From Panopea generosa (Eukaryota > Mollusca > Bivalvia > Adapedonta > Hiatellidae): 64,000 nt of DNA. The notes below the pieces were generated by a model. The model was not told where the DNA came from. It did not search any database and worked only from the letters and a program-made list of their open reading frames with translations. How positions within the stretch are numbered: position 1 is the first letter of the stretch; each line of letters starts with the position of its first letter. Below are positions 1 to 64,000 of this stretch, one piece after another. A program made the position numbers and the translations under genes. The stretch covers positions 47,613,228-47,677,227 of the forward strand of contig CM055901.1 of the NCBI GenBank assembly GCA_029582155.1. The letters run 5' to 3'.

Positions 1-669
1 AACTATAACTAAGATACAAATCATCCTGTATCCACTTTGTGCAAATACCCGTACATATCCAATTTTCAAAAGGTACTGAAAAAATCAAGGTTGAGAACAA
101 AATTTAAGTGTTTAATTGCATATGAATGTTGGTTTCTGATCTGGATACAGTGATCTTCAGGAAGTAGAAAAGGAGGTACCAGTACACACCACATGGTAAT
201 TTACTTTCCGAATTGGAGGCTTTACCAGACTACATGACATCATGCAACTTCATATGATTTATTTGAAGCACCATAAAACTGGTAGCATAAACAAGTAACA
301 TACGTCTGTCAATTGATGAAAAAAAAGAAACTTGCAATACAGATGAATTAACTAGAAGAAGGGATTTAATCGTTTCAGAATTGTCTGGCATCACTGCCTA
401 TGTCAGACATGCACCAAAGACAATAAAAGTGACATAATCTCTTGCAACAAAGAATCAAATCAACACCATAGTCTGGGTAATCTGGCTTTGTCAAAGTAAA
501 ATAAAATATAGAATATTAAATTAATGTTTTTGGTTATATAACATTTGTTTTCAACGTTTCCATATTCGGAGAATATATGAACTTCTGTTTACTTAAGAAA
601 AAGCTATTATTTATTTAGTCATGATTAAAGAGGACAGAACATGTTAATGTCATTATAAAATTTAAAAGG
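1..669. other. AT-rich non-coding stretch
   Basis: No open frame, tRNA-like fold or repeat stands out on either strand. It runs directly into the first minisatellite. Confidence 0.5.
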
Positions 670-1520
670 ACATGTGAGGCAGACTCTTACCACACAGCCA
701 CAACTTTATAGCAACCTTGACACCTCCAAATGTGAGGCAAACACTTTACCACAGAGCCACACCCCCATAGCGTTCTTAACACCTCCCACATGTGAAGCAA
801 ACACTTTTCCACATAGCCACACCTCCACAGCAACATTGGCACCTCCCACATGTGAGGTGGACACTTTACCACATAGCCACACCTCCACAGCCTTCTTGAC
901 ACCTCCCACATGTGAGGCAGACACTTTACCAGAGCCACACCTCCACAGCAACCTTGGCACCTCCCACATGTGAGGCAGACACTTTACCACATAGCCACAC
1001 CTCCACAGCAACATTGGCACCTCCCACATGTGAGGTGGACACTTTACCAGAGCCACACTTCCACAGCCTTCTTGACACCTCCCACATGTGAGGCAGACAC
1101 TTTACCACATAGCCACACCTCCACAGCCTTCTTGACACCTCCCACATGTGAGGCAGACACTTTACCAGAGCCACACCTCAACAGCAACCTTGACAACACC
1201 CACATGTGAGGCAAACACTTTACTACAGAACTACACCTCCACAACAACAATGGCACCTCCCACATGTGAGGCAGACACTTTATCACAGAGCCACACCACC
1301 ACAGCAACTATGGCACCACATGTGAGGCAGACACTTTATCACAGGGCCACACCTCCACAGCAACCTTGACACTTCCCACATGTGAGGCAGACACTTTACC
1401 ACAGGGCCACACCACCACAGCAACCATGACACATCCCACATGTGAGGCAGACACTTAACCACAGAGCCATAGCTCCATAACAACCTTGGAATCTCCCACA
1501 TGTGAGGCAGACACTTTACA
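670..1520. repeat. 60-bp minisatellite built on a tRNA-like SINE head
   Basis: About 14 units of 58-60 bp are seen, each with CACATGTGAGGCAGACAC followed by a TTTACCAC-type stretch. Read on the minus strand, each unit carries a tRNA 5'-half-like stretch: a near pol III A box (TGGCTCTGTGG), then GTAAAGTGTCTGCCTC and an anticodon-arm-like ACATGTGGGAGG. The same stretch occurs once in the SINE at 11.6 kb (21 of 26 central bases agree by eye). No B box is present in the unit. Open frames of 70-116 codons over the array run on both strands and are a by-product of the 60-bp (3n) period. Confidence 0.93.
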
Positions 1521-2167
1521 CTTCAGAAGCACTGATATCTCCCATCTAAAAGTAAAGTTACACAGATGAAAATGTCTGTCTATAATAAAATCCAATGTTT
1601 GTAAGCCATTTCAACATTTAATTACTGTTTTCATTTTCTGTTGACATAATCCTCTAAATAAACTGTTCATAACATATAATGACTACAGCTGAAGCAGATG
1701 GTAGGCGTAATATCTCACACTTCAAGGGAAATTCTGGGGGGAAATGTAACTGATCCATATATAAACAGTGATTCATATTTTTAAAAATATTTTGTCTCCT
1801 AGCAGTTATTGTAATTATGTAAATAAGGACTCTGAGATGCAAAGGCAATGAGATAAAACAAATATTGTAAGAGATACCAATCCACGCAGACATTAAAGGT
1901 GACTATAATGAAATAACACATATCAGATAACACTCACTAGGCAGCAATATTCATGAAGTATATCAAAGAAAGATTGGGGGCTTATAACCTCAGTGCAGCA
2001 ACTAGAAATAATAAGGTTATTAACATTGTCTGTTTTAAAATTTAGACATCAAGTAATAATGAGGTAACTAGTGAATAGTCTTAGACTTCTTTCTACAATA
2101 TAAAAATTTACCTCAATATCATTCTTTAAAAAATGCCTTTGTTTTGTCATGAAGTCCTTAATATATT
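1521..2167. other. AT-rich non-coding stretch
   Basis: Unique sequence between two arrays. No recognisable gene or element is seen. Confidence 0.5.
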
Positions 2168-3180
2168 TATATAAACAGTACCTTGACCTTTAATCTTCAG
2201 TAGAAACAATATTCTAAGGTACCCAATATCAATTATTTCTATAAACAATTCCTTGTCCACTAACACTCCAGTAGAAACAATATCCTCTGGTCTTCAATAT
2301 CATACATATAAATAGTCTCATGTTTCTAATGACTTCTATAGAAATATTATGTCCCCAGGACATCAATATCACATATAAACAGTTTCTTGGCCCTCATGAC
2401 TTCTGTAGAAATAATGTCCCTATCTCAACAATATCACATATAAACAGTCTCTTGTCTCTCATGACTTCTGTAGAAACAATGTCCCAAGGTCAACAATATC
2501 ACATATAAACAGTCTCTTGTCCCTCATGACTTCTGTAGAAACAATGTCCTAAGGTCAACAATAACACATATAAACAATCTCTTGTCCCTCATGACTTCTG
2601 TAGAAATAACGTCCCAAGGTCAACAATATCACAATCATATAAACAATCTCTTGTCCCTCATGACTTCTGTAGAAACAATGTCCCAAGGTCAACAATATCA
2701 CATATAAACAGTCTCTTGTCCCTCATGACTTCTGTAGAAATAATGTCCCAAGGTCAACAATATCACATATAAACAATCTCTTGTCCCTCATGACTTCTGT
2801 AAGAATAATGTCCCCAGGTCAACAATATCACATATAAACAATCTCTTGTCCCTCATGACTTCTGTAAGAATAATGTCCCCAGGTCAACAATATCACATAT
2901 AAATAGTTTCATGTCCCTCATGACTTCTGTAAGAATAATGTCCCAAGGTCAATAATATCACATATAAACAGTCTCATGTCCCTCATGACTTCTGTAAAAA
3001 TAATGTCCTCAGGTCTGCAATATATTATATATAAACAGTTCCTTGTCCATAATACTTTCTGTCCAAACAGTGTCCTCAGGTATCTAATATCTATAAAAAA
3101 AACAACTTCTTTAAATCCAATGACCTCAGACTCCCAATAATATATACAGTTTCTTTGCCCTCAATCACTGCTGTATATAA
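2168..3180. repeat. 65-bp minisatellite
   Basis: About 15 units of close to 65 bp, each with ATATCACATATAAACAG, CTCATGACTTCTGTAGAAA and a GTCCCAAGGTCAACA-type segment. The middle (about 2.4-3.0 kb) is homogeneous and both edges are increasingly diverged, the usual pattern when unequal exchange refreshes the centre. Confidence 0.92.
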
Positions 3181-4781
3181 TGTTTTCCATACATCATTTT
3201 GTTTGTTCTAACTTTTTCTCCTGTCTCTTCTGTTTATACAGTGTCCTGGTTTTCAATATTATCTTTATAAATGTTTTCTTTGCCACTGAATTTCCTCTGT
3301 TTTAAGTATTTTCCTTGACCTTCTCTATTTCCTTGCCTTTCCTTAATCAAACACTTCTTTGTGTAGGTTAGTAGTTATATGGTATTTTTTTACGACAATA
3401 GAAATTCCATGTTACATGTTGATCTACTATCTTGTTCCAGGAAACGTGAGGAAGTAGGCCAACATCTACTGATGGTCATGACATCCTATGTGAAATGGAA
3501 TGCTCTATTTTGAAAAATATCAGCTATTTTATTGGCTGAGAAAGTAGGACAACATCTAAGTGAGAATTGTTATTGCCCAGAATATATCGTATCTTTTTTA
3601 TAATATTTCTTCCATAGACATTTATTTTGGTCTCTGAAATGTGAAGTAAGACATGAAAGGCAGTAGAACCTATGTGGGACAATACCTTCAATTTGAATTT
3701 TCTACCAAAGTTACATATATGAAAAAAGTCATTCAGTTCCTTATTTAATTAAGTTAGTTAATTTTGTTCTATTATAATAATATTTTACATTTTCCTTGGG
3801 ACTACATACAGTTTTTCTTACATGAATCTATTCATAACAAACAGTTTTTTGTGGCCAGTCTCTTTACCATAAATGTTGATTGGCATGCTAAGAATAAGTC
3901 TTTAAACACACAGAACAGCATGTAATGTTCAATTGGAGAACACTTGGCAGCAACCCCCTCAATGCTAAGAAAAAAGCAACAACCAGTTTGATGCTGTTAG
4001 AATCATTGACATGTGAAGTTAACTCTGGCACTCCTGCAGATAATCAGTTTGATTATTTAAACAAATGTAGACTAATTTGAGACACACATGTAATAGGATT
4101 TAAAGAGACAAATGGCAATTTGATTAATTTTTAATTACATGTATGGAAGAACAAATGGGGCTTATAGAACCAGAATTCTGAAATGATATACACAAAAACA
4201 TTTTGACATTAAGGGAGAATGGAATTAAAATAAGAATTCTGAAATGATCTATGAAAGCACACAATGGTATTGGGGGTATTCTGACATTACAGAGTAGGAG
4301 ATTAGAGTACCATTCTACAATAATTTATGCAAGGAATACACAGACATTAGAGATAATAAGATTGGAACCAGTATCATAAAATGAATTTTGCAAGAATCAA
4401 CATTTTAAATAGAGAGAATGCAATTTGAAACAGCATTCTGAAATGATGCATCAATAAACCAGAGATATAAAGCTTCATGTTAAACACTGTTTCCTATAGG
4501 CATTGATTTCTTACCGCAGTTAACAGCTGAACTATGCAGGTAAAAGAATTATCAACTTTTAAACATACAGCATCAAAGAAACCACAATTTTGTCTGGAAA
4601 TCAAACGGAAGTCAGTCTATTTATTCATGTTTATTTGCTCTCACAGACTGTTCGAGTCTAGACAATATCTTTTCCAAAATTTAATAAATAATATAATTGT
4701 AAAGTTTTTGGTTTGTAGAAATACATTAAAAGGGAAAAATGTGTGCATTTATGTTATTTAAAAATCCCTTCAGGCCTTCAA
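3181..4781. other. Non-coding stretch
   Basis: No gene recognised. A short direct repeat (GAAGTAGGCCAACATCTA and GAAAGTAGGACAACATCTA) lies about 90 bp apart near 3.45-3.56 kb. The open frame at 4534-4761 is not distinguishable from chance in this base composition. Confidence 0.45.
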
Positions 4782-5661
4782 AAGTTATGGAACAGACAAG
4801 ATTTGTGATGGATGGATAGATATATGGAAACGGTTGGATATTCAAGCTAAGAAGTTATGGAACAGACAGGATTTCTGATGGACGGATAGACAGAGAATTG
4901 ATTGGACATTCAAGCTAAGAAGTTATGGAACAGACAGGATTTCTGATGGATGGATAGACAGAGAATTGATTGGACATTCAAGCTAAGAAGCTATGGAACA
5001 GACAGGATTTCTGATGGACGGATAGACAGAGAATTGATTGGACATTCAAGCTAAGAAGCTATGGAACAGACAGGATTTCTGATGGACGGATAGACAGAGA
5101 ATTGATTGGACATTCAAGCTAAGAAGCTATGGAACAGACAGGATTTCTGATGGACGGATAGACAGAGAATTGATTGGACATTCAAGCTAAGAAGCTATGG
5201 AACAGACAGGATTTCTGATGGACGGATAGACAGAGAATTGATTGGACATTCAAGCTAAGAAGCTATGGAACAGACAGGATTTCTGATGGACGGATAGACA
5301 GAGAATTGATTGGACATTCAAGCTAAGAAGCTATGGAACAGACAGGATTTCTGATGGACGGATAGACAGAGAATTGATTGGACATTCAAGCTAAGAAGCT
5401 ATGAACCAGAAACGATTTCTGATGGACGGATAGACAGAGAATTGATTGGACATTCAAGCTAAGAAGCTATGTAACAGACAGGATTTCTGATGGACGGATA
5501 GACAGAGAATTGATTGGACATTCAAGCTAAGAAGCTATGGAACAGACGGGATTTCTGATGGACGGATAGACAGAGAATTGATTGGACATTCAAGCTAAGA
5601 AGCTATGGAACAGACAGGATTTCTGATGGACGGAGAAATGGTTAGACATTCAAGCTAAGAA
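4782..5661. repeat. 68-bp minisatellite, highly homogeneous
   Basis: About 13 units of 68 bp (AAGCTATGGAACAGACAGG, TTTCTGATGGACGGATAGAC, then GAGAATTGATTGGACATTC). Most inner copies are identical over the full unit, so the array is young or recently homogenised. The first unit and the last, shortened unit are diverged. Confidence 0.95.
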
Positions 5662-6926
5662 CAAGATGTCTCATAAAAGCAGGGACACAAAATTATTCTC
5701 TAGATATCTTAAAGTTTATTTACATACAATTTATTTATGTTTGCAAAATTAAATGTGTTAACCATTAAAAAAAAATAATGTCAACATTTTCAAATTAAGA
5801 CAGAAGTGACAGTGTCAATTAAGCACAATTAATACAGACTGCCTGTATGTATTGGTTGATTAACATATAAACTATAAAAATTATATAAGCAATTATTTTC
5901 ATTTTTATAAGCTGTATTAAATTCTTGATTCCTGATTTTTTGTCTTGAGCTTCATGTTATTAAATACCAGCTGAAACACAATGATTTTAAAAAACAACAA
6001 TAATATATGGCTGTATCGATGGCCAAGAGAAGATAGCATCATTTATTAAGAAGTGGTGGAGATTTAGTCATGCATAACTGCCATTAAGTATTACTCTATC
6101 ATCCATCATACCTCATGGCTTGGCAAACTCGTGCTGGCAGTCTGCACAATCAATAATGCTTTGGATGTCTCTCTCTCTCTTTCTCTGTAACTCTTTTTCT
6201 CTATTATTTTTGCCATTTATAATAATACATATTTCTATTTTCCTTTTAATAGTAAAATGTCTTATTTGAAATACTATGTACAAAGGTGAATTTACTTGGA
6301 AACTATCAGACTTAACACACCTTTTAAAATACTGTTATTGTTGATAACAACTGAATATTCTTAATCCATTACAAAAAAAAAATTAATACAAGAAGAATTA
6401 ATACAGCATGATAGCAAGGAATATCAAGTAACAAGCACGGTGACTTATTGTTAATATGACAGTAGATGAGACTCTGCTGCTCGACAAAGACATCCATTAT
6501 TTATACAGCTTGTTCATAATTCAAAAGTAGGTGCCGTGACCTTGAAGTGTAATTAATAAAATTGCCCAAATATTTATCATAAAACTCTGGTATATTAATT
6601 AATTAATATTTTAATAATGATTCAACTGACCACACACTGGTCATCTTTAGGTCATGGGTTGATAACATAACTGCTTAAAGTCTCTATGTAGTTTGAAGTG
6701 GCAGGTGACCTCTGATAGATATTTTAATTATTAAGCTAATTAATCAAAAGGGTCAGTATGACAATTAGGGAATCTCGGTCAACCCAGGTACATGTACAAT
6801 CTTCAAGACAGTGATATTACATTGACTTGATATTGTAAATGAATTGTCTTGTCCTTGCTTAAAATATAAACCCTACCCCAATCTTCACATCCATCCTCAA
6901 TATAAATTGGATGTTATTAGCTCTAC
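5662..6926. other. Non-coding stretch with short CT microsatellite
   Basis: A CTCTCTCT/TTCTCT tract lies near 6.17-6.20 kb. No gene is recognisable and stop codons are frequent in all frames. Confidence 0.5.
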
Positions 6927-7186
6927 AATTCTACATTAGCTCAGTTGGTAGCACATATGACTATCAATCCAAGGGTTGAGTGAATGAATCCTGAACTGAC
7001 CACAGTCTCCATGATGACTGATAAACAACATTGTGTCTTATCAGCAGTCTTCTCTCACAGTTGATTCAAGTGACATATTGGTGTATACTCAGGACTGTGT
7101 AACATTCTGGGATCCCAGATAGGAGTGGTTATAAAGGTTAACCGATCATCTAGCAACAAAATTAAGCTAATATTCATTCAATACAT
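6927..7186 (+). mobile_element. tRNA-derived SINE, family 1
   Basis: It has an A-box-like TTAGCTCAGTTGGTAGC, a degraded B-box region, then the family body (CAGTCTCCATGATGACTGAT, GTGTCTTATCA, GGGATCCCAGA, GGTTAACCGATCATCT) and a tail ending ATTCATTCAATAC. The same body is found at 8.2, 14.3 and 58.4 kb. Target duplications were not clear here. Confidence 0.8.
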
Positions 7187-7919
7187 ATAAATTGTGCTAT
7201 AAATGATATTTTTGAGATATGAGATTATTATAAGAGTTAAATTACTCAATTTGATATCATAGTATTAACTTATGTAACCCTGTAATAACTCTCATTTAGT
7301 TGCTGATAATCCTGTAAAATACTGACTCTAATATCCACTATCTTATAAAATGTTGCTAGGTGACATTGATGACCTTATGACCAAACCTTTCAGAAAATCA
7401 TGTTTTTTTAGCAGTTTCATTGAAATTTTAATAAAAAAGTCTGAAGTGCTTCAAGATGTTATCTGTGCTTCCCTAGTGCAATGATCACATTAATGCATAC
7501 TTTGAATTCTAGATAAAAAAAACATTTATCCATTAATACACTTCATAGGGGCTTGAAACAACAGATCAATTTGCATTCTCAGGTGGCAAATCTTGTAGTC
7601 AGTGAATAGAAGTTTCTTTTGTTTTTAATGTGATGTACAATAATTTGTGGCAGAACTCAGATAAACAGTGAAAAGCGTCACATGTCCATATATTCATGAT
7701 CACAATCATGTCATAAATATTTTGTATTTCATCAGTTTCTATTGGAATGATAGAAAGAAAAAATACAAAAATACCTATTTGTATTTTTTTTTAAGAATTT
7801 TTACTCATATTTTCAAAACAAGCCTTATAAAAAAATGATACTGATTTCTTAAATATGTAGTTTCAGATCCGTGGTGTAAAGATTTATTGTGTGAACATTT
7901 AAATTTTGCATCAGGCACT
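7187..7919. other. Non-coding stretch
   Basis: AT-rich sequence with homopolymer A/T runs. No gene or repeat family was recognised. Confidence 0.45.
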
Positions 7920-8098
7920 GTCCAGCTAGCCTCAAAAGAGAAAGTTTCCCAGTTACTGGCGGAAGGATGTTGGATCTACTCAGATTCATTTTGAGGTATT
8001 CATCCACCATTAAAATAGGACATGTCATATATATAACCTGAAATGTGTTGAAAGTGGCGTTAAACTCTATTTAAAAAGAATAAATAATAATAATGTCA
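7920..8098 (+). mobile_element. SINE family 2, 5'-truncated
   Basis: It contains the family-2 body (CTACTCAGATTCATTTTGAGG, TCATCCACCATTAAAATAGGA, ATATAACCTGAAATGTGTTG, GGCGTTAAACTC) and an A-rich tail with AATAATAAT. The tRNA-like head seen in the copies at 14.6, 61.3 and 62.3 kb is missing. Confidence 0.75.
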
Positions 8099-8160
8099 AT
8101 ATTGTCATTATCACCACAAGACTGCATATTATTTTACCATGCAATGTTATGAGCTCTTCT

Positions 8161-8174
8161 CAGGTCAGCAAGGA
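8161..8174. repeat. SINE target-site duplication, left copy
   Basis: CAGGTCAGCAAGGA, repeated exactly at 8462-8475, brackets the SINE between them. Confidence 0.92.
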
Positions 8175-8461
8175 TTGATTAAATATTTAGCATCATTTTT
8201 ATGCCATCAAGGGCTTACAGATGATCAGTTAACCTAACCACTGTTTCCTGGGATCCTTGAAGGTTAACCAGTACTCAAGCACACCCCATCTCAGCAAGCA
8301 ACTAATAACTTTCCCACTTGAATCAGAGGTGAGAGACGAATGATAATGAGATACAATGTCGTATATCAATCATCACGGTGATTGTGGCCAGGCAGGAATT
8401 CGAACTCATGACCCCCGGATTGATAGTCAGATGCGCTAATGACTGAGCTAATCGGGCCCGG
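8175..8461 (-). mobile_element. tRNA-derived SINE family 1, near intact
   Basis: On the minus strand it begins with a clear tRNA-like head: A box in TTAGCTCAGTCATTAGCGC and B box GAGTTCGAATTCC about 25 bp on. The family body and a tail ending ATTTAATCAATC follow. It is flanked by a perfect 14-bp target duplication, CAGGTCAGCAAGGA, at 8161-8174 and 8462-8475. This is the best-preserved SINE copy in the window. Confidence 0.93.
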
Positions 8462-8475
8462 CAGGTCAGCAAGGA
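8462..8475. repeat. SINE target-site duplication, right copy
   Basis: Second copy of CAGGTCAGCAAGGA next to the tRNA-like head. Confidence 0.92.
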
Positions 8476-9235
8476 GAAACTTTATTAACTGACAAAAATT
8501 GAACAATGAAACAAAATGGAGAAAAGGAATGTCTTTAACATGAGAGCATTTATGTTCTTTATTCTAAAAATCAAAAACAAATTATTAAGGCATACTCTGG
8601 TAACTCCCTACTCTCATATTTAAATGACCATTGATTTACAGAGCCTCATCCAAATGAGGTAAGGAAAATACCATCAAATCGTCAAAACCAAAAACTGGAA
8701 GCTAGAATTATGACGAAAAGCAATAATAGACCAGTGAGAAAGTGCCTGCTGTCTATTACAATGTCAGAGACAATCAATGGTAAAAAGATTCCTTACAATA
8801 CAGGGGCCATTTTGACCTATATTTAATAACAGTTATCAGTTTTCCTCAGCCTCTGTGAGCCATTTACTGGGAAAAAGACTCAGTCCTGAATAGATGCCAC
8901 ATTGGCTTTGTACCACCATAGTTCTGCCATGGTCAGCTACGACTATATAATTAACTTTCTGCTTAAGTTATTTTCAATAAGTCCAGTGACCCTTCATGCT
9001 TGTACCTTCATGGAAAAATCTTTACTAACCAGTTGCAGATATCATCTATTCTGTACGGAGCTGAAAGTAGGGAGAGTTGGGAAAATTCTGATGTTGAATT
9101 ACAGAAACAGTTCCATGATTCTATATAAGAATGTTCCCAAAAGCTGTTTATTGTATTAATAAATCTCACCTACCTAACAAGGGAGCACTGCTCAATTAAT
9201 TCATCAATATGGACCTGATACCTGCATTACTTTGG
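8476..9235. other. Non-coding stretch with an unassigned 85-codon frame
   Basis: An open frame at 8902-9159 (+) is followed within a few bases by AATAAA. Its protein shows no motif I recognise and its length is within chance expectation, so it is not called as a gene. Confidence 0.35.
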
Positions 9236-9447
9236 TTTAACTTATTTATTTAACATCGACTATTAAACAAGTTCTTACAACTTAGACAAATAAAACTCAA
9301 AGTCTTCCTGGGTAGAATCTGAAGTAAATATATGCAGATAAATTGTCTTGCACAAGGACAACATACAAGGTTGTGGCAGAGGAATGAACCCACGACCCTC
9401 TGTTCTTGGATTGGATGCTCTACTGCTGGGCCATGAGCTCAACCTAC
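9236..9447 (-). mobile_element. tRNA-derived SINE, family 3
   Basis: The minus strand reads as a tRNA-like head (CAGCAGTAGAGCATCCAAT, then GTCGTGGGTTCATTCC as B box). A body follows with TTGTCCTTGTGCAAGACAAT, a stretch common in invertebrate SINEs, and an A/T-rich tail with TTAAATAAATAAG. Confidence 0.78.
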
Positions 9448-11633
9448 ATTACTAGCTTCTCAAAGTCCTTAAAAAATGCCCGTTTGCAGATAACTGTCAT
9501 GTTTCTACAATGTATGCTCACGTTTATCATATACAACTAAAGGACTGCACAACTCATTTTTAAAATTCTGATAATGAGTAACTATTCCAGCTGCTATTGA
9601 TTGTATCAACACGCTATTCTCAGTCAGTCATTGGTAATAAACAGCTTATTTAAAATCATCAAGGGAAAGGTCTTTAACAGAAATCCAGCAATTAATCATA
9701 AAACTATTATTATAAAAATTGCGTTTACATCAAAATACATCTGAAAAACTGCCAATACCCCAAAGGACTATAATCAAAATATATGTTACAATCATACGAT
9801 AAACTTTATAACCTCATTTAACAAATTTACCTATCATTAAACTTGCATTGGCCCTAAAACTACCCAATAATGTAAAAATCATCAATATAGATAGATCTAT
9901 TTTCAAACTAACAAATATCAAATAAAACAAAGTTTGAGAGCTTAATTACCTGAAAGTTTATTAGGAAACCTATATAAAACAAGTAAATCAAATTATAGCC
10001 ACAATTAACATTATATATGAATAAAACTAACAATTTTGAGAAAAAAAATCAAAATAACGCGAGTGACAAGACTGTCTGCTACAACCTTATATCATAATAT
10101 GGGTTTCTAAACACAGATTCATCTAAAACCTTTTATAAGCTGCGCGAAGGACTAATATAGAAGGATAAAAAACTTGCATCTCCTGACTAAATGTTGATGA
10201 AATAGCATACAAAGGATTACTTATTTGGCCAATTAATCATTCAGAATTCACAGGCAACTGATTTCTTATACATTAAATGTAAGTTGTATGTAATCTTAAA
10301 TGTTTGAATTACCCAAAATTTCTCACAATTTTGTTGCTTTTTATACGGTATATCCATTTTGCAGTATACACTTTTTGTTATCAGAAGTACTTCACCAATT
10401 GCTGGGAATGGTCTTGTTTTGATGAGAATTTCATTCTGCAATGTAAGAATTGATTTGTGTTCCTAAGATGAATGGAAGTTAAGATAACTGAAACTGAGAT
10501 ATTGCAAGATTTTGCATGAATACTCCGGCGTTCACAAAATCTCAATTAGTTGCCTTTCCTTCTCTATACAAGTTCTTGGCAGCACCAACTATCTGGCACT
10601 GTTCACTGGCAACTTTTTATGTAATTCCAACATGTTATTTCAGAATAAAAGTAGAAGCAAAAAAATATTTTTAAGTCTATTTTTAGTTGTAGTGGCCATT
10701 TTGGATTTAATTCAACCTGATTTCTCTAGGACCAGTTAGACAGACATCAAGTACAACATTCCTGAGTTTTATATGAAAAACAAACCAGTAGTTTTATAGG
10801 AGTTTTCTTAACAAAAATAGTTGACAGAGACAAATACAGACAGACAAACGGCCACCAGATGACGCACTACAGCATAAGCACTGCTGATCTTAGGTTTTAT
10901 AAGTTGAGTTAAAAATAGGAAAAATTTCAAATGTCTAATAACCACGGTTAATTCTTCCTTCCACGACTGGCTTCCTCTTTCTACTCCCTACTTAAAAGAA
11001 TCAGGAAAATTAGCGATCATCAAACCAAGAGATTTTAAGGAAGCATGATTGGCATTAAAATTAAAATCGCACAAGTGTTTCAACAAGTCTTAATGTCATA
11101 AATAACATCTTGTAATTCTCCCCATTAAGTGCTACTGCCTGTGTGCTGGTGTACCTAGTAGAGGAACCTGATTTTGAGCTCTTCCACTATATTCTGACAA
11201 AGATTAGAAAGGAATGCACCGTATTGACATACAGGAGGAACAGAAATAGAGCACTTTGTGGCTATAAACTGTATTTTATCTCTCTCAGAATGGAACTCTC
11301 CTCTTACACTGAATTCTAGGTCAACAGAATATCTGTCATGTTTTCTTCTCTTTTATAATGAAACTGACACAAACTTTTACAACTGTTAAGTAGATAAGAT
11401 GATTAAAATTTTGAATGGTTTGTATTTGGTAAAAAGTGAGGTAGCATGCAATTCATTATTATGATAATATTTTCAAACACATCGAAACCACTATCTCTCA
11501 TCATCAGTGCTTTTTCTTTGATATTTTTAAACAATCTATATTCAGGCCAATGTATGTTTTAGTTGTTTGTTGTTAAGTGTTGCTTTCAACAATTTTTCAG
11601 TTGCGACAGTGTCAACTTAAAAACAGTTTTCAA
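9448..11633. other. Long AT-rich stretch, mostly unassigned
   Basis: No confident gene. Near 10.79-10.89 kb a GACAGACAAACGGCCACCAG-type segment resembles the tail of pearl/Helentron-like elements. A 54-codon open stretch on the minus strand around 11.16-11.33 kb is noted among the rejected items. Confidence 0.4.
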
Positions 11634-11862
11634 AGCACTGCTACACTTGAGTATCATGCCGCAGACATATGATATGATACCCCACCCAGTCACATTATAC
11701 TGAAGCCGAGTTGACTAGACCTAGAACTATTCTTGAAATGTTGGGTGCCAAGCCAGAAGCTTCGAGTACCATTTTTCAAATCTTTGGTATGACCCGGCCG
11801 GGGATCGTACCACAAACTTCCACATGCGAGGTAGACGCTCTACTCCAAAATCACAAGTGCAG
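11634..11862 (-). mobile_element. tRNA-derived SINE, family 4
   Basis: The minus strand starts with a tRNA-like head: GAGTAGAGCGTCTACCTCGC, anticodon-arm-like ATGTGGAAG and B box GGTACGATCCCC. The body includes GGTACTCGAAGCTTCTGG and GTGACTGGGTGGGGTATCAT, and the tail GTCTGCGGCATGATACTCA, GTGTAGCAGTGC. Head and tail both have counterparts in minisatellites of this window (0.7-1.5 kb and 42.6-45.5 kb). Confidence 0.82.
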
Positions 11863-14291
11863 TTATAGGTCAATGAAGACCCTGTGAGTAACTCAAAGGC
11901 TGACCAGGCTGTACATAGAGCAGTCCAATATTATATGTAGTGCATCTGACATCCAGCAACACTGTTGGTACTGAGAAATTATGATTTGGCAGATTAAACG
12001 ATGTGCAAAAAGAACTGCAGTCACTGAACTGCTCTGAGTAACCATTACATGCATATTTTCGAGTGTTGTTGCTATGTAACATTATTTAATATCAATACGG
12101 ATCTTGGCAAATGCATAGAGGAAACATTACTTTTAATGGCATTACAATTTTTATTCATGTGCTGTTTAAAAAAAAAAAATTAAACAAGTTTATTTTTGGG
12201 GGGGCGGAGTTTAGCAGCTGCTCTCAGAGCTAACATGATTTTTTTCTATACTGCAAATCTACAACTGTGTATCGTGTTAATGCAAACCTGACAACCACCA
12301 ATCAAATAGTTCCACCACCTAATAAGCGTTCGAACCCACTATAAACAGTAGATTCGCCTTTTTCAACGAAAACTTTAATATTATAACAGACAGCAACGAT
12401 TTATACCTACAAACAATTGTGTATCGTATAAGTTCCAAGTTTATATTCAGTGCTATTATTCTGCACAACGGAATTAAAGTGCATGAGTACAGACACGCTG
12501 AACTATGGTCACGTGACCAAAAGATTTTTCAGGACGCCATCTTGGACAACAATTTAAGACAGACAACTGCGTATTTAACTATAAGTCGTAATATATTTGC
12601 CATAATTCATTGAATACGGGAACAAACTTTTCTAGATTTGTCGCTTATGCCAAGGAACTATACTTCTTTAGTTCCTAACATATGCCAATAAACAATCAAT
12701 ACTTGTTCTAAAAATAGAGATATGCTTATGGTGATCACATGATTTGCCGTTTCTCCCAAATGTTTAAAAATAGACTTGTATTCCTAAAAAAGAATTTGAG
12801 ATTGATCAAGTTATGAATAATGTCTGTTTTGTTTTTTTGTTATTTAGTAAATATTTCATTATATTTCCAATAATTGCAACGGTAGATAATTTCCATTTAA
12901 ACATGTAAGAGTTAAAGCATTTGTGTTTCCGTAGCAAAATAGGCAAACATTCAGATGTGTCTAAAAATCGGCGCCATAACATTTTGGCTAGTGCGGTTCC
13001 GTTTATGGGGTGATATAGGGCTCCATAAAATATAAATGTAAGAATCAATTATTAATGTCGACATACACATTTCTACTTTTCGTCTTTTAAACAAACTGTC
13101 ATACTGTTGCGCTAGAGAAATCAATAAAGAAAATAGTAAATGAATATACTCAAAATGGAATTCATAGTGCTAGATTCAGAGCACTTTGATATTTCATATA
13201 TGATAGAAAGCTTGTCATTTCTGAAAATTTCACAAGTTGAGTAAACTGTTGAAGATACAAATCTCATATCACTGAGTTGAACTAATATCTTGAAGTTGGA
13301 AGTTGATGTTCCTACTATAGCAGAAAATACACTTTCAAAGGCAAACCATTCAGTTATATTCTCCGACTTATTCGAGAAAAGGGTCAACGTTAAGCATAGA
13401 ACATGTAGATTTTGTACCCTGTATAAGAATCAAAGGTAATCGTGATTATTCTACTTCAATGTATGCAAACTGATCTGTTTGTCTAAAACAATAGCTCACC
13501 AAATTGTTTAATTTGATCCTTCTTTCCATTTTGTTTAAGTTTTAAATAATAAGCGGACAAACATTTGCAGGTCCACATATAAGCACTAAATCTGGCCTCA
13601 TAAAAACAATTTTTTTTTAAAAAAAGAAATAAATATCCAAACAGACTTTATATTTAGCTTCAACATCAGACAGCTGAATGTTTGGGAACAACCTGATACA
13701 GAGCGTAAACATAATTACTACAGAATCAAGATGCACCAGAAAATCAAGGTAGTCAAAGATAAAGCAAAAAGCAACATTCAGTAACATCTGTAAGGGGGAA
13801 AATTATATTAATTCAACTGTACCTGCAGCTCGGATATAACGGAATATACGTTTGTACACAAATTAAACATTATAACATTTTATGATTTACAGGTACATTC
13901 TGTGATAACACTATCTGGGTAACAGCTGCTCATGATGCTCCAAGTGCATAATGACTGACCCTGACCCTTACTGTTGGCCTTGACCTTTGTGTTTCAATTT
14001 TAATTTTTAGATTATTTTTAAAATAGCACTCCATCAGGTAACCAACTATTTTTAGCTATCAGATATAAGTGATATCAGAACTATCAGATATATGTGATAT
14101 CAGAACTAACTAATGCTTTTTTTCAAATGACCATGAACCTAACTGCCAGTCTTGAATCTTGAAGTTCAAATAAGCTTAAGACTACTTCTTCAAGCGGTTG
14201 GACAAACTGCAATCTTTTAAACTGCATAAATGAAGGTGATTTGGGTGAGTATGTTGAACTGAGACAATATTGTCCTTTCTGAAGAGTGTGT
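11863..14291. other. Non-coding stretch
   Basis: Apart from the promoter-like motif cluster at 12.5 kb, no gene or element is recognised. A 25-bp direct duplication around CAGATATAAGTGATATCAG sits at about 14.06-14.11 kb. Confidence 0.4.
12507..12545. promoter_or_regulatory. Possible promoter motif cluster (E-box and YY1-like)
   Basis: A perfect 12-bp palindrome GGTCACGTGACC (CACGTG E-box) lies 17 bp from GCCATCTTGG, the core of the YY1 consensus, often found near start sites. No convincing first exon is seen beside it, so this is only a candidate. Confidence 0.25.
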
Positions 14292-14587
14292 GTGCTGTCA
14301 CGATTAGCTCAGTCATTAACACATCTGGCTATCAATCCAGGGGTTGTAAGTTCCAATCCCCACCCTGAAACAGTCTCCGTGATGACTGATATAAGATATT
14401 GTGTCTCATTATCATTCATCTCGCACTGCTGATTCAGTGGGAAAGTTATCAGTTACTTGCAGAGATCGGGTGTGCTAAAGTATTGGTTAACTTTTCAGGA
14501 TCCCAGAAAACAGTTGTTGGGTTAACTGAACATCTGTAAGCCATTGATGGCATAAAAATTATGCTAAATACTCAATCAATCAATCAG
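14292..14587 (+). mobile_element. tRNA-derived SINE, family 1
   Basis: Head with TTAGCTCAGTCATTAACAC, B-box-like GTTCCAATCCCC, family body and a tail of AATCAATCAATCAG. An imperfect target duplication brackets it: TCTGAAGAGTGTGT at 14278-14291 and TCTGAAGGGTTTGT at 14588-14601. Confidence 0.88.
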
Positions 14588-14644
14588 TCTGAAGGGTTTG
14601 TATTCTCTACAATCATGTGTTATTTTATTTAGCTAAGGGTACTC

Positions 14645-14872
14645 CATAACTTTGGTCTAAGGCGCTGTTGTCTAATGACTACTTACTTCTAATCACTTAG
14701 GCCATTGGTTCGATCCCAGCTTGATTCAAAAACTTAATGTGAGAAAGCTTATCAGTTACTTGTGATGGTTCGACTCAGATTCATTCTGAGGTCTTCCTCC
14801 ACCATTACAATTGGATATGCCATCAATATATAACCTGTCATTTATTAAAAATGGCATTAAAACCCATTAGTT
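14645..14872 (+). mobile_element. tRNA-derived SINE, family 2
   Basis: The head resembles a Ser/Leu-type tRNA (TTTGGTCTAAGGCGCTG, then TTGGTTCGATCCCAG as B box). The family-2 body follows (ACTTAATGTGAGAAAGC, GATTCATTCTGAGG, TTCCTCCACCATTACAATTG, ATATAACCTG) and a GGCATTAAAACCC end. Confidence 0.82.
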
Positions 14873-15315
14873 GTTATATTTTAATATTTAAAACCAGTAT
14901 AGAATTTTCTCTAACAAATATCTGTAACATGAATACAAGTCACACCAGCAGCAATCAATAAAGGAAACAAGCCTGTTTTAGCACAACAATATACATAAAT
15001 ATATATTTATATACAGCCAGCCTCAAAGTAAACAGAATGTGATTTATCAGGTGTCTTCAGGCATTAGGCCATTAAAGATTAATTCCTAGATTTTCATTCT
15101 CATCTACCCCCTGTTTTTTACCAACTTTACTGTTTTGACCAGATCAATTTTTTTTTCAATATGACAAAGAGAACCATAATCTCCTGATCTTTATAATGAT
15201 ATTTTTATCGACACATCTGTTCTAATATCTGAAAATTAAAAAATAAAACTGAGACCCTCCCCTTCTTTGGTATAAATTTGGATAAAAATCTAGACATATC
15301 GACAACACTACCTTA
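14873..15315. other. Non-coding stretch
   Basis: No recognised content. Confidence 0.45.
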
Positions 15316-16010
15316 TGATGCCACCATGGTGGTGAGACGCTACCGAAGTGGTTAGACTGCCATGTTGGTGACTCAGTTGCAAGATGCCACTTTGGTTGGG
15401 AGACACTACCACAATGGTTAGACTGCCACCATGGTGGTGACTCAGTGGTGAGATGTTGGTGAGGTGCTACCACAGTGGTGAGATGCCACCATGGTGGTGA
15501 GACGTTACCAAAATGGGGTGACTGCCACCATGGTAGTGACTCAGTGGTGAGATGGTGGTGAGGTGTTACCACAGTGGTTAGATGCCACCATGGTGGTGAG
15601 ATGCTACCACAGTGGTGAGATGCTACCATGGTGGTGAGATGCTACCACAGTGGTGAGATGCCACCATGGTGGTGAGATGCTACCACAGTGGCAAGATGCT
15701 ACCACACTGACGAGATGCCACCACAGTGGTGAGATGCTACCACACTGACGAGATTCCACCATGGTGGTAAGATGCTACCACAGTGGCGAGATGCCACCAT
15801 GGTGGTGAGATGCTGTCATGGTGGTGAGATGCTACCACAGTGGTGAGATGCCACCATAGTGGTGAGATGCTACCACAGTGGCAAGATGCTACCACAGTGG
15901 CAAGACGCTACCACACTGACGAGATGCCACCACAGTGGTGAGATGTTACCACACTGATGAGATTCCACCATGGTGGTAAGATGCTACCACAGTGGCGAGA
16001 TGCCAACAAA
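15316..16010. repeat. 19/38-bp minisatellite with dyad symmetry
   Basis: Units alternate between GATGCCACCATGGTGGTGA and GATGCTACCACAGTGGTGA, giving a 38-bp repeat of two 19-bp halves. Each half contains an inverted repeat (CCACCATGGTGG is a perfect palindrome). About 36 half-units are seen. The open frame of 135 codons across its left edge (minus strand, 15222-15629) is a repeat artefact. Confidence 0.92.
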
Positions 16011-16039
16011 GTAATAAGAGCATCAAGGTGCTATAAGTA

Positions 16040-16871
16040 CACTCGGGGTCCTGTTATAACGCGGACCTTAGGGTCCACAAAATGAAAACACGTTATAGAA
16101 TCGAATTACGTTGAAAAAAGTTCATGTCGGTTATTCACATCTATCATGCTGTCCGATTCTAAGTAAATGGTATTGTTTGCATTGTAACAGGATATATTGC
16201 CTTTTTGGTTACAACAGATACACTTAGATATGTATATAATTTATATAAAAAAGAAAAGACAACATTTTCATGTTTTGATAAAACTAAAATTGGCATCCAT
16301 TTCTGTTTAACCTGGAAGTAAAAAAACCCAGAGTTTTTATTAAAAATCGCGCTTCAATTTTAACTCAACGTTATTATTGCTTAAATAGTAAAAAAGATAT
16401 TAAGAGTATTTACAACAATAAAATAATAAATATAAGTGTTTATAATGTGATAAAATACCCGTAGTTTATTTATACCTGTCAAACATTTGGTTGCTTGATC
16501 ATGTGATCACTCGATAATAACAAAGTTTGCATATTGCTTCCATGTTTGGCGTGTGTCAGCATTTATTGAATCACTTTGATTATTACCAACTGTTAATACT
16601 CAATGCTGGTATGAATCAATCACTTAAACTATCCTTTAAACCACCGTGAGGTAATGGTTATAATAGTTTGTTCTAATCAAGGCTAATTGGTGAGTAGAAG
16701 ATGAGCGATGATCAAATCAAAACGTGGCAACGATATATTGTTTAGTTGTCATTTGATCATTTGCGCAGATTTTCAACTTTTATATCATGACATAAAAATG
16801 GGAGCCAAGCAAAAGCCACGTTATAATGGAATTCACGTTATATCCGACCATGTTATAACTAGACCGCAGTG
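16040..16871. mobile_element. Non-autonomous Tc1/mariner-pogo-type element
   Basis: Terminal inverted repeats of about 25 bp: left CACTCGGGGTCCTGTTATAA, right (reverse complement) CACTGCGGTCTAGTTATAAC. A second GTTATA-type motif sits inside each end. TA dinucleotides flank both ends (16038-16039 and 16872-16873), as expected for this superfamily. The 832-bp body has no transposase frame, so it would need an enzyme supplied elsewhere. The family call within Tc1/mariner is inference from the ends. Confidence 0.75.
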
Positions 16872-17044
16872 TATATGAAACATGAAAGCACATAGCACTG
16901 AGATTGATCTGATGGGGTTGATCTGAAAGTGATGATACAATTTGTGTTTCATCATTTTTATTCAGTTCCATGGTCAGTACATACTGATGAATATGAGCCC
17001 AATATTACAAGTTATTTTTTTTGTAATAAATCTACTTATATTAC
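16872..17044. other. Presumed intron next to candidate first exon
   Basis: AT-rich sequence downstream of the splice donor of the candidate exon (minus strand). Confidence 0.3.
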
Positions 17045-17121
17045 CTGTGAGTTGTCTTCTTCCTTTTCTTTGGTATTAATCCCATTTTCTTGAACTTCTT
17101 ATATACTGCGTTTGCTGCCAT
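17045..17121 (-). CDS. Candidate first coding exon, unknown gene
   Basis: On the minus strand AACATGG gives a good start context. The frame begins MAANAVYKKF, continues through a short basic stretch (KKM, then PKKRKKTTH) and runs for 25 codons plus two bases to a strong 5' splice site, CACAG|GTAATA. There is no upstream in-frame fusion. The local base composition is less AT-biased than the surroundings, and the sequence just upstream (to about 17.29 kb) could be 5' UTR. The basic run could act as a nuclear or nucleolar signal. I do not recognise the protein. Following exons would lie to the left, but none could be assigned with confidence. The exon is short, so chance is not excluded. Confidence 0.35.
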
Positions 17122-18083
17122 GTTATTTCGTATTTGAAGAACAGGGCAAACTTCAACACCCATGTCAGAGTTACGCGGAAACAATTAATTTTTCCGAGAT
17201 AATTCTCTGCTCTGTAGTGATACACATCCTCCGAAAAATACTTCACTTTTTTCCAAACACAGCAGCACACAGACCAACCACCATTTCAGTGTGTCTTCTT
17301 CCTCCAAACTTTCTGTTTCTCAGGTTCATAACTGTTGCAAGTGTTCATCAATCAGATATCAAGAGCGAAAGTATTAATTGATACAAGCAACCGTTGCCCT
17401 ACTAATATTTTTTATGTATGTTCAGACATACAATGCACTAGTGCAAATATTCCAAAATTATTATGAGGTATGCCAATCCTACAAAGATTACAAGAATGTT
17501 GTATTAATCGGTTATCTTCAGGGAATCAGCTAAACTCAACCATTCCAAAACTTTACCATCTCTCATAATAATACATTCTCACAAACAGAAATGTTCTTGT
17601 AATGTATAACAAGATTGAGGAAATACAAGAAGTTTACAATTAAATAAAGAATATAACATGTTTTTAATCATCAACACAGGTTTTTAAGAGAATCTGTCTA
17701 CATTTCTACAAATCTTATTCTATGTGAAACTCAAAATGTATTTGTAAGAGTCAAAGAATACTGTAGAGTTGAACACAACAAATTTTAATCATTTACAACT
17801 CTCTATCTTATTACATTTTTTATAATATCTCTCTTTAGTAATATAGTTAAACCATTTCTTTTATCAAATCAGCAGATATTTTTTCAGGGCTCGAGACAAG
17901 CAATTAATTTGGGACTTTGCCTTACATTGTGTTGAACCATCCAGACTGTATTTTAAAAATGAAAGATTTGTCAGTCACTGGAGACAGAATACCACTCAGG
18001 AAGTTTACAAGTGCCAGGAAATTCTTGGCGATTTGTTGACATACCGAGGCATGAAAACAACAATACGCAACAGAAGATACTTC
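17122..18083. other. Possible 5' UTR/promoter, then unassigned sequence
   Basis: About 17.12-17.30 kb may be the leader of the candidate exon to its left. The 89-codon plus-strand frame here is probably a shadow. From 17.4 to 18.08 kb nothing was recognised. Confidence 0.3.
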
Positions 18084-18692
18084 AAGAGATGCAAGTATCT
18101 CACAAGGTTACCTCACTACGAGATGCAAGTATCTCGCAAGTTAACTTCACTATGAGACCCAAGTATCTCGCAAGGTAACCTCATTACAAGACTCAAGTAT
18201 CTCCAAGGTTACCTCACTACAAGATGCAAGTATCTTGCAAGGTAACCTCACTATGAGACGCAAGTATATCGCAAGGTTACCTCATTACAAGACGCAAGTA
18301 TCTCACAAGGTAACAACACTCGAAAGGTAACAACACTACAAGATGCTCACTGTGAGACGCAAGAGAACCACACTACAAGTATCTCGCAAGGTAACCTCAC
18401 TATGAGACGCAAGTTGCTCGCAAGGTAACCTCACTATGAGAGGTATGTATCTTGCAAGGTAAACTCAGTTGCAAGTATCTCACAAGGTAACCTCACTATG
18501 AGACGCAAGTTGCTTGCAAGGTAACTTCACTATGAGAGGTAAGTGTCTCACAAGGTAAACTCAGTTGCAAGTATCTCGCAAGGTAACCTCACTGTGAGAG
18601 GTAAGTGTCTCACAAGGTAAACTCAGTTGCAAGTATCTCGCAAGGTAACCTCACTGTGAGACACAAGTAGCTCCCAAGGTAACCTCAATAGA
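18084..18692. repeat. 34-bp minisatellite
   Basis: About 18 units of roughly 34 bp, with CAAGGTAACCTCACTATGAG followed by ACGCAAGTATCTCG. Length and sequence vary. AAGGTAAC in each unit resembles a 5' splice site. Confidence 0.9.
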
Positions 18693-19366
18693 AAGTTTTG
18701 CCATGCTGTGCATGTATTAAAATGCATAATCGGAAACCGTTATAAACTGCGTCTTGTTATTATTTTGGAAACAAGATTCAGAAACACAGAAATAAAACAA
18801 GCAGTAAACTTGAGTAAACAAGCCAGCGAACAGACTAACAATGAAACATAACAGCTAGAGTCTGCTAAATATTACTGGAGCGATTATAAACATAAATAAA
18901 AAAAAATATTATGCAAAATGTCAAATAGTAATTTTGGTATACATTATTGGCATGGGTCATAAAAAATCACACCATGTGAAAAAAATACTCTAGAGAAATA
19001 AGAATAAATAACAAAACAGTTCTTATTTCACAAGTAGTAGAATTATTTTGGCAATTTCTTTCAAATTTTATAGGCAAGTTATATATGTATTTTTTTAAAA
19101 AAAAAAGATATCCAATTTATGCAAGGGTATGCATCTGCAAATGCAATCATGAGTAGAAAACATGAACAAAATATATTGAATGCAAATTTATTTTAAGTTA
19201 TAGTGTTTGCATATAAACCTGTTGGGAGAATTATCTGTCTAGTTCAATTCGTTTAAGTTTAAAGTCCCAGACTGGCTGCATATTTGTCTCACCTTGTTAT
19301 AGTGGTACCCAACATGGAGGGGTGATTTTTATATATAAAAGAAAAATTGACCATATGCCCTGTCAG
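18693..19366. other. AT-rich non-coding stretch
   Basis: No recognised content. It separates two arrays. Confidence 0.45.
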
Positions 19367-20915
19367 CAAATGCAAACATTAACAGAAATAAGTAACTGCA
19401 AACATTTACATTAGCACAAACAAGTAACTGCAAACATTATGATGAGCAGTAACTTCAACATTAACAGAAACAAGTAACTGCAAACATTAACAGAAAAAAG
19501 TAACTGCAAATATTAACAGAAACAACTACAAACATTAAGATGAGCAGAAACAAGTAACTGCAAACATTAACAGAAACAAGTAACTGCAAAAATTAACAGA
19601 AACAAGTAACTGCAAACATTAAGATGAGCAGAAACAAGTAACTGCAAACATTAACAGAAACAACTTATTGCCAACATTCACATTAGCAGAAACAAGTAAC
19701 TACAAACATTAGTAGAAACAAGTAATTGCAATCATTCACATGAGAAACAAATAATTGCTAACATTAATATTAACAGAAACATTAAGATGAGCAGAAACAA
19801 GTAACTGCAAACATTAAGATGAGCTGAAACAAGTCATTGCAAACATTCACATTAGCAGAAACAAGTAACTATGTACATTAACATTAGTAGAAAAAGTAAC
19901 TGCAAAATGAAGAGAAACAAGTAATGGCTAACATTAATATTAACAGAAACTAGTAACTGCAAACATTCACATGAGGAGAAACAAGTAATTGCTAACATCA
20001 ATATTAACAGAAAAAGTAATTGCTAACATTAATATTAACAGAAACAAGTAACTATGAACATCAACATAAGCAGAAACAAGTTACAACGTACATTTACATT
20101 AGTAGAAAAAGTAACTACAAACATTCACATGAGGAGAAACAAGTAATTACTAACATTAATATTAACAGAAACAAGAAATTGCTAACATTAATTTTAACAG
20201 AAACAAGTAACTGCAAACAATAACAGAAACAAGTAATTGCTAACATTAATATTAACAGAAACAAGTAACTGCAAACATTAACATTAACAAAAACAAGTAA
20301 CTGCAAACATTAACATTAATTGAAACAAGTAACTGCAAACATTAACAGAAACAAGTAACTGTAAACATTAGCATGAACAGAAACAAGTAATTGCCAACAT
20401 TAACATGAACAGAAACAAGTTACTATGACCATCAGCATAAGCAGAAACAAGTTATTGCAAACATTAACAGAAACAAATATCTGCAAACATTCACATGAAC
20501 AGAAACAAGTTACTGCAAATATTAGCATGAACAGAAACAAGTAACTACAAACATTAACATGAACAAAAACAAGTAACTATGAACATCAACATTAACAGAA
20601 GCAAGTAACTGCAAACATTAACAGAAACAAGTAATTGCAATCATTCACATGAACAGAAACAAGTAACTGCAAACAAGCATGAACAGAAACAAGTCATTGC
20701 AAACATTCACATGAATAGAAACAAGTAACTATGAATATCAACATAAGCAGAAACAAGACTTAGTCATTGCAAACATTAACAGAAACAAGTAACTGCAAAC
20801 ATTCACATGAACAGAAACAAGTAACTGCAAATATAAGCATGAACAGAAACAAGTAATTGCCAACATTAGCAAAAAATTAGAAATTGCAGAAACAAATGAC
20901 TGCAAACATTAAGAT
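19367..20915. repeat. 26-bp minisatellite, irregular
   Basis: About 50 degenerate units built on CAGAAACAAGTAACTGCAAA plus CATTAA. Spacing varies with extra ATGA/ATTA segments, so it looks old. The array abuts the next one without unique sequence between. Confidence 0.88.
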
Positions 20916-21350
20916 GTCAGCAGTAATGTGGAAATACAATGTCAACAATAAGGTGGAGATCTATCAACAACAAGGTGAATATCTACACATATCCAAGGTA
21001 AACAGGTGGATATAGCTCATACATGTCTACATAGAAGTTAGAGATCTATGTCAACAGTAATGTGGAAATACAATGTAAACAACAAGGTGGAGATCTTTCA
21101 ACAACAAAGTGAATATCTACACATACCCAAGGTAAACAGGTGGATATAGCTCATACATGTCTACATGGAAGTTACAGATCTATGTCAACAGTAATGTGGA
21201 AATACAATGTAAACAACAAGGTGAATATCTACACATATCCAAGGAAAACAGGTGGATATAGCTCATACATGTCTGCATGGAAGTTACAGATCTATGTCAA
21301 CAGTAATGTGGAAATACAATGTCAACAACAAGGTGGAGATCTATCAACAG
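20916..21350. repeat. 134-bp tandem repeat, about 3.5 copies
   Basis: Units start GTCAACAGTAATGTGGAAAT and include GGTGGAGATCTATCAACAAC, CTACACATATCCAAGGTAAA and CTCATACATGTCTACATGG. Copies begin near 20917, 21050, 21184 and 21296. The third is shortened by about 22 bp. Confidence 0.88.
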
Positions 21351-21685
21351 CAAGTTGGAGATCTATAAAGAGATCTATGAACAACAAGATGGAGATCTAT
21401 AAACAAGTTAGAGATCTATAAACAACATGGTGGCTATCTATAAACAAGATGGAAATCTATCAACAGGAATGTGAAGATCTTTACATAACAAGGTGGAGAT
21501 CTATAAACAACAAGGTGGATATCTATAAAATACAAGATGGACATCTATAAAACAGCAAGGTGGAGATCTATAAACATGATGGAGATATATCAACAGGAAG
21601 CTATTAAATACAAGGTATAAACAACATGATGGAGATCAATAAACAGCAAGGTGGAGACCTATACCTACTAACCTGAAGCGTATAT
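21351..21685. repeat. Mixed short repeats with GGAGATCTATAAAC
   Basis: Irregular copies of GGTGGAGATCTATAAACA of varying spacing join the 134-bp and 28-bp arrays and share motifs with both. Confidence 0.75.
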
Positions 21686-22596
21686 CTATGAATGTCACTA
21701 CCAAGATGAAGATCAACAAATGTCAACACCAAGATGAAGATCTATAAATGTCAACACCAAGTTGGAGATCTATAAATGACAACACCAAGCTGAAGATCTA
21801 TATATGTCAACACCAAGATGAAGATCTACAAATGTCAACACCAAGATGAAGATCTATAAAGTCAAACACCAAGATGAAGATCTATCAATGACAACATTAA
21901 GCTGGAGATCTATCAATGACAACACCAAGCTGGAGATCTATAAATGTCAACACCAAGCTGCAGATCTATGAATGTCAACACCAAGCTGCAGATCTATGAA
22001 TGTCAACACCAATCTGGAGATCTATAAATGTCAACACCAAGCTGAAGATCTATAAATGTCAACACCAATATAAAAATCTATAAATGTCAACACCAAGATG
22101 AAGATCTATAAATGTCAACAACAATATGATGATCTATAAATGTCAACAATAAGATGAAGATCTATAAATGTCAACAACAATATGACAATCTATAAATGTC
22201 AACAATAAGATGAAGATCTATAAATGTCAACACCAAGATGAAGATCTATAAATGTCAAAACCAAGATGGAGATTTATAAATGACAACACCAAGCTGGAGA
22301 TCTATGAATGTCAACACCAAGATAAAGATCCATAAAATAATGTCAGCACCAAGATGAAGATATATAAATGTCAACACAAAGATGAAGATCCATAAAATAA
22401 TGTCAACATCAAGATGATGATAACCTCAAGATAAAGATTTATAAATGTCAACACCAAGTTGTAGTTTTATAAATGTCAACAACACTAAGTTGTAGTTCTA
22501 TAAATGTCAACAACACCAAGTTGTAGTTCTATAAATGTCAACACCAAGTTGTAGTTCTATAAATGTCAACACCAAGTTGTAGTTCTATAAATGTTA
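21686..22596. repeat. 28-bp minisatellite
   Basis: About 32 units of 28 bp (CAACACCAAGATGAAGATCT plus ATAAATGT). Most units carry AGATCT. The last units shift to GTTGTAGTTCTATAAATGTC. Confidence 0.9.
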
Positions 22597-23559
22597 ATCT
22601 TGTCAACAATCTTTATGTATATTTCCTTGTTAATTGAACCCTCCCAATCAGTGCTTTAATAGAGATGAAGAAAATATTCTCAACATTCAAACCATAAGAC
22701 ACAATACAAAACAAATCCAACCTATTGTTTTAGAATAATTACTAAAATATGTTTTAAAAACAAAAACATGTAGTGTAATATGGGCATTATTGCATGCTCT
22801 GAGCCTGCAGTATTAACCATTACATTGGCTCTTAAAAACTCCAATTAGAACAGCATGCAATGCACCAATTAGTAGAGCAGATAGTGCATTGATTAAACAA
22901 TAATGTTAATTGGAAACTTTAGCTGCACAGCAAGCCAATGTCACAGAGGTACAAGAAGGAATGTTTCATGCAGACATCTCATTCAATTATCCAGCTTAAA
23001 GTGCCATTCCAGATCAGTGGCAGGATACAGATCTTATTCCTATAAATCATTTACAATACCGACAGAACACACTAAACAAGGCAGCAATCTAACCAAGGAA
23101 ACAGCTTCACTCACTCTTCTAGTCGAAAATTATCAATTCTCAAATTTCTGTCTCAAACATTTTATTTTGGAAAGGTTTAGTAAAGATCATCCAAAAGTAT
23201 ACGTCACCACATCTCATCATTAAGCCATTGTAATAAATTATCACATATTATGAACTATATCATTATTTACCACTACAATTAATTATTGTTTATTAAAAAT
23301 GAAAACCAAATTAGTTATCATATATACTAGTATCAAGAATTATATCATATAAAACCATTGTAATTGATATGATCACATAAAGAATTATATACCATTAGCT
23401 ACTGTATATAATTACTTGTGTAAACTTCTATCATGGATGATCTTACATTTATCACTGAAATAATGAATGATATCATTCCATTCAATGTAATCAATAATCA
23501 TACATTATGAAAGATATAAAAGTCACCACTGTAATCAATAATCATATATATATCTTGAA
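22597..23559. other. Unassigned stretch
   Basis: A 106-codon plus-strand frame at 22903-23223 has no recognisable motif and is not called. From about 23.24 kb the sequence grades into very diverged units of the next array. Confidence 0.35.
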
Positions 23560-25660
23560 TTATCATTGCAACCCAAGATAATTAATACTGAAATATCATG
23601 AATGGTAAAACAGTTACCATTGTAATTAATATTAATATATCATGATTGGTATAATAGCAACCATTGTAATTAATATTCATATATCATGAATTGTATGTAT
23701 AACAGTAACCATCAACCATTTTAATTAACATTCATATATCATGAATGGTATAATAGCAACCTTTGTAATTAATATTTGTATATCATGAATTAAATAATAG
23801 CAACATTTTTAATTAACTATATATATCATGAATAGTTAAACAGCAACCATTGTAATTAATATTAATATATCATGAATGGTTAAACAGTAACCATTGTAAT
23901 TTATATTCATATATCATGAATGGTATAATAACAACCATTGTAATTAATATTCATATATCATGAACAGTATAATAGCAACAATTGTAATTAATATTCATAT
24001 ATCATGAACAGTATAATAGCAACCATTTTAATTAACGTTTATATACCATGAATTGTATAAAAGTAACCATTGTAATTAATACTCATGTGTCATAAATGGT
24101 ATAACAGCAACTTTTGTAATTAATACTTATATGTCATGAATGGTATAACAGCAGTCATTGGTATTAATACTCATATGTCATGAATGGTATAACAGTAACC
24201 ATTGTAATTAATAGTCATATGTCATGAATGGTATAACAGCAACCATTGTAATTAATACTCATATGTCATGAAAGGTACAACAGCAACCATTGTAATTAAT
24301 ACTCATATGTCATGAATGGTACAACAGCAACCATTGTAATAATTACACATATGTCATGAATGGTATAACAGCAACCATTGTAATAAATACTCATATGTCA
24401 TGAATGGTACAACAGCAACCATTGTAATTAATACTCATAAGTCATGAATGGTACAACAGCAACCATTGTAATTTATACTCATATGTCATGAATGGTACAA
24501 CAGCAACCATTGAAATTAATACTCATATGTCATGAATGGTATAACAGCAACCATTATAATTAATATTCATATATCATGAATGGTACAACAGCAACCATTG
24601 TAATAATTACACATATGTCATGAATGGTATAACAGCAACCATTGTAATAAATACTCATATGTCATGAATGGTACAACAGCAACCACTGTAATAATTACAC
24701 ATATGTCATGAATGGTATAACAGCAACCATTGTAATAATTACACATATGTCATGAATGGTACAACAGCAACCATTGTAATAATTACACATATGTCATGAA
24801 AGGTACAACAGCAACCATTGTAATTAATACTCATATGTCATGAATGGTACAACAGCAACCATTGTAATAATTACACATATGTCATGAAAGGTACAACAGC
24901 AACCATTGTAATTAATACTCATATGTCATGAATGGTACAACAGCAACCATTGTAATAATTACACATATGTCATGAATGGTATAACAGCAACCATTGTAAT
25001 AAATACTCATATGTCATGAATGGTACAACAGCAACCATTGTAATTAATACTCATATGTCATGAATGGTACAACAGCAACCATTGTAATTTATACTCATAT
25101 GTCATGAATGGTACAACAGCAACCATTGAAATTAATACTCATATGTCATGAATGGTATAACAGCAACCATTGAAATTAATACTCATATGTCATGAATGGT
25201 ATAACAGCAACCATTAAAATTAATACTCATATGTCATGAATGGTATAACAGCAACCATTATAATTAATATTCATATATCATGAATTGTATAACAACAACC
25301 ATTGAAATTAATACTCATATATCATGAATGGTATAACAGCAACCATTATAATTAATATTCATATATCATGAATGGTATAACAGCAACCTTTGTATGAATA
25401 TTCATATATCATGAATGGTATAACAGCAACCATTGTAATTAATATTCATATATCATGAATGGTATTACAGTAACCATTGTAATTTATATTCATATATCAT
25501 CAATGGTAATGGTATAATAGCAACCATTGTAATTAATATTTATATATAATGAATGGTATTACAGTAACCATTGTAATTAATACTCATATATCATGAATTG
25601 TATCATAGTAACCACTATAATTAAAACTCATAAATGTTGTATGATATATTGATAACCAGT
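23560..25660. repeat. 44-bp minisatellite with higher-order structure
   Basis: About 46 units of 44 bp (ATTGTAATTAATACTCATAT, GTCATGAATGGTACAACAGC, AACC). A run of about five units starting near 24331 recurs starting near 24947 with one visible difference. The offset is 616 bp, exactly 14 units, so a 14-unit block was duplicated. Edges are diverged. Confidence 0.94.
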
Positions 25661-26175
25661 CTAATTAATGACTGTATCTCATAAATATTATCCCATTATC
25701 CTCTGTGATTATTAAAACACCTAATCTACATTCAGCTCAATCCAGTTGCCTCTTTTCTAAATTTCTATATCTTTGTTGTTTTTAAGAAACTATAATAAAC
25801 TTCAAATAATTTTTCGACAATACTAAAACAATGATAAATCATGACCACAAAAACACTATTTCTGAGATGCTTCACTTAAGAATAAATCCGTTTTAGTTTT
25901 TTTATACACATAATGTCATACTTAGTACAAAGCAATCCCCACAAGAAAATGTTACAGTATCGCAATCCATTAATCTGTTGTTCCATATATAAAAATACAG
26001 ATAATGAAATAGTGCATGTATAATGGTCCACTGGAACAGCTGCTATGTCAAATTGAATACATACTTTTGTGTTGCTAAATTCTTATATGTATTATATATA
26101 ATAGAAACATATGTCAAAACACACATGGTATGATAGTAAATCAGAGACATAGAAGAAAAACTTGACTTCCCAGAT
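25661..26175. other. Unassigned AT-rich stretch
   Basis: No gene or repeat recognised. Confidence 0.45.
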
Positions 26176-26314
26176 CTATAGTATACTACTAGTGAAGATT
26201 TGTAAACTCTTGTTCACTAATGCCCACTCAGTTGGGGGATCATAATCACGCTGATGAGGTTCATATACAAGTTTACTGGCTGGGCAGTCACTCCCGGAGT
26301 GGACCAAAGTGAAA
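26176..26314 (-). CDS. Candidate internal or terminal exon, unknown gene
   Basis: On the minus strand a plausible acceptor, TTATTTGGATTTCAG, precedes an open stretch whose frame reads FTLVHSGSDCPASK, then LVYEPHQRDYDPPTEWAL and NKSLQIF. Composition looks like globular protein and is not repeat-derived. The stretch ends at a stop about 45 codons on; a weaker donor (ACTA|GTAGTA) just before it is possible. No family is recognised. The transposon at 26337 sits only about 22 bp upstream of the acceptor, in the branch-point or polypyrimidine region. Support is the splice site and residue content only. Confidence 0.27.
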
Positions 26315-26336
26315 CTGAAATCCAAATAACTTTGTA

Positions 26337-27820
26337 CAGACCGTAATCCGTTCAAGTACACCAAAAATGCATTTCAGTTGCGTTCGTTTTGCGTGTCAAA
26401 CGCGTTTGTTTTGCGTTTGAAATGCATTTTAGTTTCGTTAATGGTTTGCATTTTTTTTATGATAAACGTTAGAGAAAATACGAAAATGCAGTTCAAAACG
26501 ATAGTGAATGCATTTTAACCTGCGTTTGTGTTCGAATCATTTTGCGTGTATCGTTTACCGTGTATCTTTTACCATTTAACGTTTACACGACATGTTCACC
26601 AATCGCATCATCTCTGATTGTCCAATTATAACACCGCAGTAGAATAAATAATAAGAACTAGATATTTAAAGAAATCGCCGGGTTTTATATGATAATATAT
26701 TAAATAAATAAATTAAAATAATATTGATTAAAATCTTTCTGAAATATTGATTAAAATCATTCTGAAATATTTCTAACTAAGCCACCCTATGTTAGATATG
26801 GTCTACCATAAAGTTGATGATTTGTAGCGTGACAGCAGATTAATATGTTACATCAAACTCAATCATTGAAATTTAATACACATGGTATGGGGCATGTCAA
26901 TTACATACGATAAACACGTTACGGTCACATAATCATTAGAGTGGCCAAACATTGCCAGACTGGTTTACACTAACGTTAATATTACAGTATCGAAAAAGTA
27001 TATAGTAAATAAATGTGAACCAGTCCATGTTTTTTTATATCTGCAGTGGTGTATAATCTGCTATTATGCAAGAAACAGAGTATAGACGCCTCAGCAAGTA
27101 TTTATTTTATTTACAGGAATAATGCATTATTAACAAGTATTTTCCAATTTTAATTCCAGTTATGAATTTCGATAGATTGTCATGTTAAACAATTATAACA
27201 ATTCATTAAACAAAATAATTTATATAATCCGCAAAGATAAATATATTTACAAATACACATGCCTTAATTTATGTAGCGAGCGCACACACTTTATGTTTAT
27301 TACTCCGACACAATTTATTTCTGACCTCGTGGCAATGTGCGATGTCGTCACTCTGACAGTTTCTTGCGTCATTTAACGTCGCGTTCTATTTCACTATGGT
27401 AAATGCATGGGGGAGGCGGAGATGTTTCCATAAAAAAAGATGCCTTTAAGGGTAAAAGTTTTATGTCTTGTGGCATGGCTTCTAAAATCGCTGGTACATG
27501 TACTTCCGTCTGACGCTTTCAAGGACTTTTATGTACATTACGCCGATAGAATTCCGCTGATATCCTTCCATCAAAAATTTCCAAGATACCCACTTAGTGA
27601 ATAAAATGTTTGTTTCACTGGTGATGTAATCGGACATTGGCACAAGGTGATAGTGAAAGGGACAGCGTGTTCATTCTGTACACAAATTAAGGTATGTGTA
27701 GTTATTAATAACTCTATCAGCTTAATAGTAATCCTTTTTTTTAACAAATGCCTATATTGAAAACAAACATTTTGGAAGACACCCAGTAACAAACAAACAC
27801 CAACCCTTTACGTGTGTTTG

Positions 27821-27869
<49 letters not shown>

Positions 27870-28487
27870 CTATTTTTATATACAATTTTGGAAAAGCCCT
27901 AAGGGTTTTTGGTGTAACAAACAGATTTTCTAAAATTGCGTGAAAACTTTTCCTGATTGGCAATCATATAACAGAACAGCAACATAAATCCATGTTCAGA
28001 TAATTAAATCATTTAATTGGGGTAGTTGTGTAAGCAGGTCATGCGTCATCTGATTGTTTTATCACACTTTTACAAGTAAAGAAACGATGCCCGAGGCAAT
28101 GTTTTTCACGGGTAATTCGGGATTAAAACTTATAACAAAGAAATTTAATTAAAGTTACAGGTATAGCAATTTAAAGATTTTAAATGACAAAGAGAGCAAT
28201 CATTTCGTTTAATTATTTATTTCATTGTCAATATAACTACGACAATATTAGAGGATATCCGAATCTTTATTATTTGATGCGTTTAAGTTTGCATTATCGT
28301 TTTGTATCGTTCGTGGATCGTTCGCCCTGTTGCGTCCATGTATCGTTTCGTTTATCGTTTCATTTCGTTTATCATTAATCGTTTATCGTTTCGTTTGCAT
28401 TTTTAATCCGTTTGTATATCGTTTAAAACGCGTTTGATATTCGTTTCGTTTGCGTCCGTTTGGTGTACTTGAACGGATTACGGTCTG
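26337..28487. mobile_element. TIR DNA transposon, TA target, non-autonomous
   Basis: Perfect inverted ends of about 28 bp begin CAGACCGTAATCCGTTCAAG and continue TACACCAA. TA flanks both sides (26335-26336 and 28488-28489). The CAG start and TA duplication suggest the Tc1/mariner-pogo group. Subterminal regions at both ends are packed with CGTTT/AAACG motifs (about 26.36-26.55 and 28.26-28.46 kb), likely transposase-binding repeats. The 2.15-kb interior holds an AT dinucleotide run and only frames under 75 codons, none transposase-like. The near-perfect ends suggest a fairly recent insertion. Confidence 0.85.
27822..27866. repeat. (AT)n microsatellite
   Basis: About 22 AT dinucleotides inside the transposon. 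Confidence 0.95.
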
Positions 28488-28631
28488 TATGTACGACAGT
28501 CCAGTATGTAAATTTGAATTTGGACCTAATCATTTTTATATTATACCGAATACTCAAAACAAACAAAATGTGTCATTCCATTTGTGCATAATGCACTCTT
28601 TGGGTGTGCTTGCATATTGATACATGCACAT
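28488..28631. other. Short unique stretch
   Basis: Unassigned flank between the transposon and the 61-bp array. Confidence 0.4.
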
Positions 28632-31600
28632 TTTATATATTGATCGGATGATGTCATCCCCAGTATAATATTGGACCAGACCCTACCATATACCAATATA
28701 ATGATCAGATGATGTCATCCCCAGTATAATACTGGACCTGACCCTACCATATACTAGTCTATTGACCGGATGATGTCATCTCCAGTATTTTATTGGACCA
28801 GACCCTACCATATACTAGTCTATTGACCGGATGATGTCATCCCCAGTATTATATTGGACCTGACCCTACCATATACTTGTCTATTGACCGGATGATGTAA
28901 TCCCCAGTATTTTATTGGACCAGACCCTACCATATACTAGTCTATTGACCGGATGATGTCATCCCCAGTATTATACTGGACCTGACCCTACCATATACTA
29001 GTCTATTGATCGGATGATGTCATCCCCAGTATTATATTGGACCAGACCCTACCATATACTAGTCTATTGACCGGATGATGTCATCCCCAGTATTATATTG
29101 GACCGGACCCTACCATATACTAGTCTATTGACCGGATGATGTCATCCCCAGTATTATATTGGACCGGACCCTACCATATACTAGTCTATTGACCGGATGA
29201 TGTCATCCCCAGTATTATATTGGACCTGACCCTACCATATACTAGTCTATTGACCGGATGATGTAATCCCCAGTATTATATTGGACCGGACCCTACCATA
29301 TACTAGTCTATTGACCAGATGATGTCATCCCCAGTAATACATTGGACCGGACCCTACCATATACTGGTCTATTGACCAGATGATGTCATCCCCAGTAATA
29401 CATTGGACCGGACCCTACCATATACTAGTCTACTGACCAGATGATGTCATCCCCAGTATTATATTGGACCGGACCCTACCATATACTAGTCTATTGACCA
29501 GATGATGTCATCCCCAGTATTATATTTGACCGGACCCTACCATATACTAGTCTATTGACCGGATGATGTCATCCCCAGTATTATATTGGACCGGACCCTA
29601 CCATATACTAATATAATGATCAGATGATGTCATCCCCAGTATTACATTGGACCGGACCCTACCATATACCAATATAATGATCAGATGATGTCATCCCCAG
29701 TATTATATTGGACCGGACCCTACCATATACCAATATAATGATCAGATGATGTCATCCCCAGTATTATATTGGACCGGACTCTACCATATACCAATATAAT
29801 GATCAGATGATGTCATCCCCAGTATTATATTGGACCAGACCCTACCATATACCAATATAATGATCAGATGATGTCATCCCCAGTATTATATTGGACCAGA
29901 CCCTACCATATACCAATATAATGATCAGATGATGTCATCTCCAGTATTATATTGGACCGGACCCTACCATATACTAGTCTATTGACCAGATGATATCATC
30001 CCCAGTATTATATTGGACCGGACCCTACCATATACTAGTCTATTGACCGGATGATGTAATCTCCAGTATTATATTGGACCAGACCCTACCATATACTAGT
30101 CTATTGACCGGATGATGTCATCCCCAGTATGATATTGGACCGGACCCTACCATATACCAATATAATGATCAGATGATGTCATCCCCAGTATTATATTGGA
30201 CCAGACCCTACCATATACCAATATAATGATCAGATGATGTCATCCCCAGTATTATATTGGACCAGACCCTACCATATACCAATATAATGATCAGATGATG
30301 TCATCTCCAGTATTATATTGGACCGGACCCTACCATATACTAGTCTATTGACCAGATGATATCATCCCCAGTATTATATTGGACCGGACCCTACCATATA
30401 CTAGTCTATTGACCAGATGATGTCATCCCCAGTATTATTTTGGACCGGACCCTACCATATACTAGTCTATTGACCGGATGATGTCATCACAAGTATTATA
30501 TTGGACCAGACCCTACCATATACTAATATATTGATCGGATGATGTCATCCCCAGTATTATATTTGACCGGACCCTACCATAAACTAGTATATTGACCAGA
30601 TTTTGTCATCCCAAGTATTATATTGGACCGGACCCTACCATATACTAGTATATTGATCAGATGATGTCATCCTCAGTATTATATTGGATCAGACACTACT
30701 TTATACTAGTATATTGACTGGATGATGTCATCCCCAGTATGATATTGGATGAGACCCTACCATATACCAATATAATGATCAGATGATGTCATCCCTAGTA
30801 TTATATTGGACCGGACCCTACCATATACTAGTATATTGACCAGATGATGTCATCCCCAGTATCATATTAGACCCGACCATACCATATACTAATATATTGA
30901 TTGGACGATGTCATTCCCAGTATTATATTGGACCAGACCCTACCATATACCAATATATTGATCTGATGATGTCATCCCTAGTTTATATTGGACCGGACCC
31001 TACCATATACTTATATATTGATTGCATGATGTCATTCCCAGTATTATATTGGACCAGTCCCTACCATATACTAATATACTGACAGGATGCTGTCATCCCC
31101 ACTATTATATTGGACCGGACCCTACCAAATACAAATATATTAATCGGATGATGTCATCCCCAGTATTATATTGGACCGGACCCTTCCATATACCAATATA
31201 CTGATCAGATGATGTCATCCCTAGTATTATATTGGACCGGGCCCTACCATATACTAGTATATTTACCGAATGATGTCATTCCCAGTATTATATTGGACTG
31301 GACCCTACCATATACTAGTATATATTTACCGAATAATGTCATCCCAAGTATTATATTGGACCTGACCCTACCATATACTAGTCTATTGACCGGATGATGT
31401 CATTCCCAGTATTATATTGGACCGGACCCTACCATATACTTATATATTGATCGGATGATGTCATTCCCAGTATTATATTGGACCGGACCCTACCATAAAC
31501 TAGTATATTGACCAGATTTTGTCATCCCAAGTATTATATTGGACCGGACCCTACCATATACTAGTATATTGATCGGATGATGTCATCCCCAGTATTATAT

Positions 31601-31764
31601 GTGACCGGACCCTACCATATACTAGTTTATCGACCAGATGATGTCATTCCTAGTATTATAATGGACCGGAACCTACCATATACTTGTATATTGACTGGAT
31701 GATGTCATCCCCATTATTATATTGGACGGGACCCTACCATATACTTGTATATTGACCTGATGAG
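28632..31764. repeat. 61-bp minisatellite with 6-unit higher-order repeat
   Basis: About 51 units of 61 bp (GATGATGTCATCCCCAGTAT, TATATTGGACCGGACCCTAC, CATATACTAGTCTATTGAC). Two subtypes, ACTAGTCTATTGACCGG and ACCAATATAATGATCAG, occur in blocks. A block with the variant TGATATCATC at 29991 recurs at 30357, an offset of 366 bp or six units. Each unit has GATGATGTCATC, containing the CRE-like TGATGTCA. Short plus-strand frames in the degenerate right part are artefacts. Confidence 0.95.
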
Positions 31765-32598
31765 ACCACATTGGACAAAGAAGGAAATATGAAAATGAAA
31801 TATTTCTGATTATAATGCTTGGTAGCGCTCCTTTTAAGTCTGTAAAATAATATTCATGTGCAAGATTCCACATAAATCATTATACAGATAGATCACTTAC
31901 ACAAATATCTGACATTTACTATCTGCAGGAAAAACGAAATCTATGATTATGTAGCCCAACTATTGAGTTAATTATATGACCACGCCGAGTCATTTTTTTC
32001 TGACCAACACTATTTCAGGACTATCTAAACCAAATACATTGAACAGAAGAATGCCATAGATGTCGATAGTTATAACGTTTGACCTTATTGTTACTATTTG
32101 TTACATTCACAGAACAAAAAGTACTAAATTATAGTTAATACAATCCCGGTCTCAATTGAAAATGTCCAAATTAATGGGTCAAAAGTGTTGTTTTTAACAC
32201 TTTTTGCACACTGAAGTTGGTACCCCCACTTTCAGCATGAATAAATCTAAATTTCATCAATTTTACTTTTCATACAGATTACTTAATGAATGAATTCAGT
32301 CAGTCAAAGGAAACATAAGTTTTACTTTTTTATTAACAAAAACAATAAATTCATGTTTTATTGTGACCATTAATTTTGCTAGTTTGACATTTTCATCCAA
32401 CCAGAAATAATCTTACTATTAAAACATTTGCCCAGAACTTTATTTCAACCAACAAAAAGTCTTCATCTCATGATCTTTAACAGTGCAAACATGGTTGGTA
32501 CCCATTGTAGAACTTTTGAGTGATTGATGTGTGCAGCAGTTCTGTGACTATCATTTTGGTCTATGGCAGGATGCCCAAATATTAATCTACAATCAAAT
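31765..32598. other. Unassigned stretch, includes possible 3' UTR
   Basis: No repeat recognised. An AATAAA on the minus strand at 32439-32444 lies about 155 bases beyond the stop of the candidate exon to the right. Confidence 0.4.
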
Positions 32599-32991
32599 TC
32601 AATTCAGTGCTTTCCATGCTGCAATTAATATGGCCGTTTCAGCATCCGGATGGTCTTTTAAACTGGTGGTGAGATAAATGATTGAGGCTTTGCCGGAATG
32701 AGACAAGTTTACAAACTTAAAGAAAGTTGAATATAAAGTGTTGGACATGATTTTGTAGTCAGAGTGACATGTCTGTACTCTGACGTTTTTTGTAAAGTTA
32801 TGATTCACATCAAAAATTGGATTAAATTTCTCTTTGGAATTGATTTCTGCATTTTCCATTGGCACAGTAATATTTGCTTTGCATTTTAGAAATGATTGCA
32901 GTTTTGCCTTCTGTCTGTGTGGTTCCCATTTGAGAAGAGGATCAGTAGAGGGGCTTAATTGTTCCAATACAAGAAACAAACCATTTTGAGT
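32599..32991 (-). CDS. Candidate terminal coding exon, unknown gene
   Basis: On the minus strand a good acceptor (AATTTAATTTATTCAG) precedes 130 codons in phase 0, starting TQNGLFLVLEQL and ending AILIAAWKALN before a stop. A poly(A) signal AATAAA follows about 155 bases on. The content is varied: a basic HRQKAKLQSFLKCK stretch, then a hydrophilic middle, then SGKASIIYLTTSLKDHPDAE. There are no tandem repeats and no transmembrane run. It is the longest non-repeat, non-transposon frame on this strand left of 61 kb. There is no in-frame ATG near the start, consistent with a spliced exon. I cannot name the family. Upstream exons, if real, lie to the right beyond the 42-bp array. Confidence 0.4.
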   Translation of the reverse strand, partial: TQNGLFLVLEQLSPSTDPLLKWEPHRQKAKLQSFLKCKANITVPMENAEINSKEKFNPIFDVNHNFTKNVRVQTCHSDYKIMSNTLYSTFFKFVNLSHSGKASIIYLTTSLKDHPDAETAILIAAWKALN

Positions 32992-33311
32992 CTGAATAAA
33001 TTAAATTATGTAATGTGTGTTTATATGGGATTAAAATATATTTAAACTAACAAAAAGGTGTCTTCACCACATTCCAATGTTGACTGATTGCTAAAAGACC
33101 AAAGAAAAGTTCAGCTATATTTCAGGAAGTTATTTGCTGGATGATTGTGATTCTACCTAGATTTACTCTGAGATATCACTCCATCTATAAAACTGAATGC
33201 ACTTAATTACCAAAAATGTGTAAAGAACTGTATTAACCCCCACCCCATTCTACTAGGGTTACATCACTGGGAGATGAAAGACAAATGCAACCATTCTTTC
33301 ACCTATATGTA
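32992..33311. other. Presumed intron or intergenic
   Basis: Nothing recognised between the candidate exon and the 42-bp array. Confidence 0.35.
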
Positions 33312-36300
33312 AAACATGAGAGGTGAGTGCTAACATATTTAAATCATGAAAGGTGAGTGCACACTTGTCTTGACTAATATACCAATCATGAGGTGAGTGC
33401 TACTTTGTCTTCACTAATATATCAATCATGACAGGTGAGTGCACCTTTGTCTTCACTAATATATCAATCATGACAGGTGAGTGCACCCTTGTCTTCACTA
33501 ATATATCAATCAAGACAGGTGAGTGCACCATTGTCTTCACTAATATATCAATCATGAAAGGTGAGTGCACCTTTGTCTTCACTAATATACCAATCGTGGA
33601 GAGAGGTGAGTGCTACCTTGTCTTCACTAATATATCAATCATGAGATGTGAGTGCACCATTGTCTTCACTAATATATCAATCATGAGAGATGAGTTCACC
33701 CTTGTCTTCACTAATATATCAATCATGAGACGTGAGTGCTACCTTGTCTTCACTTACATATCAATCATGAGGAGAGGTGGGTGCACCCTTGTCTTTACTA
33801 ATATATTAACCATGAGGAGAGATGAGTGCACCCTTGTTTTCACTAATATATCAATCATGAGAGGTGAGTGCACCTTTGTCTTCACTAATATATCAATCAT
33901 GAGTGGTGAGTGCTACATTGTCTTCACTAATATGTCAATCATGAGAGGTGAGTGCACCATTGTTTTCACTAATATGTCAATCATGAGAGGTGAGTGCACC
34001 ATTGTTTTCACTAATATATCAATCATGAAAGGTGAGTACACCCTTGTCTTCATTAATGCATTAATCATGAGAGGTGAGTGCACCTTTGTCTTCACTAATA
34101 TATTAACCATGACAAGAGATGAGTGCACCCTTGTCTTCACTAATATATCAATCATGAGAGGTGAGTGCACCATTGTCTTCACTAATATATCAATCATGAC
34201 AGGCGAGAGCACCATTGCCTTCACTAATATATCAATCATGAGAGGTGAGTGCAGCATTGTCTTCATTAATATATTAATCATGGGAGGTGAGTGTACTATT
34301 GCCTTCAAACTTATATCAATCATGAGAGGTGAGTACACCCTTGTCTTCACTAATATATCAATCATGATAGGTGAGTGCTACCTTGTTTTCACTAATATAT
34401 CAATCATGAGAGGTGAGTGCACCATTGTCTTCACTAATATATCAATCATGAGAGGTGAGTGCACCCTTGTCCTCACTTATATATCAAGCATGAGAGGTGA
34501 ATGCACCCTTGTCTTCACTTACATATCAATCATGAGGAGAGGTGGGTGCACCCCTGTCTTCACTAATATATTAACCATGAGGAGAGATGAGTGCACCCTT
34601 GTCTTCACTAATATATCAGTCATGAGAGGTGAGTGCACCCTTGTCTTCACTAATATATCAATCATGAGTGGTGAGTGCTACATTGTCTTCACTAATATGT
34701 CAATCATGAGAGGTGAGTGCACCATTGTCTTCACTAATATGTCAATCATGAGAGGTGAGTGCACCATTGTTTTCACTAATATATCAATCATGAAAGGTGA
34801 GTACACCCTTGACTTCACTAATGCATCAATCATGAGAGGTGAGTGCACTTTGTCTTCACTAATATATTAACCATGACAAGAGATGAGTGCACCCTTGTCT
34901 TCACTAATATATCAATCATGAGAGGTGAGTGTACCATTGTCTTCACTAATATTATCAATCATGACAGGTGAGAGCACCATTGCCTTCACTAATATATCAA
35001 TCATGAGAGGTGAGCGCAGCCTTGTCTTCATTAATATATTAATCATGGGAGGTGAGTGCACTTTTGCCTTCATTCTTATATCAATCATGAGAGATGAGTA
35101 CACTCTTGTCTTCACTAATATATCAATCATGAGATGTGAGTGCACCCTTGTCTTCACTAATATATAAACCATGAGGAGAGGTGAGTGCACACTTGTCTTC
35201 ACTAATATATCAATCATGAGAGGTGAGTGCACCCTTGTCCTCACTTATATATCAAGCATGAGAGGTGAGTGCACCCTTGTCTTCACTTACATATCAATCA
35301 TGAGGAGAGGTGGGTGCATCCTTGTCTTCACTAATATATTAACCATGAGGAGAGGTGAGTTCACACTTGTCTTCACTAATATGTCAATCATGAGAGGTGA
35401 GTGCACCATTGTTTTTACTAATATATCAATCATGAAAGGTGAGTACACCCTTGTCTTCACTAATGCATCAATCATGAGAGGTGAGTGCACCATTGTCTTC
35501 ACTAATATATCAAGTATAATGAGAGGTGAGTTCACCTTAGTCTTCACTAATATATTAACCATGACAAGAGATGATTGCACCCTTGTCTTCACTAATATAT
35601 CAATCATGACAGGTGAGTGCACCATTGCCTTCACTAATATATCAATCATGAGAGGTGAGTGCAGCCTTGTCTTCATTAATATATCAATCATGGGAGGTGA
35701 GTGCACTATTGCCTTCATTTGAATATCAATCGTGAAAGGTGAATGCACCCTTGTCTTCACTAATATATCAATCATGAGAGGGGAGTGCACCCTTGTCTTC
35801 ACTAATATATAAACCATGAGGAGAGGTGAGTGCACCCTTGTTTTTAGAATATATCAATCATAAGAAGTGAGTGCACCATTGTCTTCACTAATATATCAAC
35901 CATGAGAGGTGAGTGCACCATTGTCTTCAATAATATATCAATCATGATAGGTGAGTGCACCCTTGTCTTCACTAATAAATCAACCAGGAGAAGTGAGTTT
36001 ACCTTTGTCTTCACCAATATATCAATCATGATAGGTGAGTGCACCCTTGTCTTCACTAATATATCATTCAGGAGAGGTGAGTTCACCTTTGTCTTCACTA
36101 ATATATCAATCATGAGAAGTGAGTGCACCCTTGTCTTCACTAATATATCAATCATGAGAGGTGATCGCACCATAGTCTTCACTTATATATCAATCATGTG
36201 AGGCGAGTGCACCATTGTCTTCACTAATATATCAATCATGAGAGGTAAGTTCACTCTTGTTTTCACTAATATATCAACCGTTGGAGGTGAGTGCACCCTT

Positions 36301-37962
36301 GTCTTCACTAATATATCAATCATGAGTGGTGAGTGCTACATTGTCTTCACTAATATGTCAATCATGAGAGGTGAGTGCACCTTTGTCTTCACTAATATAT
36401 CAATCATGAAAGGTGAGTACACCCTTGTCTTCACTAATGCATCAATCATGAGAGGAGAGTCCACCCTTGTCTTCACTAATATATCAATCATGAGAAGAGG
36501 TGAGTTCACCTTTGTCTTCACTAATATATTAACCATGACAAGAGATGAGTACACCCTTGTCTTCACTAATATATCAATCATGACAGGTGAGTGTACCATT
36601 GTCTTCACTAATATATCAATCATGACAGGTGAGTGCACCATTGTCTTCACTAATATAGCATTCATGAGAGGTGAGTGCACACTTTTCTTCATTAATATAT
36701 CAACCAGGAGAGGTGAGTGCTACCTTGTCTTCATTAATATATCAATCATGGGAGGTGAGTGCACTATTGCCTTCACTCTAATATCAATCATGAGAGGTGA
36801 GTGCACCCTTGTCTTCACTTATATATTAATCATGTGAGGCAAGTGCACCATTGTCTTCACTAATATATCAACCATGAGAAGTGAGTGCACCCTTGTTTTC
36901 ACTTATATATCAATCATGAGAGGTGAGTGCACACATGACTTCACCAATATATTAAACATGAGGAGCAGTGAATGCACCCTAGTCTTCACTAATATATCAA
37001 ACATGAGAGGTGAGTGCACCATTGTCTTCACTAATATATCAACCAGGAGAGGTGAGTGCACCACTGTCTTCACTAATATATCAATCATGAGAGGTGAGTG
37101 CACACTTGTCTTCACTAATATATCAACCATGAGAGGTGAGTACACTCTTGTCTTCACTAATATATCAATCATGAGAGGTGAGTGCAAACTTGTCTTCACT
37201 AATATATAAACCATGAGAGGTGAGTGCACCATTGTCTTCACTAATATATCAACCATGAGAGGTGAGTGCACCATTGTCTTCACTAATATAATAACCAGGA
37301 GAGGTGAGTGCACCATTGTCTTCACTAATATATCAATCATGAGAGGTGAGTGCACACTTGTCTTCACTAATATATCAATCATGAGAGGTGAGTGCACCCT
37401 TGTCTTCACTAATATATCAATCATGAGAGGTGAGTGCACCATTGTCTTCACTAATATATCAATCATGAGAGGTGAGTACAAACTTGTCTTCACTAATATA
37501 TCAATCATGAGAGATGAGTACAAACTTGTCTTCACTAATATATAAACCATGAGAGGTGAGTGCACCATTGTCTTCACTAATATGTCAATCATGAGAGGTG
37601 AGTGCATCCTTGTCTTCACTAATATATCAATCATGAGAGGTGAGTACAAACTTGTCTTCACTAATATATAAACCATGAGAGGTGAGTGCACCTTAGTCTT
37701 CACTAATATATCAATTATGAGAGGTGAGTGCACCATTGTCTTCACTAATATGTCAATCATGAGAGGTGAGTGCACCATTGTCTTCATTAATATATCAATT
37801 ATGAGAAGTGAGTGCACCTTAGTTTTCACTAATATATCATTCATGAGAGGTGAGTGCACCCTTGTCTTCACTAATATATCAACCATTGGAGGTGAGTGCA
37901 CCCTTGTCTTCACTAATACATCAACCATTGGAGGTGAGTGCACCCTTGTCTTCACTAATATA
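33312..37962. repeat. 42-bp minisatellite, main block
   Basis: About 110 units of 42 bp, with a few 45-bp variants (ATCATGAGAGGTGAGTGCAC, CCTTGTCTTCACTAATATAT, CA). Variant order repeats: units with GGAGAGGTGGGTGCA occur at 33771, 34536 and 35304, offsets of 765 and 768 bp, close to 18 units. As 42 is 3x14, frames stay open over long distances on both strands (480 codons plus at 33428-34870; 350 codons minus at 36903-37955), encoding 14-residue repeats. Most units contain AGGTGAGT, which matches a strong 5' splice site. Confidence 0.97.
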
Positions 37963-38619
37963 CCGTATATTCTCTTATAAACGCCCCCACTCTAATAAAC
38001 GCCCCCCACCAATTTTTCTGGAAAATTAAAAAATAAAACGTAAATGCGAGCTGAGTGCGTATTCGCCCACCTTTGCCTGATCGATTATTTTGTTACAGAC
38101 AACAATTAGCGGAGTGTTTATAACCTTTGAACTCTTTAACCCATTGTTTATATTTTGGGTGACCACTTAACCACTTTTGGTAGAATAAACACTTCCCCAC
38201 ATTTGCTGTTTAAAACTAGTAAAAATACCGTCTGCCGATTAAAACATTACAAAATGTCGGAAAATGCGGTTAGTCTGTGTATGCTGAAAGCTCATTGTTC
38301 CACGTTGATAAGAGCAAGCATCCAAGTGATTAAAGTGAAGAGTACACTGACCATAAATTCGGATATTCCAGTACGCAGACTAGTAATTTCATACAGATTT
38401 TCAGCTTTTTTCCATCCTATGTCGATTATTTCATTCACTCTCAAATAATTCTGAACCACTTTTTCAGGGATTTAAACCGAATTTAAGGTTTTTCCCAGGG
38501 CTTGATTGGTTTTATTGTATTTTTAACTGGTGTTAAATTTGCTTTTTTTTATCTTTTATGAACGCCCCCCACCTTGTAAAATGTAACGCCCCTGGGGGCG
38601 TTAATTAGGGAATAGACGG
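37963..38619. mobile_element. TIR DNA element nested in the 42-bp array
   Basis: Inverted ends of 27 bp agree at 23 positions: left CCGTATATTCTCTTATAAAC, right (reverse complement) CCGTCTATTCCCTAATTAAC, both followed by GCCCCCA. TA flanks both ends (37961-37962, 38620-38621). Removing the element and one TA restores an ordinary array unit (ACTAATATATCAATC), which proves the boundaries and the 2-bp duplication. Subterminal GCCCCCC motifs and a hairpin TAACGCCCC-TG-GGGGCGTTA lie near the right end. A 97-codon frame at 38155-38448 shows no transposase motif. Non-autonomous; superfamily uncertain but TA-targeting. Confidence 0.88.
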
Positions 38620-38999
38620 TATCAATCATGAGAGGTGAGTGCAAACTTGTCTTCACTTATATATAAACCATGAGAGGTGAGTGCACCTTAGTCTTCACTA
38701 ATATATCAATAATGAGAGGTGAGTGCACCTTAGTCTTCACTAATATATCAATAATGAGAGGCGAGTGCACCTTAGTCTTCACTAATATATCAATCATGAG
38801 TGGTGAGTGCACCCTTGTCTTCACTAATATATCAACCATTGGAGGTGAGTGCACCCTAGTCTTCAAAAATTTATCAACCATGAAAGATGAGTGCTATTTA
38901 GTCATCATACATATAATATATTAAGTCATTCATGGTGTGAGTGTACCCTTATCTTCACTAGTATAATATATTAGGTCACTCATGAGGTGAGTGCACCCA
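38620..38999. repeat. 42-bp minisatellite, continuation after insertion
   Basis: About nine units in the same phase and orientation as the block left of the nested element, diverging toward 39.0 kb. Confidence 0.93.
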
Positions 39000-39615
39000 G
39001 ATTTGTCCCACTTATATCCCAATATAGACCCAGTGATGAATCCTACTGTAACACAAGTAAAAACTGAACATGGAGAGATGTATAAAGTGGGAACAATTAG
39101 CTTTTACTCTCCAAACAAACACCATAAATCTGTCACTTATTTAAGAAGATGCTCCATACAGAAGTCACCAGAGATTATTTATTGATGTTGCATTTTACAC
39201 TGAGTCCTGGTGAAACCATTCTCCTTAATTGAACATAATAGCTACCAGGAAAGAGACACAGTGTTTCCCAAATGGCAGAAAAAGTAGCAGAGAAATACCA
39301 AACCACACTGAACAATAAGTATTTAGAACTTGATGCCATGCAGGAAACTGCTAAACAGCGCATTAATTTTACACAAATATAACAATGGCATGCAGTAAGT
39401 AATATGCACAAAATCAACACTCATATCAGCAAACAATGATTCCCTCTTCAAATATTCAGCTATCTATGTATATCTTCCATTATTGTATTTTAAAAAAACA
39501 AAACACAATCTGCATATTATGAAAAAGGTATAAAATAACACTTTGAAACACAAAACGAGCGAGCAGTCTCATAAAATGTAAGATCTGTTATGAATTTCAA
39601 GATTTTATCTATTAA
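39000..39615. other. Unassigned stretch with a possible short exon
   Basis: On the plus strand a pyrimidine-rich acceptor ending ATAATAG (about 39242) is followed by 44 open codons containing MAEKVAEKYQTT and KYLELDAMQETAKQRINF, heptad-like and helix-prone. It ends at a stop near 39.39 kb. There is no other support. Confidence 0.2.
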
Positions 39616-39884
39616 CCCTTTACTCCATACATATGCATTTTACCGCACCAATCACAATAGGCCTTTGAAAACAGTGCAGGAAGAGTTCAGACTGCTCGTA
39701 ACAAGCAATCTTAACTCTTAACTCTTCCTGCACTGTTTTCCACTCTGTCAGTTAATATAAACATAACTGACCCAATAGTTCAAAAGCCTCCTATATTAGG
39801 TGTCCAAAGGCGTCTTTATAAGAGGTGTCCAAAGGCCTCTCTCTATATTAGAGGTGTCCAAAGATATATCTATGAAGTAAAGGG
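39616..39884. mobile_element. piggyBac-type MITE, 269 bp
   Basis: Ends CCCTTTACTCCATA and TATGAAGTAAAGGG form inverted repeats with one difference and are flanked by TTAA (39612-39615 and 39885-39888), the piggyBac signature (CCC next to TTAA). Inside is a 21-bp perfect inverted repeat and three copies of AGGTGTCCAAAG. There is no coding capacity. Confidence 0.85.
39667..39740. repeat. Hairpin: 21-bp perfect inverted repeat
   Basis: GAAAACAGTGCAGGAAGAGT(T) at 39667-39687 pairs with 39720-39740 across a 32-bp loop. It lies inside the piggyBac-type MITE and would form a stable stem if transcribed. Confidence 0.93.
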
Positions 39885-39888
39885 TTAA

Positions 39889-41112
39889 CTGAATTCCATT
39901 AATTCAATTATATAACTGTTTATCATGCATACATAAAAATTTCAAGCACTATGAATTAATCCTAGTAGAAGAAAACCAGCTTCCCAGCCCTGCAGAACAC
40001 AGTTACACACAACAGCCTGTATTCTTTCATCACAAACTTCAAGTTTGCTGCTATTTATTTCTGAGAGAGAAAACTACACACAAACATACTGATAATTCCT
40101 GCTAACACATGCATGACACACTCGCTACTGGTACAAACGTATCCCTAATCTCGTAAATATGTTCCGCTTTGACGGGAATCCTCAAGTCAATATTCAATCT
40201 ATATTCCTCAATGCCAAACAATGAAAAAAAAACAGCCTTTATTCCGTGTTTATTTCACCTACAGATGGAGCACATAGTCTCAAAATATATCATTTCACAA
40301 ATTTCCTTCACTCAACGATTTCGTAAATGTGTAAATACATATTCCAGATCCTTGAAAAAAACAAAAATAACTTTTCCAATCACACCATACTGCGTATAGG
40401 TTAACTTTCATCATTACAGATCTCTTGTGATCCAAACACAAAACACGGTATACTTCAGACACTGTCTTGAAATATGCTAAATGCCAATACATACAGCTTT
40501 AAGCTGAATCTGAAGAACATATATTTTACTACTCCTGAATTTACTGTTGATTACGTCAGGCAAATTCCTCAGAGAAAGTCTACAGTGGATAGCTTCATGT
40601 ACTCTAATGGATCAAGTTCTCTATTAGACATCCATTATGAAGATGCAGTTATAAGTTTTCACACGTCCTGAAGTACCAGATAAAACAATGAGAGGTATGA
40701 GCATGTTAATTAAGTTGTATAAATTCAACTGCCCATCTCCAATGCACGGATATTGATCGCATTCTTTGCTGCGTGAAGCAGTTTTAATGTAAGATATTTT
40801 ACAAATTTAAAACTATAGGAATCAGTTGGAATATATTTTAAAACAGGATGGTATTTGGAAATGAATTTGGTTTTATTTTGTATATCCTCACCTAAATGTG
40901 ATATTTTATTAGGAACCACTCCATAGAAATAGTAAAAACATTCTACAGAAAATGTCACTTTCCAAAAAAGACTTTGGCCAAACCCAAGCGCCAGATTTAT
41001 TTGTATATTTTAACTTACATTTATATGCTGCAGCAGCATCAAGTGAAAGTTCTTATTTCTTCATTATGTTACTAAAACCGTGTCAATAAGAAATTGCTAC
41101 ATTGTGGCATAA
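39889..41112. other. Unassigned stretch
   Basis: Several 65-77-codon frames overlap on opposite strands. None shows a motif. Confidence 0.4.
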
Positions 41113-41170
41113 ATAGAAAATTTGAGTTAATTTTACTATTTGTCTATAGTATACTCATGACAACATTACA
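41113..41170. repeat. Inverted repeat arm at the DIRS-like 3' end (left)
   Basis: Begins ATAGAAAATTTGAGTTAATT and ends GACAACATTACA. It is inverted at 41308-41365 with very few differences. Confidence 0.9.
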
Positions 41171-41307
41171 TATGCTAATACTCCATTTGCTATAATCAAC
41201 AAAACAAAAAGACTTTACTAACCTCTTATAAGTAACAAGTTACTACCCTTTGCTATAAATACGCACATGCGTATTAGCAACATCCTCTTTCTGAGGAGGG
41301 GAGGGTT

Positions 41308-41365
41308 TGTAATGTTGTCGTAAGTATACTATAGACAAATAGTAAAATTAACTCAAATTTTCTAT
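41308..41365. repeat. Inverted repeat arm at the DIRS-like 3' end (right)
   Basis: Reverse complement of 41113-41170. A further GACAACATTACATATGCT lies just beyond at about 41.385 kb, so the end has a layered repeat structure, as DIRS termini do. Confidence 0.9.
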
Positions 41366-42601
41366 ATTGGTCTATTTATATCTAAGACAACATTACATAT
41401 GCTGACTTTAACATAAAGCCTGGGGAGGAGAGGATAGATAAGTCAAAATAAAAGGGAACAGGAGAACCTGTAATAAAATTATCTTAAGAAACTAAGATAT
41501 GTCATGGAAAAAAACTGTAAAGTTTGTCAAAAACAAACTCCATCTAGAGGTTCACCTCTGATCACAGACTGAGCTGCCACAACAGAACCTGGTGTCAGTA
41601 ATTATCAAAAATTGAGTAATCTCTTAGATAGAACCTAGTAAAGGAGTTATGGGAACTCCAGTAACATGCATCATAGAATATGATCTGAGAATTAGAATTC
41701 AGCCAAGCGTGAGAAGAAGACAATGTTCTGACTTTGTGTGCTGTTGGCTTTGCTCTTGGAAGTTCTACTTCTTCCGACTCATAAGAAGACTTAATTGTCC
41801 CTACAATCTATCTTGATATGAAAGCAAGTGAAATCTCTCTTGTGGCTTCTGGGTGATAAGGAACGAAAAGCCGTTTCCTGTTCTTGCGCGATGCCTTAGA
41901 GCGATCCCAGTAGATTTTTAATGTTCTCACTGGACATAACCCAAAAGAAGAAATCTCCTTACCCGTGGTGTTTGTAGGTAGAGCTGGAATAACCAATGGC
42001 TGAATGGCAACCAAAGGAGGTTGATTCTAAGAGAGAAACCCTGGAAAGAAATGTAACGTAATGGAAGGGCCATCTACCCCAAAGTAAATGGAATCTTCAG
42101 TTCCTAATAATGCATGTAGCTCACTACGTCCAAGACCCGAAGTTAAAGCTAAAATAAAATAGTTTTCAAAGTTAATTCCCATCTCAAACAAGATATAAGT
42201 GGTTCGAATGAAGGATCTGAAATAGCCTACGAGACCAGAAGATAGTCCCATTTAGGAGTGACATGAGAAGAAGCCGGATTCTCTAACTATGTTAGAAAGT
42301 AGACGACTTTTGGAAAAATCCTTGCCTGTAACCTGCTTAAGTGTTACAGAAATGGCTGAACGACAACCTTTAACTGAAGAGTAGCAAAGAGATCTATATC
42401 AGGTGTGTCCCAATGTTGGAACACCTGAGCTAGTGTAGATCGATGTAACATCCCTTCTGTGTGAACTATCTGGGTTTTTCTGGAATGGGAATGTACCAGA
42501 ACATTCAGTTTGCCTGTAATATACCTGGCTCTGAGAGAGATTCCTACTTGGGAATACCAAGTCAGAGTCTCCTTTGTCATGTTGAGAGCTCACAAGCATG
42601 G

Positions 42602-42619
42602 CCCCCCCCCCCCCCCCCC
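42602..42619. repeat. C18 homopolymer (G18 on minus strand)
   Basis: Eighteen consecutive C, placed exactly between the DIRS-like fossil and the 54-bp array. The G strand could form a quadruplex. The length is prone to sequencing error. Confidence 0.95.
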
Positions 42620-45472
42620 AGCCTGCCACACTGGAGTATCATGTTGCAGTCACATATTATACTGATATCATGGTGACTGCCACACTGAAGTATCATGCTG
42701 CAGTCATATATAATACTGATATCATGGTGACTGCCACACTGGAGTATCATGTTGCAGTCACATATTATACTGATATCATGGTGACTGCCACACTGAAGTA
42801 TCATGCTGCAGTCATATATAATACTGATATCATGGTGACTGCCACACTGGAGTATCATGTTGCAGTCACTTATTATACTGATATCATGGTGACTGCCACA
42901 CTGGAGTGTCATGCTGCAGTCATATATAATCCTGATAGCATTATGACTGCCACACTGCAGTAGCATATTGCAGTCATACAGTTTACGGATATCATATTGA
43001 CTGCTACACTGGAGTACCATGTTGCAGTCATATATCATACAGATATCATGGTGACTGCCACACTGGAGTATCATGTTGCAGTCATACATTATACAGATAT
43101 TATGGTGACTGCCACACTGGAGTATCATGTTGCAGTCATATATTATACAGATATCATGGTGACTGCCACACTGGAGTACCATGTTGCAGTCACATATTAT
43201 ACTGATATCATGGTGACTGCCACACTGGAGTATCATGATGCAGTCACATATTATACTGATATCATGGTGACTGCCACTCTGGAATATCATGTTGCAGTCA
43301 CATATTATACTGGTATCATGGTGACTGCCACACTGGAGTATCATGTTGCAGTCATATATTATCCTGATAGCATTATGACTGTCACACTAGAATATCATGT
43401 TGCAGTCATACATTTTATGGATATCATGGTGACTGCAACACTGGAGTATCATGTTGCAGTCATACATTTTAAGGATATTATGATGACTGCCACACTGGAG
43501 TATCATGCTGCAGTCATATACTTTAAGGATATTATGGTGACTGCCACACTGGAGTATCATGTTGCAGTCATATATTTTAAGGATATCAGGGTAACTGCCA
43601 CACGGGAGTATCATGCTGCAGTCATACATTTTAAGGATATTATGGTGACTGCCACACTGGAGTATCATGCTGCAGTCATACATTTTAAGGAGATTATGGT
43701 GACTGAAACACTGGAGTATCATGTTGCAGTCATACATTTTAAGGATATTATGGTGACTGCCACACTGGAGTATAATGTTGCAGTCATACATTTTAAGGAT
43801 AATATGGTGACTGCCACACTGGAGTATCATGCTGCAGTCATACATTTTAAGGATATTATGGTGACTGCCACACTGGGATATCATGCTGCAGTCACATATT
43901 ATACGGATATCAGGGTGACTGCCACACTGGAGTATCATGTTACAGTCATATATTATACTGACATTATGGTGACTGCCACACTGGAATATCATGCTGCAGT
44001 CATATTTTATCCTGATACCATTATGAGTGCCACACTGGAGTATCATGTTGCAGTCATACATTTTAAGGATTTTATGGTGACTGCCACATTGGAGTATCAT
44101 ATTGCAGTCATACATTTTAAGAATATCAGGGTAACTGCAACACTGGAGTTTCATGTTGAATTCATACATTTTACGGACATCATGGTGACTGCCCCACTGG
44201 AGTATCATGTTGCAGTCATACATTTTACGGATATCAGGGTGACTGCCACACTGGGATATCATGCTGCAGTCACATATTATAAAGATATCAGGGTGACTGC
44301 CACACTGGAGTATCATGTTACAGTCATATATTATACTGATATTATGGTGACTGCCACACTGGAGTATCATGTTGCAGTCACTTATTCTATGGATATCATA
44401 GTGACTGCCACACTTCAGTATCATGCTGCAGTCCCATATTATACTGATAACATTGGGACTGCCACACTGGAGTATCATGCTGCAGTCACACATTATACTG
44501 ATATCATTGGGACTGCCACACTGGAGTATCATGCTGCAGTCACATTTTATACTGATATCATTGGGACTGCCACACTGGAGTATCATACTGCAGTCCCATA
44601 TTATACTGATATCATTGGGACTGCCAAACTGGAGTATCATGCTGCAGTCCATTTTATACTGATATCATGGTGACTGCCACACTGGAGTATCATGCTGCAG
44701 TCACACATTATACTGATATCATGGTGACTGCCACACTGGAGTATCATGTGGCAGTCATATATAATCCTGATAGCATTATGACTGTCACACTGGAGTATCA
44801 TGCTGCAGTCACACATTATACTGATATCATGGTGACAGGTAGACTGGAGTATCATGCTGCAGTCACACATTATACTGATATCATGGTGACTGCCACACTG
44901 GAGTATCATGTTGCAGTCACTTATTATACTGATATCATGGTGACTGCCACACTGGAGTTTCATGTTGCAGTCACTTATTATACAGATATCATGGTGACTG
45001 CCACACTGGAGTATCATGCTGCAGTCACACATTATACAGATATCATGGTGACTGGTAGACTGATGTATCATGTTGCATTCACATGTTATACTGATATCAT
45101 GGTGATTGCCACACTGGAGTATCATGCTGCAGTCATTTATTATACGGATATCATGGTGACTGCCACACTGGAGTATCATGTTGCAGTCACATATTATACG
45201 GATATCATGGTGACTGCCACACTGGAGTATCATGTTGCAGTCACTTATAATATGGATATCATGGTGACTGCCACACTGGAGTATCATGCTGTAGGCACAT
45301 ATTATACTGAATTCATGGTGGTATAATACTGCAGTCACATATTACAGTAATTGCCACAGTTGAGTATCATGTTGCAGTCATACATTATGTTGATATCATG
45401 GTGACTGCCACACTAGAGTATCAAGCTGCAGTTACATATTTAATTGACAGCATGGTGACTGCTACACTGGAG
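42620..45472. repeat. 54-bp minisatellite derived from SINE tail
   Basis: About 53 units of 54 bp (TGACTGCCACACTGGAGTAT, CATGTTGCAGTCATATATTA, TACTGATATCATGG). ACTGCCACACTGGAGTATCATG...CATAT agrees with the tail of the SINE at 11.63 kb at 30 of 34 positions, and CAGTCACAT(AT)TATACTGA matches a nearby part of that SINE. As 54 is 3x18, frames are open on both strands (558 codons at 42997-44673 plus; 421 at 43387-44652 minus), encoding 18-residue repeats. Not considered genes. Confidence 0.95.
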
Positions 45473-46871
45473 TATAGTCCTATATAATATATATATCTAA
45501 TAGTAGCAACGTTTGTAACAGACAGTTACCTGTTTTATTACAAAACCCTACTGACTCATAACTGTAATCAGTAACATATCGACTCCATTCGTTAATACTG
45601 ACAAATGACCATTTTATGTTTTTAATTCTAGTTGATTATTCCCCACCCAGAACATCCACTTAATTTGCTGCGAATTATCCTAATGATTCATTATTATGCT
45701 TCTATATCAATGGATTTTTTACATTCCATGACGTCATATTGACAGCAACTGTACTGTAACAAAGCAAAACAAGAAAATATTCATGCAAAGCTTCAAAGTC
45801 GACCGGAATACATTGCACACGATTGTATGGCTGAGAAAAAAGCCATCATACCTATATTTTGTAAAACGTAACAGATGCAGCATAATAATTCAAATTACCT
45901 GTATTTGATTAATATACAGATACCAATGTTCTCGTTCCAGTTTTATTCGAGTATTCCAATAATCGGTATCCAAACAGACCAAAACCTGTCAATAATTGAA
46001 ACAAGCAAACTATTGTAACAAATCTATGTTTTTGTTAGCTAATTTATGATCACAAAAAATATTACCAGTATCAGCATATGAAAAACATGCAAATCATACT
46101 AACAAGATAATTATTCTTCATTTAATTAAAAAAAAGTAACTAGTCCAGTAACTACTTCAGAAATCTGTAGTAAATAGAGTCACCCACCATCCGCTCGACT
46201 AATAGAATCATGTATGGAGATAGATTTTGAAATAAAATTTACACTGGAATAAGTTCTGAATGTTTATTGGTTTTTGTTTCTTTGTCTTTCGTGTATGTGT
46301 TATTATGTACAGACTAGATATAATATAAATTTCATTGAAAATCATTTAGTAGAAATGTGTCCAACAGGACATGGATATTCCAGCTATATGTTAGTTATTT
46401 TACTAAAAATTAAATTGGATCTGTAACTCCTTTGAAAGTTGACCAACTGTTAACCAATATTGAATTTGACCATTTTTTTAATTTTATAGCTATACATAAA
46501 AAGATCCTTTCAGACTTTACTGATCAGAAACAGATTTGAAAGACCCACGGTCACATGCGGCAAACAAATAGGTGGATGGACAGGGACAATAACACCTACT
46601 GCCCCATTACCATTCAAAGAATGGTGTAAACATAAAAAGTGGGGCAACTGTGAAAAATAAAGCCTTAAAATCTTAGTTCCTGACAAGATAATAAGTCTGG
46701 AGAAATAACATTAGTGGATTTCATTTAATGTGAAGTGTGGTCCCCTCATTTACTACAATATATACATTATTGATCCTTTCACAGGCAATATAATCCCGGC
46801 CACTGATGAACCATATGATAGTATTCTCCTATATACATATGGCATTCATCGTAAAGCTTCTATTATCCCCA
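45473..46871. other. Unassigned stretch
   Basis: No gene recognised. It contains one perfect cAMP-response element (listed separately). Confidence 0.4.
45729..45736. promoter_or_regulatory. Perfect CRE (TGACGTCA)
   Basis: A single full palindromic CREB/ATF site. A chance occurrence is possible in this length, and no start site is identified. Confidence 0.2.
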
Positions 46872-47324
46872 ATGTTTATGTTCTCTCACTTTCACTGTTA
46901 ATGTTCTCTTGCTTACATTGTTAATGTTCCCTCACTTTCACTGTTCATGTTCTCTCACTTTCACTGTTCATGTTCTCTCAGTTTTGCTGTTCATGTTCTC
47001 TCACTTTCACTGTTCATGTTCTCTCAGTTTTGCTGTTCATGTTCTCTCAGTTTCACTGTTCATGTTCTCTCACTTTCATTATTTATGTTCCCTCACTTTC
47101 ACTGTTCATGTTCTCTTACTTTCACTGTTCATGTTCTTTCAGTTTCACTGTTCATATTCTCTCATTTTCACTGTTCATGTTTTCTTACTTTCACTGTTCA
47201 TGTTCTCTCACTTTTACTGTTCATGATCTTTCACTTTCACTGTTCATGATCTCTCATTTTCACTGTTCATGTTCTCTCACTTTCACTGTTTATTTTCTCT
47301 CACTTTCACTGTTCATATTCTCTG
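46872..47324. repeat. 23-bp minisatellite
   Basis: About 20 units of TTCTCTCACTTTCACTGTTC plus ATG. As 23 is not a multiple of three, the same repeat is read in all three frames, which explains the overlapping 100-159-codon frames here. Confidence 0.94.
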
Positions 47325-48394
47325 CAGTTATTTCAGTGTCAAGGTTTAAGTTTTATCTACAAATTTATTTGTTGGTGTGTTTTTCGAATCTGTATGTTAA
47401 TTTATTATTTTCGAGTACGGGGAGTAAGCCTGGATTTTCTTCCTGTTAGCGTCATATATGTGTTGGTTGGCATGAAACCCATACTAATTCATTTCTATAT
47501 CTTCTTCTGCATACAGTGATCAGTCTTAAGTAGTCTATTGTGCATTTTTTCTGTAATACAATAAAGACCAATTTCCAATTCCTCTGATTATTCCAACAAA
47601 TGTCTAATCTACTCTGCGCTTGTAATTTACCTGGGAAAAAATTGATTGGCAACAAGCTCAGAATGTCAATAACTCTGCAAGTATGCTTTATCATTTCTCT
47701 TTTTGTTGACTTTGATTTACTATCTTTCCTAATTAGTAACTTATATTCCTTCATTAACAGTATTAAAACAAATATCCACAATTAATCATTTATTACTCAT
47801 ACTGTTTACACGTAGGTGGTTTTAGAGACATGCATTCCATTTCTGGTCTTGCACAGTTTGGTAATAGCTAGAAGCAATTTGTGCATGTATACCTGGAGAA
47901 CGTATTGGATTAAGATTTGCATAAGGAGAGATTGATTGGCAACCAATGTAGATATAAGAATACTTTTTATTGAAGACTGTCAAAATTTTAAAATCATGAT
48001 CATCTGTTATATATAACTGGTCAAATGACCAGACATGAGAATGACTATTGCTCCACCCACTGGCCATGTGGTATTGTTTGTCCAAGTTAATACTAGGTAG
48101 TGTTTATTTACACATTGTTACCTTGTCTAAGGAAAATGGCAGTTTTGAAACAATATCAATTGCCGTTTGGATTATCGATGTGTTTGATTGACAGACTGCA
48201 TCAGGTCAATTAAAATATTCTCAAATCATCCACAAATTGGTTATCATTTTTTACTATAGGTTTGGTTTAAACATATTTATTCATAAATTATGTACAGCAT
48301 ATTCCACAACATATATAGTAAAAGGATGGAAATGAAAGAAAATATTTCTTATATAGTTTCTCTCCTCAAATTTACTATAGGTTTACTGTTTGAA
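47325..48394. other. Unassigned stretch with weak exon-like frames
   Basis: Minus-strand frames of 109 codons (47452-47781) and 87 codons (47822-48085) both contain splice-like signals: an acceptor TATTGTATTACAG near 47.56 kb and a donor CTCCAG|GTATAC near 47.89 kb. No protein family was recognised. They could be exons of an unknown gene or chance. Confidence 0.25.
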
Positions 48395-49975
48395 AGTGAT
48401 CATAAGTAAAAGTAGGCTAGTTATTACTAAGTGATCTTAGGTAATAAAGGGATCTTAAGCAACAATACCAGTCTAACTGTAACTAGGTGATCTTAGGTAA
48501 TATAGAGATCTTAGGCAACAATACTAGTCTAACTGTAACTAAGTGATCTTCAGCAATAAAGGGATCTTAGGCAACAATATGTGTCTAACTGTAACTAGGT
48601 GATCTTAGGTAATAAAGAGATCTTAGGCAACAATACCAGTCTAACTGTAACTAAGTGATTTTAGGCAATAAATGGATCTGAGGCAACAATACAAGTCTAA
48701 CTGTAACTAGGTGATCTTAGGTAATATAGAGATCTTAGGCAACAATACTAGTCTAACTGTAACTAAGTGATCTTCAGCAATAAAGGGATCTTAGGCAACA
48801 ATACTAGTCTAACTGTAACTAGGTGATCTTAGGTAATAAAGGGATCTTAGGCAACACTACTAGTCTAACTGTAACTAAGTGATCTTAGGCAATAAAGGGA
48901 TCTGAGGCAACAATACAAGTCTAACTGTAACTAGGTGATCTTAGGTAATAAAGAGATTTTAGGCAACAATACTAGTCTAACTGTAACTATATGATATTAG
49001 GCAATAAAGGGATCTGAGGCAACAATACCAGTCTAACTGTAACTAGGTGATCTTACGTAATAAAGGGATCTTAGGCAACAATACTAGTCTAACTGTAACT
49101 AAGTGATCTTAGGTAATAAATTGATCTTAGGCAACACTACTAGTCTAACTGTAACTAGGTGATCTTAAGCAACAATAGAAGTCTAACTGTAAGTAGGCGA
49201 TTCCAGGTAATAAAGAGATTTTAAGCAACAATACTATTCTATTCTAACTGTAAATAGGTCATCTAAGGTAGTAAAGGGATCTTAGGCAAAACTACTAGTC
49301 TAACTGTAACTAGGTGATCTAAGGTAATAAAGGGATCTTAGGCAACACTACTAGTCTAACTGTAACTAGGTGATCTTAGGTAGTAAAGGGATCTTAGGCA
49401 AAACTACTAGTCTAACTGTAACTAGGTGATCTTAGGTAATAAAGGGATCTTAGGCAACAATACTAGTCTAACTGTAACTAAATGATCTTAGGTAAAAAAG
49501 GGATCTTTAGCAACAATACTATTCTAACTGTAACTAGGTGTTCTAAGGTAATAATGGGATCTTAGGCAACACTACTAGTCTAACTGTAACTAGTTGATCT
49601 AAGGTAATAAAGGGATCTTAGGCAACAATACTATTCTAACTGTAACTAGGTGATCTTAGGTAATAATGGGATCTTAGGCAACACTACTAGTCTAACTGTA
49701 ATTAGGTGATCTTAGGTAATAAAGGGATCTTAGGCAACACTAATAGTCTAACTGTAACTAGGTGATCTTAGGTAATAAAGGGATCTCAGGAAACGATACT
49801 ATTCTAACTGTAACTAGGTGATCTTAGGTAATAAAGGGATCTTAAACAACAATTATAGTCTAACTGTAACTAGGTGATCTTGGGTAATAAAGGGATCTTT
49901 GAGGCAACCATACAAGTCTTACTATAACTAGGTGATCATAGGTGACAATAAAGGACTGATTGTAACAAAGTGGTC
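48395..49975. repeat. 56-bp minisatellite with 4-unit higher-order repeat
   Basis: About 28 units of 56 bp (GGTGATCTTAGGTAATAAAG, GGATCTTAGGCAACAATACT, AGTCTAACTGTAACTA). Each unit contains an internal near-duplication, GATCTTAGGTAA/GATCTTAGGCAA. The variant GTAATATAGAGATC at 48497 recurs at 48721, exactly four units later. Confidence 0.95.
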
Positions 49976-50837
49976 AATGGTTTTAAATGGTAATGGTCTG
50001 TTATTTTTTTTTTTCAATATTATTTATTTATTTTTTTTTTTTATTGTCAATAATTGATACATCCCATCTGGGACTTTATAGCATGATTACTGTACAGCAA
50101 AAACACATGGGATATCAGGTCTTCTCCAAAAGATCTCATGGTGTTCTCCAACAGATCTTGAGATGTTCTCCAACGGCAAGTATGATTGATTATTCCAGCA
50201 CTACTATGAACTTTTGAAGAGTACAAAATTAACACATTCAATTTGTTCTATCTGTCTAAGGGAACATTTTTTGTTCCTGCTCTATATAATTTTAAATGAT
50301 CTGTTCATTTTGAGAAGCAGAATTCTTAGAGAGAAGAAAGCAGGACTTCACTACAGGAATTTTATTGATGAGTTCCTCTCCTCATCACCAATACAACACT
50401 TAAACTGTATCACGTTTTATCATCTATACTGTATTACTTATATCGATTGATCGCCTCAGATCGTCTCCGCAGTGAAAATAAATGTCTCGCCATTTACTTA
50501 GCGCAACTTTACTTGACTGATTGGTCAATCTTTTCCGCTGTGCACTCTTGATATGGGGCTGGATGATGAATACACTGTCATAGTTTTACTTTTTATCAAT
50601 AAATCTGCGATATGGTAATCCCTGTAAAATCAATGTGTCAAACTTAAGAGCATGTGAGATTATTACCATTGTGCTTTTCAATAAAGAAACACCTACATTA
50701 AATTTTTATGCAAGCAACAACACAATATTTAACACATTTCCACAACAGTCAACAAACTCTCAAAGCATAAAACATCAAAACTTGACTGTTAAAACAGATT
50801 TCTACTGTTCAAACATTAACACCAGTCAAAATACGAA
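49976..50837. other. Unassigned stretch with T-rich tracts
   Basis: T runs lie at about 50.00-50.04 kb. Open frames of 60-78 codons have no recognised motif. Confidence 0.4.
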
Positions 50838-52713
50838 GTAAACAAGAAGCCCAAGAGGACCTGAATCGCTCTACTAGCAACAGATGCTACATGTAAAATA
50901 TCTAAGGTCTGGGCCTTAAAACTTTCAGAGAAAATGTGTTGTATTTTAAATATTACTTTAAATGTGGCACAGGCATTTGTGGTCGAATTACTCTTGTACA
51001 AAAACTCCTCCGAGATTTTGTAGTTATATGACTGCTGTGCAAGTTTGGTAAAGATTTTATGAAAAACTAGACCTATCACTGTAGTGATGAATACCCCCGA
51101 ACGCCGCCATGACAGAAAATGGTTAACCATTGTATGAAGTTTTATTAAATTATATCCAATAGTTTTAAAGTAATGCTCCTGACAAAACAAATTCTTAATA
51201 AAAGAGAATGTTATGGATTGAGTTGTTTGTATTGTTAATTTTTTTATGGATTTGTTAAAATTAAAAACGGTCTTTTTAATTATTGTGCAGTGTACAAGCT
51301 TTCATGGCAATCAATAAATGTTATACTTTTTCGAGTTATGTTGAGGGACAACAATTTTATGGATAAGAAACAAACAAGAACACTAGGAATACAATATCAA
51401 ACCTGCTTTGCTCGAACTCCATGTATTCATCAACTTGGTTCTTTCATGAACTTTATTAAACTGTTATCACTATGTTTCTTGTACACTGCACTTCCTGTCA
51501 TTATATTCTACCATTGTATGAAGTTTAATGAAATTCCATCAAGTACTTTAAAAGTAATGCTCCGGACAAGGGAAATATATCAAAGGGCAATAACTCTGTA
51601 ATTAGCAAGAATAGAGATATGTTTTCTGTACACTGCACTTCCTGTCATTATATTGTACCATTGTATGAAGTTTGATGAAATTCCATCCAGTACTTCAAAA
51701 GTAATGCTCCGGACAAGGGAAATATATCAAAGGGCAATAACTCTGTAATTAGCAAGAATAGAGTTATGTTTCTTGTACACTGCACTTCCTTTCATTATAT
51801 TCTACCATTGTATGAAGCTTGATGAAATTCCATCAGGTACTTTTCAAGTTATGCTCGGGACAAGAAAAAATATCAAAGGGCAATAACTCTGTAATTAGCA
51901 AGAATAGAGTTATGTTTCTTGTACACTGCACTTCCCCTCATTATATTCTACCATTGTATGAAGTTTGATGAAATTTCATCCAGTACTTTAAAAGTAATGC
52001 TCCGGTCAAGGGAAATATATCAAAGGGCAATAACTCTGTAATTAGCAATAATAGAGTTATGTTTCTTGTACACTGCACTTCCTGTCAATATATTCTACCA
52101 CTGTATGAAGTTTGATGAAATTCCATTAAGTACTTTAAAAGTAATGCTCCGGACAAGGGAAATATATCAAAGGGCAATAACTCTGTAATTAGCAAGAATA
52201 GAGTTATGTTTCCTGTACACTGCACTTCCTCTCATTATATTGTACCATTGTATGAAGCTTGATGAAATTCCATCCGGTACTTTTCAAGTTATGCTCCGGA
52301 CAAGAAAAAATATCAAAGGGAAATATATCAAAGGGCAATAACTCTGTAATTAGCAAGAATAGAGTTATGTTTCTTGTACACTGCACTTCCTCTTATTATA
52401 TTTTGCCATTGTATGAAACATGATGAAATTCCATCAGGTACTTTTCAAGTTATGCTCGGGACAAGAAAAAATATCAAAGGGCAATAACTCTGTAATTAGC
52501 AAGAATAGAGTTATGTTTCTTGTACACTGCACTTCCTCTCATTATATTCTACCATTGTATGACATTTGATGAAATTCCATCCAGTACTTTTCAAGTTATG
52601 CTCCGGACAAGGAAAATTGCGGACAGACCGACCGACAGACCGACAGACCAACAGACCGACCTCAGGGTGACTCCAGTATACCCCCTCAAAACTTCGTTTG
52701 TCGGAGGTATAAT
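50838..52713 (+). mobile_element. Pearl/Helentron-like non-autonomous element
   Basis: A left segment with AAGCCCAAGAGGACCTGAAT is followed by GTGATGAATACCCCCGAA. Then comes a core of about eight tandem units of about 147 bp, a GACCGACAGACC-rich microsatellite (about 52.62-52.66 kb) and an end with ACTTCGTTTGTCGGAGGTAT. This order of left segment, tandem core of 150-160 bp units, simple-repeat tail and right segment is that of bivalve pearl elements, now regarded as Helentron relatives. Family and exact ends are inference. Overlapping frames (51290-51601, 52520-52822) are not genes. Confidence 0.6.
51463..52610. repeat. 147-bp tandem repeat, about eight copies
   Basis: Unit landmarks: ATGTTTCTTGTACACTGCAC, CATTGTATGAAGTTTGATGA, TTATGCTCCGGACAAGG, GGCAATAACTCTGTAATTAG. 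GAGTTATG starts at 51771, 51907, 52054, 52201, 52362 and 52508; spacing is mostly 146-147, with 136 and 161 variants. Confidence 0.93.
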
Positions 52714-52835
52714 GAAGGTGCTATTTCATCTACAAAAAAAAGATTTATGGAAGGATGGACGACAGACAATTAACTATCACACAAGCCCTGCTGGTCTTTG
52801 GCCAGTAGAGCTAAATAATTAAAATCACTGTCAAA

Positions 52836-54190
52836 TGTACTATCACAACATAAAACATATTGTCAAAAGATTGAACCCATTGTCAAATGAACTATCACAA
52901 CATAAAACATTGTCAAAAGATTGGACCCACTGTCAAATGTACTATCACAACATAAAACATATTGCAAAAAGATTGAACCCAATGTCAAATGTACTATCAC
53001 AGCATAAAACATATTGTCAAAAGATTGGACCCACTGTCAAATGTACTATCACAACATAAACATATTGTCAAAAGATTGGACCCACTGTCAAATATACTAT
53101 TACAACATAAAACATATTGTCAAAAGATTGGACCCACTGTCAAATGTACTATCACAACATAAACATATTGTCAAAAGATTGGACCCACTGTCAAATGTAC
53201 TATCACAACATAAAACATATTGTCAAAAGATTGGACCCACTGTCAAATGTACTATTACAACATAAAACATATTGTCAAAAGATTGGACCCACTGTCAAAT
53301 GTATTATTACAACATAAAACATATTGTCAAAAGATTGGACCCACTGTCAAATGTACTATCACAACATAAAACATATTGTCAAAAGATTGGACCCACTGCC
53401 CAATGTACTATCACAACATAAAACATATTGTCAAAAGATTGGACCCACTGTCAAATGTACTATCACAACATAAAACATATTGTCAAAAGATTGGACCCAC
53501 TGTCAAATGTATTATTACAACATAAAACATATTGTCAAAAGATTGGACCCACTGTCAAATGTATTATCACAACATAAACATATTGTCAAAAGATTGGACC
53601 CACTGTCAAATGTACTATCACAACATAAAACATATTGTCAAAAGATTGGACCCACTGTCAAATGTACTATCACAACATAAAACATATTGTCAAAAGATTG
53701 GACCCACTGTCAAATGTATTATTACAACATAAAACATATTGTCAAAAGATTGGACCCTGTCAGAAGACATTTAATCCGCCTTCAAAATCTCAAAACATGT
53801 CAAAACATGAAACAATCAGCCAAAAGGTTGAAACCACTGTAAACATTTAACCTACTGTCAAACATATAAACCATAAAGTAACAATACTGAACCCACTGTA
53901 AACATTGAATTGCTGTCAAACATATAAACACAATGTTAAAACATAAAACATACAGTAAAAATATTGAACTCACTGTCAAACATTAACCCACTGTCAAAAC
54001 ATAAAATATAGTCAAAAGATTGATGACTGTCAAAACATTGAACTCACTGCCAAAACATTAAACACCGTCAAAAGCTTAAATGTTTTCAAAACATACATGA
54101 CTGTAATGTCAAAGCATAAAAAGTGTACCCAAATGTCAAAACACACATACTGAATATCTGTCAAAATAATGAACTGACTGTCCGGAGTTG
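52836..54190. repeat. 52-bp minisatellite with degenerate right flank
   Basis: About 18 near-identical units of 52 bp to 53760 (ACATAAAACATATTGTCAAA, AGATTGGACCCACTGTCAAA, TGTACTATCACA). Beyond this, up to about 54.19 kb, there are diverged pieces with CACTGTCAAA and ACATAAA, probably the old edge of the array. Confidence 0.93.
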
Positions 54191-54779
54191 ATACAAATGA
54201 TTTGCAAATGTTTTTAGGGCTAATTACTATTTTATTCTGAAATTACTTCATACTGTTTCTTTGAAACAAGTTTCAATGCCTCATGCACATATCAGAGGCA
54301 GATCACTTGACAACAAAGAACATGCCAGTGGACTGGAAACATAAAAAAATTCAGCACAAGTATAGAAATGCAGCAGGTGGCAACATAATCAAATATGGAA
54401 GGAAATGATTGATGTACTGAATATTGATCTGAAATAGTAAAAAAATGTTTACTTACACAACATCTTACATAAATTCACATTTACGTTCAACGTCAAAAAC
54501 TCATGTTGTTTTACATTTGGCAATATACCCTAAAGCTTATTTTAAACAAATCATCTGCATGTTGCAATATTTGCAGTCACAGAATTTCATTTTTTTTTTT
54601 TTTTTGAAAGGGGCACAACTTAAATGGTTGAATGGTATTCTGTTTCATACATTTGTAATCATCTATGTTGGAAAGAGTAAAATGAATTTTCATTTATTAA
54701 TATCAGTTTTAACAGTAGGATGGAAAATGTCAATTTTCATTTTTTATTTTTTTCCTTACTTGTAAGTAGTTTATTTTAG
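54191..54779. other. Unassigned stretch with poly-T
   Basis: A T15-type run lies near 54.59-54.605 kb. The 106-codon frame at 54445-54765 is low-complexity and not called. Confidence 0.4.
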
Positions 54780-54962
54780 CCTGATTGCAATAAAAGTTCA
54801 AAGTCTATATGAACCACTCTCGATCAGCTCCCCAATCTGGGTGGAACCAGTACTGAGAGCTGCTTTTTAAGAGGCAATGGATACAGCATGAAATCAAACA
54901 GCAAACTCAGACATAATTGGTCAACACTCTACCTGCTATACTACCGCCACTGGCTGGCGACA
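54780..54962 (-). mobile_element. tRNA-derived SINE, probable
   Basis: The minus strand reads TAGTATAGCAGGTAGAGTGT (A-box-like), later CTGTTTGATTTCATGC (B-box-like), and ends ACTTTTATTGCAATCAGG. Diverged; a separate family or an old member of family 4. Confidence 0.5.
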
Positions 54963-55007
54963 ATTTTGACATATACTAGATTTTAACCATTGTCAAAAAT
55001 TTCTTGC

Positions 55008-57425
55008 AATAATTCAGATAACAATACTTGGAGATCAATATATCCACAATGTCATACACCCATTGGTGTAAAGTTTTACTTGATGCAGAAACATCACTTT
55101 CAGATAACAATACTTGGAGATCAATATATCCACAAGGTTATACGTCCATAGGTGTAAAGTTTTACTTGATGCAGAAGCATCACTTTCAGATAACAATACT
55201 TGGAGATCAATATATCCACAAGGTTATACGTCCATAGGTGTAAAGTTTTACTTGATGCAGGAACATCACTTTCAGATAACAATACTTGGAGATCAATATA
55301 TCCACAAGGTCATACACCCATAGGTGTAAAGTTTTACTTGATGCAGGAACTCACTTTCAGATAACAATACTTGGAGATCAATATATCCACAAGGTCATAC
55401 ACAAATAGGTGTAAAGTTTTACTTGATGCAGAAGCATCACTTTTGGATAACAATATTTGGAGATCAATATATCCACACGGTCATACACAAATAGGTGTAA
55501 AGTTTTACTTGATGCAGGAACATCACTTTCAGATAACAATACTTGGAAATCAATATATCCACAAGGTTATTCGTCCATAGGTGTAAAGTTTTACTTGATG
55601 CAGGAACTTTCAGATAACAATACTTGGAGATCAATATATCCACAAGGTCATACACCCATAGGTGTAAAGTTTTACTTGATGCAGGAACTCACTTTCAGAT
55701 AACAATACTTGGAGATCAATATATCCACACGGTCATACACAAATAGGTGTAAAGTTTTACTTGATGCAGAAGCATCACTTTCGGATAACAATATTTGGAG
55801 ATCAATATATCCACACGGTTATACGTCCATAGGTGTAAAGTTTTACTTGATGCAGGAACTCACTTTCAGATAACAATACTTGGAGATCAATATATCCACA
55901 CGGTCATACACAAATAGGTGTAAAGTTTTACTTGATGCAGAAGCATCACTTTCGGATAACAATATTTGGAGATCAATATATCCACACGGTCATACACAAA
56001 TAGGTGTAAAGTTTTACTTGATGCAGGAACATCACTTTCAGATAACAATACTTGGAGATCAATATATCCACAAGGTTATACGTCCATAGGTGTAAAGTTT
56101 TACTTGATGCAGGAACATCACTTTCAGATAACAATACTTGGAGATCAATATATCCACAAGGTCATACACCCATAGGTGTAAAGTTTTACTTGATGCAGGA
56201 ACTCACTTTCAGATAACAATACTTGGAGATCAATATATCCACACGGTCATACACAAATAGGTGTAAAGTTTTACTTGATGCAGAAGCATCACTTTCGGAT
56301 AACAATACTTGGAGATCAATATATCCACACGGTCATACACAAATAGGTGTAAAGTTTTACTTGATGCAGAAGCATCACTTTCGGATAACAATATTTGGAG
56401 ATCAATATATCCACAAGGTCATACACCCATAAGTGTAAAGTTTTACTTGATGCAGGAGCATCAGTTTCAGATAACAATACTTGGAGATCAATATATCCAC
56501 AAGGTCATACACCCATTAGTGTAAAGTTTTACTTGATGCAGGAGCATCAGTTTCAGATATCAATATTTGGAGATCAATATATCCACAAGGTCATACACAA
56601 ATAGGTGTAAAGATTTACCTGATGCAGAAGCATCACTTTCAGATAACAATACTTGGGGATCAAAATTTCCACAAGGCCATACACCCATAGTAGTAAAGTT
56701 TTACTTGATGCAGAAACACCACTTTCAGATAACAATACTTGGAGATCAATATATCCACAAGATTATACTTACATAGGTGTAAAGTTTTACTTGATGCAGA
56801 AGCATCACTTTCAGATAACAATACTTGGAGATCAATATATCCACAAGGTTATACGTCAATAGGTGTAAAGTTTTACTTGATGCAGAAGCACCACTTTCAG
56901 ATAACAATACTTGGAGATCAATATATCCACAAGGTTATACGTCCATAGGTGTAAAGTTTTACTTGATGCAGGAGCATCAGTTTCAGATAACAATATTTGG
57001 AGATCAATATATCCACAAGGTCATATGTCCATAGGTGTAAAGTTTTACTTGATGCAGAAGCATCACTTTCAGATAACAATACTTGGAGATCAATATATCC
57101 ACAAGATTATACTTACATAGGTGTAAAGTTTTACTTGATGCAGAAGCACCACTTTCAGATAACAATACTTGGAGATCAATATATCCACAAGGTTATACGT
57201 CCATAGGTGTAAAGTTTTACTTGATGCAGGTGCATCAGTTTCAGATAACAATATTTGGAGATCAATATATCCACAAGGTCATATGTCCATATGTGTAAAG
57301 TTTTACTTGATGCAGAAGCACCACTTTCAGATAACAATATTTGGAGATCAATATATCCACAAGGTCATACATCCATAGGTGTAAAGTTTTACTTGATGCA
57401 GAAGCACCACTTTTAGATAACAAGA
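55008..57425. repeat. 86-bp minisatellite
   Basis: About 28 units of 86 bp (ATAACAATACTTGGAGATCA, ATATATCCACAAGGTCATAC, CCATAGGTGTAAAGTTTTAC, TTGATGCAGAAGCATCACTT). Subtypes (CACGG versus CAAGG; GGAACTCACT deletion; TTTCGG) recur in the same order, so blocks were duplicated. The many 69-codon frames starting every 86 bp are artefacts. Confidence 0.96.
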
Positions 57426-58425
57426 CATGGAGCACATATAACAACAATATACAGTCATGTATACAAGGAATACAGGCCATTGGTAATAGTCTTATTCAAC
57501 TATTAATGAAAAAAAAGAGATTTATTCACCATGTTGATTAGGAGAAGTTCATTATAGTATATGTTAATGTTTCATTTGCATACACTGATGAACTTATCAA
57601 AATGAACTGTCATAAAAACTGAAATATCTGCGTACAATTTAATGCTCACATGTCAGATAAACCAACCTGAAGATCAGGTTTAATAATAAGAAGCAATGCC
57701 GCCAACAGCTGTAGACACTGGTAGACAAACAGTAGTGATAATCAGTTGTTTTTTCCACTACCCCATGACACTGAATAATTCTCATAATAGTCAGTAAAAT
57801 TGTAATTTTGACAAACCTATGATAGAAATTACCAAGCTCTTGTGACTTTTTCTTTAAACTAGTTTATTACAGAATTTATGAGTAAGTTTAGGTATACATA
57901 AAACCAACCTTCTTTCAGGTTTGAAATAGTTTGACCTTGACAACTTGCCCTTCAAGGTAACCATCAGCCAACAAACTGTCTATCACGCACACCTCTTCTT
58001 GTACAGTTATTAAATGATGGACATCTTTAGAAACCATTATTGTGCAGCATAAAGTGCAGGGGAAGACATCACAAGACATTCACATTATGTTTTGACACGG
58101 TAAATCAGTGATAAAGCATCAGAGCTATAGTCACGTTTTACGGAAACATAACTTTACAGTAATTACAAACATATTTTGCACAGCTTTTTCCATCAAACAA
58201 TTGGCATGTTTCAAGAACTTTTGACTTAAATGTTTCACAGTGCTTATAACAATACTTTGAGGATTCGCGCAGGAAGAATGTATGTTTTAAATTGCTTCCA
58301 ACAATCAAACAGTAATATCGTGACAGTGCCTGGTTAAGACAGTATTTTAAGAAGAGAGCATATAAGTACCAGTTTAATACCCCCGACCAGTTGCATTTGA
58401 TTGTTTATTTGAATATTTAGAGGTT
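57426..58425. other. Unassigned stretch
   Basis: No gene or repeat recognised. Confidence 0.45.
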
Positions 58426-58600
58426 AACCAGTACTCAAGAACACCAATCTCCACAAGTAAATAACTTTCCCATTTGAATCAGTGATGACAGGAATGCAAT
58501 GACATGGAATGTCATATATGGCTGAGCGGAGATTCCAACTCACAACTCCTGTATAAATAGTCAGATGTTCAAATGACTGAGCTAATTTGGCCTGTTACCA
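58426..58600 (-). mobile_element. tRNA-derived SINE family 1, 3'-shortened
   Basis: The minus strand shows AATTAGCTCAGTCATTTGAAC, TGAGTTGGAATCTCC as a degraded B box and the body up to CTGGTTAACCTC. The 3' tail present in other copies is missing. Confidence 0.78.
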
Positions 58601-58619
58601 TAGTCCTAGATGCGGAGCT

Positions 58620-58735
58620 CCAATCAAGGAAGTTTTGAGTACTGTATCTTTAAATTTGGGTATTATGGAACTCATACTAAGCTCTAGCATGTCAGACAGA
58701 CACTTTACTGCTTGATCTATGGTGTTGTTTGGAAC
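58620..58735 (-). mobile_element. tRNA-like SINE head fragment
   Basis: The minus strand reads ATCAAGCAGTAAAGTGTCTG, TCTGACATGCTAGAGC and TATGAGTTCC, i.e. an A-box and partial B-box arrangement like that of family 4. Adjacent to the family-1 copy. Weakly supported. Confidence 0.4.
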
Positions 58736-60299
58736 AAAATATACATGAAGACAAGTTAGGTGCCTTCAAGAAGTTATACATGAAGCTATGTGATACAATT
58801 GCTGAAGACTTTGAATTCTAATCAAAGATATAAAAGTTACAATAACTCGTGTGCATCTGGGAGATTTCACTTGTATGCTACTAGTACAGAACCATATAGG
58901 TAAAGTCACACCGATTCCAGGAGGTACATATGTAACCAATTTTTTAGCTGGATTTTATTGTTGTTAATCCTCTCTTTGGCTGTTACTTTAATGAACAAAT
59001 CTGCAGCCAAACTTACTTAAATGCCTCTACTATAATTGCTGAAAAATGGAACTAAAGATTTGTAAACAATTATTAAGTTCCATATGTATTGATATTTCTC
59101 CAATTTTAGGTTATTATTTTCACAACTTTCATCATAAGTCAAGACAGGTATTGCTTTTTCTTTTCGAATTCTGTTCATAGTCATAACTTTTATGCAACAA
59201 CCATGAGATGCTTTTTTTTGCAGATAATTGATTATTCTATGTGGTCCAAGACAATTGACTATTCAACTTTATTTTCAAAATATAAGATGCAAGGCAGTAG
59301 CCCTCTCATAATGTGTCCTCTCAGTCTTGGTCAGTAGGCCCGAGTCTGCAAATGAATACGGCCAGTCAACCTTCTAGATTCTGTTGATCATTATAACTTA
59401 AAGTTCCAACTGCCATATAAAGCCATAAGATGGCTCTCAGGCAGGTTTTATATAATTCAGTATATGATTCAAATCAGAGAACCCTTTTCCAAAATTGAGT
59501 CATAAAGACATTGTTTTGGTTAAAATGTTGCATACTACTAGATTATTGTTACTTCAATGTCATTTAATTGAAAAAATTTTTTTTCCAAAAAGTGTTTGTT
59601 AAATGCAACTATCAATGATTTAAATTCTAAGGAGGAGCTAATGTTAGTTCATACACTCTAAATTGCAAACGAATACAAATAGATTTGTTTTTATACACCT
59701 TCAGCAGGCCTGAAGCAGTCAATAAATAGTGTATCTTTAGCACACTATTACTTAACTGACAGGTACAGAAAACAGCTGTTATACAGTATCCACTTCTTCA
59801 ATTACTTGTTATGGAGCAGGAAGTTTTGGGACTTGAAGAAATTTGTTTTTCAGCCTCATGGTTGCCCACTTGATTCATAGCAAAAATAAGTACATAAAAT
59901 ACTTGGAAACAAGCTGTGACAATCAAAAAACCATAATAAATACTGCGGTTTTCATTTATGGTCTATAACCTTCTGTACCTCTTGATTAATTCACCCACAA
60001 AAAATGATTTATTGGAAATAAGCGTTATCCACCACCGAGCAAATTGGACGAAAATTACCAGAACTCTACATCAAATTATTTTGCTAACGAGAAATCACCA
60101 TACCAAGGGGAAATATCAGTCGCTTGAGCCAAGTTTCTGCCAATAATAAAACTTTCGAAATTATATTTATGAAATGCTTTTAGCTACAGTAAAGGTTGTA
60201 CGAGAGAGAAAGGAGGAGACTGCAGAGATAGTAGAACAGATGTAGAGGTTCCTATGTCAGCGTGGGATCAAAGTTTCAAATCCAGGTTTAGGGATCACA
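58736..60299. other. Unassigned stretch
   Basis: No gene recognised. The 62-codon frame at 59958-60146 is unsupported. Confidence 0.4.
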
Positions 60300-60430
60300 G
60301 CAATATAATTATATACAGAGAGCATTCACCTAGTATGCGGAAAGTCATGGGTTTGATCCCTGTGTAATGTATATGTATGTATGACTGGACTGACCAGGGA
60401 AGCCTAATCCAGGATTCTTAAAAGTAAGCA
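60300..60430 (+). mobile_element. tRNA-like SINE fragment
   Basis: GAGAGCATTCACCTAGTATG, then GTCATGGGTTTGATCCCTGT (good B box) gives a tRNA-like 3' half. The A-box side is diverged. The following body is not one of the four families defined here. Confidence 0.45.
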
Positions 60431-61263
60431 CTTATATACTGCTCGACAACATTCGAATGAAACAATTTTAACTACATGTAAACCTGTATAACGTACTAAA
60501 ATCAAAATGAAATAATGTAACTCATTTGATACGTCACAAAATATGTCGTAATTTTAAGCGGGAAATCTATTTTAGTGTAACCAAGATGAGTAGCATAGGA
60601 AACCTGTATTCAATATATTATTTTTATAATAATTTATAGGCATGCTATATTTGAATATATATATTGTTTAAGCCAATTTTAGAATTTTGAAAAATCATGA
60701 TAATTTTTTTTTTAAGTTTTACCTGATATACTGCCTTTAAGGAATGACACATGTAGCTTCTTTGGGAGATGTTCTGGGAACTGGTCAGTGTTATGGTGTA
60801 ACAGGGTGGGGTACTGTTGTGATAACTACACTTTACATCAATCAGTTTGTTTTTAATACAGAGTTTCATCTTATACCTGGTGAAACTTTGTCTGTGATTG
60901 CCATTATGAAATCAGAAAATTTTGACAGTGTCTTATCTCAGTAGGCTGGGGATGTGGCTAGGCTGTAACTCACACATTAACCAACTTTTCTCAATATATA
61001 CCTTGGCATTTATACAGGGAAATGTACCAAAATAAAGAAACAATTTTACCTGCACTAAATTTCTTTTCTGAAGATAAATTATTGCTATAAATAAAAACAT
61101 TGGCTGCATTGCAATCACACATGGTAAACAGTCTAAAAAGTTCCAGTCTTTTAATTACTTAAGCATGATTAAGGTTTTTGCCATTTATAAGAATTATGAC
61201 CACCATCTTTAACCATATTGTTTTTTACAAACCTAACTTTCATCTCTGCCATTATCATCGGGT
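60431..61263. other. Unassigned stretch with one exon-like segment
   Basis: A 108-base segment on the minus strand (60723-60830) is open in one frame and ends at a donor TATCAG|GTAAAA. The plus strand is also open here for 66 codons (60744-60944). Neither is recognised. Confidence 0.25.
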
Positions 61264-61505
61264 CCTCCAGAGCCGAGTGGTCCAAGACGCTGTCTCAAGA
61301 TAACTTATTTCTCACTGCTAAGGTCGTAGATTGAGTCCCACTTTCTTCAAAAAACTTAATGTGAGAAAATTTGCTATTGACTTGTGGAAGGACAATGGTT
61401 CTACTCACATTTATTCTGAGGTTTTTCTCCACCAATAAAACTGGATATGCTATAATTATATAGCCTGGAATGTGTTGAAAATGACGTTCAACCCAGTTTA
61501 AAAAA
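61264..61505 (+). mobile_element. tRNA-derived SINE, family 2
   Basis: Head AGAGCCGAGTGGTCCAAGAC (Ser/Leu-like A box), GTAGATTGAGTCCCAC as B-box region, body with CTTAATGTGAGAAAAT, TTATTCTGAGGTTTTTC, AACTGGATATGCTATAA and end GACGTTCAACCC. It accounts for the left part of the 168-codon minus-strand frame at 61295-61801. Confidence 0.85.
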
Positions 61506-62129
61506 ATCTCTTCAATGTCCTTATCTTTATGAAGTTTGTTAAAATTGCACATGTAAAAACTTAACATTTTTTTATAATTATACAGATACACACAAATATC
61601 AATAAAATACAAAGATTTTTTCAACATTGGAAACCAATTTGACAGGACGCATGACTGTATGGGCAGGGGTCCCCTCAATGTCCCTTCACCATTTTTGCCA
61701 ATGAGAGAACATAAAGAGACTATGAAGAAAGACAATATTGAGTTATAATAACATAAAAACACTATCGCATAGTATATCTTTAAACAAATGGTCATAAACA
61801 CTACAATTAATTACAACACTAGAATCTTATGATACAAATCGCAAATAATAAACAATAGACTACTTTTGAAAGTATCTAAATGTATATATTACACATCTCT
61901 GTCTTAAATTGGCATTATCAGAGAAACTTGATAAAATAATGTTAATGAGCCATAAAAGACTAATTCAATTCCATCTTTATGAAGTGTAATTTGAGATAGA
62001 ACAGATGCTGGCTCCTTCACAAATTGGAAATACAAATTGTCAAAATTCTCCCAAACTGGTGAAGCATTTAAATCTGTTGTTGGAACTCTTTTTCAATCTT
62101 TGTTTTTCTAGGACATTTTCATTCTCAAT
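61506..62129. other. Unassigned stretch
   Basis: Between two oppositely oriented family-2 SINEs. The rest of the 168-codon frame has no recognisable domain. Confidence 0.4.
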
Positions 62130-62352
62130 AAAAAAAATTATTTATTGGGGTTTAATGCCATTTTCAACACATTTCAGGTTACATATAGCAAATCCAGTTT
62201 TAATGGTGGAGGAAGACCTCAGAATGAATATGAGCTGTACCTCCCGCCCTTATTTTCTCACATGTTTTTTGAGCGAGCGGGACTTAAATCTTAGCAGTGA
62301 GAGGTAACTTATCTTGAGACAGCGCTTATACCACTTGGCCACGTGACCTACT
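62130..62352 (-). mobile_element. tRNA-derived SINE, family 2, inverted copy
   Basis: The minus strand gives GGCCAAGTGGTATAAGCGCT as head, the family body and a GGCATTAAACCCC end. It faces the copy at 61264-61505 about 0.6 kb away, so the two form an inverted pair. Confidence 0.83.
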
Positions 62353-63625
62353 TGCATCACAATTAGAAGGGGTGTTATTTAGCAAAGTGCAGATCCAGTT
62401 GCCAAACTGCTACAAATTTCTTCCACCAATTCCAGTCCAGTACCTCACTAAATACTTTCCAAAAACATGAACATCATCAAATATTCCCAATAAAATTCAG
62501 TCAAGATATATGTAATCATGTACCTCACCAAATACTGTCTATAGTCAAACACATAACTGCATTAATAATTCCATAGTCAAGTCTAGATCCTTATCAAGTT
62601 TTTTTCAAACAATTCTAGATCAATCAAATACATGTATATCAACTTAGCTCATTTCTTCACCAAATAATTTAACCAAATGGATCCCAAGTTCAGCCAGGCA
62701 GTCTCAACAAATAATCTCTTAACCAAATCCAACTCATACCTCTAGTTTCCACTGCCATTCTGATAAATCTTCTACAGGGAGGTAAATGCAACAACTCTCA
62801 ACAAATTGTATTGCATGGATTATATATACTATCCTCTGGATTCATTTAATGATACATGCTGTCTCCTGCCAGATGATCCGAGAGAAATCCATACAAGGGA
62901 ATCTCCTACAGATTAAACATTGCTGCAAACAAATCTGCTGTAATCTGTGAGCTGTCAGAACTCCAGAAACACAAAATGATATAATAATCTAGAGGAAATT
63001 AAACTGACATTGCTGTCAACTCATCCTGCCTACTTCTATAATTTTCATTACACATCTTTGGGGGGAATTGTGATGTTCATAAATATGATTATATAAGCCT
63101 CTTACAAAATCTTTTCATAGCAGGCAATGATTTAATATCATTAAAAGCTATTGTAAATATTATACTATCTGCAAACTTCACCAATGAACTTAAATGCAGA
63201 GTACTTAATATGTAAAAAAGAAAAGAAATGTGCCTGTAGACACAAATGCTCCTGCTGTGTTTATAGCCTTATTGAAGCAATGCACATGTAATAAGTTGGA
63301 CTAGTGACAGTCATGTTACTTTACAGATGAAAATATGCACAACTAAACTCCATTTCAATACTTGCTAACAGGTTAAACCATAATCAGTCAAAAAGTTTAT
63401 GAGTGGTGCTGGCAAGAATTCAAAATCATTAAAGGGCAGCAACTCTGTCATGATGATAAGAATAACTAGACTTCATAAAGCTTTACCCAAACACTAACTT
63501 AAAGGGTTAAGACATTTGCATTACTTGTTCTTGAGGTGGTATTGTGCTTCCCATATGCAAGACTCCATACTGCTAACATTTCCATAGTACACCTATCAAC
63601 ATTGCCTATATTATCATTTCCAACA
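62353..63625. other. Unassigned stretch
   Basis: No gene. AAAGGGCAGCAACTCTGT near 63.43 kb resembles part of the 147-bp unit (CAAAGGGCAATAACTCTGT). Confidence 0.4.
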
Positions 63626-63960
63626 AGAGTTGTCAGAGAACAACAAAGCTTGCATATATATGGGATAAAACTCACCACCCATGCAAAGATTGAGATTGGA
63701 GGTGAACACTAAAACTTAAACGCAACTAAACGCGAAAGTTTAACCTCAGTGTCTACAGATGAAGTCGACGACAATGCCAGGGTTCATGGCAATAGCTTTC
63801 CTGGACATTTGTCCCGGTGAGCTAAAAAGGACATAACTTTATTATAAATAAAAGGTCTCACAACTTGCATGAAATCTAAAATGGATATAATTTGCATATA
63901 TCAAAAAGGGACATAACTTACCATTTGAAAAGGGAAACACAAACTAAATATACAAACCTG
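63626..63960 (+). mobile_element. Bivalve-type dispersed repeat (Helitron-like), partial
   Basis: AACAAGAGTTGTCAGAGAAC at the left, GATGAAGTCGACGACAATGC in the middle, CCGGTGAGCTAAAAAGGACA and repeated GGACATAACTT to the right. From memory this matches a very common bivalve interspersed repeat; its class is uncertain and the right end is unclear. Confidence 0.5.
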
Positions 63961-64000
63961 ATTATCTCATCATAATGATTTCACATATAACAAAATAAAT

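Follow-up and report, generated by a model that had tools for sequence, protein, structure and literature searches.

The 54-bp minisatellite in the window (the whole 64,000-nucleotide stretch of Panopea generosa DNA that was analysed) very probably arose by multiplication of part of a SINE. With a probability of roughly three in four, it grew in place from the internal 3' part of one old tRNA-derived SINE copy, the ends of which were then lost. Once a minisatellite has drifted, it is often difficult to tell where it came from. In this genome, however, an apparent graded series is present, namely the plain SINE, the SINE with an internal array, the one-ended array, and the bare array, the last being represented in the window, and birth, growth, and loss of origin are therefore testable locus by locus.

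The 54-bp array

The tandem array described in an earlier note on this DNA is real and has a TRF period of 54. It extends in total from 42623 to 45475 (~52 copies, ~2.9 kb, TRF; Table 1). The units up to 45320 score 0.83-0.98 against the unit consensus, and the right edge is decayed. Local variant blocks are present, e.g. two versions that alternate at 42623-42838. No function is indicated for the array, and neutral turnover is the likeliest reading.

Table 1. Coordinates of the window, of its features, and of one pair of duplicated array loci
Feature	Position	Strand	Remarks
Window	C8:47613228-47677227		Genome of 1.47 Gb, 39 contigs
60-bp-unit array	670-1521	-	43 bp of the unit correspond to positions 7-49 in the tRNA-like head of the parent SINE family
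Window copy of the parent SINE, with its tRNA-like head on the right	11555-11863	-	82% identical to the consensus
Segment of the window SINE copy matching the array unit	11637-11703	-	Two pieces, 11637-11670 and 11690-11703
Run of 18 C	42602-42619	+	3 bases left of the 54-bp array, where the SINE 3' end would be expected
54-bp minisatellite	42623-45320	- (SINE sense on minus strand)	50.0 copies (TRF)
Degenerate right edge of the 54-bp array	45321-45475	-	TRF: 2.3 copies at 45352-45475
L042 array, on C10	4402-6111		Duplicated locus
L046 array, on C19	1110-6297		Duplicated locus

The parent SINE family

A 315-bp SINE consensus was written by eye from eight aligned genome copies, i.e. the window copy, its duplicate, and six young copies. 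In it, a tRNA-like head is followed by a body and then by a CAA-rich end. Consensus positions 21-315 align at 11843-11555 on the minus strand of the window, and the last 20 bases of the head of the window copy were placed by eye. The limits of 11.63-11.86 kb previously given for this SINE had cut off its real 3' end, as the element reaches ~11555; the segment matching the array unit therefore lies in the internal 3' body, with ~85 bp of SINE beyond it. Weak further fragments resembling the parent SINE were seen at 58294-58654 and 60319-60360 of the window.

The parent element appears to be a tRNA-derived SINE, judging from the Rfam and ARAGORN matches of its head. The head of the young copy L006 matches the Rfam tRNA model with 24.6 bits (E 0.0076), a value that does not reach the gathering score of 29, and ARAGORN identified tRNA-Ala(CGC) in three of the six young copies and no tRNA in the other three. 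Target-site duplications and a simple-repeat 3' end, both features of SINEs, are present: seven copies (the six young ones and the window copy) were given to the direct-repeat script, which could place five, all young, and these five have direct repeats at their flanks (13-16 bp, at most one mismatch), most of them also having CAA-rich ends. The copy number is likewise as high as in a SINE, with 4,689 exact genome matches to one 30-base pattern (28 specified bases) from the 3' body and none to the reversed control. The bivalve SINE superfamilies named in PMC10294476 are Meta, Deu, V, and Core. Membership in such a superfamily would be indicated by a conserved central domain.

Relationship between the array unit and the SINE

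The unit consensus and the window SINE copy are identical at 29 of 34 positions in the first matching piece, and the second, the 14-mer TCACATTATACTGA, is exact and has no other plus-strand occurrence in the window. The earlier note had reported a match of 30 of 34 bases to the 3' tail of the SINE and a second match of 17 bases; the similarity is indeed beyond chance, but the matching segment belongs to the internal 3' body (consensus 163-228 of 315), and the second piece exists but is exact over 14 bases. With the SINE consensus as the target, the unit scores 41 and the best of 3,000 dinucleotide shuffles 34; with the window copy, the values are 43 and 30, so that none of the 3,000 reached the observed score. 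The outcome was the same throughout when the test was repeated with two gap settings and two SINE targets.

When positions 173-195 (23 bp) are removed from the SINE consensus, 43 of the 54 unit bases align without gaps and 38 of them are identical; for the unit at 44782-44835, the most SINE-like of those tried, the identity rises to 40 of 43. In a scan of deletions with starts at 161-205 and lengths of 15-34 bp, the best fit was found at 173-195, with a score of 61 vs 41 for the undeleted consensus. The unit can thus be described as consensus 163-228 minus 173-195 (43 bp) plus 11 bp for which the SINE does not account, TCACCATGATA (SINE strand). The previous description of the unit as about 50 bp of SINE with one internal deletion is correct as to the single deletion, but the SINE part is 43 bp long and leaves 11 of the 54 bases over. 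These 11 bases contain the 7-mer CATGATA, which is also present in the SINE, and we conjecture that they may be a cut-down second copy of the CATGATA-bearing SINE piece. On these alignments, the window array is a tandem array with a part of a SINE as its unit.

A pattern across the deletion junction was found, with at most two mismatches, in the window array, in its duplicate, and in five dispersed places, of which those on C1 and C19 have 1 mismatch and those on C3, C9, and C10 have 2. The place on C1 (L055), which is the one of the five that was read, is a single SINE of nearly full length, and by eye it carries the same 23-bp deletion. The shared deletion that the earlier note had proposed to look for therefore occurs outside the array, but it is weakly shared, the five dispersed places all differing from the pattern. 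L051 and L053 are single SINEs with other deletions of the same stretch (also by eye); the stretch has thus been lost more than once, and the deletion of the array need not mark a special subfamily.

Sister array loci

A whole-genome similarity search with two window units, in which 40 of 63 candidates were scored, matched the window array, its copy on C8 ~630 kb upstream, and weaker places elsewhere. Outside the window array, 20 places were examined over ~10 kb and 10 over 521 bp, and 4 more were listed. Exclusion from the 20 of the window duplicate (L029), L045 (a duplicate of L044), and L046 (a duplicate of L042) leaves 17 distinct loci, and because these were picked by similarity to the window unit, their register frequencies are biased towards this segment.

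All 17 loci have part of this SINE as the array unit, with 4 to 135 units per array. Arrays with a SINE head still attached, for which the earlier note had suggested a search, do exist: the SINE head and tail are located at opposite array edges in 8 of the 17 loci (L031, L034, L035, L037, L039, L041, L043, and L048), and the head alone in one (L032). L034 is the weakest of the double-ended loci, with a tail piece of 17 bp, and the head of L041 begins at SINE position 48. Six loci (L030, L033, L038, L040, L042, and L044) have the tail end only, the array of L030 running off the stretch at the head side. The remaining two, L036 and L047, have neither end, and in these an ordinary SINE copy lies ~1 and 1.8 kb off, respectively, not joined to the array. 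In total, 15 of the 17 loci have, at one or both array edges, either a head or a tail match that reaches beyond position 262. These alignments show that the same SINE segment forms arrays elsewhere with SINE ends attached.

Weak head-side traces were detected in L033 (score 28; 0 of 300 shuffles) and L044 (score 23; 6 of 300), and the remnant test was at chance on both sides of L036 and L047, on the tail side of L032, and on the head sides of L038, L040, and L042. A convincing target-site duplication was found in none of the eight double-ended hosts, the best being 8 bp in L037. Eight of the 10 places examined over 521 bp resemble single SINE copies, whole or in part. Tandem SINE pieces ~70 and 77 bp apart are present in L056 and L058, which are outside the 17.

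The window array belongs with the bare arrays L036 and L047. In the 800 bp on each side of it, no SINE remnant above chance was found: the comparison of the right side with the SINE head gave a score of 19, for which 56 of 300 shuffles were at least as good, and that of the left side with the SINE tail gave 16 (192 of 300), the positive controls in this test having scored 120 and 44. On neither side does a terminal unit continue towards the SINE end.

Several further arrays were observed beside the sister arrays. In L032, 54-bp SINE-head units (2403-2814) are located just before the SINE head and its 62-bp body array, and L034 contains a 40-bp SINE-head array of 74.7 copies (7017-10000) that reaches the end of the stretch. 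In L040, 61.8 tandem copies of an 18-bp CAA-like unit (5336-6443) adjoin the SINE 3' end, and this array has perhaps grown from the CAA end of the SINE.

Registers and break points

The SINE has been cut in at least eight registers, with unit lengths of 24-70 bp: units of 24, 25, 44, 51, 53, 56, 59, and 70 bp and a class of 58-62 bp cut it at differing places. The 58-62-bp class accounts for 8 of the 17 loci and has several junction versions, and its junctions fall in two SINE near-repeats, CCGGTGTCAG (157-166) and CCAGTGTGACAG (217-228). The 70-bp register, with a 2-bp overlap, is common to L040 and L044. A strict 62-bp junction pattern has 497 matches genome-wide, and those listed (C1, C2, and part of C3) form six multi-match clusters and two singles, the spacing in the C3 cluster being 66 bp. 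Since only one of the six listed clusters (L043) is among the loci examined, more such arrays exist than were examined. When a 186-base trimer of the 62-bp unit was itself used as the query, no match was obtained; very common words are skipped in such a search, and the result is therefore not evidence of absence.

Two candidate explanations for the preference for this stretch were rejected. For a hairpin-driven birth, a stem of ~11 bp is possible, but the segment folds no better than its shuffles (200 shuffles; DNA, z -0.88, 40 as good; RNA, z -0.37, 65 as good). Nor are the internal repeats exceptional, as the best ungapped direct repeats of the SINE score 7.0 vs a shuffle median of 7. Among the internal repeat pairs of the SINE, the near-repeats at the 58-62-bp junctions do not rank first; they describe the break points and do not explain why the stretch is favoured.

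Separate births and duplicated loci

When the arrays were masked, L042/L046 and L044/L045 were the only pairs in which flank matches of >200 bp extended over whole flanks. The other flank matches of >200 bp do not exceed 561 bp and lie at differing distances from the arrays, and the loci are therefore distinct places. A tree of array hosts and single copies was also evaluated; rows with fewer than 130 columns, i.e. six tail-only hosts and one single copy (L054), were left out of the count, for which nine hosts, 21 single copies, and the consensus (22 non-host rows) remained. The hosts are ungrouped in this tree, in which branch support is low for many nodes: the host label changes 7 times vs a shuffled mean of 8.0, and 524 of 2,000 shuffles were at or below this number. 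The four 60-62-bp hosts in the tree are also unclustered (4 changes).

The registers, the distinct flanks, and the scattered hosts together favour repeated, separate births. We further propose, tentatively and at somewhat less than even odds, that the 3' body of the SINE is a recurrent birthplace of minisatellites, where many copies have separately grown arrays from the same ~100-bp stretch, often in almost the same 58-62-bp register, at the near-repeats within the SINE. If this is true, one retrotransposon family would steadily be making new minisatellite loci out of its dead copies across the genome.

A competing possibility is that SINE copies with a small internal duplication were retrotransposed and seeded several arrays, so that the births would not all be separate. 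This would fit the nearly uniform register (58-62 bp) of 8 of the 17 loci as well as L040 and L044, which share one register without a flank match of >200 bp; the latter pair points to some duplicated segments having moved and not formed afresh, and some may have been carried by retrotransposition. However, the hosts, including the four 60-62-bp ones, are unclustered in the weakly supported tree, the 58-62-bp class has several junction versions, the remaining registers differ, and the private 54-bp unit would be left unexplained. We consider such seeding rather unlikely, separate births being preferred.

Array length in duplicated loci was also compared. L042 contains 27.8 copies vs 83.8 in L046, a threefold difference that has developed since the duplication of this pair, the flanks of which are 94-98% identical. 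In the window array and in its copy on C8 (L029), the number is the same (50.0 copies), and the two regions are 99.47% identical over 8.5 kb, array included. All five features searched (the 60-bp array, the SINE, and the 61-, 54-, and 86-bp arrays) recur in order ~630-635 kb upstream on C8 (L002 and L029). This upstream copy may be either a real duplication or an unmerged haplotype.

Origin of the window array

The birth route from a SINE that the earlier note had proposed is supported by the sister loci with SINE ends; because no SINE remnant was found in the 800 bp on either side of the window array, its own birth is read from these relatives. In the course that we propose, a SINE would have inserted at the site of the array and would have lost ~23 bp (consensus 173-195). 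A short piece containing the deletion would then have been duplicated in tandem by slippage or unequal exchange, and would have expanded to ~52 units and drifted. The SINE head and tail would subsequently have been lost from the array edges, and finally, the whole region would have been duplicated, array included. Three points in this course are inferred: birth in place rather than the arrival of a ready-made array, which of deletion and duplication came first, and the mechanism of exchange.

The array may alternatively have arrived from another locus, ready-made or as a seed of a few units, by way of circular DNA, non-homologous insertion, or segmental duplication. The window array, like L036 and L047, is without SINE ends, and array loci have been copied in duplications (L042/L046, L044/L045, and window/L029), both of which are consistent with such an arrival. 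We nevertheless consider it unlikely: when the genome was searched for the private junction of the unit (29-base pattern, at most three mismatches), all 60 matches fell in the window array or its copy 630 kb away on C8, and thus no donor is visible. The same search gave no indication of one homogenised 54-bp unit at several loci.

Birth from the 3' end of a partner LINE that shares sequence with the SINE would be conceivable, given that, according to PMC10702118, SINEs contain a LINE-derived region without which the LINE machinery would not recognise them. The arrays of 9 of the 17 sister loci, however, are joined to a SINE head (in L041, from position 48 on), which makes a LINE source very improbable. 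Chance similarity, or an acquisition of the segment by the SINE from the satellite (the latter named in the earlier note as contradicting its reading), can be given practically no weight; no point in favour of either was found, 0 of 3,000 shuffles matched the observed score, the segment is present in thousands of SINE-like places (4,689 matches), and all eight aligned copies carry it, the window copy and its duplicate being two of the eight.

Comparison with known systems

Arrays of SINE origin are already known from the SINE satellites of squamates, the Alu and B1 minisatellites of mammals, and a SINE-containing satellite of a limpet, and the present arrays are a further case. The closest resemblance is to the SINE-derived satellites (sSats) of squamate reptiles (Vassetzky et al. 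2023, PMC10702118), in which the terminal unit runs to the SINE end. Both systems have partial tandem SINEs with a tRNA-derived head at many loci and in several registers, and in both a longer terminal unit extends to the SINE end, some loci are double-ended, and unit subvariants alternate. The genome and the SINE family are different, however, and the window array is without a SINE end. Double-ended loci amount to 8 of 17 here, whereas they are termed 'minor variants' in squamates. The same paper also reports minor variants without extended terminal units, so that an extended terminal unit is usual but not strictly required, and its authors regarded it as uncertain whether SINE-derived satellites are restricted to squamates.

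Tandem repeats derived from human transposable elements (TEs) were described by Ahmed and Liang (2012, PMC3389668), and minisatellites derived from human Alu by Jurka and Gentles (2006; through citing text). In these, as here, parts of a SINE are repeated in tandem, but in PMC3389668 the human Alu-derived repeats average 2.3-2.4 units, in contrast to the 4 to 135 units of the 17 loci. Short direct repeats were proposed there as the start, and slippage or flanking direct repeats are said to cover only 6% of human TE-derived repeats. Models of TE-born minisatellites, as outlined in parts of PMC6947457 and PMC3389668, assume a duplication by slippage or unequal exchange between short repeats, followed by growth through further exchange, and the sister loci agree with this general picture. 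B1-derived mammalian minisatellites, known to us from the description of 1998 work in a review (PMC6947457), are likewise SINE-born. In molluscs, the PcH-sat of the limpet Patella caerulea, derived from Nin-SINE, similarly contains a SINE segment in its unit; its 179-bp unit occupies ~10% of the genome and is pericentromeric in the account that we consulted (PMC11121367), whereas the arrays described here are locus-private and have short units.

Other arrays in the window

The unit of the 60-bp array is 82% identical to the SINE head over 43 bp (E 3e-7), and a search with two units matched only the window and the upstream copy on C8. The 61-bp array (28636-31763) has dispersed relatives, including tandem ones with a spacing of ~58-64 bp on C18, C4, and C15. 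Its unit gave no match to the parent SINE. A second repeat family may behave in the same way. Five dispersed partial relatives of the 86-bp array (55013-57432), 60-73 bp in length and 78-82% identical, were found on C2 (two), C14, C4, and C10. One 42-bp unit is present in two arrays (33335-37962 and 38620-38894) that lie ~650 bp apart.
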